Source: Paracoccaceae bacterium (GTDB lineage Bacteria; Pseudomonadota; Alphaproteobacteria; Rhodobacterales; Rhodobacteraceae). Taken from it: a stretch of DNA of 64,000 bases. Position 1 is the stretch's first letter; each line of letters opens with the position of its first letter. The stretch lies in contig JALHOL010000004.1 in assembly GCA_022843025.1 (NCBI GenBank), positions 62,001-126,000 of the forward strand, given 5' to 3'. Shown in pieces: positions 1 through 64,000 of the stretch. Both the position numbers and the translations under genes were made by a program. A model generated the notes under the pieces. That model had not been told where the DNA came from. It did no database searches and was given only the letters and a program-made list of their open reading frames with translations.

Positions 1-698
1 TGGCCCTCTCGCCCCCCGGATGGGGGGCTACCTTGCTGGCCGGGCTGTGGAATTCGCTGCTGATCGCGGTCGGGGCGTTTTCCATGGGTCTGGTTCTGGG
101 CGGGCTTGGCGCATGGGGGAAAATCCATGGCGGCCCGATCACGCGCGACCTGTTGGCGATGTATACGACCGTGGTTCGCGCGGTGCCGGAACTGATCCTG
201 ATCCTGATCCTGTATTTCGGCGTCACCGATCTGGTGAACCAGATCCTGATCGCCTTTGGCCATGAACGGATTCAAATCTCTGGTGTGCTGGCCGGGATCG
301 CCGTGCTGGGCGTCGTGCAAGGCGCCTATGCGACCGAGGTGCTGCGCGGCGCGCTGTTGGCCGTGCCGCAGGGGCAGGTCGAGGCGGCAAAGGCCATGGG
401 GATGCCGCCCCTGTTGATGGCGCGGCGGGTGATCTTTCCGGCCATGCTGGGGCTGGCGATGCCCGGGCTGGCCAACCTGTGGCTGATCGCCACCAAGGAT
501 ACCGCGCTGCTGGCTGTGGTGGGCTTTGGCGAACTGACCTTTGCCACCCGTCAGGCGGCGGCATCGACCAAGGCCTTCTTCACCTTTTTCCTCGCCGCCG
601 GGGTGATCTATCTGATCATCACCCTGCTGTCGGGGTGGATCTTTGCCCGGATCGAGGCCTGGGCACGGCGCGGCGAACCGCGCAATTCGGGGGGCTAA
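1..698 (+). CDS. polar amino-acid ABC transporter permease (HisQ/ArtQ type), 5' end cut by window
   Basis: Inner-membrane permease subunit of a histidine/glutamine/arginine-type importer. The reading frame is open from the first base (codons in phase with position 3), so the true start lies outside; the first in-window start is only a TTG at 33. Several hydrophobic membrane segments are visible, and the EAA loop of the HisMQ family is present (EAAKAMGMPPLLMARRVIFP), which contacts the ATPase. The next permease begins 5 bp downstream, so the two form a heterodimeric pair; the binding protein and ATPase are expected upstream. Substrate cannot be told from sequence. Confidence 0.9.
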   Translation, partial: ALSPPGWGATLLAGLWNSLLIAVGAFSMGLVLGGLGAWGKIHGGPITRDLLAMYTTVVRAVPELILILILYFGVTDLVNQILIAFGHERIQISGVLAGIAVLGVVQGAYATEVLRGALLAVPQGQVEAAKAMGMPPLLMARRVIFPAMLGLAMPGLANLWLIATKDTALLAVVGFGELTFATRQAAASTKAFFTFFLAAGVIYLIITLLSGWIFARIEAWARRGEPRNSGG

Positions 699-703
699 CC
701 GCG

Positions 704-1480
704 ATGCGTGACTGGCTGCAACCCCATCGGATTTTCCTTTTCATCCTCGGGCTGGTGATTGTGGCCTGGTGCGCCACCACAATGCGCTGGGACTGGCTGC
801 CGAAATATGCGCCCCTGATGGCCGAGGGCATCTGGCGCACGATCTGGCTTTTGGTGCTGTCGGTTTTCTTCGGGATGCTGCTGGCCATTCCGCTGGGTTT
901 GGCGCAGGCGGCGGGGCCTTGGTATCTGGCCACCCCGGCGCGGGTGTTCTGCACGGTGATCCGCGGCACGCCGCTTCTGCTGCAGATCTGGCTTTTGTAT
1001 TACGGGCTGGGGTCGCTGTTTCCGCAATTTCCGTGGATACGGCAAAGCGATCTGTGGCCCATCCTCCGGCAGGCTTGGCCCTATGCGCTGCTGGCGCTGA
1101 CGCTGTCCTATGCGGGATATGAGGGCGAGGTGATGCGCGGGGCGTTCAAATCCGTGCCGCGCGGGCAGTTAGAGGCGGCACGCGCCATGGGGATGCCGCG
1201 CCACAAGATCCTGTCGCGCATCTGGCTGCCGCAGGCGTTTCGCGCCGTGCTGCCCACGCTGGGGGGCGAAACGGTGCTCCAGATGAAGGCGACGCCACTG
1301 GTCGCGACGATCACGGTGGTGGAAATTTACGCCGTGGCCAGCCGGGTGCGGCAGGATACGTTCATCGTCTATGAACCGCTTCTGCTGTTGGCGCTGGTCT
1401 ATCTGTGCCTTGCAGGCGCGATCGTTTTCCTCTTCCGCCAGATCGAAAAGCGCGGCCCGCAGATGCGCCGCCCCGGCTGA
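704..1480 (+). CDS. polar amino-acid ABC transporter permease (HisM/ArtM type)
   Basis: Second permease of the same importer, 258 aa, ATG at 704 just after the first permease's stop. It has an N-terminal membrane anchor, further membrane helices and the EAA loop (EAARAMGMPRHKILSRIWLP). The sequence YEGEVMRGAFKSVPRGQLEA is a close match to HisM/ArtM proteins. A longer frame open to position 479 overlaps the upstream gene and was discounted. The stop codon lies within a strong hairpin shared with the convergent monooxygenase gene. The substrate is likely a polar or basic amino acid, by family only. Confidence 0.9.
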   Translation: MRDWLQPHRIFLFILGLVIVAWCATTMRWDWLPKYAPLMAEGIWRTIWLLVLSVFFGMLLAIPLGLAQAAGPWYLATPARVFCTVIRGTPLLLQIWLLYYGLGSLFPQFPWIRQSDLWPILRQAWPYALLALTLSYAGYEGEVMRGAFKSVPRGQLEAARAMGMPRHKILSRIWLPQAFRAVLPTLGGETVLQMKATPLVATITVVEIYAVASRVRQDTFIVYEPLLLLALVYLCLAGAIVFLFRQIEKRGPQMRRPG

Positions 1481-1492
1481 TACCGGGGCGGC
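1467..1492. terminator. bidirectional hairpin between convergent genes
   Basis: A perfect 10-bp GC stem (GCCGCCCCGG / CCGGGGCGGC) with a 6-base loop overlaps the stop codon of the permease and ends 8 bp before the stop of the convergent monooxygenase. There is no T-tract on either side, so termination by this hairpin is an inference from position. Confidence 0.5.
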
Positions 1493-1499
1493 CTGTGCC

Positions 1500-3299
1500 T
1501 TAGCCCAGATGATAGGTTTCCGGGATGCCGTAGACGGGGGTATCCAGCCCCTCCATCCGCGCCTTGAGTTGCAGCGACAGGAACTGTGAATAGTGGCGCG
1601 ACTGGTGCAGGTTGCCGCCGTGGAACCACAGCGCATCCTGTTTCGTGGGCTTCCACATGTTGCGCTGTTCGCCCACCCACGGCCCCGGATCCTTGGGCGT
1701 GTCGGACCCAAGTCCCCAGCATTTGCCGACCTTGTCCGCCACATCCTTGCCGATCAGGTCTGCCGCCCAGCCGTTCATCGACCCGTATCCCGTGGCATAG
1801 ACGATCACATCGGCAGGCAGATGGGTGCCATCTTCCAGCACCACGCCATCGGCGACGATCTCGGCCACGTTGCCATGCGCCAGCTTGATCTTGCCGTCGA
1901 TGATCAACTGACTGGCGCCCACGTCGATGTAATAGCCCGACCCACGGCGCAGGTACTTCATGAACAGGCCCGACCCATCGGCCCCCCAATCCAGCCAGAA
2001 CCCGGCCTTTTCCAGCCCGGCGTAGAAATCGGCGTCCACCTCTTTGATCTTGTCATAGATGGGGATCTGGAATTCGTGCAGGATCTTGTAGGGCAGCGAG
2101 GCAAAGATCAGATCGGCCTTTTCCGTCGTCATCCCCGACCGGACCGCCTGTTCCGAATACAGCCCGCCCAACCCGTATTCCATCAGCGGTTCCGACCGCA
2201 CGATATGGGTCGATGATCGCTGCACCATCGTGACATCGACATCGTTTTCCCAAAGCGCGGCGCAGATATCATGGGCCGAATTGTTGGAACCGATCACCAC
2301 CGCGCGCTTGCCCTTGTAGGCATCCGGGCCGGGGTGTTTTGACGAATGGTGCTGGTCACCCTTGAACGTCTCCATCCCCTTGTAGCTGGGCAGGTTCGGC
2401 TTGGCCGACATGCCGGTGGCAAGGACAAGCTGTTTGGGCCGCAAGACCACTTCCTCACCGTCGCGGTCCACCACAACGGTCCATTCCCCCGTCGCCTCAT
2501 CATATTTGGCGGATTTGCAGGTGGTGCGGGACCAGTAGTTCAGCTCCATCACGCGGGTGTACATCTCAAGCCAGTCGCCGATCTTGTCTTTCGGCGCAAA
2601 GACGGGCCAGTTTTCCGGGAACTTGATATAGGGCAGGTGGTCATACCAGACCGGGTCATGCAGGCAGAGCGATTTGTACCGGTTGCGCCAGCTGTCGCCC
2701 GGTTTTTCGTTCTTTTCCAGAATGATGGCCGGCACGCCCAACTGCCGCAGCCGCGCGCCAAGGGCGATGCCGCCCTGCCCGCCGCCGATGATCACCACAT
2801 AGGGTTGGGTCGTGTAGCCCAGATCGCGCGCCTCGGCCTCGCGTTCTTCTTTCCAGGTTGGGCGGTGCTTGTCGGACCCGTGCTTTGCCCCAAGCGGGCG
2901 GGTAAAGCCCTTGTGTTCTTCATGCCCCTTCAACTCCACCATCGTGGTGAGCAGCGTCCAGATCAGGCCGTTCTTCAGGCGGATCAGGCCATAGCCCCGC
3001 GCCACGGCGGTTTCGAAACTGATCCAGGCGGTGGCAATGCCGCCATCTTCGCTGGCGGTTTCGCCCTCGGCGATGCGCCAGTTTGACGGCTGGGTCTTGG
3101 CCAGTTGCGCGCCCAGCATGGCGGCAATCTGATCCTTGCCTTCGCTGGTGTGCAGGTTCCAGGTGAAAGTCACCAGATCGCGCCAATAGCAATCGTCCTG
3201 AAAACAGGCGGTGGCGGCGGCAATGTCGCCGCGTTCGAGCGCCGCGCCGAACGTATCCAGCAGACCCTGCACCTCGGCGGTGGCGGATGTATCAAGCAT
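1500..3299 (-). CDS. flavin-containing monooxygenase with N-terminal SnoaL/NTF2-like domain
   Basis: 599 aa. Residues about 5-130 look like a SnoaL/NTF2 fold (…FGAALERGDIAAATACFQDDCYWRDL…), followed by a two-dinucleotide-fold monooxygenase. FAD binding is shown by GGGQGG at 172-177, NADPH binding by IGSNNSAHD, and the FMO/BVMO hallmark ATGYGS is near the C-terminus. The ATG at 3299 is preceded by a good GGGAGGA ribosome site, so the frame open to 3404 was shortened. The architecture occurs in bacterial N- or S-oxygenases and YUCCA-like proteins; the substrate is unknown. It is transcribed away from the P1 peptidase across a 250-bp divergent gap and converges on the amino-acid permeases. Confidence 0.85.
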   Translation of the reverse strand: MLDTSATAEVQGLLDTFGAALERGDIAAATACFQDDCYWRDLVTFTWNLHTSEGKDQIAAMLGAQLAKTQPSNWRIAEGETASEDGGIATAWISFETAVARGYGLIRLKNGLIWTLLTTMVELKGHEEHKGFTRPLGAKHGSDKHRPTWKEEREAEARDLGYTTQPYVVIIGGGQGGIALGARLRQLGVPAIILEKNEKPGDSWRNRYKSLCLHDPVWYDHLPYIKFPENWPVFAPKDKIGDWLEMYTRVMELNYWSRTTCKSAKYDEATGEWTVVVDRDGEEVVLRPKQLVLATGMSAKPNLPSYKGMETFKGDQHHSSKHPGPDAYKGKRAVVIGSNNSAHDICAALWENDVDVTMVQRSSTHIVRSEPLMEYGLGGLYSEQAVRSGMTTEKADLIFASLPYKILHEFQIPIYDKIKEVDADFYAGLEKAGFWLDWGADGSGLFMKYLRRGSGYYIDVGASQLIIDGKIKLAHGNVAEIVADGVVLEDGTHLPADVIVYATGYGSMNGWAADLIGKDVADKVGKCWGLGSDTPKDPGPWVGEQRNMWKPTKQDALWFHGGNLHQSRHYSQFLSLQLKARMEGLDTPVYGIPETYHLG

Positions 3300-3549
3300 G
3301 TTGTCCTCCCTGTTGTTGTCCCTCACGGGCGCTGGCAGAGCCCCGCCCGTGCCGTTGCATCCACAATGCACTGCACAACCCGACATGATCAGGATCGCGC
3401 GCAAGTCCCCTCCCGGACCTGTTCACCCGATGATCCTGCGCGCATCCCGGCCCCGGCTCAACACGACCTTGGTGGCGGGTTGGGGGTTTTCGCCGAGGGC
3501 CGGTTGGGCCTATCACTGGGCGGGACAGTCAACCAAAGGCCCGCCCCCC
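3300..3549. other. divergent intergenic region between monooxygenase and P1 peptidase genes
   Basis: 250 bp that should hold both promoters. It has the monooxygenase ribosome site at its left end. I see no convincing -35/-10 pair or palindrome, and no small gene with a credible ribosome site. Confidence 0.4.
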
Positions 3550-4623
3550 ATGCCCAAACCCCGCGCACGCGATCTTGGCCTGCCCTTTCCCGGAACGCCC
3601 GGCCCGTTGAACGCCATCACCGATGTGCCCGGCCTGCGCGTGGGGTTCTGCACGCTGACCGATCCGGCGAAACGGATGCGCACGGGTGTCACCGCCATCC
3701 TGCCGCGCGACGATCACGGCATCCCGGTTCCGGTCTGGGCCGGGCATTATGCGCTGAACGGCAATGGCGAGATGACGGGAACGCATTGGATTGACGATGC
3801 GGGGTATTTCATCGGGCCGGTCTGCATCACCAACACCCATGGCGTGGGCGCGGTGCACCATGGCGCGACACGCTGGATGATCGACACCTACGATCACTAT
3901 TTCCGCGAAGATCACGCCTGGGCGATGCCAGTGGTGGCGGAAACCTATGATGGCGTGCTGAACGACATCAACGCGCTGCATGTGACACCCGATCACGCCC
4001 TTGCCGCCCTGCGCACGGCCAAGGGCGGCCCGGTGGAGGAAGGGTCGACCGGCGGCGGAAACGGGATGATATGCTATGAATTCAAGGGCGGAACCGGTAC
4101 GTCATCCCGCCTTGTCGACATTGGTGAACATTCGTTCACAATCGGTGCGCTGGTACAGGCCAATCACGGTTTGCGGCCGTGGCTGCGCATCCTTGGCCGC
4201 CCGGTGGGCGAGGCGTTTCCCGAAAACCAGCTGAAGGATCGCGAAAGCGGGTCAATCATCGTGGTGCTGGCAACGGATGCGCCGCTGTCGGGCCTGTCGC
4301 TGCGCCAGATCGCAAAGCGTGCGGCCATCGGCATCGGGCGGGGCGGCACGCCGGGCGGCAATTCCTCGGGCGATATCTTCCTTGCGTTGTCAGTGGCCGA
4401 TCCGGGGCCAATGCCGCAGCACGCCCCCGCCATAGTGACGCGGGCCGAGGTAAACGGGGAATTCCTTGATCCGCTTTACCTTGCCGCGGTCGAAGCGGTG
4501 GAGGAAGCGGTGGTCAACGCCCTTGTGGCGGGCGAGGATGCGGCGACGGTGAAACCACCCGGCCAGACCGTCCGCGCCATCGACACGGACCGCCTGCGCC
4601 GCCTGTTTCAGCCCAGCGCGTAA
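3550..4623 (+). CDS. P1 family peptidase (DmpA/S58, self-processing N-terminal-nucleophile aminopeptidase)
   Basis: 357 aa. Similar along its length to DmpA-type D-/L-aminopeptidases, which are made as one chain and cleave themselves before a Ser/Thr that becomes the nucleophile. Visible family landmarks are ITDVPGLRVG near the N-terminus, CITNTHGVGAVHHGA, EGSTGGGNGMICYEFKGG, the Gly-Thr-Gly-Thr-Ser-Ser stretch that fits the autocleavage region, and GIGRGGTPGGNSSGDIFLA near the end. ATG 3550 is chosen because homologues start near PRARDLGL; its ribosome site is weak. The 3' end overlaps the convergent phoB by 16 bp. The substrate is unknown, probably small peptides or amides. Confidence 0.85.
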   Translation: MPKPRARDLGLPFPGTPGPLNAITDVPGLRVGFCTLTDPAKRMRTGVTAILPRDDHGIPVPVWAGHYALNGNGEMTGTHWIDDAGYFIGPVCITNTHGVGAVHHGATRWMIDTYDHYFREDHAWAMPVVAETYDGVLNDINALHVTPDHALAALRTAKGGPVEEGSTGGGNGMICYEFKGGTGTSSRLVDIGEHSFTIGALVQANHGLRPWLRILGRPVGEAFPENQLKDRESGSIIVVLATDAPLSGLSLRQIAKRAAIGIGRGGTPGGNSSGDIFLALSVADPGPMPQHAPAIVTRAEVNGEFLDPLYLAAVEAVEEAVVNALVAGEDAATVKPPGQTVRAIDTDRLRRLFQPSA

Positions 4624-5312
4624 CCCGATCCGCGAACGGTGCGGACGGGATCGGCATCGCCATGCACGCACAGCGCCTTGCGCAAACGGCCCACATGCAC
4701 GTCGACCGTGCGGGTATCGACATAGATGTCGCGGCCCCAGACCCGATCCAGCAACTGTTCGCGCGACCAGACACGACCGGGCTTTTCCATGAACGCGGTC
4801 AGCAGGCGAAATTCGGTCGGGCCAAGTTTCAGCACCTTTTCCCCACGAAAGACGCGGTGGGTTTCCGTATCCAGACGGATATCTTCAAACTCCAGCACCA
4901 CACCCATGGTGGATGGGCGCACGCGGCGGATCTGCGCGCGTGCGCGCGCCATCAGTTCCACCATCGAATAGGGCTTGATGACATAGTCATCCGCCCCGGT
5001 TTCCAACCCGCGCACGCGATCCACCTCATCGGCGCGGGCCGACAGCATGATCACGGGGATGGACCGGGTTTCCGGGCGCATCTTCAGGCGGCGGCACACC
5101 TCGATCCCCGAAACCTTGGGCATCATCCAATCAAGGATGATCATGTCGGGGTGATCTTCATCCACCAAAAGTAGCGCGTCTTCGCCGTTATCGGCCTGAA
5201 TCACATCGAACCCCTCGGCCTCGAGGTTATAGGCCAGCACCTCGCGCTGTGCGAATTCATCCTCGACCAGCAGGACCTTGGGCTGATGCACCATTGCGCG
5301 TTCCACTTTCAT
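4608..5312 (-). CDS. phoB: phosphate regulon response regulator PhoB
   Basis: 234 aa OmpR/PhoB-type regulator. The receiver domain (about 11-125) has the acidic pocket VEDE, the phospho-acceptor Asp61 in ILDWMMP and the KP pair in YVIKPYS. The C-terminal winged helix contains FEDIRLDTETHRVFRG…LGPTEFRLL and ends in RTVRGSGYALG. It is the last gene of pstSCAB-phoU-phoB; its ATG overlaps the phoU stop (ATGA). It should bind the Pho-box-like repeats upstream of pstS, phnC and other genes here. The sensor kinase phoR is not in the window. Confidence 0.97.
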   Translation of the reverse strand: MKVERAMVHQPKVLLVEDEFAQREVLAYNLEAEGFDVIQADNGEDALLLVDEDHPDMIILDWMMPKVSGIEVCRRLKMRPETRSIPVIMLSARADEVDRVRGLETGADDYVIKPYSMVELMARARAQIRRVRPSTMGVVLEFEDIRLDTETHRVFRGEKVLKLGPTEFRLLTAFMEKPGRVWSREQLLDRVWGRDIYVDTRTVDVHVGRLRKALCVHGDADPVRTVRGSGYALG

Positions 5313-6025
5313 TGGCCTGCTGCCGGCTCGGCACCGCTGAGCATTTCGGCCTTGGGGCGTTCGTCGCCGGGCATGGCGCCGGTGGCCAGATAGATCACCT
5401 GCTCAGCGATAGATGTTGCATGGTCGCCCACACGTTCGATGTTCTTGGCGATGAAATGCAGGTGCATCGCCGCGCTGATGTTGCGCGGGTCTTCCATCAT
5501 ATGGGTCAGCAATTCGCGGAACATAGAATTGTACATCTGATCCACTTCCTTGTCGCGGGTGCGCACGTCCTGCGCCACCGCCACGTCATGGGCGATATAG
5601 GCATCCAGCGATTCTTTCAGCCGCAGGACCACCGTCCGTGCCATCCGCAGGATCGAGGCAGAGGTGCCGCCCAGCGGGGACATGTTCGACAAAAGGAGCG
5701 ACCGCTTTGCCAGGTTCTTTGCATAATCGCCGCAGCGTTCCAGTGCGGCGGCAATCCGCATCACAGAAAGCACGGTCCGCAGGTCGCCCGCGGTGGGCGA
5801 ACGCAGCGCCAGAAGGCGGGCGCATTCCTCGTTGATCTGTTCTTCCAGCGCGTCGATGGCCTTGTCGCCCTGCTGCACTTTATGGGCCAGCGCCTCGTCA
5901 CGGGTTTCCAGCGCCTCGGCGGCGTCCAGCAGCGCCTGTTCCACCAGCCCGCCCATGCGCAGGACATAGGCCTGAACCGCCTCAAGATCGCGGTCAAAGG
6001 CCGAAAGGATATGGGGTTCCTTCAT
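5309..6025 (-). CDS. phoU: phosphate signalling protein PhoU
   Basis: 238 aa, all-helical, two PhoU domains with the usual D/E-rich motifs (…CGDYAKNLAKRS… in the first half, IERVGDHATSIAE in the second). PhoU couples the Pst transporter to the PhoR/PhoB signalling pair and prevents excess phosphate uptake. ATG 6025 follows a GAAAGGA ribosome site; an in-frame GTG one codon upstream is less likely. It overlaps phoB by 4 bp and lies 16 bp after pstB. Confidence 0.97.
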   Translation of the reverse strand: MKEPHILSAFDRDLEAVQAYVLRMGGLVEQALLDAAEALETRDEALAHKVQQGDKAIDALEEQINEECARLLALRSPTAGDLRTVLSVMRIAAALERCGDYAKNLAKRSLLLSNMSPLGGTSASILRMARTVVLRLKESLDAYIAHDVAVAQDVRTRDKEVDQMYNSMFRELLTHMMEDPRNISAAMHLHFIAKNIERVGDHATSIAEQVIYLATGAMPGDERPKAEMLSGAEPAAGQ

Positions 6026-6041
6026 CACTCGTGTCCTTTCC

Positions 6042-6842
6042 TCAACCGATCCGGCCGGTGATATAGGCTTCGGTTCTGGGGTCTTTGGGGGTGGTGAAGA
6101 TCTGCCCCGTCTCGCCGTATTCGACGAGGTTGCCCAGATGGAAGAAGGCGGTCTTCTGGCTGACGCGGGCGGCCTGCTGCATCGAATGGGTGACGATCAC
6201 CACGGAAAACTGCGACCGCAGCTCATCGATCAATTCCTCGACCTGCGCGGTGGCGATGGGGTCCAGCGCGGAACAGGGTTCGTCCATCAACAGCACTTCG
6301 GGGCTGGTGGCGATAGCGCGCGCGATGCAGAGGCGCTGCTGCTGCCCGCCCGAAAGCCCGGTACCCGTTGCATCAAGGCGATCCTTCACCTCATTCCACA
6401 GGGCGGCCTTCTTCAGGCTGGCCTCGACGATGGCGTCAAGTTCGGCCTTGCCGCGCGCCAGACCGTGGATCTTGGGGCCATAGGCCACGTTGTCATAGAT
6501 CGACTTGGGAAACGGGTTGGGCTTTTGGAACACCATGCCCACCTTGGCGCGCAGCTGCACCGGATCGACGCGCGGATCATAGATATCCTGCCCGTCCAGC
6601 GTGATCTTGCCCTGCACCCGCGCGCTAGAAACCGTGTCATTCATCCGGTTCAGGCAGCGCAGAAAGGTCGACTTGCCACAGCCCGACGGGCCGATGAAGG
6701 CCGTGACCGTGCGGTCAAGGATGGTCACATCCACATCTTTCAGCGCGTGCTTTTCGCCGTAATGAACCTGCACGCCCTTTGCTTCGATCTTGCTATGAAG
6801 CTGAGTCACGTCCCTCTCCACCAGTCGCATATCGTCCATCAT
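6042..6842 (-). CDS. pstB: phosphate ABC transporter ATP-binding protein PstB
   Basis: 266 aa. Walker [10 protein letters not shown], signature [16 protein letters not shown], Walker [13 protein letters not shown] and the switch His in [29 protein letters not shown] is the PstB-specific stretch. It powers high-affinity phosphate import by PstSCA. It starts 9 bp after pstA with an AAGGGGA ribosome site and is co-transcribed with the whole pst operon. Confidence 0.98.
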
Positions 6843-6851
6843 AGCATCCCC

Positions 6852-8213
6852 TTACCAGCGGCGTTCAAAACGGCGGCGCAGCAGGATCGCCGCGACGTTC
6901 ATGATCACAAGAAACACCAGCAGCACGATGATCGCGCCCGAAGACCGTTCGATAAAGGCCGGGTCAGACCGCGAAGCCCAGGAATAGACCTGCACCGGAA
7001 GCGCGGTGGCCGGGTCCATGACCCCACCCTCCAGCGGCCCGGCGGGATAGTTCGTCACGAAAGCCACCATCCCGATCAGCAAGAGCGGCGCGGTTTCGCC
7101 CAGCGCCGAAGCCAGCCCAAGGATCGTGCCCGTCATGATGCCCGGCAGGGCCAAGGGCAGCACATGGTGGAACACCACCTGCATCTTCGACGCGCCAATC
7201 CCCATCGCCGCATCGCGGATCGACGGCGGCACCGCCCGGATCGCCGCCCGCGTGGCGATGATGATCGTGGGCAGCGTCATCAGCGAGATCACCAGCGCCC
7301 CCACAAGGCTGGAGGATTGCGGCAAGCCCATGAAGTTGATGAAGATCGCCAGACCAAGGATACCGAACACGATCGACGGCACGGCCGCGAGGTTCGAGAT
7401 GTTCACCTCGATCAGATCCGTCAGCCGGTTCTTGGGGGCAAATTCTTCAAGATAGATCGACGCGGCCACGCCCACGGGCACGGTGAACAGCGCCACCATA
7501 ACCATCATGTAAAGCGACCCGATGATCGCCACACCCAGCCCCGAAGCTTCGGGCCGCAGGTCGGATGCATCGGGGCCGGTCAGGAAGCCCCAGTTGAAGG
7601 ACAGCGACAATATCCCCGCCTCGACCAGCCGATCCGACAGGTCCAGCTGCGCGGGCGTCACGTTGCTGTCAAGCGCGGCGCTTTCGCGGGTGACGCGGCC
7701 CTTGAGATAGCCGTCGATCCGGCCCGTCGCAAAGACATCCACATCAACCGTCTGGCCCACCAGCGACGGATCGGCCAGCACCCGATCGCGCAACCGCGCG
7801 GGGGCATCGCCGGAAATCATCGCCTCAAGATCCTTGTCCGACACATCAGTCACAGCGATCCCGCGCTCTTGCAGATGCGCGATGAAGCTGGCGGTCAGCA
7901 GCCGCTTGTAGCCAATCGTCGTGACCTTCGCCATCGCCTGCGCGTCGCGGGTTCCGGCCTTGTCCACCACTGCGGCGTCGACAAGGACTGGGAATTCCAG
8001 CTTGGCCTGCCGAAAGGCCGACACGCCATCGATGAAGATCGTCAGCAACATGAAGGCCAGCGTCGCAAGGCTGATCACGATGGCCCCGATGCCATAGGCT
8101 TTCATCCGCCATTCGCGTGCGTTGCGCGCGCGTGTCCGTGCGCTTCCCGCCAGAAGAGAGCTTTCCTTTGCCCCCGGCCGGATGTCCGGCCCGCCTGCCG
8201 ACATGTCGGTCAT
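6852..8213 (-). CDS. pstA: phosphate ABC transporter permease PstA
   Basis: 453 aa, longer than enterobacterial PstA because of an N-terminal region (about 90-215) after the first membrane helix that matches the DUF3333-type extension of alphaproteobacterial PstA. The core permease follows with the loop DAAMGIGASKMQVVFHHVLPLA and the PstA hallmark ALGETAPLL. The ATG at 8213 overlaps the pstC stop (ATGA), so the frame open to 8267 was shortened. Confidence 0.95.
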   Translation of the reverse strand: MTDMSAGGPDIRPGAKESSLLAGSARTRARNAREWRMKAYGIGAIVISLATLAFMLLTIFIDGVSAFRQAKLEFPVLVDAAVVDKAGTRDAQAMAKVTTIGYKRLLTASFIAHLQERGIAVTDVSDKDLEAMISGDAPARLRDRVLADPSLVGQTVDVDVFATGRIDGYLKGRVTRESAALDSNVTPAQLDLSDRLVEAGILSLSFNWGFLTGPDASDLRPEASGLGVAIIGSLYMMVMVALFTVPVGVAASIYLEEFAPKNRLTDLIEVNISNLAAVPSIVFGILGLAIFINFMGLPQSSSLVGALVISLMTLPTIIIATRAAIRAVPPSIRDAAMGIGASKMQVVFHHVLPLALPGIMTGTILGLASALGETAPLLLIGMVAFVTNYPAGPLEGGVMDPATALPVQVYSWASRSDPAFIERSSGAIIVLLVFLVIMNVAAILLRRRFERRW

Positions 8214-9670
8214 TCGTATTGCTCCCGGTATTTGCGCACGATCCACAGCGCAAAGATGTTCAGGCACAGGGTGATGACGAACAGCGAAATCCCCAGCGCA
8301 AAGGCAACCAGCGTTTCGGGCGAGTTGAATTCGGTATCCCCGGTCAACTGGCTTACGATTTTCACGGTGATCGTGGTCATCGCCTCGAACGGGTTCAGGT
8401 CCAGCTTGGCCGCCGCCCCCGCGCCCATGGTCACGATCATGGTTTCGCCGATGGCGCGGCTGGCGGCCATCAGCACGGCGCCCACGATCCCCGGCAGGGC
8501 GGCGGGCAGCACCACATTGGTGATCGTCTCGGCCCGCGTCGCGCCCAGACCCAGCGACCCGTCGCGCAGGCTTTGCGGCACAGCGGTGATGATGTCATCG
8601 GCCAGCGACGAGATGAAGGGAACGTTCAGGATGCCGATCACCAGCCCCGCCGTCATCACCGATGATCCGGAATTGCCAAGGCCCAGCGGCATGGCGATGT
8701 AATCGCGCAGCAAGGGTCCCACGGTCACCAATGCGAACAGGCCGAACACCACGGTGGGGATACCGGCGATCACCTCGATCAGCGGCTTTACGATGGATCG
8801 CACGCGGGGATTGGCAAACTCGGCCAGGTAGATCGCGGCAAACAGCCCGATGGGCACCGCCACCAGCATCGAGATGAAGCTGATATAAAGCGTTCCCCAA
8901 AGCAGCGGCAGCAGCCCAAGCTCGGACCCGCCACGGAACGCGGGGGACCAGGTCAGCCCGAAGAAGAAATCGCCGATGGGATAGAATTTGAAGAAGCGGA
9001 TGCTTTCCGACAGCATCGACATGACGATGCCAACAGTCGTCAGGATGGCGATGGTGGAGGCCAGCATCAGCACGGCCAGCATCACGCGTTCCACCTGATT
9101 GCGGGCGCGGAAATCGGGGTTGGTCAGGCGGATCGCATAGAACAGGCCGCCCACCGCCACCGCCACCACCAGCAGGGTTCGCAGCAGGGCGCCATAGCCC
9201 GCCAATTCACGATAGCTTTGCGCGGCGACCAGCGTTTCGGGCTGCACTTCGGCCCCCAGCGCCACACCGGTTGCGGCCAGCGTGTCGCGCACGGAACCCG
9301 TGGTCGTGTCCAGCGCCGCCACCTCATCCGCCGACAGCGCACCCGATGCGATGGCCGAATCCAGACCGGCCGCAATGCGGCGCACATCGGCGAACAACAG
9401 GGTGCGGGCGGAATCGTCTTCGATCATCTCCGCCGGAAAGAAACCGCTCAAGCGCGTCTCGATCACCAGCGGTTGGGCAATCTGCCAGATTGCCAGAAAC
9501 AGAACAGCGGGCAGCGCGGCCATGATCGCCCCGAACCACCCGTAATACCCCGGAAGCGAATGAAGCCGCTTGGCATCGCCCCCCACAAGCGCCATCGCGC
9601 GGCCACGGCACAGCACGAAACCGGCAAATGCCAGCACGGCCAGAAGGCACAGGGTCAGGAATACCGACAT
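8210..9670 (-). CDS. pstC: phosphate ABC transporter permease PstC
   Basis: 486 aa. An N-terminal membrane helix, a second at about 50-70 and an extra-cytoplasmic N-terminal domain (about 75-160) typical of the long alphaproteobacterial PstC precede the core permease. The core shows LIEVIAGIPTVVFG, LGLGATRAETITNVVLPAALPG and ASRAIGETMIVTM. ATG 9670 was preferred over an upstream in-frame TTG. It follows pstS after a strong intercistronic hairpin. Confidence 0.95.
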   Translation of the reverse strand: MSVFLTLCLLAVLAFAGFVLCRGRAMALVGGDAKRLHSLPGYYGWFGAIMAALPAVLFLAIWQIAQPLVIETRLSGFFPAEMIEDDSARTLLFADVRRIAAGLDSAIASGALSADEVAALDTTTGSVRDTLAATGVALGAEVQPETLVAAQSYRELAGYGALLRTLLVVAVAVGGLFYAIRLTNPDFRARNQVERVMLAVLMLASTIAILTTVGIVMSMLSESIRFFKFYPIGDFFFGLTWSPAFRGGSELGLLPLLWGTLYISFISMLVAVPIGLFAAIYLAEFANPRVRSIVKPLIEVIAGIPTVVFGLFALVTVGPLLRDYIAMPLGLGNSGSSVMTAGLVIGILNVPFISSLADDIITAVPQSLRDGSLGLGATRAETITNVVLPAALPGIVGAVLMAASRAIGETMIVTMGAGAAAKLDLNPFEAMTTITVKIVSQLTGDTEFNSPETLVAFALGISLFVITLCLNIFALWIVRKYREQYE

Positions 9671-9696
9671 GTCAGCCCATCGCAAGTAAAGGGGTT

Positions 9697-9721
9697 GGGG
9701 CGGCGCATGATGCGCCGCCCC
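9697..9721 (-). terminator. intercistronic hairpin between pstS and pstC
   Basis: Two 11-base arms (GGGGCGGCGCA / TGCGCCGCCCC) form a perfect stem with a 3-base loop, 13 bp past the pstS stop. No T-tract follows on the minus strand, so it more likely stabilises the pstS message or partly attenuates than terminates fully. Confidence 0.6.
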
Positions 9722-9733
9722 GGTTGGTTTGGA

Positions 9734-10774
9734 TCAGTTCAGCGGGCCCATCGGCGTTTCGGCTGCCACGGCAGCCTGAGTCGCGGCCAGTTCCGGATCG
9801 GACACCAGGCCATAGGCGGCCAGCGGGCCATCCGGGCCAGCCATATCGTCGGACACGAAGAATTCGACGAATTCCTTCAGGCCGGGGATCACGCCGATGT
9901 GCTGCTTCTTGACGTAGAAGAACAGCGGACGCGACACCGGGTATTCGCCGGTTGCGATGGATTCGGTCGACGGGACGATGCCGCCCATCGTTGCCACGCG
10001 CAGTTTGTCGGTGTTGTTCTGATAGAAGCTCAGACCGAACACGCCAACGGCGGTCGGGTTGGCATCCAGACGGGCCAGCGTTTCGGTGTAGTCGCCGTCG
10101 ATGTCGATGGACAGGCCATCGGTGCGCAGCGCCATGCACTGCTCTTCGGCTGCATCTTCGTCACCGCCAGCAGCGGCCTTGAAGGCCTCAAACGCACCGG
10201 TTTCTTCACAGCCGGCGATGATCACCTTGGTGTCGAACACTTCGCGCGTGCCGTGCTTGGTGCCGGGGATGAAGGCCATGATGTCCTGTGCGGGCAGCGC
10301 GGCATCAACTTCGTTCCAGGCTTTGTTCGGGTTGGCGACCAGTGCGCCATCCTTCATCACCTGCGCGGCCAGCGCGTTGTACCAATGCGCCGGGGTGAAG
10401 GCGAATTCAGCGCCGTCAACCTTGGAGGCGAAGACGATCCCGTCATAGCCGATGCGAACTTCCATCAGCTCGGTCACGCCGTTAGTGGCGCAGAGGTCGA
10501 GGTCCGACTGGCTGATGCGGCTGGAGGAGTTGGCGATGTCGATGGTGGTTTCGCCCACGCCTTCGCACAGCTTCTTGCGGCCGGCGCCCGAGCCGCCACC
10601 TTCGACCACGGGGGTCGGGAATTCAAAGTTTTCGCCGAAGGCTTCGGCGACGATGGTGGCATAGGGCAGCACGGTCGAGGAACCCGAGATCTGCACGTTG
10701 TCGCGCGCCAGGGCGAGGCCGGTGGTGCCGGCCAGCAGCGCCACGGAGGAAAGGGTGATTTTCAGGAAGGTCAT
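9734..10774 (-). CDS. pstS: phosphate ABC transporter substrate-binding protein PstS
   Basis: 346 aa periplasmic phosphate receptor. The signal peptide is MTFLKITLSSVALLAGTTG followed by LALA before RDNVQISGSST. Phosphate-loop motifs are GSSTVLP, VEGGGSGAGRK and SSRIS. The ATG at 10774 is chosen because GGAG lies 6 bases upstream; two in-frame ATGs at 10786 and 10780 would add four residues. Pho-box-like repeats lie 68-111 bp upstream. A large insert rich in acidic residues (about 225-240) and YVKKQHIGVIPGLKEFV place it in the long alphaproteobacterial PstS group. Confidence 0.97.
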   Translation of the reverse strand: MTFLKITLSSVALLAGTTGLALARDNVQISGSSTVLPYATIVAEAFGENFEFPTPVVEGGGSGAGRKKLCEGVGETTIDIANSSSRISQSDLDLCATNGVTELMEVRIGYDGIVFASKVDGAEFAFTPAHWYNALAAQVMKDGALVANPNKAWNEVDAALPAQDIMAFIPGTKHGTREVFDTKVIIAGCEETGAFEAFKAAAGGDEDAAEEQCMALRTDGLSIDIDGDYTETLARLDANPTAVGVFGLSFYQNNTDKLRVATMGGIVPSTESIATGEYPVSRPLFFYVKKQHIGVIPGLKEFVEFFVSDDMAGPDGPLAAYGLVSDPELAATQAAVAAETPMGPLN

Positions 10775-10841
10775 CTGCATCTCCATCAGGGACCACGGCG
10801 CCCCAACCTTGGGTGCCGCTCGGCCTTGGTTCCTAGCCCCG

Positions 10842-10885
10842 CCGCGTGACGACTATGCAAAGTTAATGTGACAGTTTCGTAACGA
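10842..10885 (-). promoter_or_regulatory. Pho-box-like repeats upstream of pstS
   Basis: On the minus strand, four tandem 11-bp units read TCGTTACGAAA, CTGTCACATTA, ACTTTGCATAG and TCGTCACGCGG. The second is close to the PhoB half-site CTGTCAT plus four A/T-rich bases; the others are weaker. The 11-bp period and position 68-111 bp before the pstS start fit a PhoB-activated promoter. Confidence 0.65.
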
Positions 10886-10940
10886 ACGAGCTTCGAACGG
10901 AAACATTGATGGGGCGTTAACTGCAGCTCAAGAGACAGCC

Positions 10941-10992
10941 CGCTGCGTGCATACACTTTGCTGCACAGGCGTCTGCACCGCGTGCTGCACAG
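10941..10992 (+). repeat. 52-bp element with four TGCA cores, copy A
   Basis: Four TGCA cores spaced 14, 12 and 12 bp start-to-start, each of the last three within CTGCAC. The block begins CGCTGCGTGCATACA. By my hand alignment it matches a block at 43088-43139 on the opposite strand at 44 of 52 positions, with identical core spacing. It lies 93-144 bp upstream of phnC and just before the phnC Pho-like repeats. Function unknown. Confidence 0.6.
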
Positions 10993-11007
10993 GGTTTCGT
11001 CGGAAAA

Positions 11008-11040
11008 CTTTCATAAATCTGCAGCCAATCCGTCATTCAT
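11008..11040 (+). promoter_or_regulatory. Pho-box-like repeats upstream of phnC
   Basis: Three tandem 11-bp units, CTTTCATAAAT, CTGCAGCCAAT and CCGTCATTCAT, each a variant of CTGTCAT followed by an A/T-rich tetramer, 45-77 bp before the phnC ATG. The spacing matches known PhoB sites and the repeats for the divergent pst operon. Confidence 0.65.
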
Positions 11041-11084
11041 CGCCGCTATCCCCACTGCGAAGATTGGTCAGGGGGACCGCCGAT

Positions 11085-11909
11085 ATGCTGCTAGAAGCCC
11101 GCAATGTGACGCGCATTTTCGGCACGAAATCCGCCGTGGATAATGTGAGTTTCACGGTTCCCAAGGCGGGTTTCATCGGAATCATCGGTCGGTCCGGTGC
11201 GGGGAAATCCACCTTCCTGCGCATGATGAATCGCCTGACCGACGCAACATCGGGTGAATTGCTTTTCGAAGGCCGCAACATCCTGACGCTGGCAGGCAAG
11301 GAAAAGCGCGCATGGCAAGGCCAGTGCGCGATGATCTTTCAACAGTTCAATCTGGTGCCGCGTGCAGATGTGGTGTCGAACGTGCTGCATGGCACGCTGG
11401 CCCGTCGCGGGATGCTGCCGTCGATGTTCGGCTTCTGGCCCGATGATGACACGCTGAAGGCGCTGGCCATCCTCGACCGTCTGGGAATCGCCGAACAAGC
11501 CCCCAAACGCGCCGAAGCCCTGTCCGGCGGCCAGCAACAGCGCGTGGCAATCGCCCGCGCCTTGATGCAAGATCCGAAAATTATCCTTGCAGATGAACCA
11601 ATTGCAAGCCTTGACCCGATGAATGCGCAGGTCGTGATGGACACGCTGCGCCGCATCCATGACGAGGATCGCCGCCTTGTCATCGCCAATTTGCACACCC
11701 TGGATACCGCGCGCCGCTATTGCGACCGGGTGATCGGGATGCGCGACGGGCGGGTAGTGTTCGACGGCACCCCCGACCAACTGACCACCGGCGTTGCACG
11801 CGACATCTATGGCGCGGATGCGTCCTTCAACGAAGGCGCGACCTCGACCTCGATCGAGCGGCTGGGTTCGGCGGGCGATGACGCCTATGCCGATGAAATG
11901 CTTGCCTGA
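11085..11909 (+). CDS. phnC: phosphonate ABC transporter ATP-binding protein PhnC
   Basis: 274 aa ATPase of the phosphonate importer. Walker [10 protein letters not shown], signature [17 protein letters not shown], Walker [14 protein letters not shown], and the PhnC-type [23 protein letters not shown] 11085 is preceded by GGGGGA; the longer frame from 10947 reads through the regulatory repeats and gives an implausible Cys-rich leader. First gene of phnC-phnD-phnE-phnE2. Its C-terminal tail after FDGTP is Ser/Thr-rich. Confidence 0.95.
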
Positions 11910-11958
11910 TTTCCCTAACCGGCCCCGGTTTCGGGGTCTTTCAACACGGAGCGTTCCG

Positions 11959-12855
11959 ATGAAGCACCTGCTTGCCATCCTTGCTGCCACCACCACCCTC
12001 TCCGGCGCGGTTCATGCGCAGGAAATCACCGAATTCAACATCGGCATCCTTGGCGGCGAAAACGCCCAGGACCGCCTGACCAATCAGGAATGCTTCCGCG
12101 CCAAGATCGAAGAGGCGGTCGGTGTTCCGGTCAAGCTTTTTGCCCCGGCTGACTATGACGGCGTGATCCAGGGCCTGCTTGGCGGCACGCTGGACTATGC
12201 ATGGCTCGGCGCTTCGGCCTTCGCCAAGATTCACCTGACCGACCCGAATGCCGTTGAACTGAAGCTGACCAAGCAGAACGTCGACGGCTCCACCGGCTAT
12301 TACTCCATCGGCTTTGCCCGCGCCGACTCGGGCATCACCTCGATCGAAGATGCCAAGGGCAAGGTCTTTGCCTTTGCCGACCCGAACTCCACCTCGGGCT
12401 ATCTGGTGCCCGGCGCAGAACTGATCGCCAACTATGGCAAGCTGGAAGACTACTTCGCCGAAGTGAAGATGTCGGGCGGCCATGAGCAGTCCATCGTCGG
12501 CGTGCATAACGGCGACTTCGACGCCGCCGTGTCCTGGGCCGATGGTCTGGGCAACTGGGAAGACGGCTACAACTCGGGCGCCTTCCGCCGTGCCGCCGAT
12601 GCGGGCCTTGTCGACATGAACAACCTTGTCGAAATCTGGCGCTCGAAGATGATCCCGGAAGGCCCGATGGTCATCCGTTCGGCCCTGCCGCAGGACGTGA
12701 AGGACAAGGTCACCCAGCTGACCGCCGACCTGTGGGAAACCGATCCGGAATGCGCCTACAACGTCGCCGCCGGCGATGCCAAGGACTTCGTCCCGGTGGA
12801 CCTGTCGGCCTATGAAGGCGTGCTGGCCGCGCGCAAGCTTCAGGAAGGCATGTAA
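11959..12855 (+). CDS. phnD: phosphonate ABC transporter substrate-binding protein PhnD
   Basis: 298 aa. Signal peptide cleaved after VHA (…LSGAVHA/QEITEF). The mature protein shows PhnD/SsuA-like family features: LGGENAQDR, GLLGGTLDYAWLGASAFAKI, DPNSTSGYLVPGAEL, and GGHEQSIVGVHNGDFDAAVSWADGL. It captures phosphonates in the periplasm. It follows phnC by 49 bp with its own ribosome site and is separated from phnE by an intrinsic-terminator-like hairpin. Confidence 0.95.
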   Translation: MKHLLAILAATTTLSGAVHAQEITEFNIGILGGENAQDRLTNQECFRAKIEEAVGVPVKLFAPADYDGVIQGLLGGTLDYAWLGASAFAKIHLTDPNAVELKLTKQNVDGSTGYYSIGFARADSGITSIEDAKGKVFAFADPNSTSGYLVPGAELIANYGKLEDYFAEVKMSGGHEQSIVGVHNGDFDAAVSWADGLGNWEDGYNSGAFRRAADAGLVDMNNLVEIWRSKMIPEGPMVIRSALPQDVKDKVTQLTADLWETDPECAYNVAAGDAKDFVPVDLSAYEGVLAARKLQEGM

Positions 12856-12871
12856 TCTTTCGCACTGCAAA

Positions 12872-12906
12872 GCCGGGCTGCCCTTTGGGCGGCCCGGCCC
12901 TTTTTT
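12872..12906 (+). terminator. terminator-like hairpin between phnD and phnE
   Basis: A 12-bp stem (arms GCCGGGCTGCCC and GGGCGGCCCGGC, one G-T wobble) with a 3-base loop is followed two bases later by six T residues. It lies in the 60-bp gap inside the transporter operon, so it should act as a partial terminator that keeps the binding protein more abundant than the permeases. Confidence 0.75.
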
Positions 12907-12915
12907 GGGGGCCAT

Positions 12916-13794
12916 ATGGTAGATATCGCATTCGGGCCGGAACCGGGAAAACGTCCCGAACTTTCCGATTCAAACACCCGTTATCTTGAGATGGTCCGCC
13001 GCAAGCGCATGTATGGCGGCATCCTTCTGGTCTTCTTCATCGCCCTGACAGCCTCGGGCTGGATGCTGGCCGAGGAACGCAATGCCGGTGATTTCTGGTC
13101 TGGCCTGCCGCAGGTGATCGACTTCCCGGCCGAGGTTCTAACTGAGGCCTGGATGAACCGCGGCAATATCGCCGGATATGCCTGGGAACATTTCCCATCG
13201 CTGATCGAGACGATCAACATCGCCGCTGTCGCCACACTTGTGGGCGCGCTAGCCGCCATGTTCCTTTCCCTTCTCGCCACGCGCGGCCTTGCGCGCTGGC
13301 CCCGCCTCATCCCTGTCTTCCGCCGCACGATGGACGGTCTGCGCGCGATTCCAGAAATCGTGATCGCGCTGGTCCTGATCTATATCCTTGGCGGCGGGCC
13401 CGTTCCCGCCGTGATTGCCATCGCGCTGCACACTGGCGGCGCGCTTGGCAAGCTTTTCTCCGAAGTGGCCGAGAACGCGGATACCAAGCCTGTCGAAGGC
13501 CTCGCCTCCGTGGGCGCGACATGGTCGCAGCGGATGTGGCTGGGCGTCATCCCGCAGGTCGCGCCGAACTGGCTTTCCTATGCTCTGCTTCGTTTCGAGA
13601 TCAACATCCGCGCCAGCGCCATCCTCGGCTTTGTCGGCGAAGGCGGCATCGGCAGCGACCTGAAGGTGGCGATGCAATGGGGACAGGGCCGGTATGATCA
13701 GGTCGTGGCGATCTTCCTGCTTTTGTTCATCACCATCGTGGTGATCGACCAGATCTCCGACCACTTCCGCCACAAGCTGGTAAAGGGCCATTGA
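12916..13794 (+). CDS. phnE: phosphonate ABC transporter permease PhnE (first)
   Basis: 292 aa inner-membrane permease. Membrane helix at about 35-55, then helices typical of PhnE with RAIPEIVIALVLIYILGGGPV, the cytoplasmic loop KPVEGLASVGATWSQRMWLG and FEINIRASAILGFVGEGGIG. Starts 10 bp after the T-tract of the upstream terminator. It is followed 3 bp later by a second permease, with which it probably pairs. Confidence 0.93.
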   Translation: MVDIAFGPEPGKRPELSDSNTRYLEMVRRKRMYGGILLVFFIALTASGWMLAEERNAGDFWSGLPQVIDFPAEVLTEAWMNRGNIAGYAWEHFPSLIETINIAAVATLVGALAAMFLSLLATRGLARWPRLIPVFRRTMDGLRAIPEIVIALVLIYILGGGPVPAVIAIALHTGGALGKLFSEVAENADTKPVEGLASVGATWSQRMWLGVIPQVAPNWLSYALLRFEINIRASAILGFVGEGGIGSDLKVAMQWGQGRYDQVVAIFLLLFITIVVIDQISDHFRHKLVKGH

Positions 13795-13797
13795 CCC

Positions 13798-15123
13798 ATG
13801 ACGATGACCATGACGGATCCCGCACTGGCCGAAACCGTTCTTCAGAAACTCCGCCGGAAGCGCCGCATCGCGCTGGCCGTTCCGGTCGCGATCATCGCCT
13901 ATCTGGTCTATGCCGCGATCAGCTTTGACATCGCGGGTCTGGTGCAGCGCGCGCGGATGGACAATGCCGCGATTCTTTTGTCCGATTTCTGGTCGCACAA
14001 GACGCATGTGACGCGCGACAACCGTTCCGGCGATGTGACCGTCGCCATCGAAGGCGAAGGAAAGGGCACCTATCCCGAAGGGATGCTGCCCGACTGGGTT
14101 ACCATCGCAGATGGCGTGACCAGGATCGATCTCGGCGACGGGCACCTTGTCACTTATGATGATGCGGGTGCGCGTTATGCTGTTCCGGGCTATGGCCTGA
14201 TCGATATCCGGTCCGAGGGCGGCCGCCCGGTAATGACTGCGCCGGAACCCATTCCCGACTGGATCAGCGTGTCGCAGAACCGCATCGGCGTCACCACCGA
14301 TGCCGGGCGGTTCAGCTATTCGCGTTCCAAGGTGGAAACCTTCAAGTATCAGGCGGGGTGGGAACTGTGGTTCTTTACCCTCGACAGCCCGTTCTATGGC
14401 AAATCCTTTGTCGAACTCGTCAGCCTCGCCACCGTTGGTGACAGGGTTGATGCCGCCCGGTCCAACATCGGCTACATGGTCAGTGAATTCTGGACCAACC
14501 GCATGTGGCGGCATGGCGACGTGGCCTGGGCGATCTTTGAGACCATCCTGATGGCCTTTCTCGGCACGTTTGCCGCCGCCATCGTGGCGCTGCCCCTGTC
14601 CTTTGTCGCCGCGCGCAACTTCATGCCGCTGGGCATCTTTCGCGGAACGATCCGCCGCATCTTCGACTTTGTCCGCGGGGTGGACGGTCTGATCTGGACG
14701 ATCATCCTGTCGCGTGCCTTTGGGCCGGGGCCGATGACCGGGGCCATCGCCATCGCCATCACCGATGCGGGCAGTTTCGGCAAAACCTTTTCCGAAGCGC
14801 TGGAGAACATCGACGAAAAGCAGGTCGAGGGCATCCGTTCCACCGGTGCAAATGCCATGCAGCGCGCCCGCTTTGGCGTATTGCCGCAGCTGATGCCGGT
14901 CATCCTTGCGCAGGTGCTCTACTATCTCGAGTCAAACACCCGCAGCGCCACCATCATCGGGGCCATCGTCGGCGGCGGTATCGGGCTTTTGCTGACGCAG
15001 GCCATTATTACCCAAAAGGATTGGGAAGAGGTGGCCTATTACATGGTGTTGATCGTTCTTATGGTCATGGCCATGGACAGCTTTTCCGGCTGGCTGCGGC
15101 GCAAGCTGATCAAGGGCGAGTGA
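13798..15123 (+). CDS. phnE: phosphonate ABC transporter permease PhnE (second, with large extracytoplasmic insert)
   Basis: 441 aa, about 150 residues longer than the first PhnE. A membrane helix at about 25-46 is followed by about 190 polar residues (50-240; WSHKTHVTRDNRSGDVTVAIEG…), and then by the usual permease core with FVRGVDGLIWTIILSRAFGPG, the loop KQVEGIRSTGANAMQRARFG and YYLESNTRSATIIGAIVGGGI. The insert should face the periplasm; such long PhnE2 proteins are common next to a short PhnE in alphaproteobacteria. Ends one base before the hexapeptide transferase gene. Confidence 0.92.
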   Translation: MTMTMTDPALAETVLQKLRRKRRIALAVPVAIIAYLVYAAISFDIAGLVQRARMDNAAILLSDFWSHKTHVTRDNRSGDVTVAIEGEGKGTYPEGMLPDWVTIADGVTRIDLGDGHLVTYDDAGARYAVPGYGLIDIRSEGGRPVMTAPEPIPDWISVSQNRIGVTTDAGRFSYSRSKVETFKYQAGWELWFFTLDSPFYGKSFVELVSLATVGDRVDAARSNIGYMVSEFWTNRMWRHGDVAWAIFETILMAFLGTFAAAIVALPLSFVAARNFMPLGIFRGTIRRIFDFVRGVDGLIWTIILSRAFGPGPMTGAIAIAITDAGSFGKTFSEALENIDEKQVEGIRSTGANAMQRARFGVLPQLMPVILAQVLYYLESNTRSATIIGAIVGGGIGLLLTQAIITQKDWEEVAYYMVLIVLMVMAMDSFSGWLRRKLIKGE

Positions 15124-15124
15124 C

Positions 15125-15742
15125 ATGCCGAAACTGTCGCCCGATGCGCCGTTGCTGCATCCTGATACGCAGATCGTGAATTCCACCTTCGGGGCCTATG
15201 TCGAGATCGGGCAGGGCAGCCGGGTGCAGAACACCGATTTCGGGGATTACGCCTATTGCGACCGCTTTGCCGACATCGCCAATTGCAGCGTGGGGAGGTT
15301 CGCCAATATCGCGGCCTTCACGCGGATCGGGCCGACGGATCACCCGTTCACCCATGCGGCGCAGCACCATTTCCTGTATCGGTCCAGCTATTACTGGGAC
15401 GATGCAACGGATGACCCCGTTTTCTTTGCCGCCCGCGCGGCGCGGCGGTTGGTGCTGGGGGCGGATTGCTGGATCGGGCATGGCGCGATCATCAAGCCTG
15501 AGGTGACAGTGGGCATCGGCGCGATTGTCGCGGCAGGTGCCGTGGTGACGCGGGACGTGTCGCCCTTTGCCATCGTGGCAGGGGTTCCTGCGCAGCCGAT
15601 CCGGTCGCGGTTTCCGGACGCGGTGATCGACCGGCTGCTGGCGCTGGCCTGGTGGGAATGGGACCATGCCCGCCTGCGCGGCGCGCTGGAGGATTTCCGC
15701 ACGATGAAGGCAGAGGCGTTTCTGGAACGCTACGACGGGTAG
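15125..15742 (+). CDS. phosphonate-metabolism hexapeptide-repeat transferase
   Basis: 205 aa. Left-handed beta-helix acyltransferase fold: imperfect hexapeptide repeats at about 15-60 (IVNSTFGAYVEIGQGSRVQN) and 105-160 (LGADCWIGHGAIIKPEVTVG), with the family end VTRDVSPFAIVAGVPAQPI. This matches the transferase family repeatedly found in phn loci (TIGR03308-like). It may acetylate aminoalkylphosphonates as PhnO does, but that is an inference. Last gene of phnCDEE2; its stop is one base from the convergent phnM1 stop. Confidence 0.85.
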   Translation: MPKLSPDAPLLHPDTQIVNSTFGAYVEIGQGSRVQNTDFGDYAYCDRFADIANCSVGRFANIAAFTRIGPTDHPFTHAAQHHFLYRSSYYWDDATDDPVFFAARAARRLVLGADCWIGHGAIIKPEVTVGIGAIVAAGAVVTRDVSPFAIVAGVPAQPIRSRFPDAVIDRLLALAWWEWDHARLRGALEDFRTMKAEAFLERYDG

Positions 15743-15743
15743 G

Positions 15744-16928
15744 CTATTCCGCCGCCATCCGGGCTGCGCCGGCCATGGTGCAGAACCGTGCCGCCGCCTC
15801 GCCCGACAGATGCGCCATGCGGCCACCGGCGATGACCATTTCGATGGCGCGGCTGTCGCGGTGGATGGCGACCAGATCGGCGCGCAGGCCGGTGGTCAGA
15901 ACGCCCCGATCCACCAGCCCCAGCACCTGCGCCGGACCTTCGGACACCAGCCGCCATGCGGAAGCAAGCGGCAGGATGCCCTGATCGACCAGCGCCCAGA
16001 CCGCCAGCGGCAAAGCGGGGATGTGGTAATCCGAGACCAGCGCATCACACAGCCCGTCGCGGATCAGTTCCACTGCGGCGATGTTGCCGGCCTGTGACCC
16101 GCCACGCACAACATTCGGTGCGCCCATGATGACGGGATCGCCTGCTGCGCGGGCGGCGGCGGCTGCGCGGCGGGTGGTCGGAAATTCTGCCACCTTGGCG
16201 CCGATCATGCGATAGACCTCTCGCGTTTCGGCATCGGGGTCGTCATGGCTGCCATAGGTGATTCCGAGCCGATCAAAAGCGCCAGCCATCATGCACAGGG
16301 CACGCGGCACATCGCGCGCCTTGGCGCGGGCGGCCTCCATCCGGGTGAGCAACTGAACCTCGGTCAGGCCCGCCTTGCGCGCCCAGTGGCCAAAACCATC
16401 GGGGTTGCGGCGGTGCATCTGAAAGCCCTCTTCCAGATGATCGTTGAACACCACATAGCCGACACGGAACTGTTCCACCGCCGCGATCAGGCGGGGAACT
16501 GCATCGACCAGATGGGTTTCAGCCCGGACCTGCACCCGCAGGTCAACCAGCGCCGATTGGCGGAATTCCTGCACGGCGGACATTACCGCTTCGGCATGGT
16601 CGGGGCCGCGAAAGCCGCCCTCCCAGCTCCAGCTTTGGGCGAGGAAGGCGGTGGTGACGCCATGTGCCGCCGCCTCACGCGCGGTGGAGGCAAGACCGTC
16701 CTTCAGGGGAAAGGGGGCCGAGGGGCGGGGAAACATCTGCCGTTCGAACCCGTCGCCGTGGAGGTCGATGATGCCGGGAAGCAGCCAATAGCCGGACAGG
16801 TCCACCTCTGCCCCGCCCGGAAGATCGACGATCTGGCCATGGCTTATGCCGACCGCGTGGGCGGCAAAGGCATCGCCGGTCAGGACATCCGCGCCAACAA
16901 GACGCAACGGGGGCAGGAAGGGGGGCAT
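15744..16928 (-). CDS. phnM: PhnM-like amidohydrolase, paralogue 1
   Basis: 394 aa amidohydrolase-superfamily protein. Metal-site motifs are DLHGD (His57, Asp59) followed by FERQMFPRP, then FNDH, YGSHDD, MGAPNVVRGGS and VSDYHIP. PhnM hydrolyses alpha-D-ribose 1-methylphosphonate 5-triphosphate to the 5-phosphate plus diphosphate. ATG 16928 follows a GAGAGG ribosome site. It is cotranscribed with phnF. Its HGDxFERQ motif resembles the third paralogue (25662-26900) more than the canonical one (23621-24763), so its substrate may differ. Confidence 0.85.
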   Translation of the reverse strand: MPPFLPPLRLVGADVLTGDAFAAHAVGISHGQIVDLPGGAEVDLSGYWLLPGIIDLHGDGFERQMFPRPSAPFPLKDGLASTAREAAAHGVTTAFLAQSWSWEGGFRGPDHAEAVMSAVQEFRQSALVDLRVQVRAETHLVDAVPRLIAAVEQFRVGYVVFNDHLEEGFQMHRRNPDGFGHWARKAGLTEVQLLTRMEAARAKARDVPRALCMMAGAFDRLGITYGSHDDPDAETREVYRMIGAKVAEFPTTRRAAAAARAAGDPVIMGAPNVVRGGSQAGNIAAVELIRDGLCDALVSDYHIPALPLAVWALVDQGILPLASAWRLVSEGPAQVLGLVDRGVLTTGLRADLVAIHRDSRAIEMVIAGGRMAHLSGEAAARFCTMAGAARMAAE

Positions 16929-16953
16929 GACACCTCTCACGGTTTAAATGCCC

Positions 16954-16962
16954 TGTGGATAA
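16954..16962 (-). promoter_or_regulatory. perfect DnaA-box sequence between phnF and phnM1
   Basis: The minus strand reads TTATCCACA, the consensus DnaA box. It is single, lies in a 62-bp gap and may be chance. Nothing else here suggests an origin. Confidence 0.25.
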
Positions 16963-16990
16963 CCTTGCCCTGCAACGGGGGTGTGACAGG

Positions 16991-17701
16991 TCAGGCCCGA
17001 TCAACTGTAAGTGTGATGCGATCCCCGGCAAACCATGTTGTGCCGTATTCAATCGGCACCCCAGCCGCGTCGACATTGACGGCGACAGTGCGCAGGACGG
17101 GTGCGCCTTCCTTGATCTGAAGGGCAAGGGCCAGCATCGGCTTTGCCGCCTTGGCCGTCAGCCGGGTGGAAGAGCGGGTGTAATCGGCCACGCCGCAAGC
17201 GGCGAGGGCGGCGGTGATGGAACCAGACCCCTCTAGCAATCGGAGCAGGTCAGGCAGGCGGTCGGCCGGAAAGATGGACCGGAACATCGCCAGCGGCTGG
17301 CCATCGGCAAGCGAGACGCCTTCCACCACATGCACCTTTGCGCCGTCGGGGAGGTGAAGCTGGGCAGCCTCGGCCGCATCGGCGGGGCGGGTTTCCAGCC
17401 GCGTCAGTCGGCGGGAGGGTGTCATGCCGGCGGCGGTGACGGCCTGATGGAACCGCACGCGGCGGCCAAGGGGATAATCCGTCGCGCGGCCGGTGACGAA
17501 GACGCCCGCACCGCGCCGGGATTGCACCAGCCCCGCCTCTGCCAGCGCCGACAGCGCGTGGCGGACGGTGTGGCGGTTCACGCCGAAGCGGGCCGCCAAT
17601 TCCGCCTCGGTCGGGAGGCGGCCACCGGGTGGGACGTGGCCCCGCGCGATTTCGGCCTGAAGCGTGGCGGCGATTTCTCGCCAGATGGATGACCGGGCCA
17701 T
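16991..17701 (-). CDS. phnF: GntR/HutC-family regulator PhnF
   Basis: 236 aa. The N-terminal winged helix-turn-helix is GntR type (PPGGRLPTEAELAARFGVNR, then TVRHALSALAEAGLVQSRRGAG). The C-terminal ligand domain is UTRA/HutC type (…VHVVEGVSLADGQPLAMFRS… and VPIEYGTTWFAGDRI). The ATG at 17701 has a G-rich ribosome site; the open frame extends further upstream without support. It is divergent from phnG and probably represses both directions through the TTGTATAG repeats. Upstream of phnM1 in one transcription unit. Confidence 0.93.
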   Translation of the reverse strand: MARSSIWREIAATLQAEIARGHVPPGGRLPTEAELAARFGVNRHTVRHALSALAEAGLVQSRRGAGVFVTGRATDYPLGRRVRFHQAVTAAGMTPSRRLTRLETRPADAAEAAQLHLPDGAKVHVVEGVSLADGQPLAMFRSIFPADRLPDLLRLLEGSGSITAALAACGVADYTRSSTRLTAKAAKPMLALALQIKEGAPVLRTVAVNVDAAGVPIEYGTTWFAGDRITLTVDRA

Positions 17702-17768
17702 GTGCCCCCCTGTCATGGAAGTTTCACCAAAGCTTCGCACCATCGACTCGACAGTGGCTGTATTGAAT

Positions 17769-17784
17769 TTGTATAGTTGTATAG
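17769..17784 (+). promoter_or_regulatory. candidate PhnF operator, tandem TTGTATAG
   Basis: Two exact adjacent copies of TTGTATAG in an AT-rich 20 bp of the phnF/phnG divergent gap, 23-38 bp before phnG. HutC-family PhnF proteins are known to bind TATA-containing sites, so assignment is by position and composition. Confidence 0.5.
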
Positions 17785-17806
17785 AAATCTGGACAAGCGA
17801 CAAAAG

Positions 17807-18271
17807 ATGTCTAGCCAAGCACTCGATACTGCCCCCGATACTGCTGAGCGCCAAAACTGGATGGGTCTTTTGGCCCGTGCGAAGGCCGCGCATCTGGCGG
17901 CCTTGCTGCCCGATCCGCTGCCCGATCACAGCCTGCTGCGGGCGCCTGAAATAGGCGCGGTGATGGTGCGCGGGCGGGCGGGTGCGACGGGCGCGCCGTT
18001 CAACCTGGGTGAAATGACGGTGACGCGGTGCAGTTTAAGGCTGGCCTCGGGCGTGGTGGGACATGCCGTGGTGCAGGGCCGCGATCGCGCCCATGCGCGC
18101 CGCGCGGCAACGGTTGATGCGCTGATGCAGACCGGTGAAGCGGCGGCGATCCGGGCGGGGGTTCTGGTGCCCTTGGCCGAGGCCGAGACGGCGGCACGGC
18201 AGACCCGGGCCGAGAAGGCGGCGGCGACGAAGGTGGAGTTCTTCACCATGGTGCGGGGAGAGGACAAATGA
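17807..18271 (+). CDS. phnG: C-P lyase subunit PhnG
   Basis: 154 aa. Family motif FNLGEMTVTRCSLRLASG and GHAVVQGRDRAHARRAATVDAL are characteristic. PhnG belongs to the PhnGHIJ core complex that, with PhnM, converts ATP and an alkylphosphonate to ribose phosphonate triphosphate and adenine. ATG 17807 is preceded by an A-rich site. First gene of phnGHIJKLN; its stop overlaps the phnH start. Confidence 0.95.
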   Translation: MSSQALDTAPDTAERQNWMGLLARAKAAHLAALLPDPLPDHSLLRAPEIGAVMVRGRAGATGAPFNLGEMTVTRCSLRLASGVVGHAVVQGRDRAHARRAATVDALMQTGEAAAIRAGVLVPLAEAETAARQTRAEKAAATKVEFFTMVRGEDK

Positions 18272-18840
18272 CGGGTGCCGATGTGCTGTCGGGTGGTTTT
18301 GTCGATCCGCCGATTGATGCGGCGCGGGCCTTTCGCGCCTGTCTGGACGTGATGGCGCGGCCTGGCCGGATTGCGGAACTTGACGGGGCCGTTCCGCCTC
18401 GGCCGCTGTCGGTGGCGGCGGGGGTGCTTGCTCTGACGCTGCTGGATGGGACAACGCCGGTGCATCTGGCGGGCGGGCATGACTGCGCGGCGGTGCGGGA
18501 CTGGATCACCTTTCACACCGGTGCGCCCTTTGCGGATGCGGAAAGGGCGGCCTTTGCCTTTGGGACATGGGACGCGCTGCATCCTGTAACGCGCTTTGGC
18601 ATCGGGACACCTGAATATCCCGACCGTGCCTGCACGCTGGTTGTGGAAAGTGCGATGCTGGAGCCTCGCGGGGCGCGGTTGTCGGGCCCGGGGATCAAGG
18701 ATCACGCGCTTTTGTCACTGCCTGAAGTGGCGGCTTTTCGCGCCAATCGGGCGCTGTTTCCGCTGGGCTTTGACGCCTTTTTCACGGCGGGTACCCGGAT
18801 TGCCGGATTGCCCCGATCCACCATCGTGGAGGACATCTGA
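18268..18840 (+). CDS. phnH: C-P lyase subunit PhnH
   Basis: 190 aa. Typical PhnH features are ARAFRACLDVMARPGRIAEL, TLLDGTTPVHLAG, FGIGTPEYPDRACTLV and LSGPGIKD. PhnH is a PLP-transferase-like fold without catalytic residues that sits in the PhnGHIJ core. ATGA overlap with phnG; its stop TGA shares a base with the phnI start. Confidence 0.95.
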   Translation: MTGADVLSGGFVDPPIDAARAFRACLDVMARPGRIAELDGAVPPRPLSVAAGVLALTLLDGTTPVHLAGGHDCAAVRDWITFHTGAPFADAERAAFAFGTWDALHPVTRFGIGTPEYPDRACTLVVESAMLEPRGARLSGPGIKDHALLSLPEVAAFRANRALFPLGFDAFFTAGTRIAGLPRSTIVEDI

Positions 18841-19928
18841 TGTATGTGGCCGTAAAGGGTGGCGAACGCGCCATCGACAATGCCCATGCCTTTCTGGGGG
18901 AAGAGCGGAGGGGCGATCCAGCGGTTGCGGAACTGACCACCGCGCAAATCCGCGAACAGTTGCGGTTGGCGGTGAACCGGGTAATGGCGGAGGGGTCTTT
19001 GTATGACCCGGACCTTGCCGCGCTGGCGATCAAGCAGGCGCGGGGCGATCTGATCGAGGCGGTGTTCCTGATCCGCGCCTATCGCACCACCCTGCCCCGG
19101 CATGGCGTATCGCTCCCCGTGGACACGGCGCAGATGGCGGTGACGCGGCGGATCAGCGCGACGTTCAAGGATGCACCCGGTGGGCAGGTGCTGGGGCCGA
19201 CGTTTGATTACACGCACCGCCTGCTGGATTTCACGCTGGAGGCCAATGGCGAGGCGCCGGTTGCGCCCCGTGCGCCCGCGATGGCGGGGGCGGTGCCGCA
19301 TATCACATCCTTTTTGAACCGCGACGGGATGATCGAGGAAGCCCCCCATGAAGACACCCCGCCGCCCGACCTAACGCGCGAGCCGATGGAACTGCCCGCG
19401 GCGCGCGCGACGCGGTTGCAGGCGATTGCGCGGGGGGATGAGGGGTTCATCCTATCACTCGCCTACTCCACGCAGCGCGGCTACGGGCGCACGCATGCCT
19501 TTGTGGGCGAGTTGCGGATCGGGATGGTGGCAGTGGAGATGGAGGTGCCCGAACTGGGGTTCGCCATCTGCATTGGCGAAGTGGAATTGACGGAATGCGA
19601 GACGGTGAACCAGTTCAAGGGATCACGCACGGAACCCCCGCAATTCACGCGGGGCTATGGCCTGACCTTTGGGCAGAATGAGCGCAAGTCCATCGCCATG
19701 AGCCTGGTTGACCGGGCACTGCGTTGGAAGGAATTGGGCGAGGATTACACCGGGGCCCCGGCACAGGATGAGGAATTCGTGCTGATGCATGCCGACAATG
19801 TGCAGGCGACCGGGTTTCTGGAACACATCAAGCTGCCCCACTACGTGGATTTTCAGAGCGAGTTGGAACTGGTGCGCAAGCTGCGGGCCGAGGTTGCGGC
19901 CAGCACAATGCAGGAGGCGGCAGAATGA
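18840..19928 (+). CDS. phnI: C-P lyase subunit PhnI
   Basis: 362 aa, full length for the family. N-terminus MYVAVKGGERAIDNAHAFL and internal FILSLAYSTQRGYGRTHAF and GYGLTFGQNERKSIAMSL are diagnostic. PhnI carries the nucleosidase activity that displaces adenine from ATP with phosphonate. Its start uses the A of the phnH stop codon and its end overlaps phnJ by 4 bp. Confidence 0.97.
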   Translation: MYVAVKGGERAIDNAHAFLGEERRGDPAVAELTTAQIREQLRLAVNRVMAEGSLYDPDLAALAIKQARGDLIEAVFLIRAYRTTLPRHGVSLPVDTAQMAVTRRISATFKDAPGGQVLGPTFDYTHRLLDFTLEANGEAPVAPRAPAMAGAVPHITSFLNRDGMIEEAPHEDTPPPDLTREPMELPAARATRLQAIARGDEGFILSLAYSTQRGYGRTHAFVGELRIGMVAVEMEVPELGFAICIGEVELTECETVNQFKGSRTEPPQFTRGYGLTFGQNERKSIAMSLVDRALRWKELGEDYTGAPAQDEEFVLMHADNVQATGFLEHIKLPHYVDFQSELELVRKLRAEVAASTMQEAAE

Positions 19929-20803
19929 CCGACCAAGCGTACAACTTCGCCTATCTGGACGAGCAGACCAAGCGGATGATCCGGCGTGCGATCCTGAAGG
20001 GGGTGGCGGTTCCGGGCTATCAGGTGCCCTTTGCCAGCCGGGAAATGCCCATGCCTTATGGATGGGGCACGGGTGGGGTTCAGGTGACGGCAGCCTGTCT
20101 GACGCCCGAGGATGTGCTGAAAGTGATCGACCAAGGGGCGGATGACACCACCAATGCCGTGTCGATCCGCAAGTTCTTTCAGCGCACGGCGGGGGTAGCG
20201 ACGACAGAGGCCACGGGCGAGGCGACGCTGATCCAGACGCGCCACCGCATCCCGGAACAGCCGCTGACCGAGGATCAGATCCTTGTCTATCAGGTGCCAA
20301 TCCCGGAACCGTTGCGCTTTCTGGAACCGCGCGAGACGGAGACGCGGAAGATGCACAGCCTTGAAGAATACGGGCTGATGCATGTGAAGCTGTATGAAGA
20401 CATCGCCCGGCATGGGCATATCGCCACCGCCTATGCCTATCCGGTGAAGGTGGAGGGGCGCTATGTGATGGACCCTTCACCCATCCCGCGTTTTGACAAT
20501 CCGAAACTGTCAGACTGCCCGGCGCTGCAACTGTTTGGCGCGGGGCGAGAACAGCGCATCTATGCGCTGCCGCCCTATACGCAGGCCGTGAGTCTGGATT
20601 TCGAAGATCACCCGTTCGAGGCATCGAAGGCGCCGCATGACTGCGATCTGTGCGGTGCGGCGGACAGCTATCTGGACGAGGTCATCACCGATGATCAGGG
20701 CGGGCGGATGTTCGTCTGTTCCGACACCGATCATTGCCGCTGCCGCCGCGAGGCGGGGCATGTGGGGCGGCTGGGGACACCAATGGTTGAGGGGGTTGCC
20801 TGA
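19925..20803 (+). CDS. phnJ: C-P lyase catalytic subunit PhnJ (radical SAM)
   Basis: 292 aa. The unusual radical-SAM cluster cysteines are Cys240, Cys243 and Cys265, with Cys271 in the position of the thiyl-radical residue (CDLCGAADSYLDEV…CSDTDHCRC). PhnJ breaks the carbon-phosphorus bond of ribose 1-alkylphosphonate 5-phosphate, releasing the alkane and a 1,2-cyclic ribose phosphate. All catalytic cysteines are present, so the pathway should be functional. It overlaps phnI and phnK by 4 and 1 bp. Confidence 0.98.
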   Translation: MTDQAYNFAYLDEQTKRMIRRAILKGVAVPGYQVPFASREMPMPYGWGTGGVQVTAACLTPEDVLKVIDQGADDTTNAVSIRKFFQRTAGVATTEATGEATLIQTRHRIPEQPLTEDQILVYQVPIPEPLRFLEPRETETRKMHSLEEYGLMHVKLYEDIARHGHIATAYAYPVKVEGRYVMDPSPIPRFDNPKLSDCPALQLFGAGREQRIYALPPYTQAVSLDFEDHPFEASKAPHDCDLCGAADSYLDEVITDDQGGRMFVCSDTDHCRCRREAGHVGRLGTPMVEGVA

Positions 20804-21624
20804 TGGGGGCCGTGGAATTGGGTATTTCCGCCAAGATAAAGCCCGAAGTTAAGTCGGAGGGTCCGCTGCTTTCTGTTCGCGGGTTGACCAAGCGCTATGG
20901 CGCGCGGATCGGCTGTGCGGATGTGGGGTTTGAACTGTGGCCCGGCGAGGTGCTGGGGATCGTCGGCGAAAGCGGTTCGGGTAAATCGACGCTGCTGTCT
21001 TGTCTGGCGGGGCATCTGGCGCCGGACACGGGCGAGGTGGTCTTTGCCACCCGCGAGGGGCCACGCGATGTGCTGACCATGACAGAACCCGAGCGGCGGC
21101 GGCTGTCGCGCACGGATTGGGCCTTTGTCCATCAGAACCCGCGCGACGGGTTGCGGATGGGCGTGACGGCGGGCGGCAATGTGGGCGAGCGGTTGATGGC
21201 CGTGGGCGCACGGAACTATGGCGACATCCGCGACCGGGCGACGGATTGGCTGGGGCGGGTGGAAATTGCCGCAGAGCGGATCGATGATCGGCCTTCTGCC
21301 TTTTCCGGCGGGATGCAGCAGCGGTTGCAGATCGCGCGCAATCTGGTGACGGGGCCACGACTGGTGTTCATGGATGAACCCACGGGGGGGCTGGATGTCA
21401 GCGTGCAGGCGCGGCTGTTGGATCTGCTCCGAGGGCTGGTGCGGGAGATGGGGCTTTCGGCCATCATCGTGACGCATGATCTGGCGGTGGTGCGGTTGCT
21501 GGCGGATCGGCTGATGGTGATGAAATCCGGCCATGTGGTGGAGCAGGGTTTGACTGATCAGGTGCTGGACGACCCGCAGCATGCGTATACGCAACTCCTC
21601 GTCTCTTCCGTTTTGCAGGTTTGA
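20803..21624 (+). CDS. phnK: C-P lyase ABC-type ATPase PhnK
   Basis: 273 aa. Walker A GESGSGKST, signature FSGGMQQRLQIARNL, Walker B LVFMDEPTGGLDVS, switch VTHDLAVVRLLADR. PhnK docks on the PhnJ subunits of the core complex. About 20 extra N-terminal residues precede LLSVRGLTKRYG. It follows phnJ with a 1-bp overlap. Confidence 0.96.
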   Translation: MGAVELGISAKIKPEVKSEGPLLSVRGLTKRYGARIGCADVGFELWPGEVLGIVGESGSGKSTLLSCLAGHLAPDTGEVVFATREGPRDVLTMTEPERRRLSRTDWAFVHQNPRDGLRMGVTAGGNVGERLMAVGARNYGDIRDRATDWLGRVEIAAERIDDRPSAFSGGMQQRLQIARNLVTGPRLVFMDEPTGGLDVSVQARLLDLLRGLVREMGLSAIIVTHDLAVVRLLADRLMVMKSGHVVEQGLTDQVLDDPQHAYTQLLVSSVLQV

Positions 21625-21625
21625 C

Positions 21626-22309
21626 ATGATCGAGATATCCGAGCTTTCAAAGACCTTTACCCTGCACAATCAGGGCAGCGCGGTGATCCGGGTGATGGCG
21701 GATGCCAATCTGACCGTGGCACCCGGCGAATGTGTCGGGCTGATCGGTGCGTCGGGGGCGGGGAAATCCACGCTGATGCGGATGGTCTATGGCAACTATC
21801 TGGCCGCAGCGGGCAGCATCCGGATTGCGGGGACGGACATCACCCGCGCCACCCCGCGCGAGATCATCGCATTGCGGCGCAGCACCCTGGGATATGTGAG
21901 CCAGTTTCTGCGGGTGGTGCCGCGCGTGCCGACGCTGGATGTGGTGGCAGAGCCGCTGCTGACGCTGGGCCATCCGATGGCCGAGGCGCGGGCGCGGGCC
22001 GCGGGGTTGCTGCGCGTTTTGAACATTCCCGAACGGCTGTGGACGCTGTCGCCCACCACCTTCTCCGGGGGGGAACAGCAACGCGTGAACATCGCGCGGG
22101 GGTTCATCCACCCTTATCCGGCGCTGCTGCTAGATGAGCCGACGGCAAGCCTTGATGCCGCGAACCGGGAGGTTGTGCTGTCACTGATCGAGGCGGCCAA
22201 GGCGCGAGGGGCGGCGATCCTTGGGATTTTCCATGACGAGGCGGCGCGGGCGCGGGTCTGTGATCGGTTCGTGGATGTGGCGGCCTTTACCCCCAGAGCG
22301 GCAGCATGA
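21626..22309 (+). CDS. phnL: C-P lyase ABC-type ATPase PhnL
   Basis: 227 aa. Starts MIEISELSKTFTLHNQG as in other PhnL proteins. Walker A GASGAGKST, Q-loop YVSQFLRVVPRVPTLDVVAEP, signature FSGGEQQRVNIARGFI, Walker B LLLDEPTASLD, then GIFHDEAAR. The ATG at 21626 lies one base after the phnK stop; an in-frame start inside phnK was rejected. Confidence 0.96.
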   Translation: MIEISELSKTFTLHNQGSAVIRVMADANLTVAPGECVGLIGASGAGKSTLMRMVYGNYLAAAGSIRIAGTDITRATPREIIALRRSTLGYVSQFLRVVPRVPTLDVVAEPLLTLGHPMAEARARAAGLLRVLNIPERLWTLSPTTFSGGEQQRVNIARGFIHPYPALLLDEPTASLDAANREVVLSLIEAAKARGAAILGIFHDEAARARVCDRFVDVAAFTPRAAA

Positions 22310-22860
22310 CAGCCAATAGGATGGGGCGTTTGTTTGCGGTTGTCGGCCCGTCCGGCGCGGGGAAAGACACGCTGATCGATGCAGGCCGCGCGGCGCGACC
22401 CGACCTGCTGATCGTGCGGCGGGTGATCACCCGGCCCGAGGCTTTGGGTGGCGAGGATTTCGAAGGGGTGAGCGAGGCGGAGTTTGCCAAACGCAAGGTG
22501 CGGGGTGACTTCGCGCTGGACTGGCGGGCGCATGGGCTGCGCTATGGTCTGCCCGCGTTGCAGATTGCGGAACGGCTGGCGGGGCGGGATGTGCTGTTCA
22601 ACGGATCGCGCGCGGCACTGGAAGCGGCGGCGATGATCTTTCCCGATCTGGTGGTGATCCGCGTGACCGCCCCATCGACGGTGTTGATGGAACGCCTGCT
22701 GGCGCGCGGGCGCGAGACGCGCGAGGAGATTGCCGCGCGGATACAGCGGGCGAGCTATGAGGTGCCTGCCGGGCTGAGCGTGATCGACGTCAGCAATGAC
22801 GGGCCACTGGAGGCCGGGGTGGCGCGGTTTCTGGACGCGATTCAGCCGGTAAGCGGGTAG
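22306..22860 (+). CDS. phnN: ribose 1,5-bisphosphate phosphokinase PhnN
   Basis: 184 aa P-loop kinase related to guanylate kinase: Walker A GPSGAGKDT, then VRRVITRPEALGGEDFEGVSE. It phosphorylates ribose 1,5-bisphosphate to PRPP, the last step of the C-P lyase route. Overlaps the phnL stop (ATGA). Its 3' end overlaps the convergent DUF1045 gene by 19 bp. Confidence 0.95.
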   Translation: MTANRMGRLFAVVGPSGAGKDTLIDAGRAARPDLLIVRRVITRPEALGGEDFEGVSEAEFAKRKVRGDFALDWRAHGLRYGLPALQIAERLAGRDVLFNGSRAALEAAAMIFPDLVVIRVTAPSTVLMERLLARGRETREEIAARIQRASYEVPAGLSVIDVSNDGPLEAGVARFLDAIQPVSG

Positions 22861-23507
22861 CGATGCAGCAGATGAAACCATCCGTCGCCATCTTCGCCGA
22901 ACAGGCAGAGGTCTGTGATGTCGAACGGGCGCGGCAGCACCTCGGCAAACCACGGGCCAAGAATCGCGGCAGTCGCCTGGGCAGCAGCGGGGGGCAGGTC
23001 ATCGGTGAGGGTGAGGTGGAAACGAAACTCCTCCATCACATAGGGATAACCCCAGCGGGCGAGCAATTCGCGTTGACGGGGGCTGAGCCGGTCGGGGCGG
23101 CGGCGGGCGACTTCCACCTCGGTCAATGGGGAGCGGAGGGGATCAAGGCGGCTCACAACCTCGGCCCCGAGCGCGAGGAGGTCGGTCTCATCGCCTTCAG
23201 GGGTGAAGGCGAGAAAGCCCTTGAGGATTTCGAGGCGCAGGCCCGCCATCCGCACCGGGGGCAAGCGCGTGGCCAGCGCGGCGAGGTCGGATTGCAGCAA
23301 ACGCGCATCGACGCCTTCGGCAAGGCGGAACGGGGCCTTGATCGTGCCATGAAAGCCATAGCGCCGGGGGGCAGCGGTCAGCGTGGCTGCCGGGCCGGGA
23401 AGGCCGGGCAGATCAGGGGCCGCATCGGACAGCCAGAGATTGGCGCGGGTGGCGAAATCGCCGGGCGGCGGCGCGTAGTAGACGGCAAAGCGTTTGAAAT
23501 CTGTCAT
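22842..23507 (-). CDS. DUF1045 phosphonate-operon protein, 2H phosphoesterase fold
   Basis: 221 aa. Two H-x-T motifs characteristic of 2H phosphoesterases are visible: His53-Gly-Thr55 in YGFHGTIKAPF and His164-Leu-Thr166 in FRFHLTLTDDL. The N-terminus FKRFAVYYAPPPGDFA and FDITDLCLFGEDGDG fit the DUF1045/TIGR03223 family that accompanies phn loci. No phnP is recognisable here, so this protein may open the 1,2-cyclic ribose phosphate made by PhnJ; that role is inferred. Divergent from phnM2 across a Pho-like site. Confidence 0.88.
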   Translation of the reverse strand: MTDFKRFAVYYAPPPGDFATRANLWLSDAAPDLPGLPGPAATLTAAPRRYGFHGTIKAPFRLAEGVDARLLQSDLAALATRLPPVRMAGLRLEILKGFLAFTPEGDETDLLALGAEVVSRLDPLRSPLTEVEVARRRPDRLSPRQRELLARWGYPYVMEEFRFHLTLTDDLPPAAAQATAAILGPWFAEVLPRPFDITDLCLFGEDGDGWFHLLHRYPLTG

Positions 23508-23528
23508 GCCCGCAGCCCTAGCGCCCGT

Positions 23529-23550
23529 CTGTCACATGGATGTGACGCAA
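23529..23550. promoter_or_regulatory. Pho-box-like / palindromic site between DUF1045 gene and phnM2
   Basis: CTGTCACATGG followed by ATGTGACGCAA gives two 11-bp half sites, the first nearly identical to CTGTCACATTA before pstS. Within it GTCACAT-GG-ATGTGAC is a perfect inverted repeat, so it could serve both divergent promoters. Confidence 0.5.
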
Positions 23551-23620
23551 TGCCCCCATGTGATGCCTTTTGCATTTCCCTGCGGCCAGTATCGCCGCCC
23601 CTTTTCATCGGACGAGACCT

Positions 23621-24763
23621 ATGACCGAGACGATCCTTGCCAATGCCACCCTTGTTCTGCCCGATGAGGTGTTCACCGGGGCGCTTTTGCTGCGTGATGG
23701 GGTGATTGCGGATATCGCCAAGGGCGCGGCGCAGCCTGCGGGGGCCGAGGATATGGGCGGCGACATGCTGATGCCCGGTCTGATTGAATTGCATACGGAC
23801 AATCTGGAACGCCATATCGAGCCCCGGCCCAAGGTGGCATGGCCCCATGCCGCCGCCATCATCGCGCATGATGCGGAATTGGCAAGTGTAGGGATCACCA
23901 CGGTATTCGATGCACTGCGGGTGGGATCGGTGGTATCCAAAGCCAAGGCGAATTACGGGGAATATGCCCGTGCCTTGGCCGATGAGATCATCGCGCTGCG
24001 TGAGGCAGGGGCGCTGCGGATCAACCATCTGCTGCATCTGCGAGCCGAGGTCTGTTCCGAGACGCTGATCGCGGAGTTGGGCAAGTTCGGGCCAGAGGAT
24101 GGGGTCGGGATCGTCAGCCTGATGGACCACACGCCCGGACAGCGGCAGTTTCGCGACATCACGCAGTTGAAAAATTACGTCTGCGGCAAGCACGGGTTTT
24201 CGGATGCGGAATTCGTGGAGCATGTCGAAGGGCAGAAGGCGCTGTCAGCGATGATGGGCAGCGCGCATGAATCGGCGGCGGTAGAGGCTGCGCGCCGCTA
24301 TGGCGCGGTTCTGGCCAGCCATGATGACACGACCGAGGGGCATGTCGCGCAATCGGCGCGGCATGGCGCGACCTTTGCTGAATTTCCCACCACGGCCGAG
24401 GCGGCGCGCGCCTGCCGGGCGCAAGGCATTGCAGTGATGATGGGGGCGCCGAACCTGATCCGGGGCGGGTCGCATTCTGGCAACGTCGCCGCGCAGGCGC
24501 TGGCCGAGGAGGGGCTGCTGGATATCCTGTCGTCGGATTATGTGCCGTCATCGCTGCTGTCGGCGGCGCTGATGTTGGGCGATCTGTGGGGCGATCCGGC
24601 GCGGGCGGTGGCCACGGTGACGCGGGCACCTGCGACGGCGACGGGGCTTATGGATCGGGGCGAGATTGCGCCGGGCAAGCGGGCGGATGTGATCCGGGTG
24701 CATCGCTTTGGCGATGCCGGGATGCTGCGCGGGACGTGGGTGGCGGGGCGGCGGGTGGGCTGA
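23621..24763 (+). CDS. phnM: alpha-D-ribose 1-methylphosphonate 5-triphosphate diphosphatase PhnM (canonical, paralogue 2)
   Basis: 380 aa, the best match to characterised PhnM: GLIELHTDNLERHIEPRP (His58, Asp60), SLMDHTPGQRQF, LASHDDTTEGHV, MGAPNLIRGGSHSGN and LSSDYVPSSLL. It removes diphosphate from the triphosphorylated phosphonate intermediate before PhnJ acts. ATG 23621 was chosen over an upstream in-frame start at 23570. It stands alone after the divergent DUF1045 gene and converges on the acyltransferase gene 4 bp away. Confidence 0.95.
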   Translation: MTETILANATLVLPDEVFTGALLLRDGVIADIAKGAAQPAGAEDMGGDMLMPGLIELHTDNLERHIEPRPKVAWPHAAAIIAHDAELASVGITTVFDALRVGSVVSKAKANYGEYARALADEIIALREAGALRINHLLHLRAEVCSETLIAELGKFGPEDGVGIVSLMDHTPGQRQFRDITQLKNYVCGKHGFSDAEFVEHVEGQKALSAMMGSAHESAAVEAARRYGAVLASHDDTTEGHVAQSARHGATFAEFPTTAEAARACRAQGIAVMMGAPNLIRGGSHSGNVAAQALAEEGLLDILSSDYVPSSLLSAALMLGDLWGDPARAVATVTRAPATATGLMDRGEIAPGKRADVIRVHRFGDAGMLRGTWVAGRRVG

Positions 24764-24767
24764 TCCC

Positions 24768-25643
24768 TTACCACTTTACATGGGCGGGCCAGCGGAACAC
24801 CTCATCCCCCTGCCCGCCCAGCGCCATGGTGCGGCGGCGGAGTTCGGCGGCGATGTCATTGCGGGCAATCCCGGCAAGGGTTTCTGCCGTGATCGGTTGG
24901 CCGATCGTCATGTCCAGCGGACGTCCCATGAGACGGCGGGTTTCGTGGAAGATCAGCGCGATGCGCAGCGGATAGGACAGGTGGCTGGCCATCTGGAACA
25001 GGCGGGAATTCTGGCCCGCGAAATGCACGGGCAGCGTTGTCACACCGGGAAGCGTGGCAAGGCGGCCAAGGAAGGCATGCCATTCGGCATCATGGGCGCG
25101 CCCGCGAATGGGCGAATTGGCCGTGGCGATGCCACCACCGGGGAAGATCGCCACGACCTTGCCGGCTGACAGCAATTCAACGGCCAGCTTGCGGCTTTGG
25201 CCCGAGGTCTTGCGCCCCTCCGGTGTACCACTGAAATCGATGGGCAGCAGGTGGGGGGCAACTTCGGGCGGCTGGCACAGGACGCTGTTGGTCAGGATCT
25301 GCACATTGCCGCGCAGGCGCATGCCAAGCTGGCCAAGCGCCAGACCGTCGATGATGCCATAGGGGTGGTTGGCCACGAGCAAGAGGCCGCCAGTCTGCGG
25401 GATGTTGGACGCGGGCAAGTGCCATGTGGTGCGCGGCGCAATGCGGAGAAGGCGCAGGGCGGCGTCAAAGACCGATTCCTCGTGGCGCGGGCCGGCCTGC
25501 CAATCCCTGTATAGGCCGCGCAGCATGGGCTGGCCGCTGGCGCGTTCGACGGCGCGGATCAGGGCGCGGCGAAAGGGGGATTGGCCGGGATGGCTGTAGG
25601 TGAGGTCGGGCGCGGTGTCGTCGGTGGCGAAAGTGTCGGTCAT
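24768..25643 (-). CDS. PlsC-like lysophospholipid acyltransferase family protein
   Basis: 291 aa. The acyltransferase block I is variant, NHPYGIIDG (His93 to Asp99, one residue longer than HX4D), and FPGGG at 167-171 fits block III. The family includes enzymes that esterify lyso-ornithine lipids or lysophospholipids. It is the last gene of phnD2-phnC2-phnE3-methyltransferase-phnM3, 18 bp after phnM3, with a good GGGGA ribosome site. A role in lipid remodelling under phosphate limitation is attractive but inferred. Confidence 0.75.
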   Translation of the reverse strand: MTDTFATDDTAPDLTYSHPGQSPFRRALIRAVERASGQPMLRGLYRDWQAGPRHEESVFDAALRLLRIAPRTTWHLPASNIPQTGGLLLVANHPYGIIDGLALGQLGMRLRGNVQILTNSVLCQPPEVAPHLLPIDFSGTPEGRKTSGQSRKLAVELLSAGKVVAIFPGGGIATANSPIRGRAHDAEWHAFLGRLATLPGVTTLPVHFAGQNSRLFQMASHLSYPLRIALIFHETRRLMGRPLDMTIGQPITAETLAGIARNDIAAELRRRTMALGGQGDEVFRWPAHVKW

Positions 25644-25661
25644 TGCGTCCCCTTTTTTCGG

Positions 25662-26900
25662 TCAAGCCATCTGGGCCAGATGAAGCGCTGCGTCGGGCAG
25701 CGCCGAATAGCCACCGCGCCCGGCAACCCAGGTGCGGATGGGTGCCGGCATGCCCTGATCGGGCCAGTCGAGAAGAACCAGATCGGCGCGTTGGCCCGGC
25801 GCGATGCGACCACGATCCGCCAGACCCATGGCCGCCGCCGGATTGGCAGAAACGAGCCGCCACAGCGCGGGCAGGCTGGCCACGCCATCGGCCAGCAGGC
25901 GCACGACGGCACCCAGCATGGCCGGATAGAAGTAATCAGACGCCAGAATATCGCACAGGCCGCGCGCGATCATCTCGGCCGCGCCGGGCGAGCCGAGGTG
26001 TGAACCGCCGCGCATTGCGTTGGGCGCGCCAAGGACGATCCAATCGCCCTTTTCCCGTGCCGAAAGGAACACGCGTTCATGCATCGGGAATTCCGCGATC
26101 TGCGCGCCATGGGCGCGGTAAAAGTCGCGTGTGTCGGTCTGGCTGTCATCATGCGACAGCATGGGTGCGCCGCGTTCGGCAGCCATGGCGGCCACCACGG
26201 CAATGTCATCCCCGACGCGCGGGCGGCGGTTCCAGACCGTCATCATCAGCGCGACATAGGCATCAAGATCCATATGCGACCGCTTGGCGCGGCTATCCAT
26301 CTTGGCCCGGAAGGCGGGGGTGGAAAGGTCGGTCACCGGGTAATCTGGCACCAGGTCGAACGGACGGTCATGCAGCGCGATGGAGGGGTGCAGCAGGGCC
26401 GATGAAGTGTGGTCATTGAAGGCGACAGAAGGCGCGTCCTTGGCGGCCAAGGCCTCGGCCATCAGGGGGATGGCTTCGGGGCAGAAGGTTTCCCAGCGCA
26501 GTTGCAGACGGTTTTCCACCGTCAGGCGCGGGCGCAGGCGGCCCAAGGCGTGCAGCATGTCCCATCCGGTTTGCACGGAACGCAGGCCGGGTTCCCAGCT
26601 GAGCGTGAGGGCGTGGTAGGCGGTGGCGATGCCGTTTGCGGCAAGCTGACGGTCAGTTTCCAGAAGCGCGGCGTCGATCGGGACGGTCACGCCGGGGCGG
26701 GGCATGATCTGGCGTTCAAACGCATCGCCGTGGATGTCGACAAAGGCGGGGGCAAGGATGCGACCGCGCGCGTCGATCACCGCTGCGCCGTCGCGCGCCA
26801 CATCCAGCCCGGTGATGCGTCCGGATTCGATCCGGACCGCAGCGCGTTCGATGCGGTCTTCTAGGATGACGCGCGCGCCTTCAATGACGACGGCATCCAT
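25662..26900 (-). CDS. PhnM-like amidohydrolase, paralogue 3
   Basis: 412 aa. Amidohydrolase metal motifs are complete: VDIHGD (His57, Asp59) then AFERQIMPRP, FNDHTS, LSHDDSQTDTR, LGAPNAMRGGSHLGS and LASDYFYP. It is about 30 residues longer than the canonical PhnM and contains a distinct segment around SRAKRSHMDLDAYVALMMTV. The ATG at 26900 overlaps the methyltransferase stop by 1 bp. Its operon context (own PhnDCE transporter, methyltransferase, acyltransferase) suggests a substrate other than the C-P lyase intermediate. Confidence 0.8.
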   Translation of the reverse strand: MDAVVIEGARVILEDRIERAAVRIESGRITGLDVARDGAAVIDARGRILAPAFVDIHGDAFERQIMPRPGVTVPIDAALLETDRQLAANGIATAYHALTLSWEPGLRSVQTGWDMLHALGRLRPRLTVENRLQLRWETFCPEAIPLMAEALAAKDAPSVAFNDHTSSALLHPSIALHDRPFDLVPDYPVTDLSTPAFRAKMDSRAKRSHMDLDAYVALMMTVWNRRPRVGDDIAVVAAMAAERGAPMLSHDDSQTDTRDFYRAHGAQIAEFPMHERVFLSAREKGDWIVLGAPNAMRGGSHLGSPGAAEMIARGLCDILASDYFYPAMLGAVVRLLADGVASLPALWRLVSANPAAAMGLADRGRIAPGQRADLVLLDWPDQGMPAPIRTWVAGRGGYSALPDAALHLAQMA

Positions 26901-27556
26901 CACAGACGCTCCGCCAAGATATGCCAATGCCATGAGCCGGGCTTTTCATGTTCCCTGTCGATGAGCGAAAGCGGCTCGAACCCGGAGAAAAGCGCCAGAA
27001 GATCGCGCGCATTGCAGAAGTAATGCGGGTGGACCTTGTCGCCTTCGCCGTCGAAGACCCAGGTATTGCGCGAAATCTCACGCCCCGGTGCAAGGGCCTG
27101 TTCCACCGGAACACGGCGGGCGGACAGCATGGTGGCCATGAAGGTGCCGCCGGGGCGCAGGACGCGGGCGACTTCGGCCAATGTGGTGCGGACCACGGTT
27201 TCATCGCCGTGATAGATCACGTTCCAGGACAGGACGTGATCGAAGGTTCCGTCGGCATAGGGCAGATCGGTCATCGCACCCTGCTTCACACCGATATCCA
27301 GCCCTTCGGCCTTTGCTGCGAGGTCGATCACGCGGACGGATTCGGCGGCGGCATCCAGCGCCTGAACCTTCAGGCCCATCCGGGCCAGTGCCAGAGCGTG
27401 CCGTCCGATCCCGGCGCCAAGGTCAAGGACGCGCGCGCCTTTGGGAAGATGGGCGGCATGGGCCAGAACCTCATCCTCGGCGCGTGCCCATTTGGACGTG
27501 CCGTCAGCGCGCTGCCATTCTTCGTTCCAGTAGCGATGAGCCGTATCGGTTGTCAT
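26900..27556 (-). CDS. class I SAM-dependent methyltransferase
   Basis: 218 aa. Rossmann-type motif I VLDLGAGIGRHALALA, acidic residue after beta-2 (QALDAAAESV), motif FDHVLSWNVIYHGDE and post-motif VLRPGGTFMATML. Substrate unknown; the His-rich stretch HPHYFCNARDLLALF is notable. Lies between phnE3 (12 bp) and phnM3 (1-bp overlap), so it is surely part of that operon. Confidence 0.85.
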   Translation of the reverse strand: MTTDTAHRYWNEEWQRADGTSKWARAEDEVLAHAAHLPKGARVLDLGAGIGRHALALARMGLKVQALDAAAESVRVIDLAAKAEGLDIGVKQGAMTDLPYADGTFDHVLSWNVIYHGDETVVRTTLAEVARVLRPGGTFMATMLSARRVPVEQALAPGREISRNTWVFDGEGDKVHPHYFCNARDLLALFSGFEPLSLIDREHEKPGSWHWHILAERL

Positions 27557-27568
27557 GGCAGAGCCTTT

Positions 27569-28378
27569 TCAGATCAATTTGGACCGGATCCAGCTGGACC
27601 CTTGTTCGACGATCATCACCAAAGCCAGCAGCATCAGGATGATGGTCAGCGCCTCGTCGTAGTTGAACAGGTCGAAGGCGACTTTCAGATCGACCCCGAT
27701 GCCGCCCGCGCCCACAAGGCCCAAAGCCGCCGACCCGCGCACGGCCTTTTCCAGCGCAAAGAGCGAGGTTGCGGTGAACGATGGAAGACAGGCGGGAAAG
27801 ACGGCAGAGAAGATGATGCCCATGCGGCTGGCACCGATGGAGCGCAGGGCGTCTTGCGGGCCGGTGTCGGCCTCTTCCATCGCTTCGGCGAAGAAGCGGC
27901 CGGCAAAACCGATCTTGTCGACCATGATGGCCAGCACGCCAGCAGCGGGGCCAAGGCCCACCATGATGATGAAGAAGATCGCCCAGACCAGATCGGGGAT
28001 GGTGCGAAACAGCGCAATGATCGCGCGGGCCGCAACGCGGATCAGCGGGTGCGGCGACAGACGGTCGGTGGCGAGGATTGCGAAGGGCACCGCAAAGACA
28101 AGGCCAAGCGCCGCCCCGGCAACGGCCATTTGCAGGGTTTCCAGCAGCTTTAGCGCGATACGGTCGATCCGGCTGATATCCGGCGGGAACATCTGCGCCA
28201 GCAGGCCAGAGGGTGCAAAAAGGCGGGTGATCCCGCGACCCAGCGCATCGAATTGTGGGGCAGTGGCGGCGATGCTGGAGACGACCAGCGCCAGCACAAC
28301 GATGATCCCGATGTATTCGCCGATGCTGCGATGTTCGAACCGTGGCAGGTTGACCGTTCCGTTTGCCATCCGTGTCAT
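27569..28378 (-). CDS. phnE: phosphonate-type ABC transporter permease PhnE (second locus)
   Basis: 269 aa. A membrane helix at about 20-40, then TLQMAVAGAALGLVFAVPFAI, LFRTIPDLVWAIFFIIMVGLG, the loop GPQDALRSIGASRMGIIFSAVFP and ALEKAVRGSAALGLVGAGGIGV. It belongs to the PhnE/PtxC group. A single permease here, unlike the phnE-phnE2 pair at 12.9-15.1 kb, so it probably homodimerises. ATGA overlap with phnC2. Confidence 0.92.
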   Translation of the reverse strand: MTRMANGTVNLPRFEHRSIGEYIGIIVVLALVVSSIAATAPQFDALGRGITRLFAPSGLLAQMFPPDISRIDRIALKLLETLQMAVAGAALGLVFAVPFAILATDRLSPHPLIRVAARAIIALFRTIPDLVWAIFFIIMVGLGPAAGVLAIMVDKIGFAGRFFAEAMEEADTGPQDALRSIGASRMGIIFSAVFPACLPSFTATSLFALEKAVRGSAALGLVGAGGIGVDLKVAFDLFNYDEALTIILMLLALVMIVEQGSSWIRSKLI

Positions 28379-29172
28379 TCCTGATGTTCGAAGAAGCGCC
28401 GCAGATGCGCGGCGTCGGTGCCTTGGGTGGGACGGTCCATCACGATCTTGCCTTGTTGCAGGCCAAGGATGTGGTCGGAGAATTCCAGCGTGTGTTCCAT
28501 TCGGTGCGAAATCACGATCAGCGTCAGTCCGTCCTGACGGGCGAGATCGGACAGCAGGCGCATGATCTCTTCGCCGGATTGCGGATCGAGGCTGGCATCG
28601 GGTTCATCGGCCAGGATGATGCGGGGACGTTGCATCAGCATCCGCGCGATGGCCACGCGCTGTGCCTGCCCGCCGGACAAACTGTCGACGCGTTGCAGGG
28701 CGCGGTCGGCTAGGCCAACGCGGGCGAGGCATTCCAGCGCTTCGGCGCGAACAGCGGCAGGGGCGATGGATTGGAACCAGGCGCGCGGGCCGGACATGCG
28801 GGCCTGCACGCCATGCACCACGTTGGACAGCGCCGAAAGGCGGGGAACGAGGTTGTGCTTTTGCCAGACCACGCCGACCTGCGCCCGAAAGGCCCGCAGC
28901 CCGCGCGGCGAGAGCGAGAGCACGTCCTGCCCCAGCATCTGCACCTGCCCGGCCGAGGGTTCAATCAGCCGGATCAGGCATTTCATCAGGGTGGATTTGC
29001 CCGAGCCGTTCGCCCCGATCAGGGCCGTCGCCACACCGGCGCGGACAGTGAAATCGATGCCCGCCAGAACCACGCGCCCGTCAAAGGATTTCTCCAGCTT
29101 CGAGACGGAAAGAACAGACCCCGCTTGCGCGGGATCTGTTGTCAAAAGCGGGGCGCGTAGGGGCGCATTCAT
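28375..29172 (-). CDS. phnC: phosphonate-type ABC transporter ATP-binding protein PhnC (second locus)
   Basis: 265 aa. Walker A GANGSGKST, VVWQKHNLVPRLSALSNVVHG (the PhnC Q-loop), signature LSGGQAQRVAIARMLMQ, Walker B IILADEPDASLDP and VISHRMEHTLEFSDHI. It begins 7 bp after phnD2. Only moderately similar to the first PhnC, so not a recent duplicate. Confidence 0.93.
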   Translation of the reverse strand: MNAPLRAPLLTTDPAQAGSVLSVSKLEKSFDGRVVLAGIDFTVRAGVATALIGANGSGKSTLMKCLIRLIEPSAGQVQMLGQDVLSLSPRGLRAFRAQVGVVWQKHNLVPRLSALSNVVHGVQARMSGPRAWFQSIAPAAVRAEALECLARVGLADRALQRVDSLSGGQAQRVAIARMLMQRPRIILADEPDASLDPQSGEEIMRLLSDLARQDGLTLIVISHRMEHTLEFSDHILGLQQGKIVMDRPTQGTDAAHLRRFFEHQE

Positions 29173-29179
29173 CGGGCGA

Positions 29180-30049
29180 TCACTCGCCCACGAATTCGGT
29201 GAATTCGGTCACGCCGACATTTTCAAACATCTTGCGGACGTTGTCGTAATCGGCATCGGTCACCGATGCGTTGAAGCTGCCGCCGATGTATTTTTCGTTT
29301 TCCTCGGTCGAGGTGACGGCGGCGATCAGTTCTTCGCCATGGTCGGCAAAGGTCTTGCGAACAATGTCGACCACTTCGGCGGGCACTTTGGACGAGGCGA
29401 GCAGGATGTCATTGGGCAGTTCCGCGCCCTTGACCAGAACGCGCAGTTTCTGATCAGGGAAGGCTTCGGTCATCTGGTCGATATGGGTGCGGTTCAGGCC
29501 GATGGCTGCAATCTCGCCGCTGATCAGGGCTTCCATCGCAATGTTGCGCTTCAGGAAGACGGGTTCGTAATCCGTGCCATAGACAAGGCCCGCTTCGGCC
29601 AGCAGGGTGGCCGGCGACAGGTGCTGCGAGGTGGAACCGATCTCACCGAACGAGATTTTCTGGCCCTTCAGACCCGCCGTATCCTTGATTTCGGAACTGT
29701 CGAGGACGACTACGTTGGAATAGTAGTCCGGGCGGTTCCAGGTCACCACCGGCACGGCATCCATGCGGGCGTTGAACACGACATACTCCGCCGGGCCGGT
29801 CAGCACGAAATCGACCTGCTCGGCGGCCATCGCCTCGACCGCCACGGTGCGGCCGGAAACGGGGAAGAATTCGACCTTGAGGCCGGAGATCTTTTCAAAG
29901 GCATCCTTGAACGGACCCATTTCGCGCTGCACGGCTTCGGCACCATCAATATCGGTGACGGCAAAGCGGATGGTTTCTTGCGCCGCGGCGATGCCTGCCC
30001 CTGCCATCATGGCAAGGCCGAAGATGCCGGCTTTCAGAAGATTGGTCAT
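29180..30049 (-). CDS. phnD: phosphonate/phosphite-type ABC transporter substrate-binding protein PhnD (second locus)
   Basis: 289 aa. Signal peptide ends at IAAA/QETIRF. Mature features are FPVSGRTVAVEAMAAEQVDFVLTGPAEYVVFNA, GEIGSTSQHLSPATLL and IGLNRTHIDQM. PhnD/PtxB family members bind phosphonate, phosphite or related oxyanions; the ligand here cannot be assigned. First gene of the six-gene leftward operon, with a Pho-like site 47-68 bp upstream. Confidence 0.9.
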   Translation of the reverse strand: MTNLLKAGIFGLAMMAGAGIAAAQETIRFAVTDIDGAEAVQREMGPFKDAFEKISGLKVEFFPVSGRTVAVEAMAAEQVDFVLTGPAEYVVFNARMDAVPVVTWNRPDYYSNVVVLDSSEIKDTAGLKGQKISFGEIGSTSQHLSPATLLAEAGLVYGTDYEPVFLKRNIAMEALISGEIAAIGLNRTHIDQMTEAFPDQKLRVLVKGAELPNDILLASSKVPAEVVDIVRKTFADHGEELIAAVTSTEENEKYIGGSFNASVTDADYDNVRKMFENVGVTEFTEFVGE

Positions 30050-30095
30050 GGAACCCCCAGTGGATGCGATTGGCGTTCCAAGCGGGGTAGAGCGG

Positions 30096-30117
30096 GCAGA
30101 TGACAGCGGGATGATGG
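30096..30117 (-). promoter_or_regulatory. Pho-box-like repeats upstream of phnD2
   Basis: The minus strand reads CCATCATCCCG then CTGTCATCTGC. The second starts with an exact PhoB half-site CTGTCAT and the first is a weaker copy in 11-bp phase, 47-68 bp before phnD2. Upstream in the same gap is a palindrome ATGAA-A-TTCAT (30150-30160 region) of unknown role. Confidence 0.5.
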
Positions 30118-30202
30118 TTTGGTTGCCGGATTGTAACGACGGGATGGCGTTACATGAAATTCATCTTACTGTTGCAGGCGTCATCTGCCGCCCGGAGGGG
30201 GA

Positions 30203-30901
30203 TCAGATATGGCGGGTAAGGCCGCCATCAACGATCAGGGTCTGGCCGGTCACATAACTGGAATCGTCAGTCAGCAGGAAGGCAGCGGCCTTGGCCTGTT
30301 CTTCCACCTTTGCGATGCGCTTCAGCGCGGCAAGGTCGCCGTATTTCGCCACATCAAGGCTGTCGGTGAACCCCGGCGCAAGGCAGTTCATGCGGATGTT
30401 CTGCGGACCGTAGCGATCGGCATAAAGCTTGGTGAAGGAGGATACCCCGGCGCGATAGACGCAAGAGGCCGGGAACCAGAGGGAGGGTTCGAAACTGGCA
30501 TAGGTGGTGACGTTGACGATGGCGCCGCCGCCCTGTTCCTGCATCACGGGGGTGACGAGCCGCGCCATGCGGATCACGGATTTTACGATCATCTCATTGG
30601 CGAGATCCCAGTTTTCATCGGTGATTTCCAGAAGGTCACCCTTGGGCGGATGGCCCGTATGGTTCAGCACCGCGTCGATGCGGCCATGGGTGGCCATGGC
30701 CAGATCGACGATGGCCTTCAGGTCATCGGCGCTTTGCGCCACGCCGCGGCGCGCGACTCCGCCCAGTTCGGCGGCGAGGGTTTCGCAATTCTCTGAAGGC
30801 GACATCAGGACCAGCGCATAGCCACGCATGTGCATTTCGCGCGCGACGGCAGCCCCGATCCCGCGGCCACTGCCGGTTAGCAGACAGACTTTTTGAACCA
30901 T
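30203..30901 (-). CDS. atypical short-chain dehydrogenase/reductase family protein
   Basis: 232 aa Rossmann protein: cofactor loop GSGRGIG near the N-terminus, NHTGHPP in the place of NNAG, and PGFTDSL. The classical Ser-Tyr-x-x-x-Lys catalytic set is not conserved: alignment of VNVTTYASFEP to the usual VNISS…YSASK places Ser where Tyr is expected and Arg where Lys is expected (VYRAGVSSFTKLYADRYG). It may therefore act with other residues or have lost redox catalysis. ATG 30901 follows a GGGAAGAA site. It lies 115 bp after the ROK-fusion gene, possibly in the same transcript. Confidence 0.82.
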   Translation of the reverse strand: MVQKVCLLTGSGRGIGAAVAREMHMRGYALVLMSPSENCETLAAELGGVARRGVAQSADDLKAIVDLAMATHGRIDAVLNHTGHPPKGDLLEITDENWDLANEMIVKSVIRMARLVTPVMQEQGGGAIVNVTTYASFEPSLWFPASCVYRAGVSSFTKLYADRYGPQNIRMNCLAPGFTDSLDVAKYGDLAALKRIAKVEEQAKAAAFLLTDDSSYVTGQTLIVDGGLTRHI

Positions 30902-31016
30902 GATTCTTCCCTTCGGCGCTTGCGCCCGGCTAATCGGGCAGATGCCCTTGTCCCACAGCATGCCCAACCGCCCCGGAAAGAGCCATCCGTTTCGATGGGG
31001 ATTGGCGGATGCCGCA

Positions 31017-32405
31017 TCAGCGCAGCAGGAGGCCGATCTGTTGCGCCAGCATGGCAGGATCGACAGGCTGCTCCGTATCAACCTCGATCAGGGGGAACCC
31101 ACCCGAAGGGCGTGCACGTTCGGCCAGTGCGCGCAGTTCCGGCACATAGTCCAGACCGGGGTGGCCGGCGGGGCGGCTTCCTGCGCGGCGCGAGTAACGG
31201 TCGGCGATGGTATCAGGCCGGGCGTGGCACCAGACTTCGACCACCTCAGTGATCCCGGCGCGCTGCAACCCCTCGTCCAGCACGGCGCGGGGCTGGAAGC
31301 CGAACCATGCGTCTATAATGACTGTCGCGGCGGGCGGGTGCTGGGCGACCATGTCGAAGATGGCGGAGTATGTGGCCATGCCGAAGCGGCGGTTCATCGG
31401 GCGGTCGACAGGCGCGAATTCCAGCAGGAAGGGGTTCTTGACCGTATCAAGCGACAAGACAGGCCAGCCCCCAGTGCGAGAAAGGTGATCGGCGATTCCG
31501 GATTTACCCGACGCCGGAACCCCGTTGACCAGAATGGCACGGCGGCCGCGCGGCAGGCTGGCCAATGCCGCGCCCGTCACGCCCGCATCATCCTGAAGGG
31601 CCGCAGCGACCACGGGCGCATCGAACCAGGACCGCGCGGATGGCACGCGGGCAAGGGCCGCCAGTGCAGCCGCGCCTGCCCCACCACCGATCAGCACCAG
31701 ATCGGGCGAAACAGCCGTGATCATCGTGTCGATCGCGGAACGCAGCGGGGCAGCCCAGCGCATCAGCACGGTTTGCGCAGCGGAATCGTCGTCCATCGCC
31801 AACAAATCCTGGGCTCGCAGATGCGATGGCAACCCGGCTTCGGCCAGATGGGTGGCGAAGGCAGTGCCGGAACTTTCCGTTTCGACGCAGCCGCGACGTC
31901 CGCAGACGCACGGCCGCCCTTCGGGCATGACGACGAGATGGCCCAGTTGCCCTGCCGTTCCGCGGCCCCGCAGGATGCGCCCATGGTCGAGGATCGCCCC
32001 GCCAATGCCTGTGCCGATCGTGAACAGGACGGCATTTGCGCAGCCCCGGGCAGCGCCCACCCGCGCCTCGGCGATAAGGGCCATGCTGGCGTCATTGTCG
32101 ATGGTGACGGGCAGACCCGCCTCTTCGGCCAGCCGCCGGGCAAAGGGAATGCTGGACAGGTCGACATAACCACCCGACAGCGCGACCTGACGGTCGAAAT
32201 CCACCTGACCGGGCACACCGGCACCGATGGCCACGGTATCGGCATCGCGCAGGGCGGAGATCAGGGCAAGGCAGATGCGCAGGCAGGCATCCGGGTCGCG
32301 GTCTGTGGCCACGGCGCGACGGTCAAGGATGGTGCCGTCCGGTGCCACCCGCGCGGCGCGGATGTTGGTGCCGCCGATATCGATGCCGATGGCATTGCGC
32401 GGCAT
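31017..32405 (-). CDS. ROK-family sugar kinase fused to a C-terminal P-loop kinase-like domain
   Basis: 462 aa, two domains. Residues 4-288 are a ROK kinase: phosphate-1 loop IDIGGTN, catalytic Asp104 in IDNDAS, FTIGTGIGGAIL, His156, and the zinc motif with Cys166, Cys168 and Cys173 (CVCGRRGCVE). Residues 289-462 form a second nucleotide-binding domain with Walker A GVPASGKS at 295-302, an Asp after strand 2 (LSLDTVKNP), VIIDAWFG as Walker B-like, and Arg-rich DRYSRRAGSR as a possible lid. ROK proteins phosphorylate hexoses or N-acetyl sugars; the added domain is AAA_33/gluconokinase/zeta-like. Located 3 bp after the LacD-like aldolase gene. Confidence 0.85.
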   Translation of the reverse strand: MPRNAIGIDIGGTNIRAARVAPDGTILDRRAVATDRDPDACLRICLALISALRDADTVAIGAGVPGQVDFDRQVALSGGYVDLSSIPFARRLAEEAGLPVTIDNDASMALIAEARVGAARGCANAVLFTIGTGIGGAILDHGRILRGRGTAGQLGHLVVMPEGRPCVCGRRGCVETESSGTAFATHLAEAGLPSHLRAQDLLAMDDDSAAQTVLMRWAAPLRSAIDTMITAVSPDLVLIGGGAGAAALAALARVPSARSWFDAPVVAAALQDDAGVTGAALASLPRGRRAILVNGVPASGKSGIADHLSRTGGWPVLSLDTVKNPFLLEFAPVDRPMNRRFGMATYSAIFDMVAQHPPAATVIIDAWFGFQPRAVLDEGLQRAGITEVVEVWCHARPDTIADRYSRRAGSRPAGHPGLDYVPELRALAERARPSGGFPLIEVDTEQPVDPAMLAQQIGLLLR

Positions 32406-32408
32406 GGG

Positions 32409-33311
32409 TCAACCGCGCGGCATGTGCCGCCCGATGACGGCCTGAAGTTCCCGCAAGCGGGGTACGGCCATCGTGGTCAGCCGTTCGCGTGTAACGTCAC
32501 GGTCGAGCGAGATGCAATCCTTCCACAAGGACCGCCCTGCAATCACACCGGATGCGCCATTCGCCATCGCCGTCTCCACCTGTCCAAGGAAGGTGGCATG
32601 ATCGACGCCTGCCGACAACACCGCCCATGGCACATCGCCCGCCATCCGGGTTATGTTGGCGCAGGCCTCGGCTGTGCCGGGGAACGGGATCTTGAGCACC
32701 TTGGACCCAAGGTCGAGGCAGATGCGCGACCCGCCTTCGATCAGCGCGGGAATGGCTTTCGCATGGGTGGCCTTGTCCTCATCCGGCAGGGCGTATGTGA
32801 GAAACTCTACGACCAGCAGCAGGTCTTCGGCGGCGAAATCGTCGATCACCTGTTTCAGAAGGGCGATGTTCTGGGTGTTGGCGGCCGGAATGTCGGACCG
32901 CAGATAGACCATGATCTTGCCACCCGTGCCGCCCAGTTCCCGCACACGGCGCGCGGTGATGCCGGGAACAAGCTTTGAGATGCGATAGCCTTCGGGCGTG
33001 GTTCCAAATCCGGAATCGTCCAGCCCGACCAGCAGCGCGGTCGATTTGTGCAGGTGCCCTTCGTCGATCATCCCCGGCAATGCGCAGACCGGATCGACCA
33101 GAATCGCCGTGGCGTGACGGGCAAGATGGGAGCCAATGTCGATCTTCGTGGCCCCAAGCACATCAATGCCGATCTTTGCCTGTTCCTCGGGCGTGGCGGC
33201 GAGAAGGGTCCGCATACCGCCGCGCTGATCGCAGGCCACAACCATCATGGCGCCCTCGTCGCCGCAGATCATCTGATAGCCGCGCCGTTCAGCGGTTGTC
33301 ATCCCAGTCAT
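32409..33311 (-). CDS. LacD/YihT-like class I aldolase
   Basis: 300 aa TIM-barrel protein of the LacD (tagatose 1,6-bisphosphate aldolase)/DeoC superfamily: ACDQRGGMR, LLVGLDDSGF, GGKIMVYLRSDIP, VEFLTYAL, LGSKVLKIPFPG with a candidate Schiff-base Lys, and PWAVLSAGVDHATFLGQV…GASGVIAGRSLW. Substrate is probably a phosphorylated ketose (tagatose-like or sulfofructose-like); sequence alone does not decide. ATG 33311 was chosen over 33302 although both are possible. First gene of the leftward group lacD-like, ROK fusion, SDR. Confidence 0.8.
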   Translation of the reverse strand: MTGMTTAERRGYQMICGDEGAMMVVACDQRGGMRTLLAATPEEQAKIGIDVLGATKIDIGSHLARHATAILVDPVCALPGMIDEGHLHKSTALLVGLDDSGFGTTPEGYRISKLVPGITARRVRELGGTGGKIMVYLRSDIPAANTQNIALLKQVIDDFAAEDLLLVVEFLTYALPDEDKATHAKAIPALIEGGSRICLDLGSKVLKIPFPGTAEACANITRMAGDVPWAVLSAGVDHATFLGQVETAMANGASGVIAGRSLWKDCISLDRDVTRERLTTMAVPRLRELQAVIGRHMPRG

Positions 33312-33440
33312 GCCACTGCCTTTTCTGTGTCGTCGCGCCGGCATCGGCGCTGTAAAATCTTGCGAACACCCTTCCCCTGCTGATCTGTGCGATTGCCACG
33401 AACTGCGAAGGTGATATGGTGACCGAGGTTGTGTAACACG

Positions 33441-33459
33441 TTGCTGAAAGGAATTGCAA
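33441..33459 (+). promoter_or_regulatory. candidate SorC-regulator operator, copy 1
   Basis: TTGCTGAAAGGAATTGCAA lies in the gap between the divergent aldolase and regulator genes. It shares TTGCTGnAAnnAATTGC with a site at 34437-34455 before the sugar-binding-protein gene. Two such matches flanking one regulator gene suggest its operators. Confidence 0.45.
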
Positions 33460-33511
33460 TCTGTCTCAGATCGCTTCATCCGACGCGAGCGAAACCCGCG
33501 CGCTGATTCAT

Positions 33512-34411
33512 ATGGTGGCAAAGCTGCACTATGAATCTGACCTGCCGCAGGTTCAGATCGCAAAGCAGCTTGGGGTTTCCACGGCAACGATCTCGCGCCT
33601 GTTGCAGCGGGCACGGGCCGAGGGGATTGTGCGGATCGAGGTGCGCGATCTGGTGGTGCCCGATGCGTTGGCCGCGCAACTGGAACGACACCTGGGATTG
33701 CGGCGCGTCGCGGTCAGCGAAGCTGCGCCAAGCGGTGTGGCGATGGCGCTGGCTGGTCCGCTTGGCACGATGCTGAAGACGGCGAACATGGCCCCCGGAT
33801 CGGTGCTTGCGCTGGGCTGGGGGCGGACGATCCGCGCGGTGCTGGAGGCGGGGCTGCCGAAGATTCCAGGGGTTCTGGTTGTGCCGGCGACAGGTGGCAT
33901 GTCGCAGCATCAGGCGCATTTCCAGATCAACGAATTCGCGCGAATCGCTGCGGAACAGCTGGATGGAACCGCGAACTTTCTGCACGCGCCGGTGCTGCCG
34001 AGTGCGGAATCGCGCAACATCTTTCTGTCTGATCCGGCGATTTTGCAGACTGTGGCGCTGTGGGACCGCATCGATGTGGCTGTGGTCGGGGTCGGTTTGC
34101 CCCATTCGTTGAACGCGCCAGAGGCAAGTGTCGCGACACCGGATGAGCAGCGCCTGCTGAACTGTGCCGGCGATGTGGTGCGGCATTACTTTGACGCGCA
34201 TGGAAACATGATCGATTGGGACGGAGCGGAACGGTTGATCGCCGTGTCCGAAACGCAATTGCAAAAGGCGCGGCTGTGCATCGGCGTGGCGGCGGGCGAA
34301 GCGAAGGCGCCGTCGATCATCGGGGCGGCACGGGCGAATCTGATCAACGCGCTGGTCACGGATTCGACCACCGCGCAGGCGGTGCTGGGGCTACTGCGCG
34401 CCCCGATCTGA
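33512..34411 (+). CDS. SorC/DeoR-family transcriptional regulator
   Basis: 299 aa from the first ATG. The N-terminal helix-turn-helix is LPQVQIAKQLGVSTATISRLL, and the C-terminal SorC sugar-binding domain shows LALGWGRTIRAVLE, VPATGGMSQHQAHFQINE, VGVGLPHSLNAPE and VRHYFDAHGN. SorC regulators bind phosphorylated sugars. The ATG at 33512 lacks a ribosome site; homologues usually have 15-20 more residues, and the frame is open upstream to a CTG at 33461 preceded by AAAGGA. It lies between the two halves of the sugar cluster and should control both. Confidence 0.88.
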   Translation: MVAKLHYESDLPQVQIAKQLGVSTATISRLLQRARAEGIVRIEVRDLVVPDALAAQLERHLGLRRVAVSEAAPSGVAMALAGPLGTMLKTANMAPGSVLALGWGRTIRAVLEAGLPKIPGVLVVPATGGMSQHQAHFQINEFARIAAEQLDGTANFLHAPVLPSAESRNIFLSDPAILQTVALWDRIDVAVVGVGLPHSLNAPEASVATPDEQRLLNCAGDVVRHYFDAHGNMIDWDGAERLIAVSETQLQKARLCIGVAAGEAKAPSIIGAARANLINALVTDSTTAQAVLGLLRAPI

Positions 34412-34436
34412 AAACGTTTGCAGGTGCAGAAAGTTA

Positions 34437-34455
34437 TTGCTGCAAAAAATTGCTC
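34437..34455 (+). promoter_or_regulatory. candidate SorC-regulator operator, copy 2
   Basis: TTGCTGCAAAAAATTGCTC, matching copy 1 at 33441-33459 in the core TTGCTGnAAnnAATTGC. It immediately precedes TTGACG (34455-34460), a plausible -35 for the sugar transporter operon; the matching -10 is not clear. Confidence 0.45.
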
Positions 34456-34555
34456 TTGACGATTTCACACTTCGCGCTTTCAGTTACGCTACTTGAAACG
34501 AGGGTGATGGACGGGCCGCCTGCCTGTCACGGCACCCCCACCGGGAGGAGATATC

Positions 34556-35542
34556 ATGAAACGTCGTTCGATTCTGAGCGCCGCAGCCGCTGCCTCTGTC
34601 GCCCTGACCATGGGCATGGGTGCCGCGCAGGCGCAGGACAAGAAATTCACCATCGCACTTGTTCCGGGCCTGACCACGGATGCCTTCTACATCACCATGC
34701 AAAAGGGCGCGCAGGCCGCGGCTGATGCGTTGGGGGTAGAGCTGGTGTTCCAGGGCGCGCCCGATTTCAACCCGGTGACGCAGGTGCCGGTGCTGGACGC
34801 GGTGATCGCGCGGGCTCCGGACGCGATCCTGATCGCGCCCACCGACACGACCCAGCTGATCGAACCGCTGCGCAAGGCGCATGACGCGGGCATCCCGGTG
34901 ATTACGGTGGATACGTTCATCGGGACCGGCCAGTACCAGACAGGTGCAGGCGATGCCGATTTCCCGCTGGCCTATATCGCATCGGACAACGTGCTGGGCG
35001 GCAAGATCGCGGCACGCGCGCTGGCCTCGGCCATTGGTGGCGAAGGCAAGGTCTATGTGTCGAACGTGAAGCCGGGGATTTCCACCACCGACCAGCGCGA
35101 AGCAGGCTTCAAGCAGGCGATGGCCGAAGAATTCCCGAACATCACGGTTCTGGAAACCCAGTTCAACGACAACGACGCCAACAAGGCCGCCTCGCAGTTG
35201 CAGGGTGTGCTGGCGCGCGAGGCCGATCTGAAAGGCGTCTTCGGGGCGAACCTGTTTTCGGCGCTTGGTGCGGCGAATGGCGTCCAGCAGGCCGGTCAGT
35301 CGGGCACGATCAAGGTTGTGGCCTTTGACGCGCCGACGTCGATCGTGGACAACCTGACCACCGGACTGGTGGATGTGGCCATTGCCCAGCACCCGGCCGA
35401 GATTGGCTATTACGGTGTTGTGTCGGCCTTTGCCCACCTGACGGGCAATTCCATCCCGGTCAGCATCGGGACGGGCTTCACCATCATCACCAAGGACAAC
35501 GTGACCGATCCGAACGTGGCGAAATACGTTTATTCCGACTGA
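34556..35542 (+). CDS. ribose-type ABC transporter sugar-binding protein
   Basis: 328 aa. Signal peptide cleaved after AQA (…GAAQA/QDKKFT). Periplasmic-binding-protein type I fold (RbsB-like): LVPGLTTDAFYITMQKGAQAAADALG, DAILIAPTDTTQLIEPL, GIPVITVDTF, IASDNVLGGKIAARAL, GVFGANLFSALGAANGVQQ. It binds a monosaccharide or polyol. Strong GGGAGGAG ribosome site. First gene of a long rightward operon; an intercistronic hairpin follows it. Confidence 0.93.
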   Translation: MKRRSILSAAAAASVALTMGMGAAQAQDKKFTIALVPGLTTDAFYITMQKGAQAAADALGVELVFQGAPDFNPVTQVPVLDAVIARAPDAILIAPTDTTQLIEPLRKAHDAGIPVITVDTFIGTGQYQTGAGDADFPLAYIASDNVLGGKIAARALASAIGGEGKVYVSNVKPGISTTDQREAGFKQAMAEEFPNITVLETQFNDNDANKAASQLQGVLAREADLKGVFGANLFSALGAANGVQQAGQSGTIKVVAFDAPTSIVDNLTTGLVDVAIAQHPAEIGYYGVVSAFAHLTGNSIPVSIGTGFTIITKDNVTDPNVAKYVYSD

Positions 35543-35550
35543 TCACGACC

Positions 35551-35577
35551 GGCCCCGCGCTGCACAGGCGCGGGGCC
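35551..35577 (+). terminator. intercistronic hairpin after sugar-binding-protein gene
   Basis: A perfect 10-bp stem (GGCCCCGCGC / GCGCGGGGCC) with a 7-base loop starts 8 bp past the stop and precedes the permease gene. No T-tract, so it may protect the upstream message or attenuate. Confidence 0.55.
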
Positions 35578-35655
35578 ATTCCGATGCGTCACATCACAAG
35601 ACCGCAAGCCGGGCCCGTGGGTCCGGCACGCTGTCCCAGACCACAGGACCACCCC

Positions 35656-36714
35656 ATGACGACCGAAGCGCCGGGACCGGCTGGCGGGCATGTCTCGCCC
35701 CCTGCTGACCATGCCGAAAAGAGCCGCACCGTTGTGCAGCGCATTGCCGACCTGCGGGCCTGGCTGTTTCTTGCCGCCCTGATCCTGGGTTTCGAGATCT
35801 GGAGCCGGGTTTCCTTTGGCGGTTCCTTTGTCTTCAACCCCTATAACATCACCTCGATCGCGATCTTTGCGGTGGCACCCCTGCTGTTGGCGACGGGGCA
35901 GACCTTCGTGATCATCTCGGGCGGCATCGATCTGTCGATGGGCTTTATCATGGGGCTTGCCGCCGTGGTCGCAGCGCATGTGATCAACTGGGCCACCCCG
36001 ACCATGGGTATGCCGATGGCGGTGCTGTTCGGGTCGCTGGTCGCGGTGGGGATCGCGATGATCCCCGGCTGTGTGAACGGTCTGCTGGTATCGCGCCTGA
36101 ATGTGCCGCCCTTCATCGGGACATTGGGCATGTTCGGTGTGGCACGGGGCGTGGCCTTTCTGCTGGCGGGCGGAACGACCGTGCCTGTGCAGAATTCGTT
36201 CTTTGCCACGCTGGGCAACGGCCGCATCTTCGGCATCCCGTGGATCGTGATCGTGACTGCGATCTTCGTGCTGATCATGCACTATCTGCTAAGCCAGACC
36301 CGGTTCGGGCAGCACAACTATGCCATTGGCGCCAATGCACAGGCGGCCCGGCGGGCGGGCATCAACATCAAATCGCATCTGCTGCGCCTTTATATCCTGT
36401 CGGGGATCTGTGCGGGGCTGGCCGGTGTTCTTTATGCGGCGCGATTCAGCGCGGGTGCGGCGCAGGCGGGGGAACCCTTGCTGCTTGATTCCGTGGCGGC
36501 TGTCGTCATTGGCGGGGCAAGTCTGTTTGGCGGGTCGGGCACCATCCTTGGAACCGTTGCGGGGGCCTTCGTGATTGCCGTCATCCAGTACGGGCTGGTT
36601 TTCATAAATGTCGAACCCTTCTGGCAGTTCATCTCTGTCGGGGTGGTCATCATCATATCGGTGCTGATCGATCAGGCGCAGCGCCGGATCAGCGGAGGGC
36701 GGCAAAGTGAGTGA
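35656..36714 (+). CDS. ribose-type ABC transporter permease
   Basis: 352 aa RbsC-family permease with about eight to ten hydrophobic helices. Motifs are LLATGQTFVIISGGIDLSMG, GCVNGLLVSRLNVPPFIGTLGMFGVARG, and AIGANAQAARRAGINIKSHLLRLYILSG, and GGASLFGGSGTILGTVAGA. ATG 35656 follows ACAGGA; the open frame extends to 35584. Its stop overlaps the GTG start of the ATPase gene. Confidence 0.93.
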   Translation: MTTEAPGPAGGHVSPPADHAEKSRTVVQRIADLRAWLFLAALILGFEIWSRVSFGGSFVFNPYNITSIAIFAVAPLLLATGQTFVIISGGIDLSMGFIMGLAAVVAAHVINWATPTMGMPMAVLFGSLVAVGIAMIPGCVNGLLVSRLNVPPFIGTLGMFGVARGVAFLLAGGTTVPVQNSFFATLGNGRIFGIPWIVIVTAIFVLIMHYLLSQTRFGQHNYAIGANAQAARRAGINIKSHLLRLYILSGICAGLAGVLYAARFSAGAAQAGEPLLLDSVAAVVIGGASLFGGSGTILGTVAGAFVIAVIQYGLVFINVEPFWQFISVGVVIIISVLIDQAQRRISGGRQSE

Positions 36715-37453
36715 GACATCCCCTCTGCTGGAGGTGCGCAACCTGTCCAAGAATTTTGGTCCGGTGCAGGCGCTGAACGATCTGACGATGCATGTGGGCG
36801 CAGGCGAGGTTGTTGCACTGGCCGGTGACAATGGCGCGGGCAAGACCACGTTGATCAAGGCAATCTCGGGCGTCTATCGGCCTTCGTCGGGCAGCGTGCT
36901 TCTGGAAGGCCAGGAGGTGAGCTTTGCATCACCGCAGGAGGCGCGAGAACGCGGGATCGAGACTATCTATCAGGATCTGGCGCTGGCGGATAACCTGTCC
37001 ATCGGGGCCAACATCTTTCTGGGCCGCGAGCCGATGACCAAGCGCTTTGGCTTTTTGCCTGTTCTTGACCGCAAGAAAATGGCGCAGGCGGCAAAGGAAA
37101 CCATGGCACTGCTGGATTTCCACGTCAGCCGGATGGAGGCACCTGTTTCCAACTTTTCCGGCGGGCAGCGGCAGGCGGTGGCCATCGGGCGCGCGGTCTA
37201 TTGGAATGCGCGTATCCTGATCATGGATGAACCCACCGCCGCGCTTGGCGTGCCGGAACAGCGCAAGGTGATCAGCCTGATCCACCAGCTGAAGGCGCAG
37301 GGGCGGGGCGTGATCTTCATCTCGCACAATCTGCAAGACATCTTTGCGGTGTCGGACAGGATCGTCGTGCTGCGGCGGGGCGTGATGGCGGGCGAACGCC
37401 GCATCGCCGACACCACGCATGACGAGGTGGTGAAATTGATGGTCGGGGGCTGA
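36707..37453 (+). CDS. ribose-type ABC transporter ATP-binding protein, single ATPase domain
   Basis: 248 aa, starting with GTG. Walker A GDNGAGKTT, signature FSGGQRQAVAIGRAVYW, Walker B ILIMDEPTAALG, switch FISHNLQDIFAVSDRI. RbsA/MglA proteins usually have two fused ATPase domains (about 500 aa); this is one, so it probably homodimerises. Overlaps the permease gene by 8 bp. Confidence 0.93.
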   Translation: MSETSPLLEVRNLSKNFGPVQALNDLTMHVGAGEVVALAGDNGAGKTTLIKAISGVYRPSSGSVLLEGQEVSFASPQEARERGIETIYQDLALADNLSIGANIFLGREPMTKRFGFLPVLDRKKMAQAAKETMALLDFHVSRMEAPVSNFSGGQRQAVAIGRAVYWNARILIMDEPTAALGVPEQRKVISLIHQLKAQGRGVIFISHNLQDIFAVSDRIVVLRRGVMAGERRIADTTHDEVVKLMVGG

Positions 37454-37457
37454 TGCG

Positions 37458-38393
37458 ATGACGGCGCGTCCGGTCATCGGATCGCTTGGCGAGTTGCTGG
37501 TGGAATTCGTGTGTACCGAAACCGACGGGCGAAATCTGCGCCCGTCGGTCTATCGCGGCCCGTTCCCCAGTGGCGCACCGGGGATATTCATTGATCAGGC
37601 GGCGCTTGCGGGCGCGCAGGCGGTTTTTGCCGGGGCGGTGGGAACCGATGCCTTTGGGCAGGTGGTGCTGGGCAGGCTTGTGGCCGATGGCGTATCGGAC
37701 AGCCTGATCCGCCAGATCCCCGGCCTGCCCACAGGTACTGCGCATGTCAGCTATAACAGCGATGGCAGCCGCGATTTCGTGTTCAACATGGCCGCCTCTG
37801 CCGCCGCGCGCTTTCCCAAAGGGCGAGAGGCGATCGAGGGGTTTCTTGCCGCCGGAACAGAGGTGCTGCACATTTCCGGCTCTGCCTTGGGTGACCCCGA
37901 GATGCGCGCTGCAATCGCCGAGGTCGCTGTCGCCCTGCATAAGGCCGGGGTCGCCCTGTCGATTGATCCGAACATCCGCACCGAATTGATGTCGGATGCA
38001 GGCTATCTGGACACGGTTCGCCATCTGATCGGGCTGGCGACCTATGTGCTGCCATCGGATGCGGATGCCGTGCTGCTTTGGCCCGGTGCGGGGTTTGCCG
38101 ATTGGGCCAGCGCGCTGCCCGCACGGGTGGTGGCGCTGAAGCGGGGCGACAAGGGCGCGATGGCGCTGGCCGATGGCGTGCTGACCGATCTGCCTGCGCA
38201 TCCTGTGACCGTGGTTGATCCAACCGGAGCGGGCGACTGTTTCTGCGGGACATTCGTTACACTGCTGGCCACCGGCATGGCCATGCCGGACGCGCTGGCG
38301 CGGGCGGTGGTCGCGGGCGCGCTGGCCGTGACGGCGCTGGGCCCGATGGAGGGCAACAGCCCAAGGGCGCGGATCGAGGCGGAACTGGCATGA
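37458..38393 (+). CDS. PfkB-family carbohydrate kinase, tagatose-kinase-like
   Basis: 311 aa ribokinase-fold kinase. Substrate-site motif FPSGAPGIFIDQAALAG and the anion hole/catalytic base in DPTGAGDCFCGTF (Asp of GAGD). The FPSGAP form resembles D-tagatose kinases of the agrobacterial galactitol/altritol pathway. Likely phosphorylates a ketohexose at C6. It lies 4 bp after the ATPase gene and overlaps the GatZ-like gene by 4 bp, supporting a kinase-epimerase pair. Confidence 0.85.
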   Translation: MTARPVIGSLGELLVEFVCTETDGRNLRPSVYRGPFPSGAPGIFIDQAALAGAQAVFAGAVGTDAFGQVVLGRLVADGVSDSLIRQIPGLPTGTAHVSYNSDGSRDFVFNMAASAAARFPKGREAIEGFLAAGTEVLHISGSALGDPEMRAAIAEVAVALHKAGVALSIDPNIRTELMSDAGYLDTVRHLIGLATYVLPSDADAVLLWPGAGFADWASALPARVVALKRGDKGAMALADGVLTDLPAHPVTVVDPTGAGDCFCGTFVTLLATGMAMPDALARAVVAGALAVTALGPMEGNSPRARIEAELA

Positions 38394-39640
38394 CGGCGCT
38401 GGCCGAGATTCTGGCACAGAACCTTGCGGGCAAGGGGCGCGGGTTGCCCGCATGGTGCACGGCGCATCCGGAAACGCTGGCCGCGATCCTTGCCACCTAT
38501 CGCGATGACGATGCGCCGGTCCTGATCGAAGCGACATGCAATCAGGTGAACCAGCAGGGCGGCTATACCGGGATGACCCCGGATGCGTTTCGCGGGTTCA
38601 TCGAAGGGTTGGCCGTTGCGCAGGGTGTCGATCCTGCGCGCCTTGTTCTGGGGGGCGATCATCTGGGGCCGAACCCGTGGCGGCACCTGCCGGCGGATCA
38701 GGCGATGGATCATGCGAGGGCCATGGTTGCAGCCTATGTTAAGGCCGGTTTCACCAAGATTCACCTTGATGCCTCGATGCCCTGCGGGGGTGAAGTGCTT
38801 TCGCAGCCGGAAATGGCCCGCCGCGCCGCAGACCTTGCCGCTGTGGCCGAGGCAGAGGCCGGAGGGCGGGTACTGGCCTATGTGATCGGGACCGAGGTTC
38901 CGATCCCCGGCGGTGAGACGGCCCCGGTGGACCGCCTGTCGATCACCACAGCCGAGGCAGCGCGGCAGACCATCGAGGAGCACCGCGATGCCTTTGCGGC
39001 GCGTGGCCTGAGTTCGGTCATGGCGCGTGTCGCAGCACTGGTGGTGCAGCCCGGCGTGGATTTCGGCAATGCGCAGATCATCGGCTTTGATCCACCCGCC
39101 GCCGCGGCCTTGTCGGCTGCCGTTGCCGGTTTCGGTGGCCCGGTGTTCGAGGCACATTCGACAGACTACCAGTCTGGCCCCGCGCTGCGGGCGCTGGTGC
39201 AAGGGCATTTCGCGATCCTGAAGGTAGGGCCGGAGCTGACCTTTGCCTACCGGCAGGCCGTGCTGGCGCTAGAGCGTCTGGCGCAACTGATGGGCCTGCC
39301 TTCGGGGGTGGAGGCTGCGCTGCGCGCGGCGATGGCCGATGATCCGCGCGATTGGCAGGCCTATATCGACCCCGGGCCGGACGCACCGCAGATGATGATA
39401 TGGGGTCTGTCGGACCGCGTGCGCTATTACTGGCCCAAGCCGCAGGTGCAGGCGGCACAGCTTGCCTTGTTCACTGCCTTGCGTGCCGCGCACCCGCCGC
39501 CCGGCCTTGTAGCACAGGTGACGGGCGGGCTTGCCGTGCCTGTCGATCCCGCGACGCTGCCGGAAACCGTTATCAAAGCCAATGTGGGCGCCGTTGTTGC
39601 CCGATACCGCACCGCGACAGGAGATTTCGATGCCCCCTAA
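38390..39640 (+). CDS. GatZ/KbaZ-family protein, possible D-tagatose 6-phosphate 4-epimerase
   Basis: 416 aa. Diagnostic features are LIEATCNQVNQQGGYTGMTP, LVLGGDHLGPNPW, KAGFTKIHLDASMPCGGE, YVIGTEVPIPGGE, VFEAHSTDYQSGPALRALVQGHFAILKVGPELTFAYR. In enterobacteria GatZ/KbaZ accompanies the bisphosphate aldolase GatY/KbaY, absent here; in Agrobacterium a related protein epimerises tagatose 6-phosphate to fructose 6-phosphate. The adjacent kinase fits that second role. ATGA overlap with the kinase, 11-bp overlap with the next gene. Confidence 0.85.
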   Translation: MTALAEILAQNLAGKGRGLPAWCTAHPETLAAILATYRDDDAPVLIEATCNQVNQQGGYTGMTPDAFRGFIEGLAVAQGVDPARLVLGGDHLGPNPWRHLPADQAMDHARAMVAAYVKAGFTKIHLDASMPCGGEVLSQPEMARRAADLAAVAEAEAGGRVLAYVIGTEVPIPGGETAPVDRLSITTAEAARQTIEEHRDAFAARGLSSVMARVAALVVQPGVDFGNAQIIGFDPPAAAALSAAVAGFGGPVFEAHSTDYQSGPALRALVQGHFAILKVGPELTFAYRQAVLALERLAQLMGLPSGVEAALRAAMADDPRDWQAYIDPGPDAPQMMIWGLSDRVRYYWPKPQVQAAQLALFTALRAAHPPPGLVAQVTGGLAVPVDPATLPETVIKANVGAVVARYRTATGDFDAP

Positions 39641-40706
39641 ACAGGACCGCCTGCTGCGTGTCGGCGTGCTGGGCTGTGGCCCGATTGCGCAGGCAGCCCA
39701 TTTTGAGAGCTGCACCAAGGCGCGCAATGCCACGCTGTATGCGATCTGCGACGTGGCTGACGACCTGCGCGAACGCATGGCCGCAACCCATGCCCCGGAG
39801 CGGCAGTTCAACGACTATGACGCCATGCTGGCCGATCCCGACCTAGAGGCGGTGATCATCGCGACATCCGACGCCTTTCACGTTCCGGCCGCCCGGCGGG
39901 CGCTGGAGGCGGGCAAGCACGTGCTGTGCGAAAAGCCGTTGGCAACATCGGTGGAAGAGGCAGAAAGCCTGCGCGACATCGCGGCAAGCAGCGGCAAAGT
40001 GCTGCAAGTGGGGCATATGAAGCGGTTTGATGCCGGGTTGCAGGCGGCGAAGGCCTTCATCGATACTGGCATGGGCCAGATGGTCGCGCTGAAGGCATGG
40101 TATTGTGATAGCACCCACCGCTATCCGATGACCGATGCCGTGCAGCCGTTGATGGTTACCAGCAAGGCCGCCCGCAAGCCCATGGAAAACCCCAAGGCCG
40201 ATCTGGACCGCTACTACATGCTGGCCCATGGCAGCCACCTTGTGGATAGCGCGCGGCTGTTCGCAGGACCGATCCGTGCGGTAGATGCGCGGCTGTCAAA
40301 CCGGGCAGGGATCCGCTGCTGGTTTGTCGATGTGGAGTTTGAGAATGGCGTTTTGGGCCATCTGGACCTGACCGTCGCGGTGCGGATGGATTGGCATGAG
40401 GGGTTCCAGATCTATGGTGAGAACGGGTCAATTCTGGGCAAAACCTACAACCCGTGGTATTATAAATCCTCGGAAGTCGATATTTTTGATGAACGCGACG
40501 GGGCGACGCGCCGGGTTCTGGGCGCCGACGGGCATTTCTATCGCCGCCAGCTTGAAGGCTTTGCCGATGTGATCCTGAGCGGCACCCGGATGGAAGGGGC
40601 CGATCTGGAAGATGGCATTGCATCCGTCAGGGCCATGGTTGCCATCGCGCAATCTGCCCGCAGCGGGCAGCCCGTGCGGCTTGATCAGGCGCAGGGACAG
40701 GTCTGA
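39630..40706 (+). CDS. Gfo/Idh/MocA-family oxidoreductase
   Basis: 358 aa. The N-terminal Rossmann domain has VGVLGCGPIAQAAHFE and the catalytic-Lys motif CEKPLATSVEEAE; the C-terminal alpha/beta domain has YMLAHGSHLVDSARLFAGP, with His as a likely catalytic residue. These NAD(P)-dependent enzymes oxidise sugars, polyols or inositols. ATG 39630 has a GACAGGAGA ribosome site inside the upstream gene's end; its stop shares a base with the next start. Confidence 0.88.
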   Translation: MPPKQDRLLRVGVLGCGPIAQAAHFESCTKARNATLYAICDVADDLRERMAATHAPERQFNDYDAMLADPDLEAVIIATSDAFHVPAARRALEAGKHVLCEKPLATSVEEAESLRDIAASSGKVLQVGHMKRFDAGLQAAKAFIDTGMGQMVALKAWYCDSTHRYPMTDAVQPLMVTSKAARKPMENPKADLDRYYMLAHGSHLVDSARLFAGPIRAVDARLSNRAGIRCWFVDVEFENGVLGHLDLTVAVRMDWHEGFQIYGENGSILGKTYNPWYYKSSEVDIFDERDGATRRVLGADGHFYRRQLEGFADVILSGTRMEGADLEDGIASVRAMVAIAQSARSGQPVRLDQAQGQV

Positions 40707-41527
40707 TGCGGCTGGGCATTTTTGCCAAGACCTTTCCGGGCAGCGATCCGTTTGCGGTTCTGACGGCCGCACGGCAGGCGGGATATGATGCGGTGCAGTA
40801 CAACATGGCCTGCTCCGGCCTGCCCTCCATGCCGGACAGCCTGCCGGAAAGCACCGTTCCAGCCTTGGTGGCCGCGGCGCGCGGGGCAGGTATCACGCTG
40901 GCGGCGGTTTCGGGCACCTATAACATGATCCATCCCGACCCGGCCCAGCGCGCCATCGGATTGCGGCGCCTGTCGGTGCTGATCGACCATGCCGCCGCCA
41001 TGGGAACCGGCATGGTCACCCTGTGCACAGGCAGCCGGGATGCGGCGGACCAATGGCGCCACCACCCCGACAACCAGACGCCTGAGGCTTGGCGCGATTT
41101 GCTGGGTGAGATGGAGAAGGCCTGCGCTCTGGCCGAGGCGAAGGGCGTGAAGCTGGGGGTGGAGCCGGAATTGGCAAATGTGGTCGATAGCGCGGCAGCC
41201 GCGCGCCTGCTGATCGATACGATGCAAAGCCCAGCGCTGGCCATTGTGCTGGATCCGGCGAACCTGTTCGAAATTGCCTCTGACGCGGACCGCACCCGTA
41301 TCATTGAGGGCGCCATCGACCTGCTGGCCGACCGCATCGCCATGGCGCATGCTAAGGACCGCAACCCGGATGGCAGCTTTGCCACCGCGGGAAAAGGGGT
41401 GGTGGATTTCGCCCATTTCACAGCCCGTCTTCGCAGAGCGGGATTTGACGGCGATCTGGTCACCCATGGCCTGACGGCGGATGAGGCTGCGGGGGTTGCC
41501 GCCCATCTGAGGGACTGTGGCGCATGA
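40706..41527 (+). CDS. sugar phosphate isomerase/epimerase-like TIM barrel
   Basis: 273 aa, AP-endonuclease-2/xylose-isomerase-like fold. Metal-site segments LGVEPELANVVDS, IVLDPANLFE and AMAHAKDRNPDG are visible; the final Glu often found near the C-terminus appears replaced (LVTHGLTADEA). It may isomerise or epimerise a keto sugar produced by the neighbouring dehydrogenase. Overlaps the hydrolase gene by 4 bp. Confidence 0.82.
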   Translation: MRLGIFAKTFPGSDPFAVLTAARQAGYDAVQYNMACSGLPSMPDSLPESTVPALVAAARGAGITLAAVSGTYNMIHPDPAQRAIGLRRLSVLIDHAAAMGTGMVTLCTGSRDAADQWRHHPDNQTPEAWRDLLGEMEKACALAEAKGVKLGVEPELANVVDSAAAARLLIDTMQSPALAIVLDPANLFEIASDADRTRIIEGAIDLLADRIAMAHAKDRNPDGSFATAGKGVVDFAHFTARLRRAGFDGDLVTHGLTADEAAGVAAHLRDCGA

Positions 41528-42330
41528 CGAACCCGGCGAGGTGGATCACCGCGGACGGGCTTTCGCTGGCCCTGCATGATGCAGGGGGCGATGGTTTGCC
41601 GGTGATCTTTCAGCACGGGCTTTGCGGCGATGCGCGCCAGACGGCAGAGGCCTTTCCCCCCGATCCGCGATTTCGCCGGATCACACTGGAATGCCGGGGG
41701 CATGGCAGTTCGGACTTTGATCCCGATCCGTCGCTTTCCCAATTCACCGATGATCTGGCAGGGTTGGTTGCATCCTTGGGCCGTGCGGTGCCTGTGGGTG
41801 GCATATCGATGGGGGCGGCGCTGGCCTTGCGTCTGGCGGTGGCGCGGCCGGAGTTGGTATCGCATCTGATCCTGGTGCGGCCCGCTTGGGGCGCCGGGGC
41901 GGAGGCGCCTGCGAACCTGGCCCCGAATGGTGCGGTGGGGCAGTTGCTGTATCGGTTTCCGGCAGCCGAGGCGCGGGCCGCGTTTCTGGAGAGCGACATG
42001 GCGGCAGAGTTGCGTGCGACGTCGCCGGACAATCTGGCCTCGCTCATCGGGTTCTTTGGGCGGGAGCCGGTGTCGCGGACGGCGATCCTGCTGTCTGCCC
42101 TGTCCGCCGAGCCTTTGGGTGTGACGCGCGCCGATCTGGCGGCGCTGCGTTTGCCGGTTCTGATCTGTGCCACGGCAGAGGATGCGATCCATCCGGCGGC
42201 GCTTGCGCAGGATCTTGCGGCGCAGATACCGGGGGCCGTGCTGTGCGATCTTCCCGCCAAGGGGCGCGACAAGGCCGCCCATATCGCGGCCCTTCACCAT
42301 GAAATAATTGACTTCCTTACAAGGACTTGA
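41524..42330 (+). CDS. alpha/beta-hydrolase fold protein
   Basis: 268 aa. Oxyanion-hole FQHGLCGDA, nucleophile elbow GISMGAA, acidic residue in CATAEDAIHP and a candidate His in DKAAHIAALHHEI. The family includes lactonases, esterases and C-C hydrolases; next to a sugar dehydrogenase, a lactonase role is possible. Overlaps the upstream gene (ATGA) and is followed after 3 bp by the Rpe-like gene. Confidence 0.82.
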   Translation: MTNPARWITADGLSLALHDAGGDGLPVIFQHGLCGDARQTAEAFPPDPRFRRITLECRGHGSSDFDPDPSLSQFTDDLAGLVASLGRAVPVGGISMGAALALRLAVARPELVSHLILVRPAWGAGAEAPANLAPNGAVGQLLYRFPAAEARAAFLESDMAAELRATSPDNLASLIGFFGREPVSRTAILLSALSAEPLGVTRADLAALRLPVLICATAEDAIHPAALAQDLAAQIPGAVLCDLPAKGRDKAAHIAALHHEIIDFLTRT

Positions 42331-42333
42331 CCC

Positions 42334-43032
42334 ATGCCCCGCCCCATAGCCAACTGGATGAACGCCCTGCCGACCGACCATCTGATCGCCGAGTTTTCGG
42401 TCTGGTCTGCCGATCTGATCCGGCTTGCCGATGATATGGCGCGCATCCGGCCCCATGCCGATATTCTGCATATTGATGTGGCGGATGGGGTGTTTGCGCC
42501 GTCTTTCCTGTTCTTTCCTGATCTGGTGGCGCGGATTCGCGATGTGTCTGATCTGCCGATCCACGTGCATCTGATGGTGGATGATGCCGTGCTGCTGTCG
42601 CAGATCGACCAGTTTGCCGAAGCGGGGGCGGACCTGATCAGCCTGCATGCGGAAAACGACGCTTTGGCCGGGCCTGCGCTTGACCGGATTGCCGCCCATG
42701 GCGTGAAGGCGGGTATGGTGCTGCGGGTGGAGACGCCGGTGGAGCGGGCCGACCCGTGGTTACAACATATTGATATGCTGACACTTCTTGGCACCGCCAT
42801 CGGGGTGAAAGGGCAAGGTTTGGACCCGTCGGCCACCACAAGGCTGCAAACGGCGGCGGGGTTGATCGCCGAAAGCGGGCGACGGATCGTGCTGGCCGCT
42901 GATGGCGGTATTCGCGACACCACCGTCCCCCTGCTGCGGGCGGCGGGGGCCGAGACGGTGGTGCTGGGATCGCTGGCCTTTGGCGCGGCGGATCTTGGGG
43001 CGCGGATGGCGTGGCTGCGGGGGTTGGGCTGA
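42334..43032 (+). CDS. ribulose-phosphate 3-epimerase family protein
   Basis: 232 aa TIM barrel. Metal-binding residues of Rpe/AlsE are kept: HIDVADG, HVHLMVDD and the catalytic Asp in LAADGGIRD. The N-terminal PSILSAD of housekeeping Rpe is diverged (AEFSVWSADLIRLADDM), and the phosphate loop VKGQGLDPS is present. Because it closes a ketohexose operon it may be an allulose- or tagatose-6-phosphate 3-epimerase rather than the Calvin/pentose-phosphate Rpe. Confidence 0.85.
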   Translation: MPRPIANWMNALPTDHLIAEFSVWSADLIRLADDMARIRPHADILHIDVADGVFAPSFLFFPDLVARIRDVSDLPIHVHLMVDDAVLLSQIDQFAEAGADLISLHAENDALAGPALDRIAAHGVKAGMVLRVETPVERADPWLQHIDMLTLLGTAIGVKGQGLDPSATTRLQTAAGLIAESGRRIVLAADGGIRDTTVPLLRAAGAETVVLGSLAFGAADLGARMAWLRGLG

Positions 43033-43087
43033 GGCGGGCGTATTTTTGGACAAAGCCCTGAGAACGCTGTGTAAATCACGGGATCTG

Positions 43088-43139
43088 CGGTGCAGCGCCC
43101 GGTGCAGCAGGCTGTGCAGCACACTGTATGCACGCAGCG
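43088..43139 (-). repeat. 52-bp element with four TGCA cores, copy B
   Basis: Read on the minus strand this block matches copy A (10941-10992) at 44 of 52 positions, with the four TGCA cores at the same 14/12/12-bp spacing. It lies 54-105 bp upstream of the PaiB-like gene and 55 bp past the Rpe-like gene. Function unknown. Confidence 0.6.
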
Positions 43140-43192
43140 CACGGTGATAGGTCGGTTAACCAGAACCAGTCGAATCGTTTTGGAGTGGCCTG

Positions 43193-43798
43193 ATGCACCC
43201 GAATCCTGCCTTTCGCGGCGCGAGCCGTGACGACAACCTTGCCTTTGCCGCCGCGCGGGGCTTCGGGATGCTGTGCATCAGTGGCGATGCGGGGCCGGTG
43301 GCCGCCCATGTGCCCTTTGTGATCATGCCGGGGGGCGCGGTGGAGGTGCATCTGGCGCGGTCCAACGCGATTGCGCGGGCGGCGCTGCCGCTGCCAGCGC
43401 TGCTGGCGGTGCAGGGGCCGGATGCCTATATCTCGCCCGATTGGTATGGGGTGCCGGATCAGGTGCCGACGTGGAATTATGTGGCGGTGCATCTGCGTGG
43501 CGTGCTGCATCCGATGGCTAATGCGGGGCTGGAGCCGCAGGTGGATGCGCTGACCGCCGAGTTCGAGGCCCGGCTGCCGGACAAGCGACCCTGGACCAAG
43601 CACAAGATGGGCGAAGGGGTAATGGAGCGGATGATGCGGGGCATCCTGCCGTTCCGGCTGGAAGTGACCGAAGTCGACGGGACCTGGAAGCTGAACCAGA
43701 ACAAGACGCCCGAAGCGCGGGCGGGGGTCATCGCCGCGCTAGAGGCGCAAGGCGGGATGGCGGCCGAGATTGCGGGGCTGATGCGGCGGCTGGGGTGA
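43193..43798 (+). CDS. PaiB-like FMN-binding protein
   Basis: 201 aa. Family landmarks MHPNPAFRGASRDDNLAFAA, CISGDAGPVAAHVPFVI, YISPDWYGVPDQVPTWNY and KLNQNKTPEARAGVIAAL. The fold is a flavin-reductase-like split barrel; Bacillus PaiB is described as a negative regulator, but family members are more likely small flavoenzymes. ATG 43193 with TGGAG ribosome site. A palindromic array starts just past its stop. Confidence 0.88.
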   Translation: MHPNPAFRGASRDDNLAFAAARGFGMLCISGDAGPVAAHVPFVIMPGGAVEVHLARSNAIARAALPLPALLAVQGPDAYISPDWYGVPDQVPTWNYVAVHLRGVLHPMANAGLEPQVDALTAEFEARLPDKRPWTKHKMGEGVMERMMRGILPFRLEVTEVDGTWKLNQNKTPEARAGVIAALEAQGGMAAEIAGLMRRLG

Positions 43799-43800
43799 GT

Positions 43801-43940
43801 GCGGAATTTGATGCAAGTTCCGCGACGGTCTTTGACGCAAAAACCGGGGTACGCCCGGCCACCACCGGGATGCGGGATCCGGCACGGAGTGCAGCGGAAT
43901 TTGCGTCAAATTCCGGCGCGGTTTCTGCGACAGAAACCGC
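43801..43940. repeat. array of four intergenic palindromes
   Basis: Four short hairpins with 3-base loops: 43801-43823, 43827-43845, 43896-43914 (arms GGAATTTG / CAAATTCC) and 43918-43940 (perfect 10-bp stem, arms GCGGTTTCTG / CAGAAACCGC). They fill most of the gap between the PaiB-like gene and the GST gene. No T-tracts. Related but not identical to the arrays at 47.8, 57.5 and 59.1 kb. Confidence 0.65.
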
Positions 43941-44011
43941 TTGGGCGGGTGGTTGCGGCGCTGCGGGGACAGGCATAGGGTCGGGCCAGACAACCTGCGG
44001 AGGGTTCTGCC

Positions 44012-44617
44012 ATGCACCTCTATTTTTCGCCCACCTCACCCTATGTGCGCAAGGTGATGGTCCTGCTGCACGAGACGGGGCAGATCGGCGAGGTGGAACT
44101 GGTCATGGGGTCGGGCAACCCTGTCGATCCGGCGGGTGCACCGCTGGACGCCAACCCCTTGGGCAAGGTGCCCGCGCTGGAGCGTCCCGATGGGCCGGCG
44201 CTGTACGACAGCCGGGTGATCTGTCGCTATCTGGATGCCCGCGCCGGAGCGGGGCTTTATCCCGAGGGCGCGCGGCTTTGGGACACGCTGACGGTGGAGG
44301 CGACGGGGGATGGCATCCTCGATGCCGCTTTGCTGATGGTTTATGAGGGGCGCATCCGGCCCGAGGAATTGCGTTTTGCGCCTTGGGTCGAAGGGCAGTG
44401 GGCCAAGGTGGACCGGGCGCTGGATGCGCTGGAGACGCGCTGGATCGCGCATCTGGAGGGGCCACTGGACGCCGGGCAGATCGCGGTGGGCTGTGCGCTG
44501 GGCTATCTGGATTTTCGCCATGACGCGCGGGACTGGCGCAACGGGCGGCCCCGGCTGGCGGGCTGGTTCGCGGGGTTTGACGTGCGCGCGTCCATGCGGG
44601 CCACCGTTCCGACCTGA
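44012..44617 (+). CDS. glutathione S-transferase family protein
   Basis: 201 aa. Thioredoxin-like N-terminal domain (MHLYFSPTSPYVRKVMVLLHE, NPLGKVPALERPDG, LYDSRVICRYLDA with the Glu of the usual ES motif replaced by Asp-Ser) and an all-helical C-terminal domain. Strong GGAGGG ribosome site. No partner gene; role undefined beyond the family. Confidence 0.88.
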   Translation: MHLYFSPTSPYVRKVMVLLHETGQIGEVELVMGSGNPVDPAGAPLDANPLGKVPALERPDGPALYDSRVICRYLDARAGAGLYPEGARLWDTLTVEATGDGILDAALLMVYEGRIRPEELRFAPWVEGQWAKVDRALDALETRWIAHLEGPLDAGQIAVGCALGYLDFRHDARDWRNGRPRLAGWFAGFDVRASMRATVPT

Positions 44618-44989
44618 GGCGGGGCTGCCGGAATGGCGCCGCGCGCGAATTAACGAAATTTACGGGATTCCCGTTCCTTATTGGGCTGACCGGCGGGAGG
44701 TGGTGCCGCGCCCCGCGCTTTTGGCGGATGTGCAGGGATGTGCGCTACGACTTGTCGCAGGGGGTTGCGCCGGGCCGCAGGCGGCCCAGACTCCGGCAAT
44801 GGAAAGAGCGCCCAACTGCCACAGGGCGTGATTTCCTTGGCCTTTTGGCGGGGATGCGCCCGTTTGTCCGCTGGACGATCTGGTGCGACCGGTCTAAAAG
44901 CCGCCCGGTATGGCTGCGGGAAACTGCGGCCCACATGGATTTTCGAGTCGCGGGACTTCCCCGCGGATCTGGAATAGGGAGAAGTTCTC
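44618..44989. other. 372-bp gap upstream of petA
   Basis: Expected to hold the promoter of the cytochrome bc1 operon. No ORF here has a credible start. I see a small hairpin CGCGGG-ACTT-CCCGCG-type at about 44949-44966 and the petA ribosome site AGGGAGAAG, but no promoter I would commit to. Confidence 0.4.
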
Positions 44990-45553
44990 GTGTCCCACGC
45001 TGAAGACAACACAGGTACCCGTCGGGATTTCCTGTACTATGCGACGGCAGGGGCCGGTGCGGTTGCCACGGGCGCCGCTGTCTGGCCGCTGGTCAACCAG
45101 ATGAACCCGTCGGCCGATGTGCAGGCGCTGTCGTCGATCTTTGTTGATGTGTCGGCGGTTGAGCCGGGCACGCAGCTGACGGTGAAATGGCTGGGCAAGC
45201 CGGTGTTCATCCGCCGCCGCATGCCGGAAGAGATTGAGGCCGCGCGCGCTACGGCGCTGACCGAACTGCCCGATCCGCTGGCCGAGAATGCGAATGCGCA
45301 GCCTGGTGCCGATGCTTCGGACCAAAACCGCACGCTGGATGAGGCGGGTGAGTGGCTGGTGATGATGGGGGTTTGCACCCATCTGGGCTGCGTGCCGCTG
45401 GGCGATGGATCAGGCGATTTCGGCGGCTGGTTCTGCCCCTGCCACGGGTCGCACTACGACACCGCCGGCCGCATCCGCAAAGGCCCCGCACCGCGCAACC
45501 TGCCGGTGCCCGTGGCGGCCTTTACTGACGAAACCACGATCAAGCTTGGGTAA
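44990..45553 (+). CDS. petA: ubiquinol-cytochrome c reductase Rieske iron-sulfur subunit
   Basis: 187 aa, GTG start after AGGGAGAAG. N-terminal Tat-type anchor ([20 protein letters not shown]). [2Fe-2S] ligands in [10 protein letters not shown] and CPCHGSHYD, with the disulfide Cys in each box. Long insert [20 protein letters not shown] between domains as in Rhodobacter. First gene of petABC; delivers electrons from ubiquinol to cytochrome c1. Confidence 0.98.
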
Positions 45554-45564
45554 GGAACAGACAG

Positions 45565-46902
45565 ATGGCTGGAATTCCGCACGACCATTATGAGCCCAAG
45601 TCGGGTGGCGAGAAGTGGCTGTACAAGCGGCTGCCGATCGTCGGGCTGCTTTACGACACCCTGATGCTGCCGACGCCCAAGAACCTGAACTGGATGTGGA
45701 TCTGGGGCATTGTGCTGACCTTCTGTCTGGCGCTGCAGATCATCACCGGGATCGTTCTGGTGATGCACTACACGCCGCATGTCGACTATGCCTTTGCGTC
45801 GGTCGAACACATCATGCGCAACGTCAACGGCGGCTACATGATCCGCTACCTGCACCAGAACGGCGCGTCGCTGTTCTTTGTGGCGGTCTATCTGCATATC
45901 TTCCGCGGCCTGTATTACGGGTCCTACAAGGCCCCGCGTGAAGTGACGTGGATCATCGGGATGCTGATCTATCTGCTGATGATGGGCACGGCGTTCATGG
46001 GCTATGTGCTGCCTTGGGGGCAGATGTCGTTCTGGGGGGCCACGGTGATCACCGGGCTGTTCGGCGCGATCCCGGGTATCGGCGAAGCGATCCAGACCTG
46101 GCTTCTGGGCGGACCGGCGGTGGACAATGCCACGCTGAACCGTTTCTTCAGCCTGCATTACCTGCTGCCCTTCGTGATTGCCGGTCTGGTGGCCGTGCAT
46201 ATCTGGGCCTTCCACACCACCGGCAACAACAACCCCACCGGGGTTGAGGTGCGCCGCACGTCCAAGGAAGAAGCGGCCAAGGATACCGTGCCGTTCTGGC
46301 CCTATTACGTGATCAAGGACCTGTTCGCGCTGGCGATCATTCTGGCGGTGTTCTTCGCGGTTGTGGGCTTCATGCCGAACTACCTGGGCCACCCTGACAA
46401 CTATATCGAGGCGAACGCGCTGGCGACGCCTGCGCATATCGTGCCGGAATGGTACTTCCTGCCGTTCTACGCCATTCTGCGCGCCTTTACCGCTGATGTC
46501 TGGGTGGTGATCGCGGCGGAATGGATCACCTTCGGGATCGTGGATGCCAAGTTCTTTGGTGTGATCGCGATGTTCGGGGCGATTGCGGTTATGGCGCTGG
46601 CGCCGTGGCTGGACACGTCTTCGGTGCGGTCGGGCCGCTATCGCCCGATGTTCAAGTGGTGGTTTGCGCTGCTTTGCGTGGACTTCATGGTTCTGATGTG
46701 GGTGGGCGCGATGCCGGCCGAAGAGCCCTATGCCACCATCTCGCTGATCGCCTCGGCCTACTGGTTCGCCTATTTCCTGGTGATCCTGCCGCTGTTGGGC
46801 GTGATCGAGAAGCCGGATGCACAGCCGGCGACGATCGAGGATGACTTCAACGCGCATTACGGCAAGCCCGGTGGCTATGCCGCGGCCCAACCGGCCGAGT
46901 GA
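45565..46902 (+). CDS. petB: ubiquinol-cytochrome c reductase cytochrome b
   Basis: 445 aa, full-length bacterial cytochrome b. Haem-ligand helices include [20 protein letters not shown] and [24 protein letters not shown]; the Qo site shows [15 protein letters not shown]-terminus [18 protein letters not shown] is typical of Rhodobacter. Eleven bases after petA, followed by petC. Confidence 0.98.
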
Positions 46903-46919
46903 GAAGGGAACTGAGGAAG

Positions 46920-47765
46920 ATGATCAGGAATTTCGCACTCAGTGCTGCTGCTGCTCTGGCGCTGTCCTCCGGGGCGGCGCTGGCGGCGGGCGGTCACAAG
47001 GAAATCACCGATGTGGCCTTTGCCCATGAAGGGCCGTTCGGCAAGTTTGACCAGTTCCAGCTTCAGCGCGGGTTGCAGGTCTATACCGAGGTCTGCTCGG
47101 CCTGCCACGGGCTGAAGTACGTGCCGATCCGCACGCTGGCCGATGAGGGTGGCCCGCAGCTGCCCGAAGACCAGGTGCGCGCCTATGCGGCGCAGTTCAC
47201 GGTCACCGATGCCGAAACGGGCGAGGATCGTGAAGGCGTGCCGACCGACCATTTCCCGGCTTCGGGGATGGAAGGCGCGCCGGACCTGTCGCTGATGACA
47301 AAGGCACGCGCCGGGTTCAGCGGCCCCTATGGCACCGGGATGAGCCAGTTGTTCAACGGTATGGGTGGGGCGGAATACATGTATTCCATCCTGACCCATT
47401 ACGAGGAAAACCCGGAATGCGCCCCCGATGGTATCGACGGGTTCTATTACAACACGTCCTTCGACAAGGGGGCCACCCCTGACACCTGCAAGGATGAGAA
47501 GGGGATTTCGACGGTTCCGGGCAGCTGGATCGCGATGCCCGAGCCGCTGTCGGATGATCTGGTGACCTATGCCGATGGCACGGCGGCCACGAAAAGCCAG
47601 ATGGCAGAGGACGTGTCGTCCTTCCTGATGTGGGCGGCAGAGCCGAAGCTGATGGACCGTCGTGAGGCGGGCTTCAAGGCGGTGATCTTCCTGCTGATCC
47701 TGGCCTCGCTGCTGTATCTGACCAACAAGCGGATCTGGGCGGGCGTGAAGGGCAAGACGGCCTGA
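46920..47765 (+). CDS. petC: ubiquinol-cytochrome c reductase cytochrome c1
   Basis: 281 aa. Signal peptide ends [10 protein letters not shown]. Haem attachment VCSACHGLK, family motif [22 protein letters not shown], distal Met region [17 protein letters not shown], and a C-terminal membrane anchor [22 protein letters not shown] 46920 follows a GAGGA site; an in-frame start at 46899 would overlap petB. Extra Cys pair ([16 protein letters not shown]) as in Rhodobacter c1. Confidence 0.98.
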
Positions 47766-47793
47766 GCCAACCCGGCACTCTGAAATCCAGGAG

Positions 47794-47823
47794 AACCCCG
47801 CCATCGTGCGGGGTTTTTCTTTT
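47794..47823 (+). terminator. rho-independent terminator of petABC
   Basis: Eight-bp stem AACCCCGC / GCGGGGTT, loop CATCGT, then TTTCTTTT, 28 bp after petC. Confidence 0.88.
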
Positions 47824-47841
47824 CTACCGTCAGCCCCGAAC

Positions 47842-47912
47842 GAATTTTCTGCGAAAATTCTGGGCGGGCGGACGTTCGCAGAACGTCCTTTCGGATTTTT
47901 CGCAGAAAAATC
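47842..47912. repeat. array of three intergenic palindromes
   Basis: Three perfect hairpins with 3-base loops: GAATTTTC-TGC-GAAAATTC (47842-47860), GACGTTC-GCA-GAACGTC (47871-47887) and GATTTTTC-GCA-GAAAAATC (47894-47912). The outer two have complementary loops TGC and GCA. Located between the petC terminator and the NDUFA9-like gene. Confidence 0.7.
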
Positions 47913-48011
47913 GTGGCCCCGGGCCTGACCCCAGCCCTGCGGCACAGCGGGTGCTTGGCCTTAGCGGCACAAGCGTGTAATCACGGGCCAAAGCTGATTG
48001 GGGAACCGGAC

Positions 48012-48998
48012 ATGAACAAGCTTGTCACCATCTATGGCGGGTCGGGGTTCGTCGGGCGGTACATCGCGCGCCGCATGGCCAAGGAAGGCTGGCGGGTGCG
48101 GGTAGCCGTGCGCCGCCCGAATGACGCGCTGTTCGTGAAGCCTTATGGCGTGGTGGGTCAGGTGGAGCCTGTGGCCTGCAACATCCGCGATGATGCGTCG
48201 GTGCGCGCCGCGATGCAGGGGGCGGACGCGGTGGTGAATTGCGTGGGCATCCTGAACAAGGCCGGAAAGAACACCTTTGACTCAGTTCAAGCCAGCGGCG
48301 CCGCGCGGATCGCGCGGATCGCGGCCGAGGAAGGTGTGAGCCAGCTGGTGCATCTGTCGGCCATCGGCGCGGATGCGGACAGCGCATCGGAATATCAACA
48401 GACCAAGGCGGCAGGGGAGGCGGCGGTTCTGGCTGCCTTTCCGGGGGCGATGATCCTGCGCCCGTCGATCATTTTCGGCAATGAGGACGGGTTCTTTAAC
48501 CGCTTTGCGGCCATGACACGATTCTCGCCGGTGCTGCCGGTGGTGGGGGCCGCGACGCTGTTCCAGCCCGTACATGTGGATGACGTGGCGCAGGCTGCTG
48601 TGAAGGGGATTACCGGGGCCGCAGCGCCGGGCATCTATGAACTGGGCGGGCCGGAAGTGGCAACGTTCCGGGAATTGATGCAGCGAATGCTGGCCGAGAT
48701 CCGTCGCCGCCGGCTGATCGTGAACATTCCTTTCTTTGCCGCGTCGATCATGGGCGGGGTGCTGGACATGGTGCAGACCCTTTCGCTGGGGCTGTTCAAC
48801 AACGGCATGATCACCCGCGATCAGGTGCGCAACTTGCGGACCGACAACGTGGTGGCGCCCGGTGCGAAAGGCTTTGCCGAGTTGGGGATCACGCCGATGG
48901 CGATGGGCCCTGTGCTGCCGGAATATCTGTGGCGCTATCGCCCGTCGGGGCAATATGCGGCGATCAAGGAATCGGCCAAGAACCTGCGGAAGGTTTGA
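48012..48998 (+). CDS. complex I NDUFA9-like NAD(P)-binding protein
   Basis: 328 aa atypical [59 protein letters not shown] with Tyr and Lys, [18 protein letters not shown] and [10 protein letters not shown]. Matches the alphaproteobacterial NDUFA9-type subunit family associated with respiratory complex I. Position next to petABC fits respiration. ATG 48012; the frame upstream runs through the palindromes. Confidence 0.9.
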
Positions 48999-49043
48999 TC
49001 CGATGCGCGCGGTCAGCGCTGGACGGGCCGCCGGGAAGGACTG

Positions 49044-49844
49044 ATGGAAAACACGCTGACGGCTGCCCTTCTGGGCCTGATCGAGGGGCTGACCGAGTTC
49101 ATCCCCGTATCGTCGACCGGGCATCTGTTGCTGGCGGGGCATTTCCTTGGCTTTGACAGCCCCGGCCGCACCTTTGAGGTGGTCATCCAACTGGGCGCGG
49201 TACTGGCGATCCTGACGGTTTATGCGGGCAAGCTGTGGAAAGTGGCGTCGACCATCCATAGCGACCCGGCCTCGGCGCGGTTTGTGGCATCGGTGCTGCT
49301 GGCGTTCATTCCGGCGGTGGTTGTGGGCGTGCTGGCGCATGACATCATCAAGACGGTGCTTTTCGAGACGCCGGTTCTGATTGCGGTGATGCTGATTCTG
49401 GGCGGGTTCGTGCTGCTGGTGATCGACCGGGTTGCACCGGAACCGGTGCATGAGGAGGCGATGGCGCTGCCGTTTCGCAAGGCGCTGATCATCGGGGTGA
49501 TCCAGTGTCTGGCCATGGTGCCGGGGGTAAGCCGGTCTGGCGCGACGATCGTGGGGGCGCGGATGCTGGGGGTGGGCAAGCGCGCCTCGGCCGAGTTTTC
49601 GTTCTTTCTGTCGATGCCGACGATGGCCGGGGCCTTTGCCTATGACTTGTACAAGGGCCGGAATGTGCTGGATTTTTCGGCGGTGGTGGATATCGGCGTG
49701 GGCTTTGCGCTGGCCTTTCTGTCGGCGGTTCTGGTGGTGCGCTGGACGCTGGATTTCGTGAGCAGGAACGGCTTTGCGGTGTTCGGCTGGTGGCGAATCA
49801 TTGTGGGAAGCGGGGCGCTGATCCTGCTTTGGCTGGGGTTCTAG
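49044..49844 (+). CDS. uppP: undecaprenyl-diphosphatase UppP (BacA)
   Basis: 266 aa polytopic membrane protein. Both catalytic motifs are present: [20 protein letters not shown] and [18 protein letters not shown]. Recycles undecaprenyl diphosphate for peptidoglycan synthesis. ATG 49044 directly follows GGAAGGACTG. Confidence 0.97.
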
Positions 49845-50006
49845 GCTAGTTCGGAACGCGTACTGACCTATTTTCAGCAAGATCGGGCAGTATTTTTGGC
49901 CCATTGCCAGAAAAACAGCTTATTAGGTCATACATGCTGACTTTTATTCCCAAAGCGGGCAAAGTAAGAAGGCGCACCCGAGATTTCCTGTCAGAGAGGG
50001 CGCCTC

Positions 50007-51443
50007 ATGGCAAAGAACCGCATGCTCCAGTTCGTGACCGTGGACAAGGAGACGCCCGAGAAGCGGCCCGCCAACCTGCGGGCGCATGATTTTCACGAGA
50101 TTTACCGTGAATATGCCGCTGAAAAGGCCGCTGAACAGGCGGGGCGGTGCAGCCAGTGCGGCGTGCCCTACTGCCAGTCGCATTGCCCATTGCACAACAA
50201 CATCCCCGATTGGCTGCGCCTGACCGCCGAGGGGCGGTTGCAGGAGGCCTATGAGATTTCGCAGGCGACCAACACTTTCCCCGAGATTTGCGGGCGGATC
50301 TGCCCGCAGGACCGGCTGTGCGAAGGCAATTGCGTGATCGAGCAATCGGGCCATGGCACGGTGACCATCGGGTCGGTTGAGAAGTACATCACGGATACGG
50401 CCTGGGAGAACGGCTGGGTGCAGCCGATCCGGCCGCACTCGGAGAGGACGGAATCGGTGGGGATCATCGGAGCCGGGCCGGGGGGATTGGCGGCGGCGGA
50501 TATGCTGCGGCGCAAGGGTGTGCAGGTCACGGTTTATGATCGGCATGACCGCGCGGGTGGTTTGCTGACCTATGGGATTCCGGGGTTCAAGCTGGAAAAG
50601 CCCGTTGTGATGCAGCGGATCGCGCAGTTGGAAGAGGCGGGCGTGCAGTTCGTTCTGAATTGCAACGTGGGGTCTGACATCAGCTTTGACGCCATCCGGG
50701 GCCAGCATGATGCAGTGCTGATCGCGACGGGCGTTTACAAGGCGCGCGACATTTCCGCCCCCGGCGTGGGCGCGGCGGGGATCGTGAAGGCGCTGGATTA
50801 CTTGACGGCGTCGAACCGCAAGAGCTTTGGCGATGATGTGCAGGAGTTCGACAGCGGTGAGTTGAACGCCGAGCGCAAGCGCGTGGTGGTGATCGGCGGC
50901 GGCGACACCGCGATGGACTGCGTGCGCACGGCGATCCGGCAGGGGGCAACATCGGTGAAGTGCCTGTATCGGCGCGACAAGGCGAACATGCCGGGATCGC
51001 AGCGCGAAGTGCAGAATGCCGAGGAAGAGGGCGTCGAGTTCGTCTGGCTGACGGCACCCAAGGGGTTCACCGGGGGCGCTTCGGTGGAAGGCGTGATGGT
51101 GCAGCGGATGCGTCTGGGCGCGCCCGATGCGACCGGGCGGCAATCGCCGGAACTGATCGAGGGCGCGGATTACGTGGAGCCTGCCGATCTGGTGGTGCAG
51201 GCGCTGGGGTTCGAGCCGGAGGAGATTCCGTCGCTTTGGGGGGTGCCGGAACTGGCAGTTACACGCTGGGGCACCATCAAGGCGGATTTCCGCACGCATG
51301 AGACAAGCCTGCCGGGCGTTTACGCTTCGGGCGATATCGTGCGGGGGGCGTCGCTGGTGGTCTGGGCGATCCGTGACGGGCGCGAGGCGGCAGAGGCGAT
51401 CATGGAATATCTGGCGCAGCCTGCGCAGGTTGCTGCGGAATAG
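50007..51443 (+). CDS. gltD: glutamate synthase small subunit GltD
   Basis: 478 aa. N-terminal Fe-S domain (CSQCGVPYCQSHCPLHNNIP and CGRICPQDRLCEGNC), FAD site IGAGPGGLAAADMLRRKG, NADPH site VIGGGDTAMDCVRTA, and GVYASGDIVRGASLVVWAI near the end. Passes electrons from NADPH to GltB. Its 5' gap (49845-50006) is unusually AT-rich and probably holds the promoter. Confidence 0.97.
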   Translation: MAKNRMLQFVTVDKETPEKRPANLRAHDFHEIYREYAAEKAAEQAGRCSQCGVPYCQSHCPLHNNIPDWLRLTAEGRLQEAYEISQATNTFPEICGRICPQDRLCEGNCVIEQSGHGTVTIGSVEKYITDTAWENGWVQPIRPHSERTESVGIIGAGPGGLAAADMLRRKGVQVTVYDRHDRAGGLLTYGIPGFKLEKPVVMQRIAQLEEAGVQFVLNCNVGSDISFDAIRGQHDAVLIATGVYKARDISAPGVGAAGIVKALDYLTASNRKSFGDDVQEFDSGELNAERKRVVVIGGGDTAMDCVRTAIRQGATSVKCLYRRDKANMPGSQREVQNAEEEGVEFVWLTAPKGFTGGASVEGVMVQRMRLGAPDATGRQSPELIEGADYVEPADLVVQALGFEPEEIPSLWGVPELAVTRWGTIKADFRTHETSLPGVYASGDIVRGASLVVWAIRDGREAAEAIMEYLAQPAQVAAE

Positions 51444-51453
51444 GGACTTGGGC

Positions 51454-52230
51454 ATGTCGGGCAGTGAGGAAATGGTCAGCATGGGGGGCGGGGCAGAGGC
51501 CCCTGCCCTGCCACGGCTGAACATCCCGCTGCTGCGCAAGGACCGGCGGCTGTGGGTGTGGTGGCACAAGGGCACAAGCCGGCGGCTGGTGGTGGTGTTT
51601 TCATCCGTGGGGCATGGGCCGGATACACCGCCCGTGCTGGAATTCGCGCAGAGCGCGACGGCGGGGGGACGTGACAGCGCCGTGTTCATCGCGGACCCGC
51701 AGCGGAGCTGGCTGAATGCGCCGAAGCTGATCGAGGAAATCGTCGAGGTGATCGAAGCGGCGCGCGATGAGATTGGCGCCGAGGAGACAGTGACGCTGGG
51801 CTATTCCATGGGGGGCTTTGCGGCGCTGGTGATCGGGTCGTTTGTGCCGGTTCATGCCGCGCTGGCCTTTTCGCCGCAGATGTCGATTGACCCGGAGCTG
51901 GTGCCGGATGAAGGCCGGTGGAAGCGCTATCGCAACCGGATCGGCGCGATCCGCATTCACTGTGCTGCTGACCATATGGCGGCCGGCACCGTGCATCACA
52001 TCATCATGGGATCGTCGCGGCTGGAAAAGCCGCAGCAGCGGCTGCTGCCGCAGGCGGCCAATGCGAACCTGTATTTCCTGCCCAAGACGCAGCATGACAC
52101 CGCGCCGCGGATCAAGCGGGCGGGGCTTTTGCCCGCCGTTCTGGACCTTGCCTTTTCACGGCGAAGCGATGCCCTTGGGGCCTTGCTGACGCAAACATTG
52201 AACGCCCGCAGCAAAGGAATTGCAGCATGA
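51454..52230 (+). CDS. alpha/beta-hydrolase-fold protein between gltD and gltB
   Basis: 258 aa. The nucleophile elbow is GYSMGGFAALVIG (Ser in SMGGF), followed by FSPQMSIDP and a possible catalytic His in KTQHDTAP. Upstream the strand pattern RLVVVFSSVGHG is a typical core. Substrate unknown; similar proteins in Rhodobacteraceae are annotated only as hydrolases. ATG 51454 lies 10 bp after gltD and its end overlaps the next gene by 4 bp, so it is in the glt transcript. Confidence 0.75.
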   Translation: MSGSEEMVSMGGGAEAPALPRLNIPLLRKDRRLWVWWHKGTSRRLVVVFSSVGHGPDTPPVLEFAQSATAGGRDSAVFIADPQRSWLNAPKLIEEIVEVIEAARDEIGAEETVTLGYSMGGFAALVIGSFVPVHAALAFSPQMSIDPELVPDEGRWKRYRNRIGAIRIHCAADHMAAGTVHHIIMGSSRLEKPQQRLLPQAANANLYFLPKTQHDTAPRIKRAGLLPAVLDLAFSRRSDALGALLTQTLNARSKGIAA

Positions 52231-52931
52231 TCCGCGCCCTTCTGCCCCTGTTGCCCTGCCTTGCCTTCGGCCTGACCTCGCCCGCCATGGCGTCGTCATT
52301 CACGCCGCCGGAGGGGTGCAGCACATTCCTGACGGTGCAGGCCAAGGGGTGCCGGGTTTCGAACCATTACAAATGCACGGCGGATGCGCCGGGCGATCAG
52401 TGGCGGACGGATTTCGATCAGGAAGGACCGTTCTTCATGTCGCGCATCGACAGCGAAGCGCAATGGGTGGAAAGCTATGAGATCGACCCGCCTGTGAAGC
52501 AGCTTCTGGACCCGAGCCCAGCCGACCCGGCATCGTTTTCCGAATTGCTGGCGACGGGGAATGACAATTACATCTTTGGTCTGTCTGACGATAACGGCGA
52601 GCGCACGCAGGTGCGCGGTGGTGACCGGTTGACCGGGCGGCAGGTGGTGATCGACGGGATCACCCTGCAGGAGACTGAGTTCAACTTTACCGAAACCGAT
52701 CTGGGCGGCACCGTGCTGCGCCGGTCGCGCGGGAATGAATACATCCATCCCGAATGGCGGCTGTTCTTTTCCGGCCCGTCGGAATGGGATGGCGGCGACG
52801 GAAACTATCTGCCGCTGGACGGCAGCCCGGTTCAGTTCATCTTTCCCGGTGAACCCGGCTTTGCCAGCACCCAACCCCTGTTCGACTGCGATGCCGTGAT
52901 GTCGTCGTTGCAGACTTTGCCCAAGTTGTAA
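52227..52931 (+). CDS. secreted protein of unknown function between gltD and gltB
   Basis: 234 aa. Signal peptide MIRALLPLLPCLAFGLTSPA ending near AMA/SSF. The mature protein has four Cys (two near the N-terminus CSTF, CRVS, then CTAD, and CDAV near the C-terminus) and is rich in Asp, Gly and aromatic residues. I do not recognise a domain. ATGA overlap with the hydrolase gene; gltB starts 13 bp downstream. Confidence 0.7.
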   Translation: MIRALLPLLPCLAFGLTSPAMASSFTPPEGCSTFLTVQAKGCRVSNHYKCTADAPGDQWRTDFDQEGPFFMSRIDSEAQWVESYEIDPPVKQLLDPSPADPASFSELLATGNDNYIFGLSDDNGERTQVRGGDRLTGRQVVIDGITLQETEFNFTETDLGGTVLRRSRGNEYIHPEWRLFFSGPSEWDGGDGNYLPLDGSPVQFIFPGEPGFASTQPLFDCDAVMSSLQTLPKL

Positions 52932-52944
52932 GGAGGCCCGAGCC

Positions 52945-55900
52945 ATGACGATTTATGATGACGCCTGGGTGAAGGCCGAAGAAGCCAAGCGCGCCTGGCT
53001 GGATGCGAACGGGCTGTACAAGACCGATGACGAACATTCGTCCTGCGGCGTGGGGCTGGTGGTTTCCATCAGCGGCAAGCCGTCGCGCAAAGTGGTGGAA
53101 AACGGGATCAACGCGCTGAAGGCGGTGTGGCACCGTGGCGCGGTGGATGCCGATGGCAAGACCGGCGACGGCGCGGGCATCCATGTGCAGATCCCGGTGA
53201 AGTTCTTCTATGACGTCGTGCGGCGCACGGGGCATGAGCCGGACGCGACCAAGCTGATCGCCGTGGGGCAGGTGTTTCTGCCGCGCACGGATTTCGGTGC
53301 GCAGGAGCGTTGCCGGACCATTGTGGAGACGGAAGTCCTGCGGATGGGGCATTACATCTATGGCTGGCGCCATGTGCCGGTGAATACCGAAGTGCTGGGC
53401 GACAAGGCCAATGCGACGAGGCCCGAGATCGAACAGATCCTGATCCGCTGCGAGAAGGACATTGATCAGGAGCAGTTCGAGCGCGAGCTGTACATCATCC
53501 GTCGCCGGATCGAGAAGGCGGCGGTGGCTGCGCAGATTCAGGGGCTGTATCTGTGTTCGCTGTCCTGCCGGTCGATCATCTACAAGGGCATGATGCTGGC
53601 CGAGCAGGTGGCCGTGTTCTATCCCGACCTGATGGATGAGCGGTTTGAATCGTCTTTCGCGATCTATCACCAGCGCTATTCCACAAACACCTTCCCGCAA
53701 TGGTGGCTGGCGCAGCCGTTCCGGATGCTGGCGCATAACGGCGAGATCAACACGCTGAAGGGCAACGTCAACTGGATGCGGAGCCACGAGATCCGCATGG
53801 CCTCCAACAACTTTGGCGACGCGGCCGAGGACATCAAGCCGATCATCCCGTCGGGGACTTCGGACAGTGGTGCGCTGGATGCGGTGTTTGAGGTGCTGGT
53901 GCGGTCAGGGCGGAGCGCGCCGATGGCCAAGACGATGCTGGTGCCCGAGGCGTGGAGCAAGACCACAACCGACATGCCGCAGGCATGGGCGGACATGTAT
54001 GCCTATTGCAACAGCGTGATGGAGCCTTGGGACGGACCTGCCGCGCTTGCCATGACGGATGGGCGCTGGGTCTGTGGCGGGTTGGATCGCAACGGGTTGC
54101 GGCCGATGCGCTATGTCATCACCGGTGACGGGATGCTGATCGCCGGATCGGAAGCCGGGATGGTGCCGGTGGATGAAACCACGGTGCGCGAAAAGGGCGC
54201 GCTGGGGCCGGGGCAGATGATCGCGGTCGATATGGCCGAGGGGCGGTTGTATCACGACGCTGAGATGAAGGACAAACTGGCCGGGAGCCAGCCTTATGGT
54301 GCGTGGATCGACAAGATCGTCGATCTGAACAGCCTGCTGCGCGATGTGCCGGAGGGCGCGCTGTTTTCGGGTGCCGACCTGCGCCGCCGCCAGATTGCCG
54401 CCGGCTATACGGTGGAAGAGCTGGAACAAGTGCTGGCCCCGATGGCCGAGGATGGCAAGGAGATGGTCGCCAGCATGGGGGATGATACCCCGGCAGCGGT
54501 TCTGTCCAAGGTTTATCGCCCGCTGAGCCATTTCTTCCGCCAGAACTTTAGCCAGGTCACCAACCCGCCGATCGACTCGCTGCGCGAGGGGCGCGTGATG
54601 AGCCTGAAGACGCGGTTCGGGAATTTGCGGAACGTGCTGGATGAAAACTCCAGCCAGACCGAGATTCTGGTGCTGGAAAGCCCGTTCATCGCGAATGCCG
54701 AATTCGATGTGATGGTGAAGCAGTTCGGCGATCAGGTGGCGTTCATCGACTGCACCTTCCCGGTGTCGCCAGAGCTGGACGATCTGCGGCAGGGGCTGGA
54801 GCGTATCCGGGCCGAGGCCGAGGATGCCGTGCGGTCGGGTGCGGGGCATCTGGTGCTGACGGACCAGCATCAGGGGCCGGACCGGGTGCCGATGCCGATG
54901 ATCCTGGCCACCAGCGCGGTGCATAGCTGGCTGACGCGCAAGGGGCTGCGGACGTTCTGTTCGATCAACGTGCGGTCGGCGGAGTGCATTGATCCGCATT
55001 ACTTTGCGGTGCTGATCGGCTGTGGTGCCACCACGGTGAACGCTTATCTGGCGCAGGATTCGATTGCCGACCGGATTTCGCGCGGGTTGCTGGATGGCAG
55101 CCTGACGGATGCGATGCGGCGCTATCGCGATGCGATTGATGCGGGTCTGTTGAAGATCATGTCGAAGATGGGGATTTCGGTGATCTCCAGCTATCGTGGC
55201 GGGCTGAACTTTGAGGCGGTGGGTCTGAGCCGTGCGATGGTGGCGGAGTATTTCCCCGGCATGCACAGCCGGATTTCGGGCATCGGTCTGACGGGGATCG
55301 AGCAGAAGCTGGAAGAGGTGCATGCCAAGGGCTGGCTGGGGGGCGCGGATGTGCTGCCGATCGGCGGGTTCTACAAAGCGCGGCGGTCGGGCGAAAAGCA
55401 CGCCTGGGAGGCGCAGACGATGCACATGCTGCAATCGGCCTGTGACCGGGCGAGCTATGACCTGTGGAAGCAGTATTCCGCAGCGATGCGGGCAAACCCG
55501 CCGATCCATCTGCGCGACCTGCTGGACATCAAGACGCTGGGCAAGCCCGTGCCGATTGAAGAGGTGGAGTCGATCACCAGCATCCGCAAGCGGTTCGTGA
55601 CGCCGGGGATGAGCCTTGGGGCGCTGTCGCCCGAGGCGCATAAGACGCTGAACGTGGCGATGAACCGGATCGGGGCTAAAAGTGACTCGGGTGAGGGTGG
55701 CGAGGACCCGGCGCATTTCGTGCCGGAGCCGAACGGCGACAACCCCTCGGCCAAGATCAAGCAGGTGGCATCGGGGCGCTTTGGCGTGACGGCGGAATAC
55801 CTGAACGCCTGCGAGGAGTTGGAGATCAAGGTGGCGCAGGGCGCGAAGCCCGGCGAAGGTGGGCAGCTGCCGGGCATGAAGGTGACGGCGCTAATCGCGC

Positions 55901-57483
55901 GGCTGCGCCATTCGACGCCGGGGGTGACGCTGATTTCACCGCCGCCGCACCATGACATCTATTCCATCGAAGACCTTGCGCAGCTGATCTATGACCTGAA
56001 GCAGATCAACCCGCGCGCCAAGGTGACGGTGAAGCTGGTGTCCTCTTCCGGCGTGGGGACGATTGCGGCGGGCGTGGCCAAGGCCAAGGCCGATGTGATC
56101 CTGATTTCCGGCCACAATGGCGGGACGGGGGCGTCGCCTGCCACGTCGATCAAGTATGCGGGCCTGCCGTGGGAAATGGGTCTGACCGAGGCGCATCAGG
56201 TGCTGAGCATGAACAACCTGCGCGAGCGGGTGACGCTGCGGACGGATGGCGGGCTGCGGACGGGGCGCGATGTGGTGATGGCGGCAATGCTGGGGGCCGA
56301 GGAATACGGCATCGGCACGGCGGCGCTGATCGCCATGGGCTGCATCATGGTGCGCCAGTGCCAGAGCAACACCTGCCCCGTGGGTGTCTGCACCCAGAAC
56401 GAGGCGCTGCGCGCCAAGTTCACCGGGGATGCGGACAAGGTGGTGAACCTGATCACCTTCTACGCACAGGAAGTGCGGGAAATTCTGGCGCAGATTGGCG
56501 CGCGGTCGATGGATGAGATCATCGGGCGGGCGGACCTGCTGACGCAGGTTTCGCGTGGGTCGGCTGCGCTGGATGATCTGGACCTGAACCCGCTGCTGAT
56601 CACGGTCGATGGGGCATCCAAGATCACCTATGACCGGTCCAAGCCGCGCAATGCGGTGCCGGACACGCTGGATGCGGAAATCATCCGCGACGGCGCGCGG
56701 TTCTTTGAGGATGGCGAGAAGATGCAACTGTCCTATGCGGTGCGGAACACGCATCGCACCATCGGGACGCGGGCCTCGAGCCATATCGTGAAGAAGTTCG
56801 GGATGCGCAACAGCCTGCAACATGACCATCTGACGGTGAAACTGTCTGGGTCCTGCGGGCAGTCTCTGGGCGCGTTCGCCGTGCAGGGGTTGAAGATCGA
56901 GGTGCAGGGCGATGCCAACGACTATGTGGGCAAGGGCCTGTCGGGCGGGATGATCACCGTGCGGCCGCTGATGTCTTCGCCGTTGCGGGCCGAGGAGAAC
57001 ACGATCATCGGCAACACGGTTCTCTATGGTGCGACGGATGGCTATCTGTTCGCCAGCGGTCGTGCGGGTGAGCGGTTCGGGGTGCGCAATTCGGGGGCCA
57101 AGGTGGTTGTCGAGGGCTGCGGATCGAATGGCTGCGAATACATGACCGGCGGCGTGGCCGTGATCCTTGGCCGGATCGGCGCGAACTTTGGCGCAGGCAT
57201 GACCGGGGGGATGGCCTATGTCTATGATCCCGATGGCGTGGCCGAGGATTTCATGAACCTTGAATCGATCCTGACCTGCGGCATCGGGCACCCGCATTGG
57301 GAGGCCCAGGTGAAGGGGCTGATCGAGCGGCACCATGCAGAGACGGGTTCACAGATCGCAGGCCGCATTCTGGCGAACTGGGAGGCTGAGCGGGGCAATT
57401 TCCTGCAGATCTGCCCGAAAGAGATGCTGCCGCATCTGGCGCATCCCCTGTCGGACGAGGCGGCGCGGGTTCCGGCGGAGTGA
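52945..57483 (+). CDS. gltB: glutamate synthase large subunit GltB
   Basis: 1512 aa, full length. A 33-residue propeptide precedes the amidotransferase nucleophile Cys34 (SSCGVGLV). The central and FMN-binding domains follow (GALSPEAHKTLNVAMNRIG, SGHNGGTGASPATSIKYAG), with the 3Fe-4S cysteines in CIMVRQCQSNTCPVGVC. The C-terminal glutamine-synthase beta-helix region has GSCGQSLGAFAV and GRIGANFGAGMTGG. AGGAGG ribosome site. Works with GltD for nitrogen assimilation. Confidence 0.98.
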   Translation: MTIYDDAWVKAEEAKRAWLDANGLYKTDDEHSSCGVGLVVSISGKPSRKVVENGINALKAVWHRGAVDADGKTGDGAGIHVQIPVKFFYDVVRRTGHEPDATKLIAVGQVFLPRTDFGAQERCRTIVETEVLRMGHYIYGWRHVPVNTEVLGDKANATRPEIEQILIRCEKDIDQEQFERELYIIRRRIEKAAVAAQIQGLYLCSLSCRSIIYKGMMLAEQVAVFYPDLMDERFESSFAIYHQRYSTNTFPQWWLAQPFRMLAHNGEINTLKGNVNWMRSHEIRMASNNFGDAAEDIKPIIPSGTSDSGALDAVFEVLVRSGRSAPMAKTMLVPEAWSKTTTDMPQAWADMYAYCNSVMEPWDGPAALAMTDGRWVCGGLDRNGLRPMRYVITGDGMLIAGSEAGMVPVDETTVREKGALGPGQMIAVDMAEGRLYHDAEMKDKLAGSQPYGAWIDKIVDLNSLLRDVPEGALFSGADLRRRQIAAGYTVEELEQVLAPMAEDGKEMVASMGDDTPAAVLSKVYRPLSHFFRQNFSQVTNPPIDSLREGRVMSLKTRFGNLRNVLDENSSQTEILVLESPFIANAEFDVMVKQFGDQVAFIDCTFPVSPELDDLRQGLERIRAEAEDAVRSGAGHLVLTDQHQGPDRVPMPMILATSAVHSWLTRKGLRTFCSINVRSAECIDPHYFAVLIGCGATTVNAYLAQDSIADRISRGLLDGSLTDAMRRYRDAIDAGLLKIMSKMGISVISSYRGGLNFEAVGLSRAMVAEYFPGMHSRISGIGLTGIEQKLEEVHAKGWLGGADVLPIGGFYKARRSGEKHAWEAQTMHMLQSACDRASYDLWKQYSAAMRANPPIHLRDLLDIKTLGKPVPIEEVESITSIRKRFVTPGMSLGALSPEAHKTLNVAMNRIGAKSDSGEGGEDPAHFVPEPNGDNPSAKIKQVASGRFGVTAEYLNACEELEIKVAQGAKPGEGGQLPGMKVTALIARLRHSTPGVTLISPPPHHDIYSIEDLAQLIYDLKQINPRAKVTVKLVSSSGVGTIAAGVAKAKADVILISGHNGGTGASPATSIKYAGLPWEMGLTEAHQVLSMNNLRERVTLRTDGGLRTGRDVVMAAMLGAEEYGIGTAALIAMGCIMVRQCQSNTCPVGVCTQNEALRAKFTGDADKVVNLITFYAQEVREILAQIGARSMDEIIGRADLLTQVSRGSAALDDLDLNPLLITVDGASKITYDRSKPRNAVPDTLDAEIIRDGARFFEDGEKMQLSYAVRNTHRTIGTRASSHIVKKFGMRNSLQHDHLTVKLSGSCGQSLGAFAVQGLKIEVQGDANDYVGKGLSGGMITVRPLMSSPLRAEENTIIGNTVLYGATDGYLFASGRAGERFGVRNSGAKVVVEGCGSNGCEYMTGGVAVILGRIGANFGAGMTGGMAYVYDPDGVAEDFMNLESILTCGIGHPHWEAQVKGLIERHHAETGSQIAGRILANWEAERGNFLQICPKEMLPHLAHPLSDEAARVPAE

Positions 57484-57490
57484 GGCATGG

Positions 57491-57556
57491 GCGGCCCCAA
57501 CGAATTTTCCTGCGAAAATTCAGGGGCCGCCGCGCCTGATTTTTCGCAGGAAAATC
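57491..57556. repeat. intergenic palindromes after gltB
   Basis: GAATTTTC-CTGC-GAAAATTC (57502-57521) sits inside an outer stem GCGGCCCC / GGGGCCGC (57491-57530), making a long nested hairpin. A second imperfect hairpin GATTTTTC…GGAAAATC follows (57538-57556). Same family as the arrays at 47.8 and 59.1 kb. Confidence 0.65.
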
Positions 57557-57637
57557 GTTGGCGTCGGCCTGTGCGCGTGATCATGCCGGACTGCGCGCCT
57601 TGACCCCGGCACCCTGCCCGTGGCTATTGTCGCGGCC

Positions 57638-58381
57638 ATGACGGACAGCCCAGAGAAACCCGCGAGAAAGCCGCGCAAGGCGGCCGAAAAGGCCGCTCCG
57701 GCCCCAGTGCCGCCGCTGCGGCGGGTGCTGCGCTGGGCGGGGCGGATCGCGGCGGGGATTGCCGTGCTTTATGCGGCGCTGATCCTGATGTTTTCCTTCG
57801 TGCCGCCGCCGATCAATTTCTATCAGCTGGGCGAGGCGGCGCGGCTGGGCGGGATCGAGAAGGACTGGGTGTCGTTCGAGGAGATGGCCCCAGTAATGGC
57901 GCGGTCGGCTGTGGCGGCGGAGGATGCGAATTTCTGCCTGCATTGGGGGTTCGACATGGCGGCCATCCGCGAGGCGGTGGCGCAGGGGTCGAACCGGGGG
58001 GCATCGACGATCAGCCAGCAGACGGTGAAGAACGTCTTCCTGTGGCATGGCCGATCCTGGTTGCGCAAGGCGCTGGAGGGGCTGCTGACGCCGGTGGTGG
58101 AAACCGTCTGGTCCAAGCAGCGGATTCTTGAGGTCTATCTGAACGTGGCCGAGTTCGGTGAAGGCGTGTTCGGTGTGCAGGCCGCAGCGCAGCATCATTT
58201 CGGGGTGGATGCGCGCGACCTGACCGCGACGCAGGCAGCGCGACTGGCTGCGGTGCTGCCTGATCCGAAGGGGCGGTCGGCATCGGAGCCTTCGGATTTC
58301 GTCCGGTCGCGGACGCGGGCGATCATATCGGGCGCGGAAACCATAGCGGCGGATGGCCGGGCCGGGTGTTTTCAGGAATGA
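57638..58381 (+). CDS. mtgA: monofunctional biosynthetic peptidoglycan transglycosylase MtgA
   Basis: 247 aa. Basic, Ala/Pro/Lys-rich N-terminus (about 1-30), one membrane anchor (about 35-55), then the GT51 domain: catalytic Glu in AAEDANFCLHWGFDM, GASTISQQTVKNVFLW, and EVYLNVAEFGEGVFGVQAA. Polymerises lipid II glycan strands. ATG 57638 or an in-frame GTG at 57620; neither has a clear ribosome site. Confidence 0.94.
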   Translation: MTDSPEKPARKPRKAAEKAAPAPVPPLRRVLRWAGRIAAGIAVLYAALILMFSFVPPPINFYQLGEAARLGGIEKDWVSFEEMAPVMARSAVAAEDANFCLHWGFDMAAIREAVAQGSNRGASTISQQTVKNVFLWHGRSWLRKALEGLLTPVVETVWSKQRILEVYLNVAEFGEGVFGVQAAAQHHFGVDARDLTATQAARLAAVLPDPKGRSASEPSDFVRSRTRAIISGAETIAADGRAGCFQE

Positions 58382-58433
58382 GCCGTTGAATTCCCGCCCC
58401 TGACGGGGCAAGAGACAGTGACCGTTCCATGAC

Positions 58434-59120
58434 ATGACGGGATGTCCTTTTCAGATGATCCGCCTTTATCACTTTCCGCTGTCGCCCTACTGCCGCAAGG
58501 TCCGCCTGACGCTGGCCGAAAAGCGGCTGGAGGTGGAGCTGGTGGAAGAGCGCTATTGGGAATCGTCGCCCGATTTCCTGCGGCGAAATCCGGCGGGCAA
58601 GGTACCGGTGCTGCGCTGGGACAATCGGGTGATGTCGGAAAGCCAGGCGATCTGCGAATATCTGGAAGAAGCGATCCCCACCCCGCAGCTGATGCCGCGT
58701 GACCCCGAGGCGCGCTATGAGGTGCGGCGGCTGTGTGCGTGGTTCGACGACAAGTTCCATGAGGAAGTGACGTCGAAGCTGCTGTACGAGCGGGTGAACA
58801 AGAAGGTGATGGGGCACGGATACCCCGACAGCAAGAATGTGAAATTCGGGGCAAGTCGGATCAAGTATCACATCGACTATATGGGTTGGCTGCTGGATCA
58901 GCGGCGCTGGCTGGCGGGGGATGTGATGACGCTGGCCGATCTGACGGCGGCGGCGCATCTTTCGTGTCTGGACTACATCTCGGACGTGGATTGGAACCGG
59001 TCGGCGGCGGTGAAGGACTGGTATGCGAAGGTGAAGTCGCGGCCCTGTTTCCGCACGTTGCTGGCTGATCAGGTGCCGGGATTTCCGCCGCCGCAGCATT
59101 ACGCCGATCTGGATTTCTGA
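58434..59120 (+). CDS. GST-fold cell-division protein FzlA-like
   Basis: 228 aa; the ATG at 58455 (MIRLYHFPLSPYCRKVRLTL) would also be possible and fits homologues better. GST-like N-domain with NPAGKVPVLRWDNRVMSESQAICEYLEEA, then RRLCAWFDDKFHEEVTSKLLYERV and DYMGWLLDQRRWLAGDVMTLADL. These match the alphaproteobacterial FtsZ-binding protein FzlA rather than detoxifying GSTs. The neighbouring mtgA supports an envelope/division role. Confidence 0.8.
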   Translation: MTGCPFQMIRLYHFPLSPYCRKVRLTLAEKRLEVELVEERYWESSPDFLRRNPAGKVPVLRWDNRVMSESQAICEYLEEAIPTPQLMPRDPEARYEVRRLCAWFDDKFHEEVTSKLLYERVNKKVMGHGYPDSKNVKFGASRIKYHIDYMGWLLDQRRWLAGDVMTLADLTAAAHLSCLDYISDVDWNRSAAVKDWYAKVKSRPCFRTLLADQVPGFPPPQHYADLDF

Positions 59121-59133
59121 CGGCGGGCGGGTA

Positions 59134-59154
59134 CGATTTTTCTGCGAAAAATCG
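59134..59154. repeat. single intergenic palindrome
   Basis: CGATTTTTC-TGC-GAAAAATCG, a perfect 9-bp stem with a 3-base loop, 14 bp after the FzlA-like gene. The core is identical to the third hairpin at 47894-47912, in inverted orientation. Confidence 0.65.
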
Positions 59155-59241
59155 GGTGGGGGTGCTTCGCCCCTGTCAGCCATCGGTTCTTGGGCCAGTG
59201 GCGAAACCGATGTCTGACCCCGCGAGAGTATTTGAGCCAAG

Positions 59242-60276
59242 ATGAAGCTGGATGACCTGAAGGAACGGCTGGAGGCGCAGGCGCGGGCCGAGGGGTTTGC
59301 GGCGATGGGCATTTGTGCGCCGAATGCCGTGCCGGAAGCGGCGGGGCGGTTGGCGGCTTTTCTGGAGGCCGGGCGGCACGGGCAGATGGGGTGGATGGCC
59401 GAGCGGGTGGAATGGCGCGGGGATGCGGCGGCGCTGTGGCCGGAGGCTCGGTCGGTGATCATGCTGGCGGAATGCTATACGCCGGAAACGGACCCATTGG
59501 CGGTGCTGGGGCAGCCGGACCGGGGCGCGGTGAGCGTCTATGCGCAGGGCAAGGATTACCATGACCTTGTGAAGCGGCGGTTGAAGCGGCTGGGGCGGTG
59601 GCTGCTGGATCAGGCCGAGGCGGCGGTGGAGATCAAGGTGTTCGTGGACACAGCGCCGGTGATGGAAAAGCCGCTGGCGCAGGCGGCGGGGCTGGGCTGG
59701 CAGGGAAAGCATACCAACCTGTTGTCGCGCGGGTTGGGAAACTGGTTCTTTCTGGGTGCGATCTTCACCACTCTGGACCTGCCCAAAGACGCGGCGGAGG
59801 TCAGCCATTGCGGGACCTGCACCGCCTGTCTGGACATCTGCCCGACGCGGGCCTTTCCGGCGCCGTATCAGCTGGATGCGCGGCGTTGCATTTCCTATCT
59901 GACGATCGAGCATCGCGGGCCAGTGGATGCGGCGCTGCGCGGGTTGATGGGGAACCGCATCTATGGCTGTGACGATTGTCTGGCCGTGTGCCCGTGGAAC
60001 AAGTTCGCGCAAGACGCCGCGGAGATCGGCTATCAGCCGCGGGTGGGTGCGCCGGAACTGGCGGAACTGGCGGGGCTGGATGATGCCGCGTTTCGGGCGC
60101 GGTTTGCGGGCAGCCCCATCAAGCGGATCGGGCGGGATCGGTTCGTGCGCAATGTGCTTTATGCCATCGGCAATTCCGCCCTGCCCCGGCTGCGCCCGGT
60201 GGCAGCCGCATTGATCGGCGATCCTGATCCGGCGGTGGATGATGCCGCGCGCTGGGCGGTGGACCGCCTGTCGTGA
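59242..60276 (+). CDS. queG: epoxyqueuosine reductase QueG
   Basis: 344 aa. Cobalamin-binding N-terminal domain ([26 protein letters not shown]), followed by the two [4Fe-4S] motifs [16 protein letters not shown] and [14 protein letters not shown], and C-terminal HEAT-like helices ([17 protein letters not shown]). Last step of queuosine synthesis in tRNA. The start [19 protein letters not shown] is typical. Confidence 0.96.
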
Positions 60277-60375
60277 TGCGCTGATCGGCGGCCTCGGGGT
60301 GAGGGCGGCGATCAGGGTTATGGGGGTGGCCGATTCGGTGTTAGGCTTCCTCTCCGTCATTCACGGGAGGACGAC

Positions 60376-60543
60376 ATGACCAAGCATCTTGCCGACAAGC
60401 GCAGCCCATCGACCGGGGCCCGTGTGAAGCAGTTCCTGCGGCTGGCGCGCACCCCGCGTGAGACTTGGCATCGCCCGCGCGGCGCTGCCGGACCGTCGCG
60501 GTTGGTGCAGTTCCTGCGGATCGACCGGGGGCGCAGCGCCTAG
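60376..60543 (+). CDS. small basic protein with internal QFLR repeat
   Basis: 55 aa, MTKHLADKRSPSTGARVKQF… to …RLVQFLRIDRGRSA. An excellent ribosome site GGGAGGACGAC precedes the ATG. The motif VKQFLRLAR recurs as LVQFLRIDR, about 26 residues apart; the protein is Arg/Lys-rich with no hydrophobic segment. Its stop overlaps the convergent ohrR stop. Function not recognised; nucleic-acid or membrane-surface binding would be compatible with the charge but is not shown. Confidence 0.65.
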   Translation: MTKHLADKRSPSTGARVKQFLRLARTPRETWHRPRGAAGPSRLVQFLRIDRGRSA

Positions 60544-60977
60544 CGCGGGCGGAGCCGATCCCGCAGCACTGTCAGGGCGTCGCGCAGGGTGGCGGCCTGA
60601 TCGGCGGCGAGGCCGGTTTGTTCAAGGAAACAGAGCGGCACCTTTGCGGCCTCAAGCTGCAAGGCGTGGCCGGCATCGGTCAGCGTGATGCGGACCTGAC
60701 GTTCATCATCCGTAGCACGCTGGCGGGTGATCCATCCGCCCTGTTCGAGACGTTTCAGAAGCGGCGTCAGCGTGTTGCTGTCGAGCAGAAGCGTTGTGCC
60801 GATCTGACCCACCGTCTGCCCGTCCTTGGCCCAAAGCGCGGCGAGGGCAAGGTATTGCGGATAGGTCAGACCCAGAGGTTCGAGCAGCGGTTTATAGGCG
60901 GCCTGCATCGCATGCCCCGCGGAATAAAGCGCGAAGCAAAGCATCTGGGGCGGGGGAAGGCAGGCATTCTCGTCCAT
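60540..60977 (-). CDS. ohrR: organic-hydroperoxide-sensing MarR-family repressor OhrR
   Basis: 145 aa. The reactive Cys14 sits in the OhrR hallmark QMLCFALYSA; Cys6 is an extra N-terminal Cys. Winged helix: TVGQIGTTLLLDSNTLTPLLKRLEQ and wing RATDDERQVRITLT. Peroxide oxidation of the Cys releases DNA and derepresses ohr, which is divergent 112 bp away with palindromic sites between. Confidence 0.93.
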   Translation of the reverse strand: MDENACLPPPQMLCFALYSAGHAMQAAYKPLLEPLGLTYPQYLALAALWAKDGQTVGQIGTTLLLDSNTLTPLLKRLEQGGWITRQRATDDERQVRITLTDAGHALQLEAAKVPLCFLEQTGLAADQAATLRDALTVLRDRLRPR

Positions 60978-60989
60978 CGCGCGAGGTTA

Positions 60990-61073
60990 TATCGCGCGCG
61001 ACTTATCTGCAAGCGGTTGACAGGGGCTGTGGCAGGCCGTATTTGTATCGCACGCGATATAATCGTATTCGAT
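60990..61073. promoter_or_regulatory. candidate OhrR operators between ohrR and ohr
   Basis: TATCGCACGCGATA (61046-61059) has perfect 6-bp arms; TATCGCGCGCGACT (60990-61003) near the ohrR start matches 11 of 14 positions; ATCG-TATT-CGAT (61062-61073) is a weaker third dyad next to the ohr ribosome site. The arrangement fits repression of both genes. Confidence 0.55.
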
Positions 61074-61089
61074 TTAAAGGAGAGCAAAC

Positions 61090-61518
61090 ATGACGGTTGA
61101 CCCGAAATACTGGACCGAAGCGCAGGCAACCGGCGGCGGGCGCAATGGCGTGGCAAAGCTGGTGGATGGCAAGCTTACCGTTACCATGACCAGCCCTAAG
61201 GAATTGGGCGGGTCGGGCGCGGGGCATAACCCGGAAGAGCTGTTCGAGGTGGGTTACGCGGCCTGCTACCTGGGCGCGATGCGCTTTGCCGCCACCAGCG
61301 AGAAGCTGGGGACCGTGCCGGACAATGCCACAGTGAATGCCCATGTGGGCATCGGGCCGCGGTCGGATGGCGGGTTCGGGTTGCAGGTGAAGCTGGTGGT
61401 CGCGATGCCGGGCGTGGACCGGGCCGTGGTGGAAAAGATCGCCGAGCGCGGGCATTTCATTTGCCCCTATTCCAACGCGACCAAGGGCAACATCACCGTG
61501 GAAACGGTGATCGCCTGA
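61090..61518 (+). CDS. ohr: organic hydroperoxide resistance protein Ohr
   Basis: 142 aa OsmC/Ohr-family thiol peroxidase. Catalytic Cys59 (YAACYLGAMRF) and resolving Cys125 (GHFICPYSNA) are both present; NPEELFEVGYAAC and the C-terminal NITVETVIA are typical. Reduces organic hydroperoxides. AAAGGAGAG ribosome site. Divergent from ohrR. Confidence 0.97.
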   Translation: MTVDPKYWTEAQATGGGRNGVAKLVDGKLTVTMTSPKELGGSGAGHNPEELFEVGYAACYLGAMRFAATSEKLGTVPDNATVNAHVGIGPRSDGGFGLQVKLVVAMPGVDRAVVEKIAERGHFICPYSNATKGNITVETVIA

Positions 61519-61534
61519 CACGACGGCAAGCATT

Positions 61535-61571
61535 GGCACCCCACAGCCGCCTTGCGGCCTTGTGGGGTGCC
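61535..61571 (+). terminator. long hairpin after ohr
   Basis: Arms GGCACCCCACA / TGTGGGGTGCC (11 bp, perfect) enclose an inner GCCGC-CTT-GCGGC stem. There is no T-tract. It starts 16 bp past the ohr stop and ends 37 bp before the next gene. Confidence 0.5.
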
Positions 61572-61608
61572 GCCTAGGCTGATCCCTGACAGCAATCAGG
61601 GGCCGGCC

Positions 61609-62607
61609 ATGAGCAATCCGCATTGGATTTACACCCAGACGATCAAGACTTTTGCTGCAGGCGCAGAACCGGGGTTTGAAGATCCCGGCGAATTGGCGAC
61701 GACCTGGGGCAAGGTCTGGGGGATCGACAATGACGTGGGCCGCATCCGCGAGATTTTGATGCATCGCCCCGGGCCGGAGATGGGGGTTGTGGACCCGACC
61801 AAGCGGCTGGCCGAGATCGGGTCTTTCGGTGATCCGGCAGTGGGGTGGTATTACCAATCGGACACCCCGCCCGACATTCCATTGATGCAGCGCCAGCATT
61901 CGGCCTTTGTGGATGCGTTGGAGGCAGAGGGGGTGGTCGTTCATCATGTGGATGGCGAGGCGGGGAACCGGCTGAAGCAGGTTTATACCCGCGATCCGCT
62001 GATCATGGTGAAGGGGGGCGCGATCATCTGCAGGATGGGTGCGCGCATTCGCCGGGGCGAGGAACTGGCGATCACCCGCACGCTGGGGCGGCTGGGGATT
62101 CCGATCCTGCGCACGATCAACGGGACCGGGGTTATGGAGGGCGGCAGTTTCGCCTGGTTGAACCCCAAGACCTGCGCCATCGGCGTGGGGGTGCGGGTGA
62201 ACCGCGATGGGGCGGAACAGGTGCGCGAGGTGCTGGCACGGCAGGGGGTGGACCTGCTGATCGTGGATCTGGTGGGCTATGACATCCATCTGGATGTGAG
62301 TTTCCTGATGATCGACCGCGATCTGGCGATCCTGAACCCGATGGGGTTGCCCTATTCGTTTCTTGAGGAGTTGAAGGCGCGGGGCATACGCTGGATTGAA
62401 ACCGACCCGGCGGATGATGGCTGGATTGTCAATTCGCTGGCGATAGCGCCGGGCAAGGTGCTGATGCCCGAAGGCGCCACGAACCGCACGCTGGACCGGT
62501 TGGCGGCGGCGGGGGTGACATGGGTGACGATTCCCTATGCCGAGGTGCAGAAGAACGGCGGCGGGCTGCATTGTTCGACCACGCCGCTGATCCGGGATGC
62601 GGTGTGA
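61609..62607 (+). CDS. amidinotransferase/arginine-deiminase-fold enzyme
   Basis: 332 aa. Guanidine-modifying fold with candidate catalytic residues: Asp in YTRDPLIMVKGGAI, His in GYDIHLDVSFL and the nucleophile Cys in GGGLHCSTTPL near the C-terminus. EGGSFAWLNPKTCAIGVGVRVN is a substrate-side motif. Family members include arginine deiminase, DDAH and glycine amidinotransferase; which reaction applies here is unclear. ATG 61609 chosen; the frame upstream runs through the hairpin. Confidence 0.85.
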   Translation: MSNPHWIYTQTIKTFAAGAEPGFEDPGELATTWGKVWGIDNDVGRIREILMHRPGPEMGVVDPTKRLAEIGSFGDPAVGWYYQSDTPPDIPLMQRQHSAFVDALEAEGVVVHHVDGEAGNRLKQVYTRDPLIMVKGGAIICRMGARIRRGEELAITRTLGRLGIPILRTINGTGVMEGGSFAWLNPKTCAIGVGVRVNRDGAEQVREVLARQGVDLLIVDLVGYDIHLDVSFLMIDRDLAILNPMGLPYSFLEELKARGIRWIETDPADDGWIVNSLAIAPGKVLMPEGATNRTLDRLAAAGVTWVTIPYAEVQKNGGGLHCSTTPLIRDAV

Positions 62608-62694
62608 ACCGAATCGTAAGGGTTTTCTGCCAGCCTATCCGTGTGTGGGATGTGGAGGCGGGGCATGCGCGGACGTGGGAAGGGATTGGCCGTG

Positions 62695-63129
62695 ATGGCC
62701 CACCGCGCCTTGGCGCGGCTTGTCGCACGGCGGGACATTCTGCATCTGGCCGTGGCGGGCGGAGGGCGATCCGATCTGGCGGCGATGCGGGTTTTGGTCA
62801 GGTTGCGCGGGCGCGATGGGCTGGATTCCGGTGCGCTTTTGGCATTTGGCCGATCGCTGCGCGCGATGCTGGGTCTGCAACCCGGGTCGGGTTTGCCGCT
62901 TCTGGTGATCAGCCTTGCAGCAGAGGATGCAGCGGAAAGCGCTGATGCTGACAGGCCGAACGGGGCAGGCTGCGTTGCGAAATGCCTTTGGCAGCGGCGT
63001 GCAGGGCTTGCGCGGCTGGCATCGGTGATCTTGCCATTCGGCGGGCTGTCAGACGCATTGAAACGAAAAGGGCGAAGGTTGCGGTCGCCCCCTTCGCCCT
63101 GGTCTGTTTCCCTGTCCGCCTGTGGCTGA
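62695..63129 (+). CDS. hypothetical protein, doubtful
   Basis: 144 aa, Arg/Ala/Leu-rich (MAHRALARLVARRDILHLAV…). The ATG at 62695 has an AAGGGA site slightly far upstream; frames extend back to 62641. The first 75 residues look protein-like (ILHLAVAGGG…LLAFGRSLRAMLGL), but the last part reads through the ilvE terminator region, so the real 3' portion may be non-coding. No family recognised. Confidence 0.3.
   Translation: MAHRALARLVARRDILHLAVAGGGRSDLAAMRVLVRLRGRDGLDSGALLAFGRSLRAMLGLQPGSGLPLLVISLAAEDAAESADADRPNGAGCVAKCLWQRRAGLARLASVILPFGGLSDALKRKGRRLRSPPSPWSVSLSACG
63061..63100 (-). terminator. rho-independent terminator of ilvE
   Basis: Perfect 10-bp stem (AGGGCGAAGG / CCTTCGCCCT) with a 12-base loop; the minus strand continues TTTCGTTT. 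It lies 44 bp past the ilvE stop. Confidence 0.75.
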
Positions 63130-63144
63130 CATCATCCGCCCTGA

Positions 63145-64000
63145 TCAGGCGCGGACGAGCTTTTCATATTCCATCGACACGCGCTTGGTCAGATCGCCGA
63201 CTTCGAAGTTGTAATCGCCGATCTGGCCAACGGGCGTCACCTCGGCCGCGGTGCCGGTGAGGAAGCACTGTTCGAACCCTTCGAGATCGGAGGCTTCGAT
63301 CCGGCGTTCGTGGACCTTGATCTGCATGTCGCGCAGCATTCCGATGACCGTCTGGCGGGTGATGCCGTTCAGGATCGCGTCGGGGATGGGGGTGTGCACT
63401 TCGCCATCCTTGACGAAGAAGATGTTGGCCCCGGTCGCCTCGGCCACATAGCCGCGATAGTCGAACATCATGGCGTCGGAGCAACCCTTCGCCTCGGCCG
63501 CGTGTTTGGACATGGTGCAGATCATGTAAAGACCGGCAGCCTTGGCGGCGTGAGGGATGGTTTCAGGCGAGGGGCGTTTCCATTTTGCGATGTCGAGTTT
63601 CGCGCCCTTGAACTTGGCATCGCCGTAATAGCTGCCCCAGGTCCAGCAGGCGACGGCAAGGCGGATCGGGTTGCGCTTGGAGGCGACACCCATGTCTTCG
63701 CCCGCACCACGCCAGGCGATGGCGCGAACATAAGCATCGGTCAGGTTGTTGGCTTTGAGCACCGCCTCTTTGGCGGCGTTGATTTCTTCGACCGTGAAAG
63801 GCAGCGGCATGTCGAGCAGTTCGCCGGACATGCGCAGACGTTCGGAATGTTCGGTGGATTTGAAGATCTTGCCATTGTAGCAGCGTTCGCCTTCGAACAC
63901 GGCGCTGGCATAGTGCAGGGCATGGGTCAGGATGTGGACATTCGCGCCACGCCAATCCACCAGTTTGCCATCCATCCAGATGAAGCCGTCGCGATCGTCA
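63145..64000 (-). CDS. ilvE: branched-chain amino-acid aminotransferase IlvE, 5' end cut by window
   Basis: Fold-type IV PLP aminotransferase; about 285 residues visible. The frame is open to the window edge (DDRDGFIWMDGKLVDW…), and family members have a few residues more, so the Met at 63975 is internal. PLP/catalytic features: HALHYASAVFEGERCYNG, YVRAIAWRG, GYVAEATGANIFFVKDGEV with the cofactor-binding Glu and LNGITRQTVIGML. Transfers amino groups to branched-chain 2-oxoacids. Confidence 0.96.
   Translation of the reverse strand, partial: DDRDGFIWMDGKLVDWRGANVHILTHALHYASAVFEGERCYNGKIFKSTEHSERLRMSGELLDMPLPFTVEEINAAKEAVLKANNLTDAYVRAIAWRGAGEDMGVASKRNPIRLAVACWTWGSYYGDAKFKGAKLDIAKWKRPSPETIPHAAKAAGLYMICTMSKHAAEAKGCSDAMMFDYRGYVAEATGANIFFVKDGEVHTPIPDAILNGITRQTVIGMLRDMQIKVHERRIEASDLEGFEQCFLTGTAAEVTPVGQIGDYNFEVGDLTKRVSMEYEKLVRA

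Follow-up and report, generated by a model that had tools for sequence, protein, structure and literature searches.

The window, the whole 64-kb stretch of DNA that was analysed, probably comes from a member of the Rhodobacteraceae and carries six tightly packed open frames on the minus strand (24768-30049) in the order phnD2-phnC2-phnE3-MT-phnM3-AT. These code for a periplasmic binding protein of the PhnT family with a second type of pocket (phnD2; 29180..30049), an ABC ATPase (phnC2; 28375..29172; ABC_tran), an ABC permease (phnE3; 27569..28378), a class I SAM methyltransferase (MT; 26900..27556; PF13649/PF08241), a PhnM-like metal-dependent amidohydrolase of a second lineage (phnM3; 25662..26900), and an HX5D acyltransferase of the LPAAT/SalA/OlsF-N type, an optional member of the set (AT; 24768..25643; PF19576, PF01553). 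The genes are separated by 7 bp (D2-C2), 12 bp (E3-MT), and 18 bp (M3-AT), or overlap by 4 bp (C2-E3) and by 34 bp (MT-M3, if the longest phnM3 frame is taken). The ATG at 26900, sharing one base with the MT stop (TGATG), is a more likely phnM3 start than that at 26933 and gives a product of 412 aa. The initial annotation described six leftward, near-contiguous genes, which is confirmed here, and its family assignments also hold in profile searches. The upstream sugar genes (SDR, ROK kinase, and aldolase) are left out of the set because they are not conserved with it; among the related loci compared, the ROK and aldolase genes recur only in L043, and SDR has a single match, of 28%, in L076. 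Seemingly conserved frames such as 13249-14514 (minus) and 26948-28153 (plus) were dropped, as they overlap real genes on the opposite strand.

A C-P lyase cluster neighbors the set, with phnG-H-I-J-K-L-N on the plus strand (17777..22860; phnK and phnL are named from order and ABC_tran only) and a canonical phnM2 (plus strand, 23621..24763, listed frame 23570-24763; TIGR02318, 438.1 bits, above the cut-off) that is convergent with AT; set and cluster stand tail to tail. The plus strand also carries phnC1-D1-E1-E2 and a hexapeptide transferase gene (10947..15742; phnC1 and phnE1 are named from Pfam domain and order only), and phnM1 (15744-16940) and phnF (frame 16991-17929) lie on the minus strand (15744..17929).

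PhnD2 (PF12974, 121.7 bits) and PhnE3 (TIGR01097, 251.4 bits; cut-off 216.7) both score above their cut-offs, in keeping with a PhnT phosphonate ABC transporter. The equivalog cut-offs are not reached by PhnD2 (TIGR03431, 73.3 bits against 261.1) or by PhnC2 (TIGR02315, 238.5 bits against 266.1), and PhnD2 also falls below that of the broader TIGR01098 (98.1 bits against 112.05). The solved chain closest to PhnD2 in sequence is PtxB (5o2j), which is also nearest in fold, and the PhnD2 structure model has a pLDDT of 85.7. The phosphonate-head pocket is changed: the PhnD pocket Tyr is replaced by Arg in 47 of 48 PhnD2-type proteins and by Gln in one, and the pocket His is missing in all 48 with the Asp retained throughout, whereas Tyr and His are both kept in all 14 PhnD1-type proteins (the E. 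coli PhnD numbering of Tyr47, Tyr93, and His157 is in part our assumption). It is therefore likely, judging from these residues, that PhnD2 binds a ligand other than that of PhnD1. At the positions aligned with the phosphite cap Tyr and third-oxygen His of PtxB, as given in excerpts of PMC5700983, PhnD2 has Asp and no His, respectively, with a 2-residue alignment gap adjoining the His.

PhnM3 does not reach the TIGR02318 equivalog cut-off (290.0 bits against 390.55) and belongs to PhnM subfamily NF011987 (369.3 bits; cut-off 253), and it falls in a second PhnM lineage in a quick-mode tree with several long branches. The HxD, E, DH, HD, SH, and SDY residues are common to both lineages, PhnM3 included (H57, D59, E62, E137, D163, H164, H250, D251, S300, H301, S321, D322, and Y323). 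In PhnM3 and its near kin, ~20 residues are inserted behind the Asp-His active-site-type motif, and both this insert and the M3-specific residues are conserved across 95% or more of 38 M3 rows. Foldseek with PhnM3 (model pLDDT 89.4) returned cyclic amidohydrolases and their relatives. A PhnM above the canonical cut-off is present in 35 of 39 PhnM3-bearing genomes, counted without that of L054, and PhnM3 is thus not needed for the basic step.

Among 39 related loci, 32 or 35 of which have enough flank to be judged, phnM3 is accompanied by phnD2-C2-E3 in 30 of 32, MT is present in 22 of 32, and AT in 20 of 35. The conserved neighborhood predicted for PhnM3 orthologues therefore stands for the transporter genes, but MT and AT vary by locus; as they are absent from different loci (10 of 32 and 15 of 35, respectively), the six functions do not form a single, obligatory pathway. 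In 20 of 35 loci, phnC1 lies no more than 4.5 kb downstream. PhnJ is coded by all 39 PhnM3-bearing genomes searched (again without that of L054), compared with 48 of 289 in a class sample, although these genomes are related and do not represent 39 independent events. In distant alphaproteobacteria (L083, L084, L086, L088, and L089) and in the small genome G259, D2-C2-E3 likewise adjoins C-P lyase genes. Plasmids of Marinobacter and Arthrobacter carry C-P lyase operons that begin with this type of transporter. In the Marinobacter operon, a second-lineage member is the sole annotated PhnM, and the PhnM ending the Arthrobacter operon is on the canonical side of the tree, both on long branches. 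D2-type transporters lie away from phnGHIJKL, within the stretch seen, at L085, L087, L090, L107, L108, L111, L113, and L173.

The MT family has conserved motifs, and every genome in which it was found here also has PhnJ: eight sampled genomes code for both, with MT directly after phnE in seven, and all five of the 289 class genomes with MT have PhnJ (p ~1e-4, or 6e-4 without the genome of the window). One MT-bearing genome, G621, is apparently that of L069, having the same gene order, and adds no independent case to the loci; in another, G386, MT adjoins a different binding-protein type and phosphodiesterase-type genes. A PDB sequence search with MT gave 22 matches at E 1e-6, among them methyltransferases of several kinds and proteins without an assigned name. 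A role of the tellurite or arsenic type was weighed and set aside; MT has a single Cys, presumably unlike ArsM.

The AT product carries the HX5D motif (NHPYGIID), as SalA does. Another HX5D gene in the same genome adjoins HPr (34% to AT); we take it to be SalA-like, and it stands in here for SalA. AT has Asn where this gene has Arg, which we take to be the Arg135 that contacts the sulfonate in SalA docking, according to excerpts of PMC8319176. This Asn lowered the weight given to a sulfonolipid reading of AT. In the tree, the phn-linked AT proteins form a clade whose members all come from the window or from 20 of the 39 loci. AT had no matches among PDB sequences at E 0.1, and 10 stretches of other genomes with AT homologues contain no phn genes; in G022, a 31% homologue lies ~7 kb from phnM2. 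Neither MT nor AT has a known role beside C-P lyase.

A Pho-box-like direct repeat, CCATCATCCCGCTGTCAT (30100..30117, minus strand), is located at -68 to -51 relative to the phnD2 start and matches 12 of 14 positions of CTGTCAT-N4-CTGTCAT, which we take to be the Pho box consensus. It is the sole match with two or fewer mismatches across the 64 kb, and allowing up to three mismatches gives no enrichment in the window (7 found, 4.1 expected). Sites matching at least 11 of 14 positions precede 16 of 43 scored starts of phnD2 homologues (5 of the 48 PhnD2-type homologues have no placeable start and were left out), as opposed to 1% among 4000 random pieces of 200 bp, an enrichment whose significance is overstated because the scored rows are related. 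The site is similar in L043 and L044, and in L045 and L046 a pstS-like gene, phoU, and phoB come directly before the set. The repeat initially reported before the first gene is thus borne out as a candidate site. Upstream of it is a perfect 7+7 palindrome, TGTAACG-N9-CGTTACA (30132..30154); it was considered as a general operator, and a near copy (13 of 14) is confined to the two nearest relatives. The E. coli phn operon is under Pho control, according to excerpts of PMC3840354.

We favor, at a probability of roughly 0.58, the reading that the set is an accessory uptake and processing module that is controlled by phosphate starvation and feeds the resident C-P lyase. Gene order, conservation, the PhnJ link, the altered pocket, the conserved active-site-type motifs, and the Pho-box-like site were computed here; we infer the reactions, the ligand, and the regulation. 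PhnD2-C2-E3 would import a phosphonate with a head or tail unlike that recognized by PhnD1, the C-P lyase core would join it to ribose triphosphate, and PhnM3 would remove pyrophosphate from the conjugate for substrates that PhnM2 handles poorly. MT may modify the imported phosphonate or its cleavage product, and AT may serve in co-regulated lipid remodeling outside the pathway. A more far-reaching and rather improbable version is that the transporter, MT, and PhnM3 form an entry route for an unrecognized class of natural phosphonates, such as phosphonate monoesters or lipid- or sugar-linked phosphonates, in which PhnD2 would use Arg, in place of Tyr and His, to recognize a head that has fewer free oxygens, the substrate would be masked or marked by MT, and hydrolysis of this ester or amide, or of its ribosyl triphosphate, would fall to PhnM3 with its insert, leaving C-P lyase to finish the degradation.

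The initial annotation, noting a complete phosphonate route next to the set, took the set as probably directed at a different phosphorus compound. A different compound is plausible given the PhnD2 pocket, but a separate pathway is less so, since the presence of PhnJ in all 39 genomes makes an accessory C-P lyase module likelier. We thus find it doubtful that PhnD2-C2-E3 imports an ester or amide that PhnM3 hydrolyzes directly as an amidohydrolase, with MT modifying the product. One complete genome from the same family, G154, has a second-lineage PhnM but no PhnJ, and PhnM3 relatives (61-63%) are found on two Rhizobium plasmids with no adjacent transporter, so that this lineage may act outside C-P lyase; around a Pseudosulfitobacter plasmid island (D2-C2-E3-MT-M3-MFS-isomerase), the 19 kb shown lack phnGHIJKL, and the PhnM3 insert and the lost head-binding His point the same way. 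Yet PhnJ accompanies PhnM3 in all 39 genomes searched and MT in all eight sampled genomes that have it, and C-P lyase operons are headed by the same transporter type. Plain redundancy, with a second transporter and a PhnM isoenzyme kept for dosage on the same phosphonates, is compatible with the active-site-type residues of PhnM3 and with the Marinobacter operon, but is distinctly unlikely given the differences at conserved head contacts in PhnD2 and the upkeep of the M3-specific residues and insert.

The lipid link that had been suggested has the AT family as its only basis. A phosphonate or head group that is imported, methylated by MT, and built into or recycled from a membrane lipid by AT would suit an enzyme of the HX5D lyso-lipid acyltransferase type (excerpts of PMC8319176) that stays with the set even when placed ahead of it (L080); it is very unlikely in view of the separate losses of MT and AT, the narrow spread of the phn-linked AT clade, and the Asn at the Arg position. 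That the transporter scavenges phosphite or phosphate, with the other genes as passengers, accords with PtxB being nearest to PhnD2, but is highly improbable with Asp aligned to the cap Tyr and the third-oxygen His lost (excerpts of PMC5700983). If the favored reading is true, C-P lyase has a second class of substrate-binding protein and a second PhnM lineage tied to it, which would help to explain the range of phosphonates that bacteria can reach. For an extra PhnM-like hydrolase, a type whose role has been undefined in print since 2013, the set also names partner genes, open to joint testing.

We found no description of the six-gene set in the open-licence subset of PubMed Central that was searched. 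With E. coli phnC-P the window shares the transporter type, a PhnM-type hydrolase, a Pho-box-like site, and adjacency to phnGHIJKL, but it adds a second transporter with another pocket type, a second-lineage PhnM, MT, and AT, and the set is transcribed apart from, and convergently with, phnM2. Compared with PtxB, PhnD, and GpxB of the PhnT family (excerpts of PMC5700983 and PMC12718374), PhnD2 has the same fold, Ser-Thr-Ser motif, and hinge Tyr, but has Arg for the Tyr47-type residue and lacks the His157-type residue; the Asp205-type residue is retained, and Glu177 is replaced by Thr or Ser in 30 near relatives. AT shares the HX5D motif and LPAAT superfamily with SalA, the sulfur-aminolipid O-acyltransferase of roseobacters (excerpts of PMC8319176), but the phn-linked AT proteins are a clade of their own, and AT has Asn in place of the Arg taken as Arg135. 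A second phnM-like hydrolase is present in C-P lyase clusters of Rhodobacterales, its role left undefined in the excerpts of PMC3840354 and PMC5649143; phnM1 fits this gene by position, adjoining phnF and the hexapeptide transferase gene, a likeness of place alone. phnM3 is likewise an extra PhnM-like hydrolase of undefined role, but it belongs to a different branch, carries the insert, and is tied to D2-C2-E3-MT rather than to phnF.

The six minus-strand genes phnD2, phnC2, phnE3, a class I methyltransferase gene (MT), phnM3, and an acyltransferase gene (AT) (window 24768-30049) are arranged with the tight gaps and overlaps that the initial annotation described, and we regard them as a conserved module accessory to C-P lyase, two members of which (MT and AT) are undescribed; no publication on a methyltransferase or acyltransferase in C-P lyase clusters was found in the open-licence literature. 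For phnM3 the most likely start codon is the ATG at 26900, which shares 1 base with the methyltransferase stop codon. Within this 3.9 Mb genome the set adjoins phnC1-D1-E1-E2, a hexapeptide transferase gene, phnM1-phnF, and phnGHIJKLN-phnM2, with phnM2 and the set convergent and 4 bp apart. We note that a DUF1045 gene (2H-phosphoesterase-like; 22842-23507, minus) lies between phnN and phnM2 on the strand opposite to both, and that for an overlapping frame on the plus strand (22863-23624) no family was matched. On the other flank, a ROK kinase gene with a fused AAA_33 domain (31017-32405) sits between an SDR gene and a tagatose-bisphosphate-aldolase-like gene. The Pho-box-like direct repeat before phnD2 (30100-30117, minus strand) is the best such site in the window, and these sites are enriched ahead of phnD2 homologues. 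Also upstream is a perfect palindrome, TGTAACG-N9-CGTTACA (30132-30154), perhaps two opposed Pho half-sites, near copies of which are limited to the two closest relatives (L043 and L044).

A genome-collection scan, which detects close relatives only, yielded 39 loci, mostly Rhodobacterales by title, the closest by PhnM3 being an uncultured Rhodobacteraceae (90%) and then Rhodobacter ruber CCP-1 (86%). PhnM3 is present at all 39, fragmentary in some, and PhnD2, PhnC2, and PhnE3 accompany it at 30 of the 32 loci whose upstream flank reaches at least 3.3 kb (all but L050 and L078). MT is present at 22 of these 32 loci and AT at 20 of the 35 whose downstream flank reaches at least 1.1 kb, including L080, where it is ahead of phnD2. 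Among 27 loci with phnD2 and enough flank on both sides, 13 have both MT and AT, seven MT only, six AT only, and one neither, and because their presence varies, MT and AT count as optional, and the transporter together with PhnM3 as the core. The phnC1 gene of the C-P lyase transporter is within 4.5 kb behind the set at 20/35 loci, and at L045 and L046 the genes immediately ahead are a pstS-like gene, phoU, and phoB (PhoU and PhoB over the NCBIfam cut-offs, the PstS match under its own). A mobile-looking version occurs on Pseudosulfitobacter pseudonitzschiae plasmid pSMR1-5 (L104), where D2-C2-E3-MT-M3, then an MFS transporter and a sugar-phosphate isomerase, form an island bordered by insertion-sequence transposases. 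Beside it (L104:13294-17801) are a phnCDE set, a 2-hydroxyacid-dehydrogenase-type oxidoreductase, and a LysR regulator, in an order recalling the ptxABCDE phosphite operon, with no match there to a phosphite-dehydrogenase model.

The set had been proposed to handle a different phosphorus compound or form a separate pathway; the former is plausible given a changed PhnD2 pocket, but the latter is less likely, as PhnJ, of C-P lyase, is in 39/39 searched genomes with PhnM3 (38 from the loci, all but L054, together with G022), although these are related to each other and do not represent 39 independent events. Across the class, evenly sampled, PhnJ occurs in 48/289 genomes. More telling than the 39/39 count is the reach of D2-C2-E3 beside phn genes: it adjoins phn core genes at five loci in other alphaproteobacteria (L083, L084, L086, L088, and L089), and the order is D2-C2-E3-MT-HAD-phnGHIJKL-phnM in a 1.4 Mb genome (L150), D-C-E-F-G-H-I-J-K-L-M in an Arthrobacter plasmid operon with a D2-type transporter, and D-C-E-M-G-H-I-J-K-L-MFS-N-P on Marinobacter nauticus VT8 plasmid pMAQU01. 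Against this link, L085, L087, and L090 have the transporter and PhnM with no phn core nearby, PhnJ being present in the same genomes; D2-C2-E3-MT stands alone at L173, with PhnJ elsewhere in the genome; and four plasmid stretches (L107, L108, L111, and L113) have the transporter with no phn core within the stretch. G022, of the same family as the window's genome, has two different PhnJ copies (C2:24011-24823 and C1:303959-304762), each amid other phn core genes, the second a few kilobases from D2-C2-E3-MT-M3.

MT was found in 5/289 class and 5/398 phylum genomes, eight different genomes together (one, G621, apparently that of L069). PhnJ is in all eight of these sampled genomes. Searching plasmids added MT beside phnE on the Pseudosulfitobacter plasmid and a single weak match (31%) in Nonomuraea. 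The position of MT is immediately after phnE of a D2-type transporter in seven of the eight genomes. The exception is G386, where MT neighbours a different kind of solute-binding protein and is surrounded by phosphodiesterase-type genes. At this locus (L174) the MT homologue (44%) has as neighbours an SBP_bac_8 binding protein, a calcineurin-like phosphoesterase, an Exo_endo_phos protein, and a type I phosphodiesterase/nucleotide pyrophosphatase, and the genome has three PhnJ copies. Well-kept blocks across 31 rows include WNVIYHG, TML..R, DK.HPH, and HWH.

The suggested lipid link is weak. AT, an optional member, is probably a lyso-lipid acyltransferase that is under phosphate control and uses the same promoter as the rest of the set, rather than a phosphonate-breakdown step. 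It has the HX5D motif, described as a mark of SalA (PMC8319176), and among its own genome's PF01553 proteins is closest (34%) to an HX5D gene just behind HPr; a position that is Arg in the latter is Asn in AT. The AT proteins linked to phn genes group in a clade of their own (21 rows), and neighbouring PF13444 and PF01553 genes in the genome resemble olsB and olsA.

In an 82-row PhnM tree (midpoint-rooted, with a long-branch warning), the canonical lineage (E. coli and PhnM2) is apart from a second lineage (SH-aLRT 99) containing PhnM1, PhnM3, and PhnMs directly beside D2-type transporters; the PhnM that ends the Arthrobacter operon is placed on the canonical side. In place of the canonical HTDNLE or a close variant, second-lineage proteins have HGDAFER, and both lineages share the HxD, Glu, Asp-His, His-Asp, Ser-His, and Ser-Asp-Tyr positions. 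PhnM3 and near kin have about 20 extra residues after the Asp-His motif, missing from 10/10 canonical rows compared and ~87% of 30 other second-lineage rows. In the Marinobacter operon, where the search covered the plasmid, the only PhnM annotated is of the second lineage, which argues that this lineage can perform the C-P lyase step. Other genomes speak against a use confined to C-P lyase: G154, a complete genome of the window's own family, lacks PhnJ but keeps a second-lineage PhnM alone among unrelated genes (L181:8591-9745), hinting at a role outside C-P lyase, and PhnM3 relatives are on plasmids of two Rhizobium species with no D2-C2-E3 in the stretch. PhnM3 matched 36 of the class genomes at E 1e-30. 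Of these, 31 belong to the 48 with PhnJ; among the remaining five, four have a canonical-type match (motif HTD) and only G154 a second-lineage one. A second PhnM-like hydrolase of Rhodobacterales C-P lyase clusters has a role left undefined in the account in PMC3840354 and appears again as phnM1 in PMC5649143; extra phnM copies outside the operon are mentioned in PMC9381506.

PhnD1 is closest to E. coli PhnD, whereas PhnD2 is closest, by sequence (73.5 bits) and by fold, to the phosphite-binding protein PtxB. The residues described for PtxB phosphite specificity (PMC5700983) are gone from PhnD2, the cap Tyr aligning to Asp and the third-oxygen His being absent. Among 48 PhnD2-type proteins, a first-lobe Tyr is replaced by Arg in 47 and Gln in one, the Asp is retained in all, and the His is missing from all, its column being the least certain, next to a 2-residue alignment gap; 14/14 PhnD1-type proteins retain both Tyr and His. 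These pocket changes point to a ligand for PhnD2 that probably differs from that of PhnD1.
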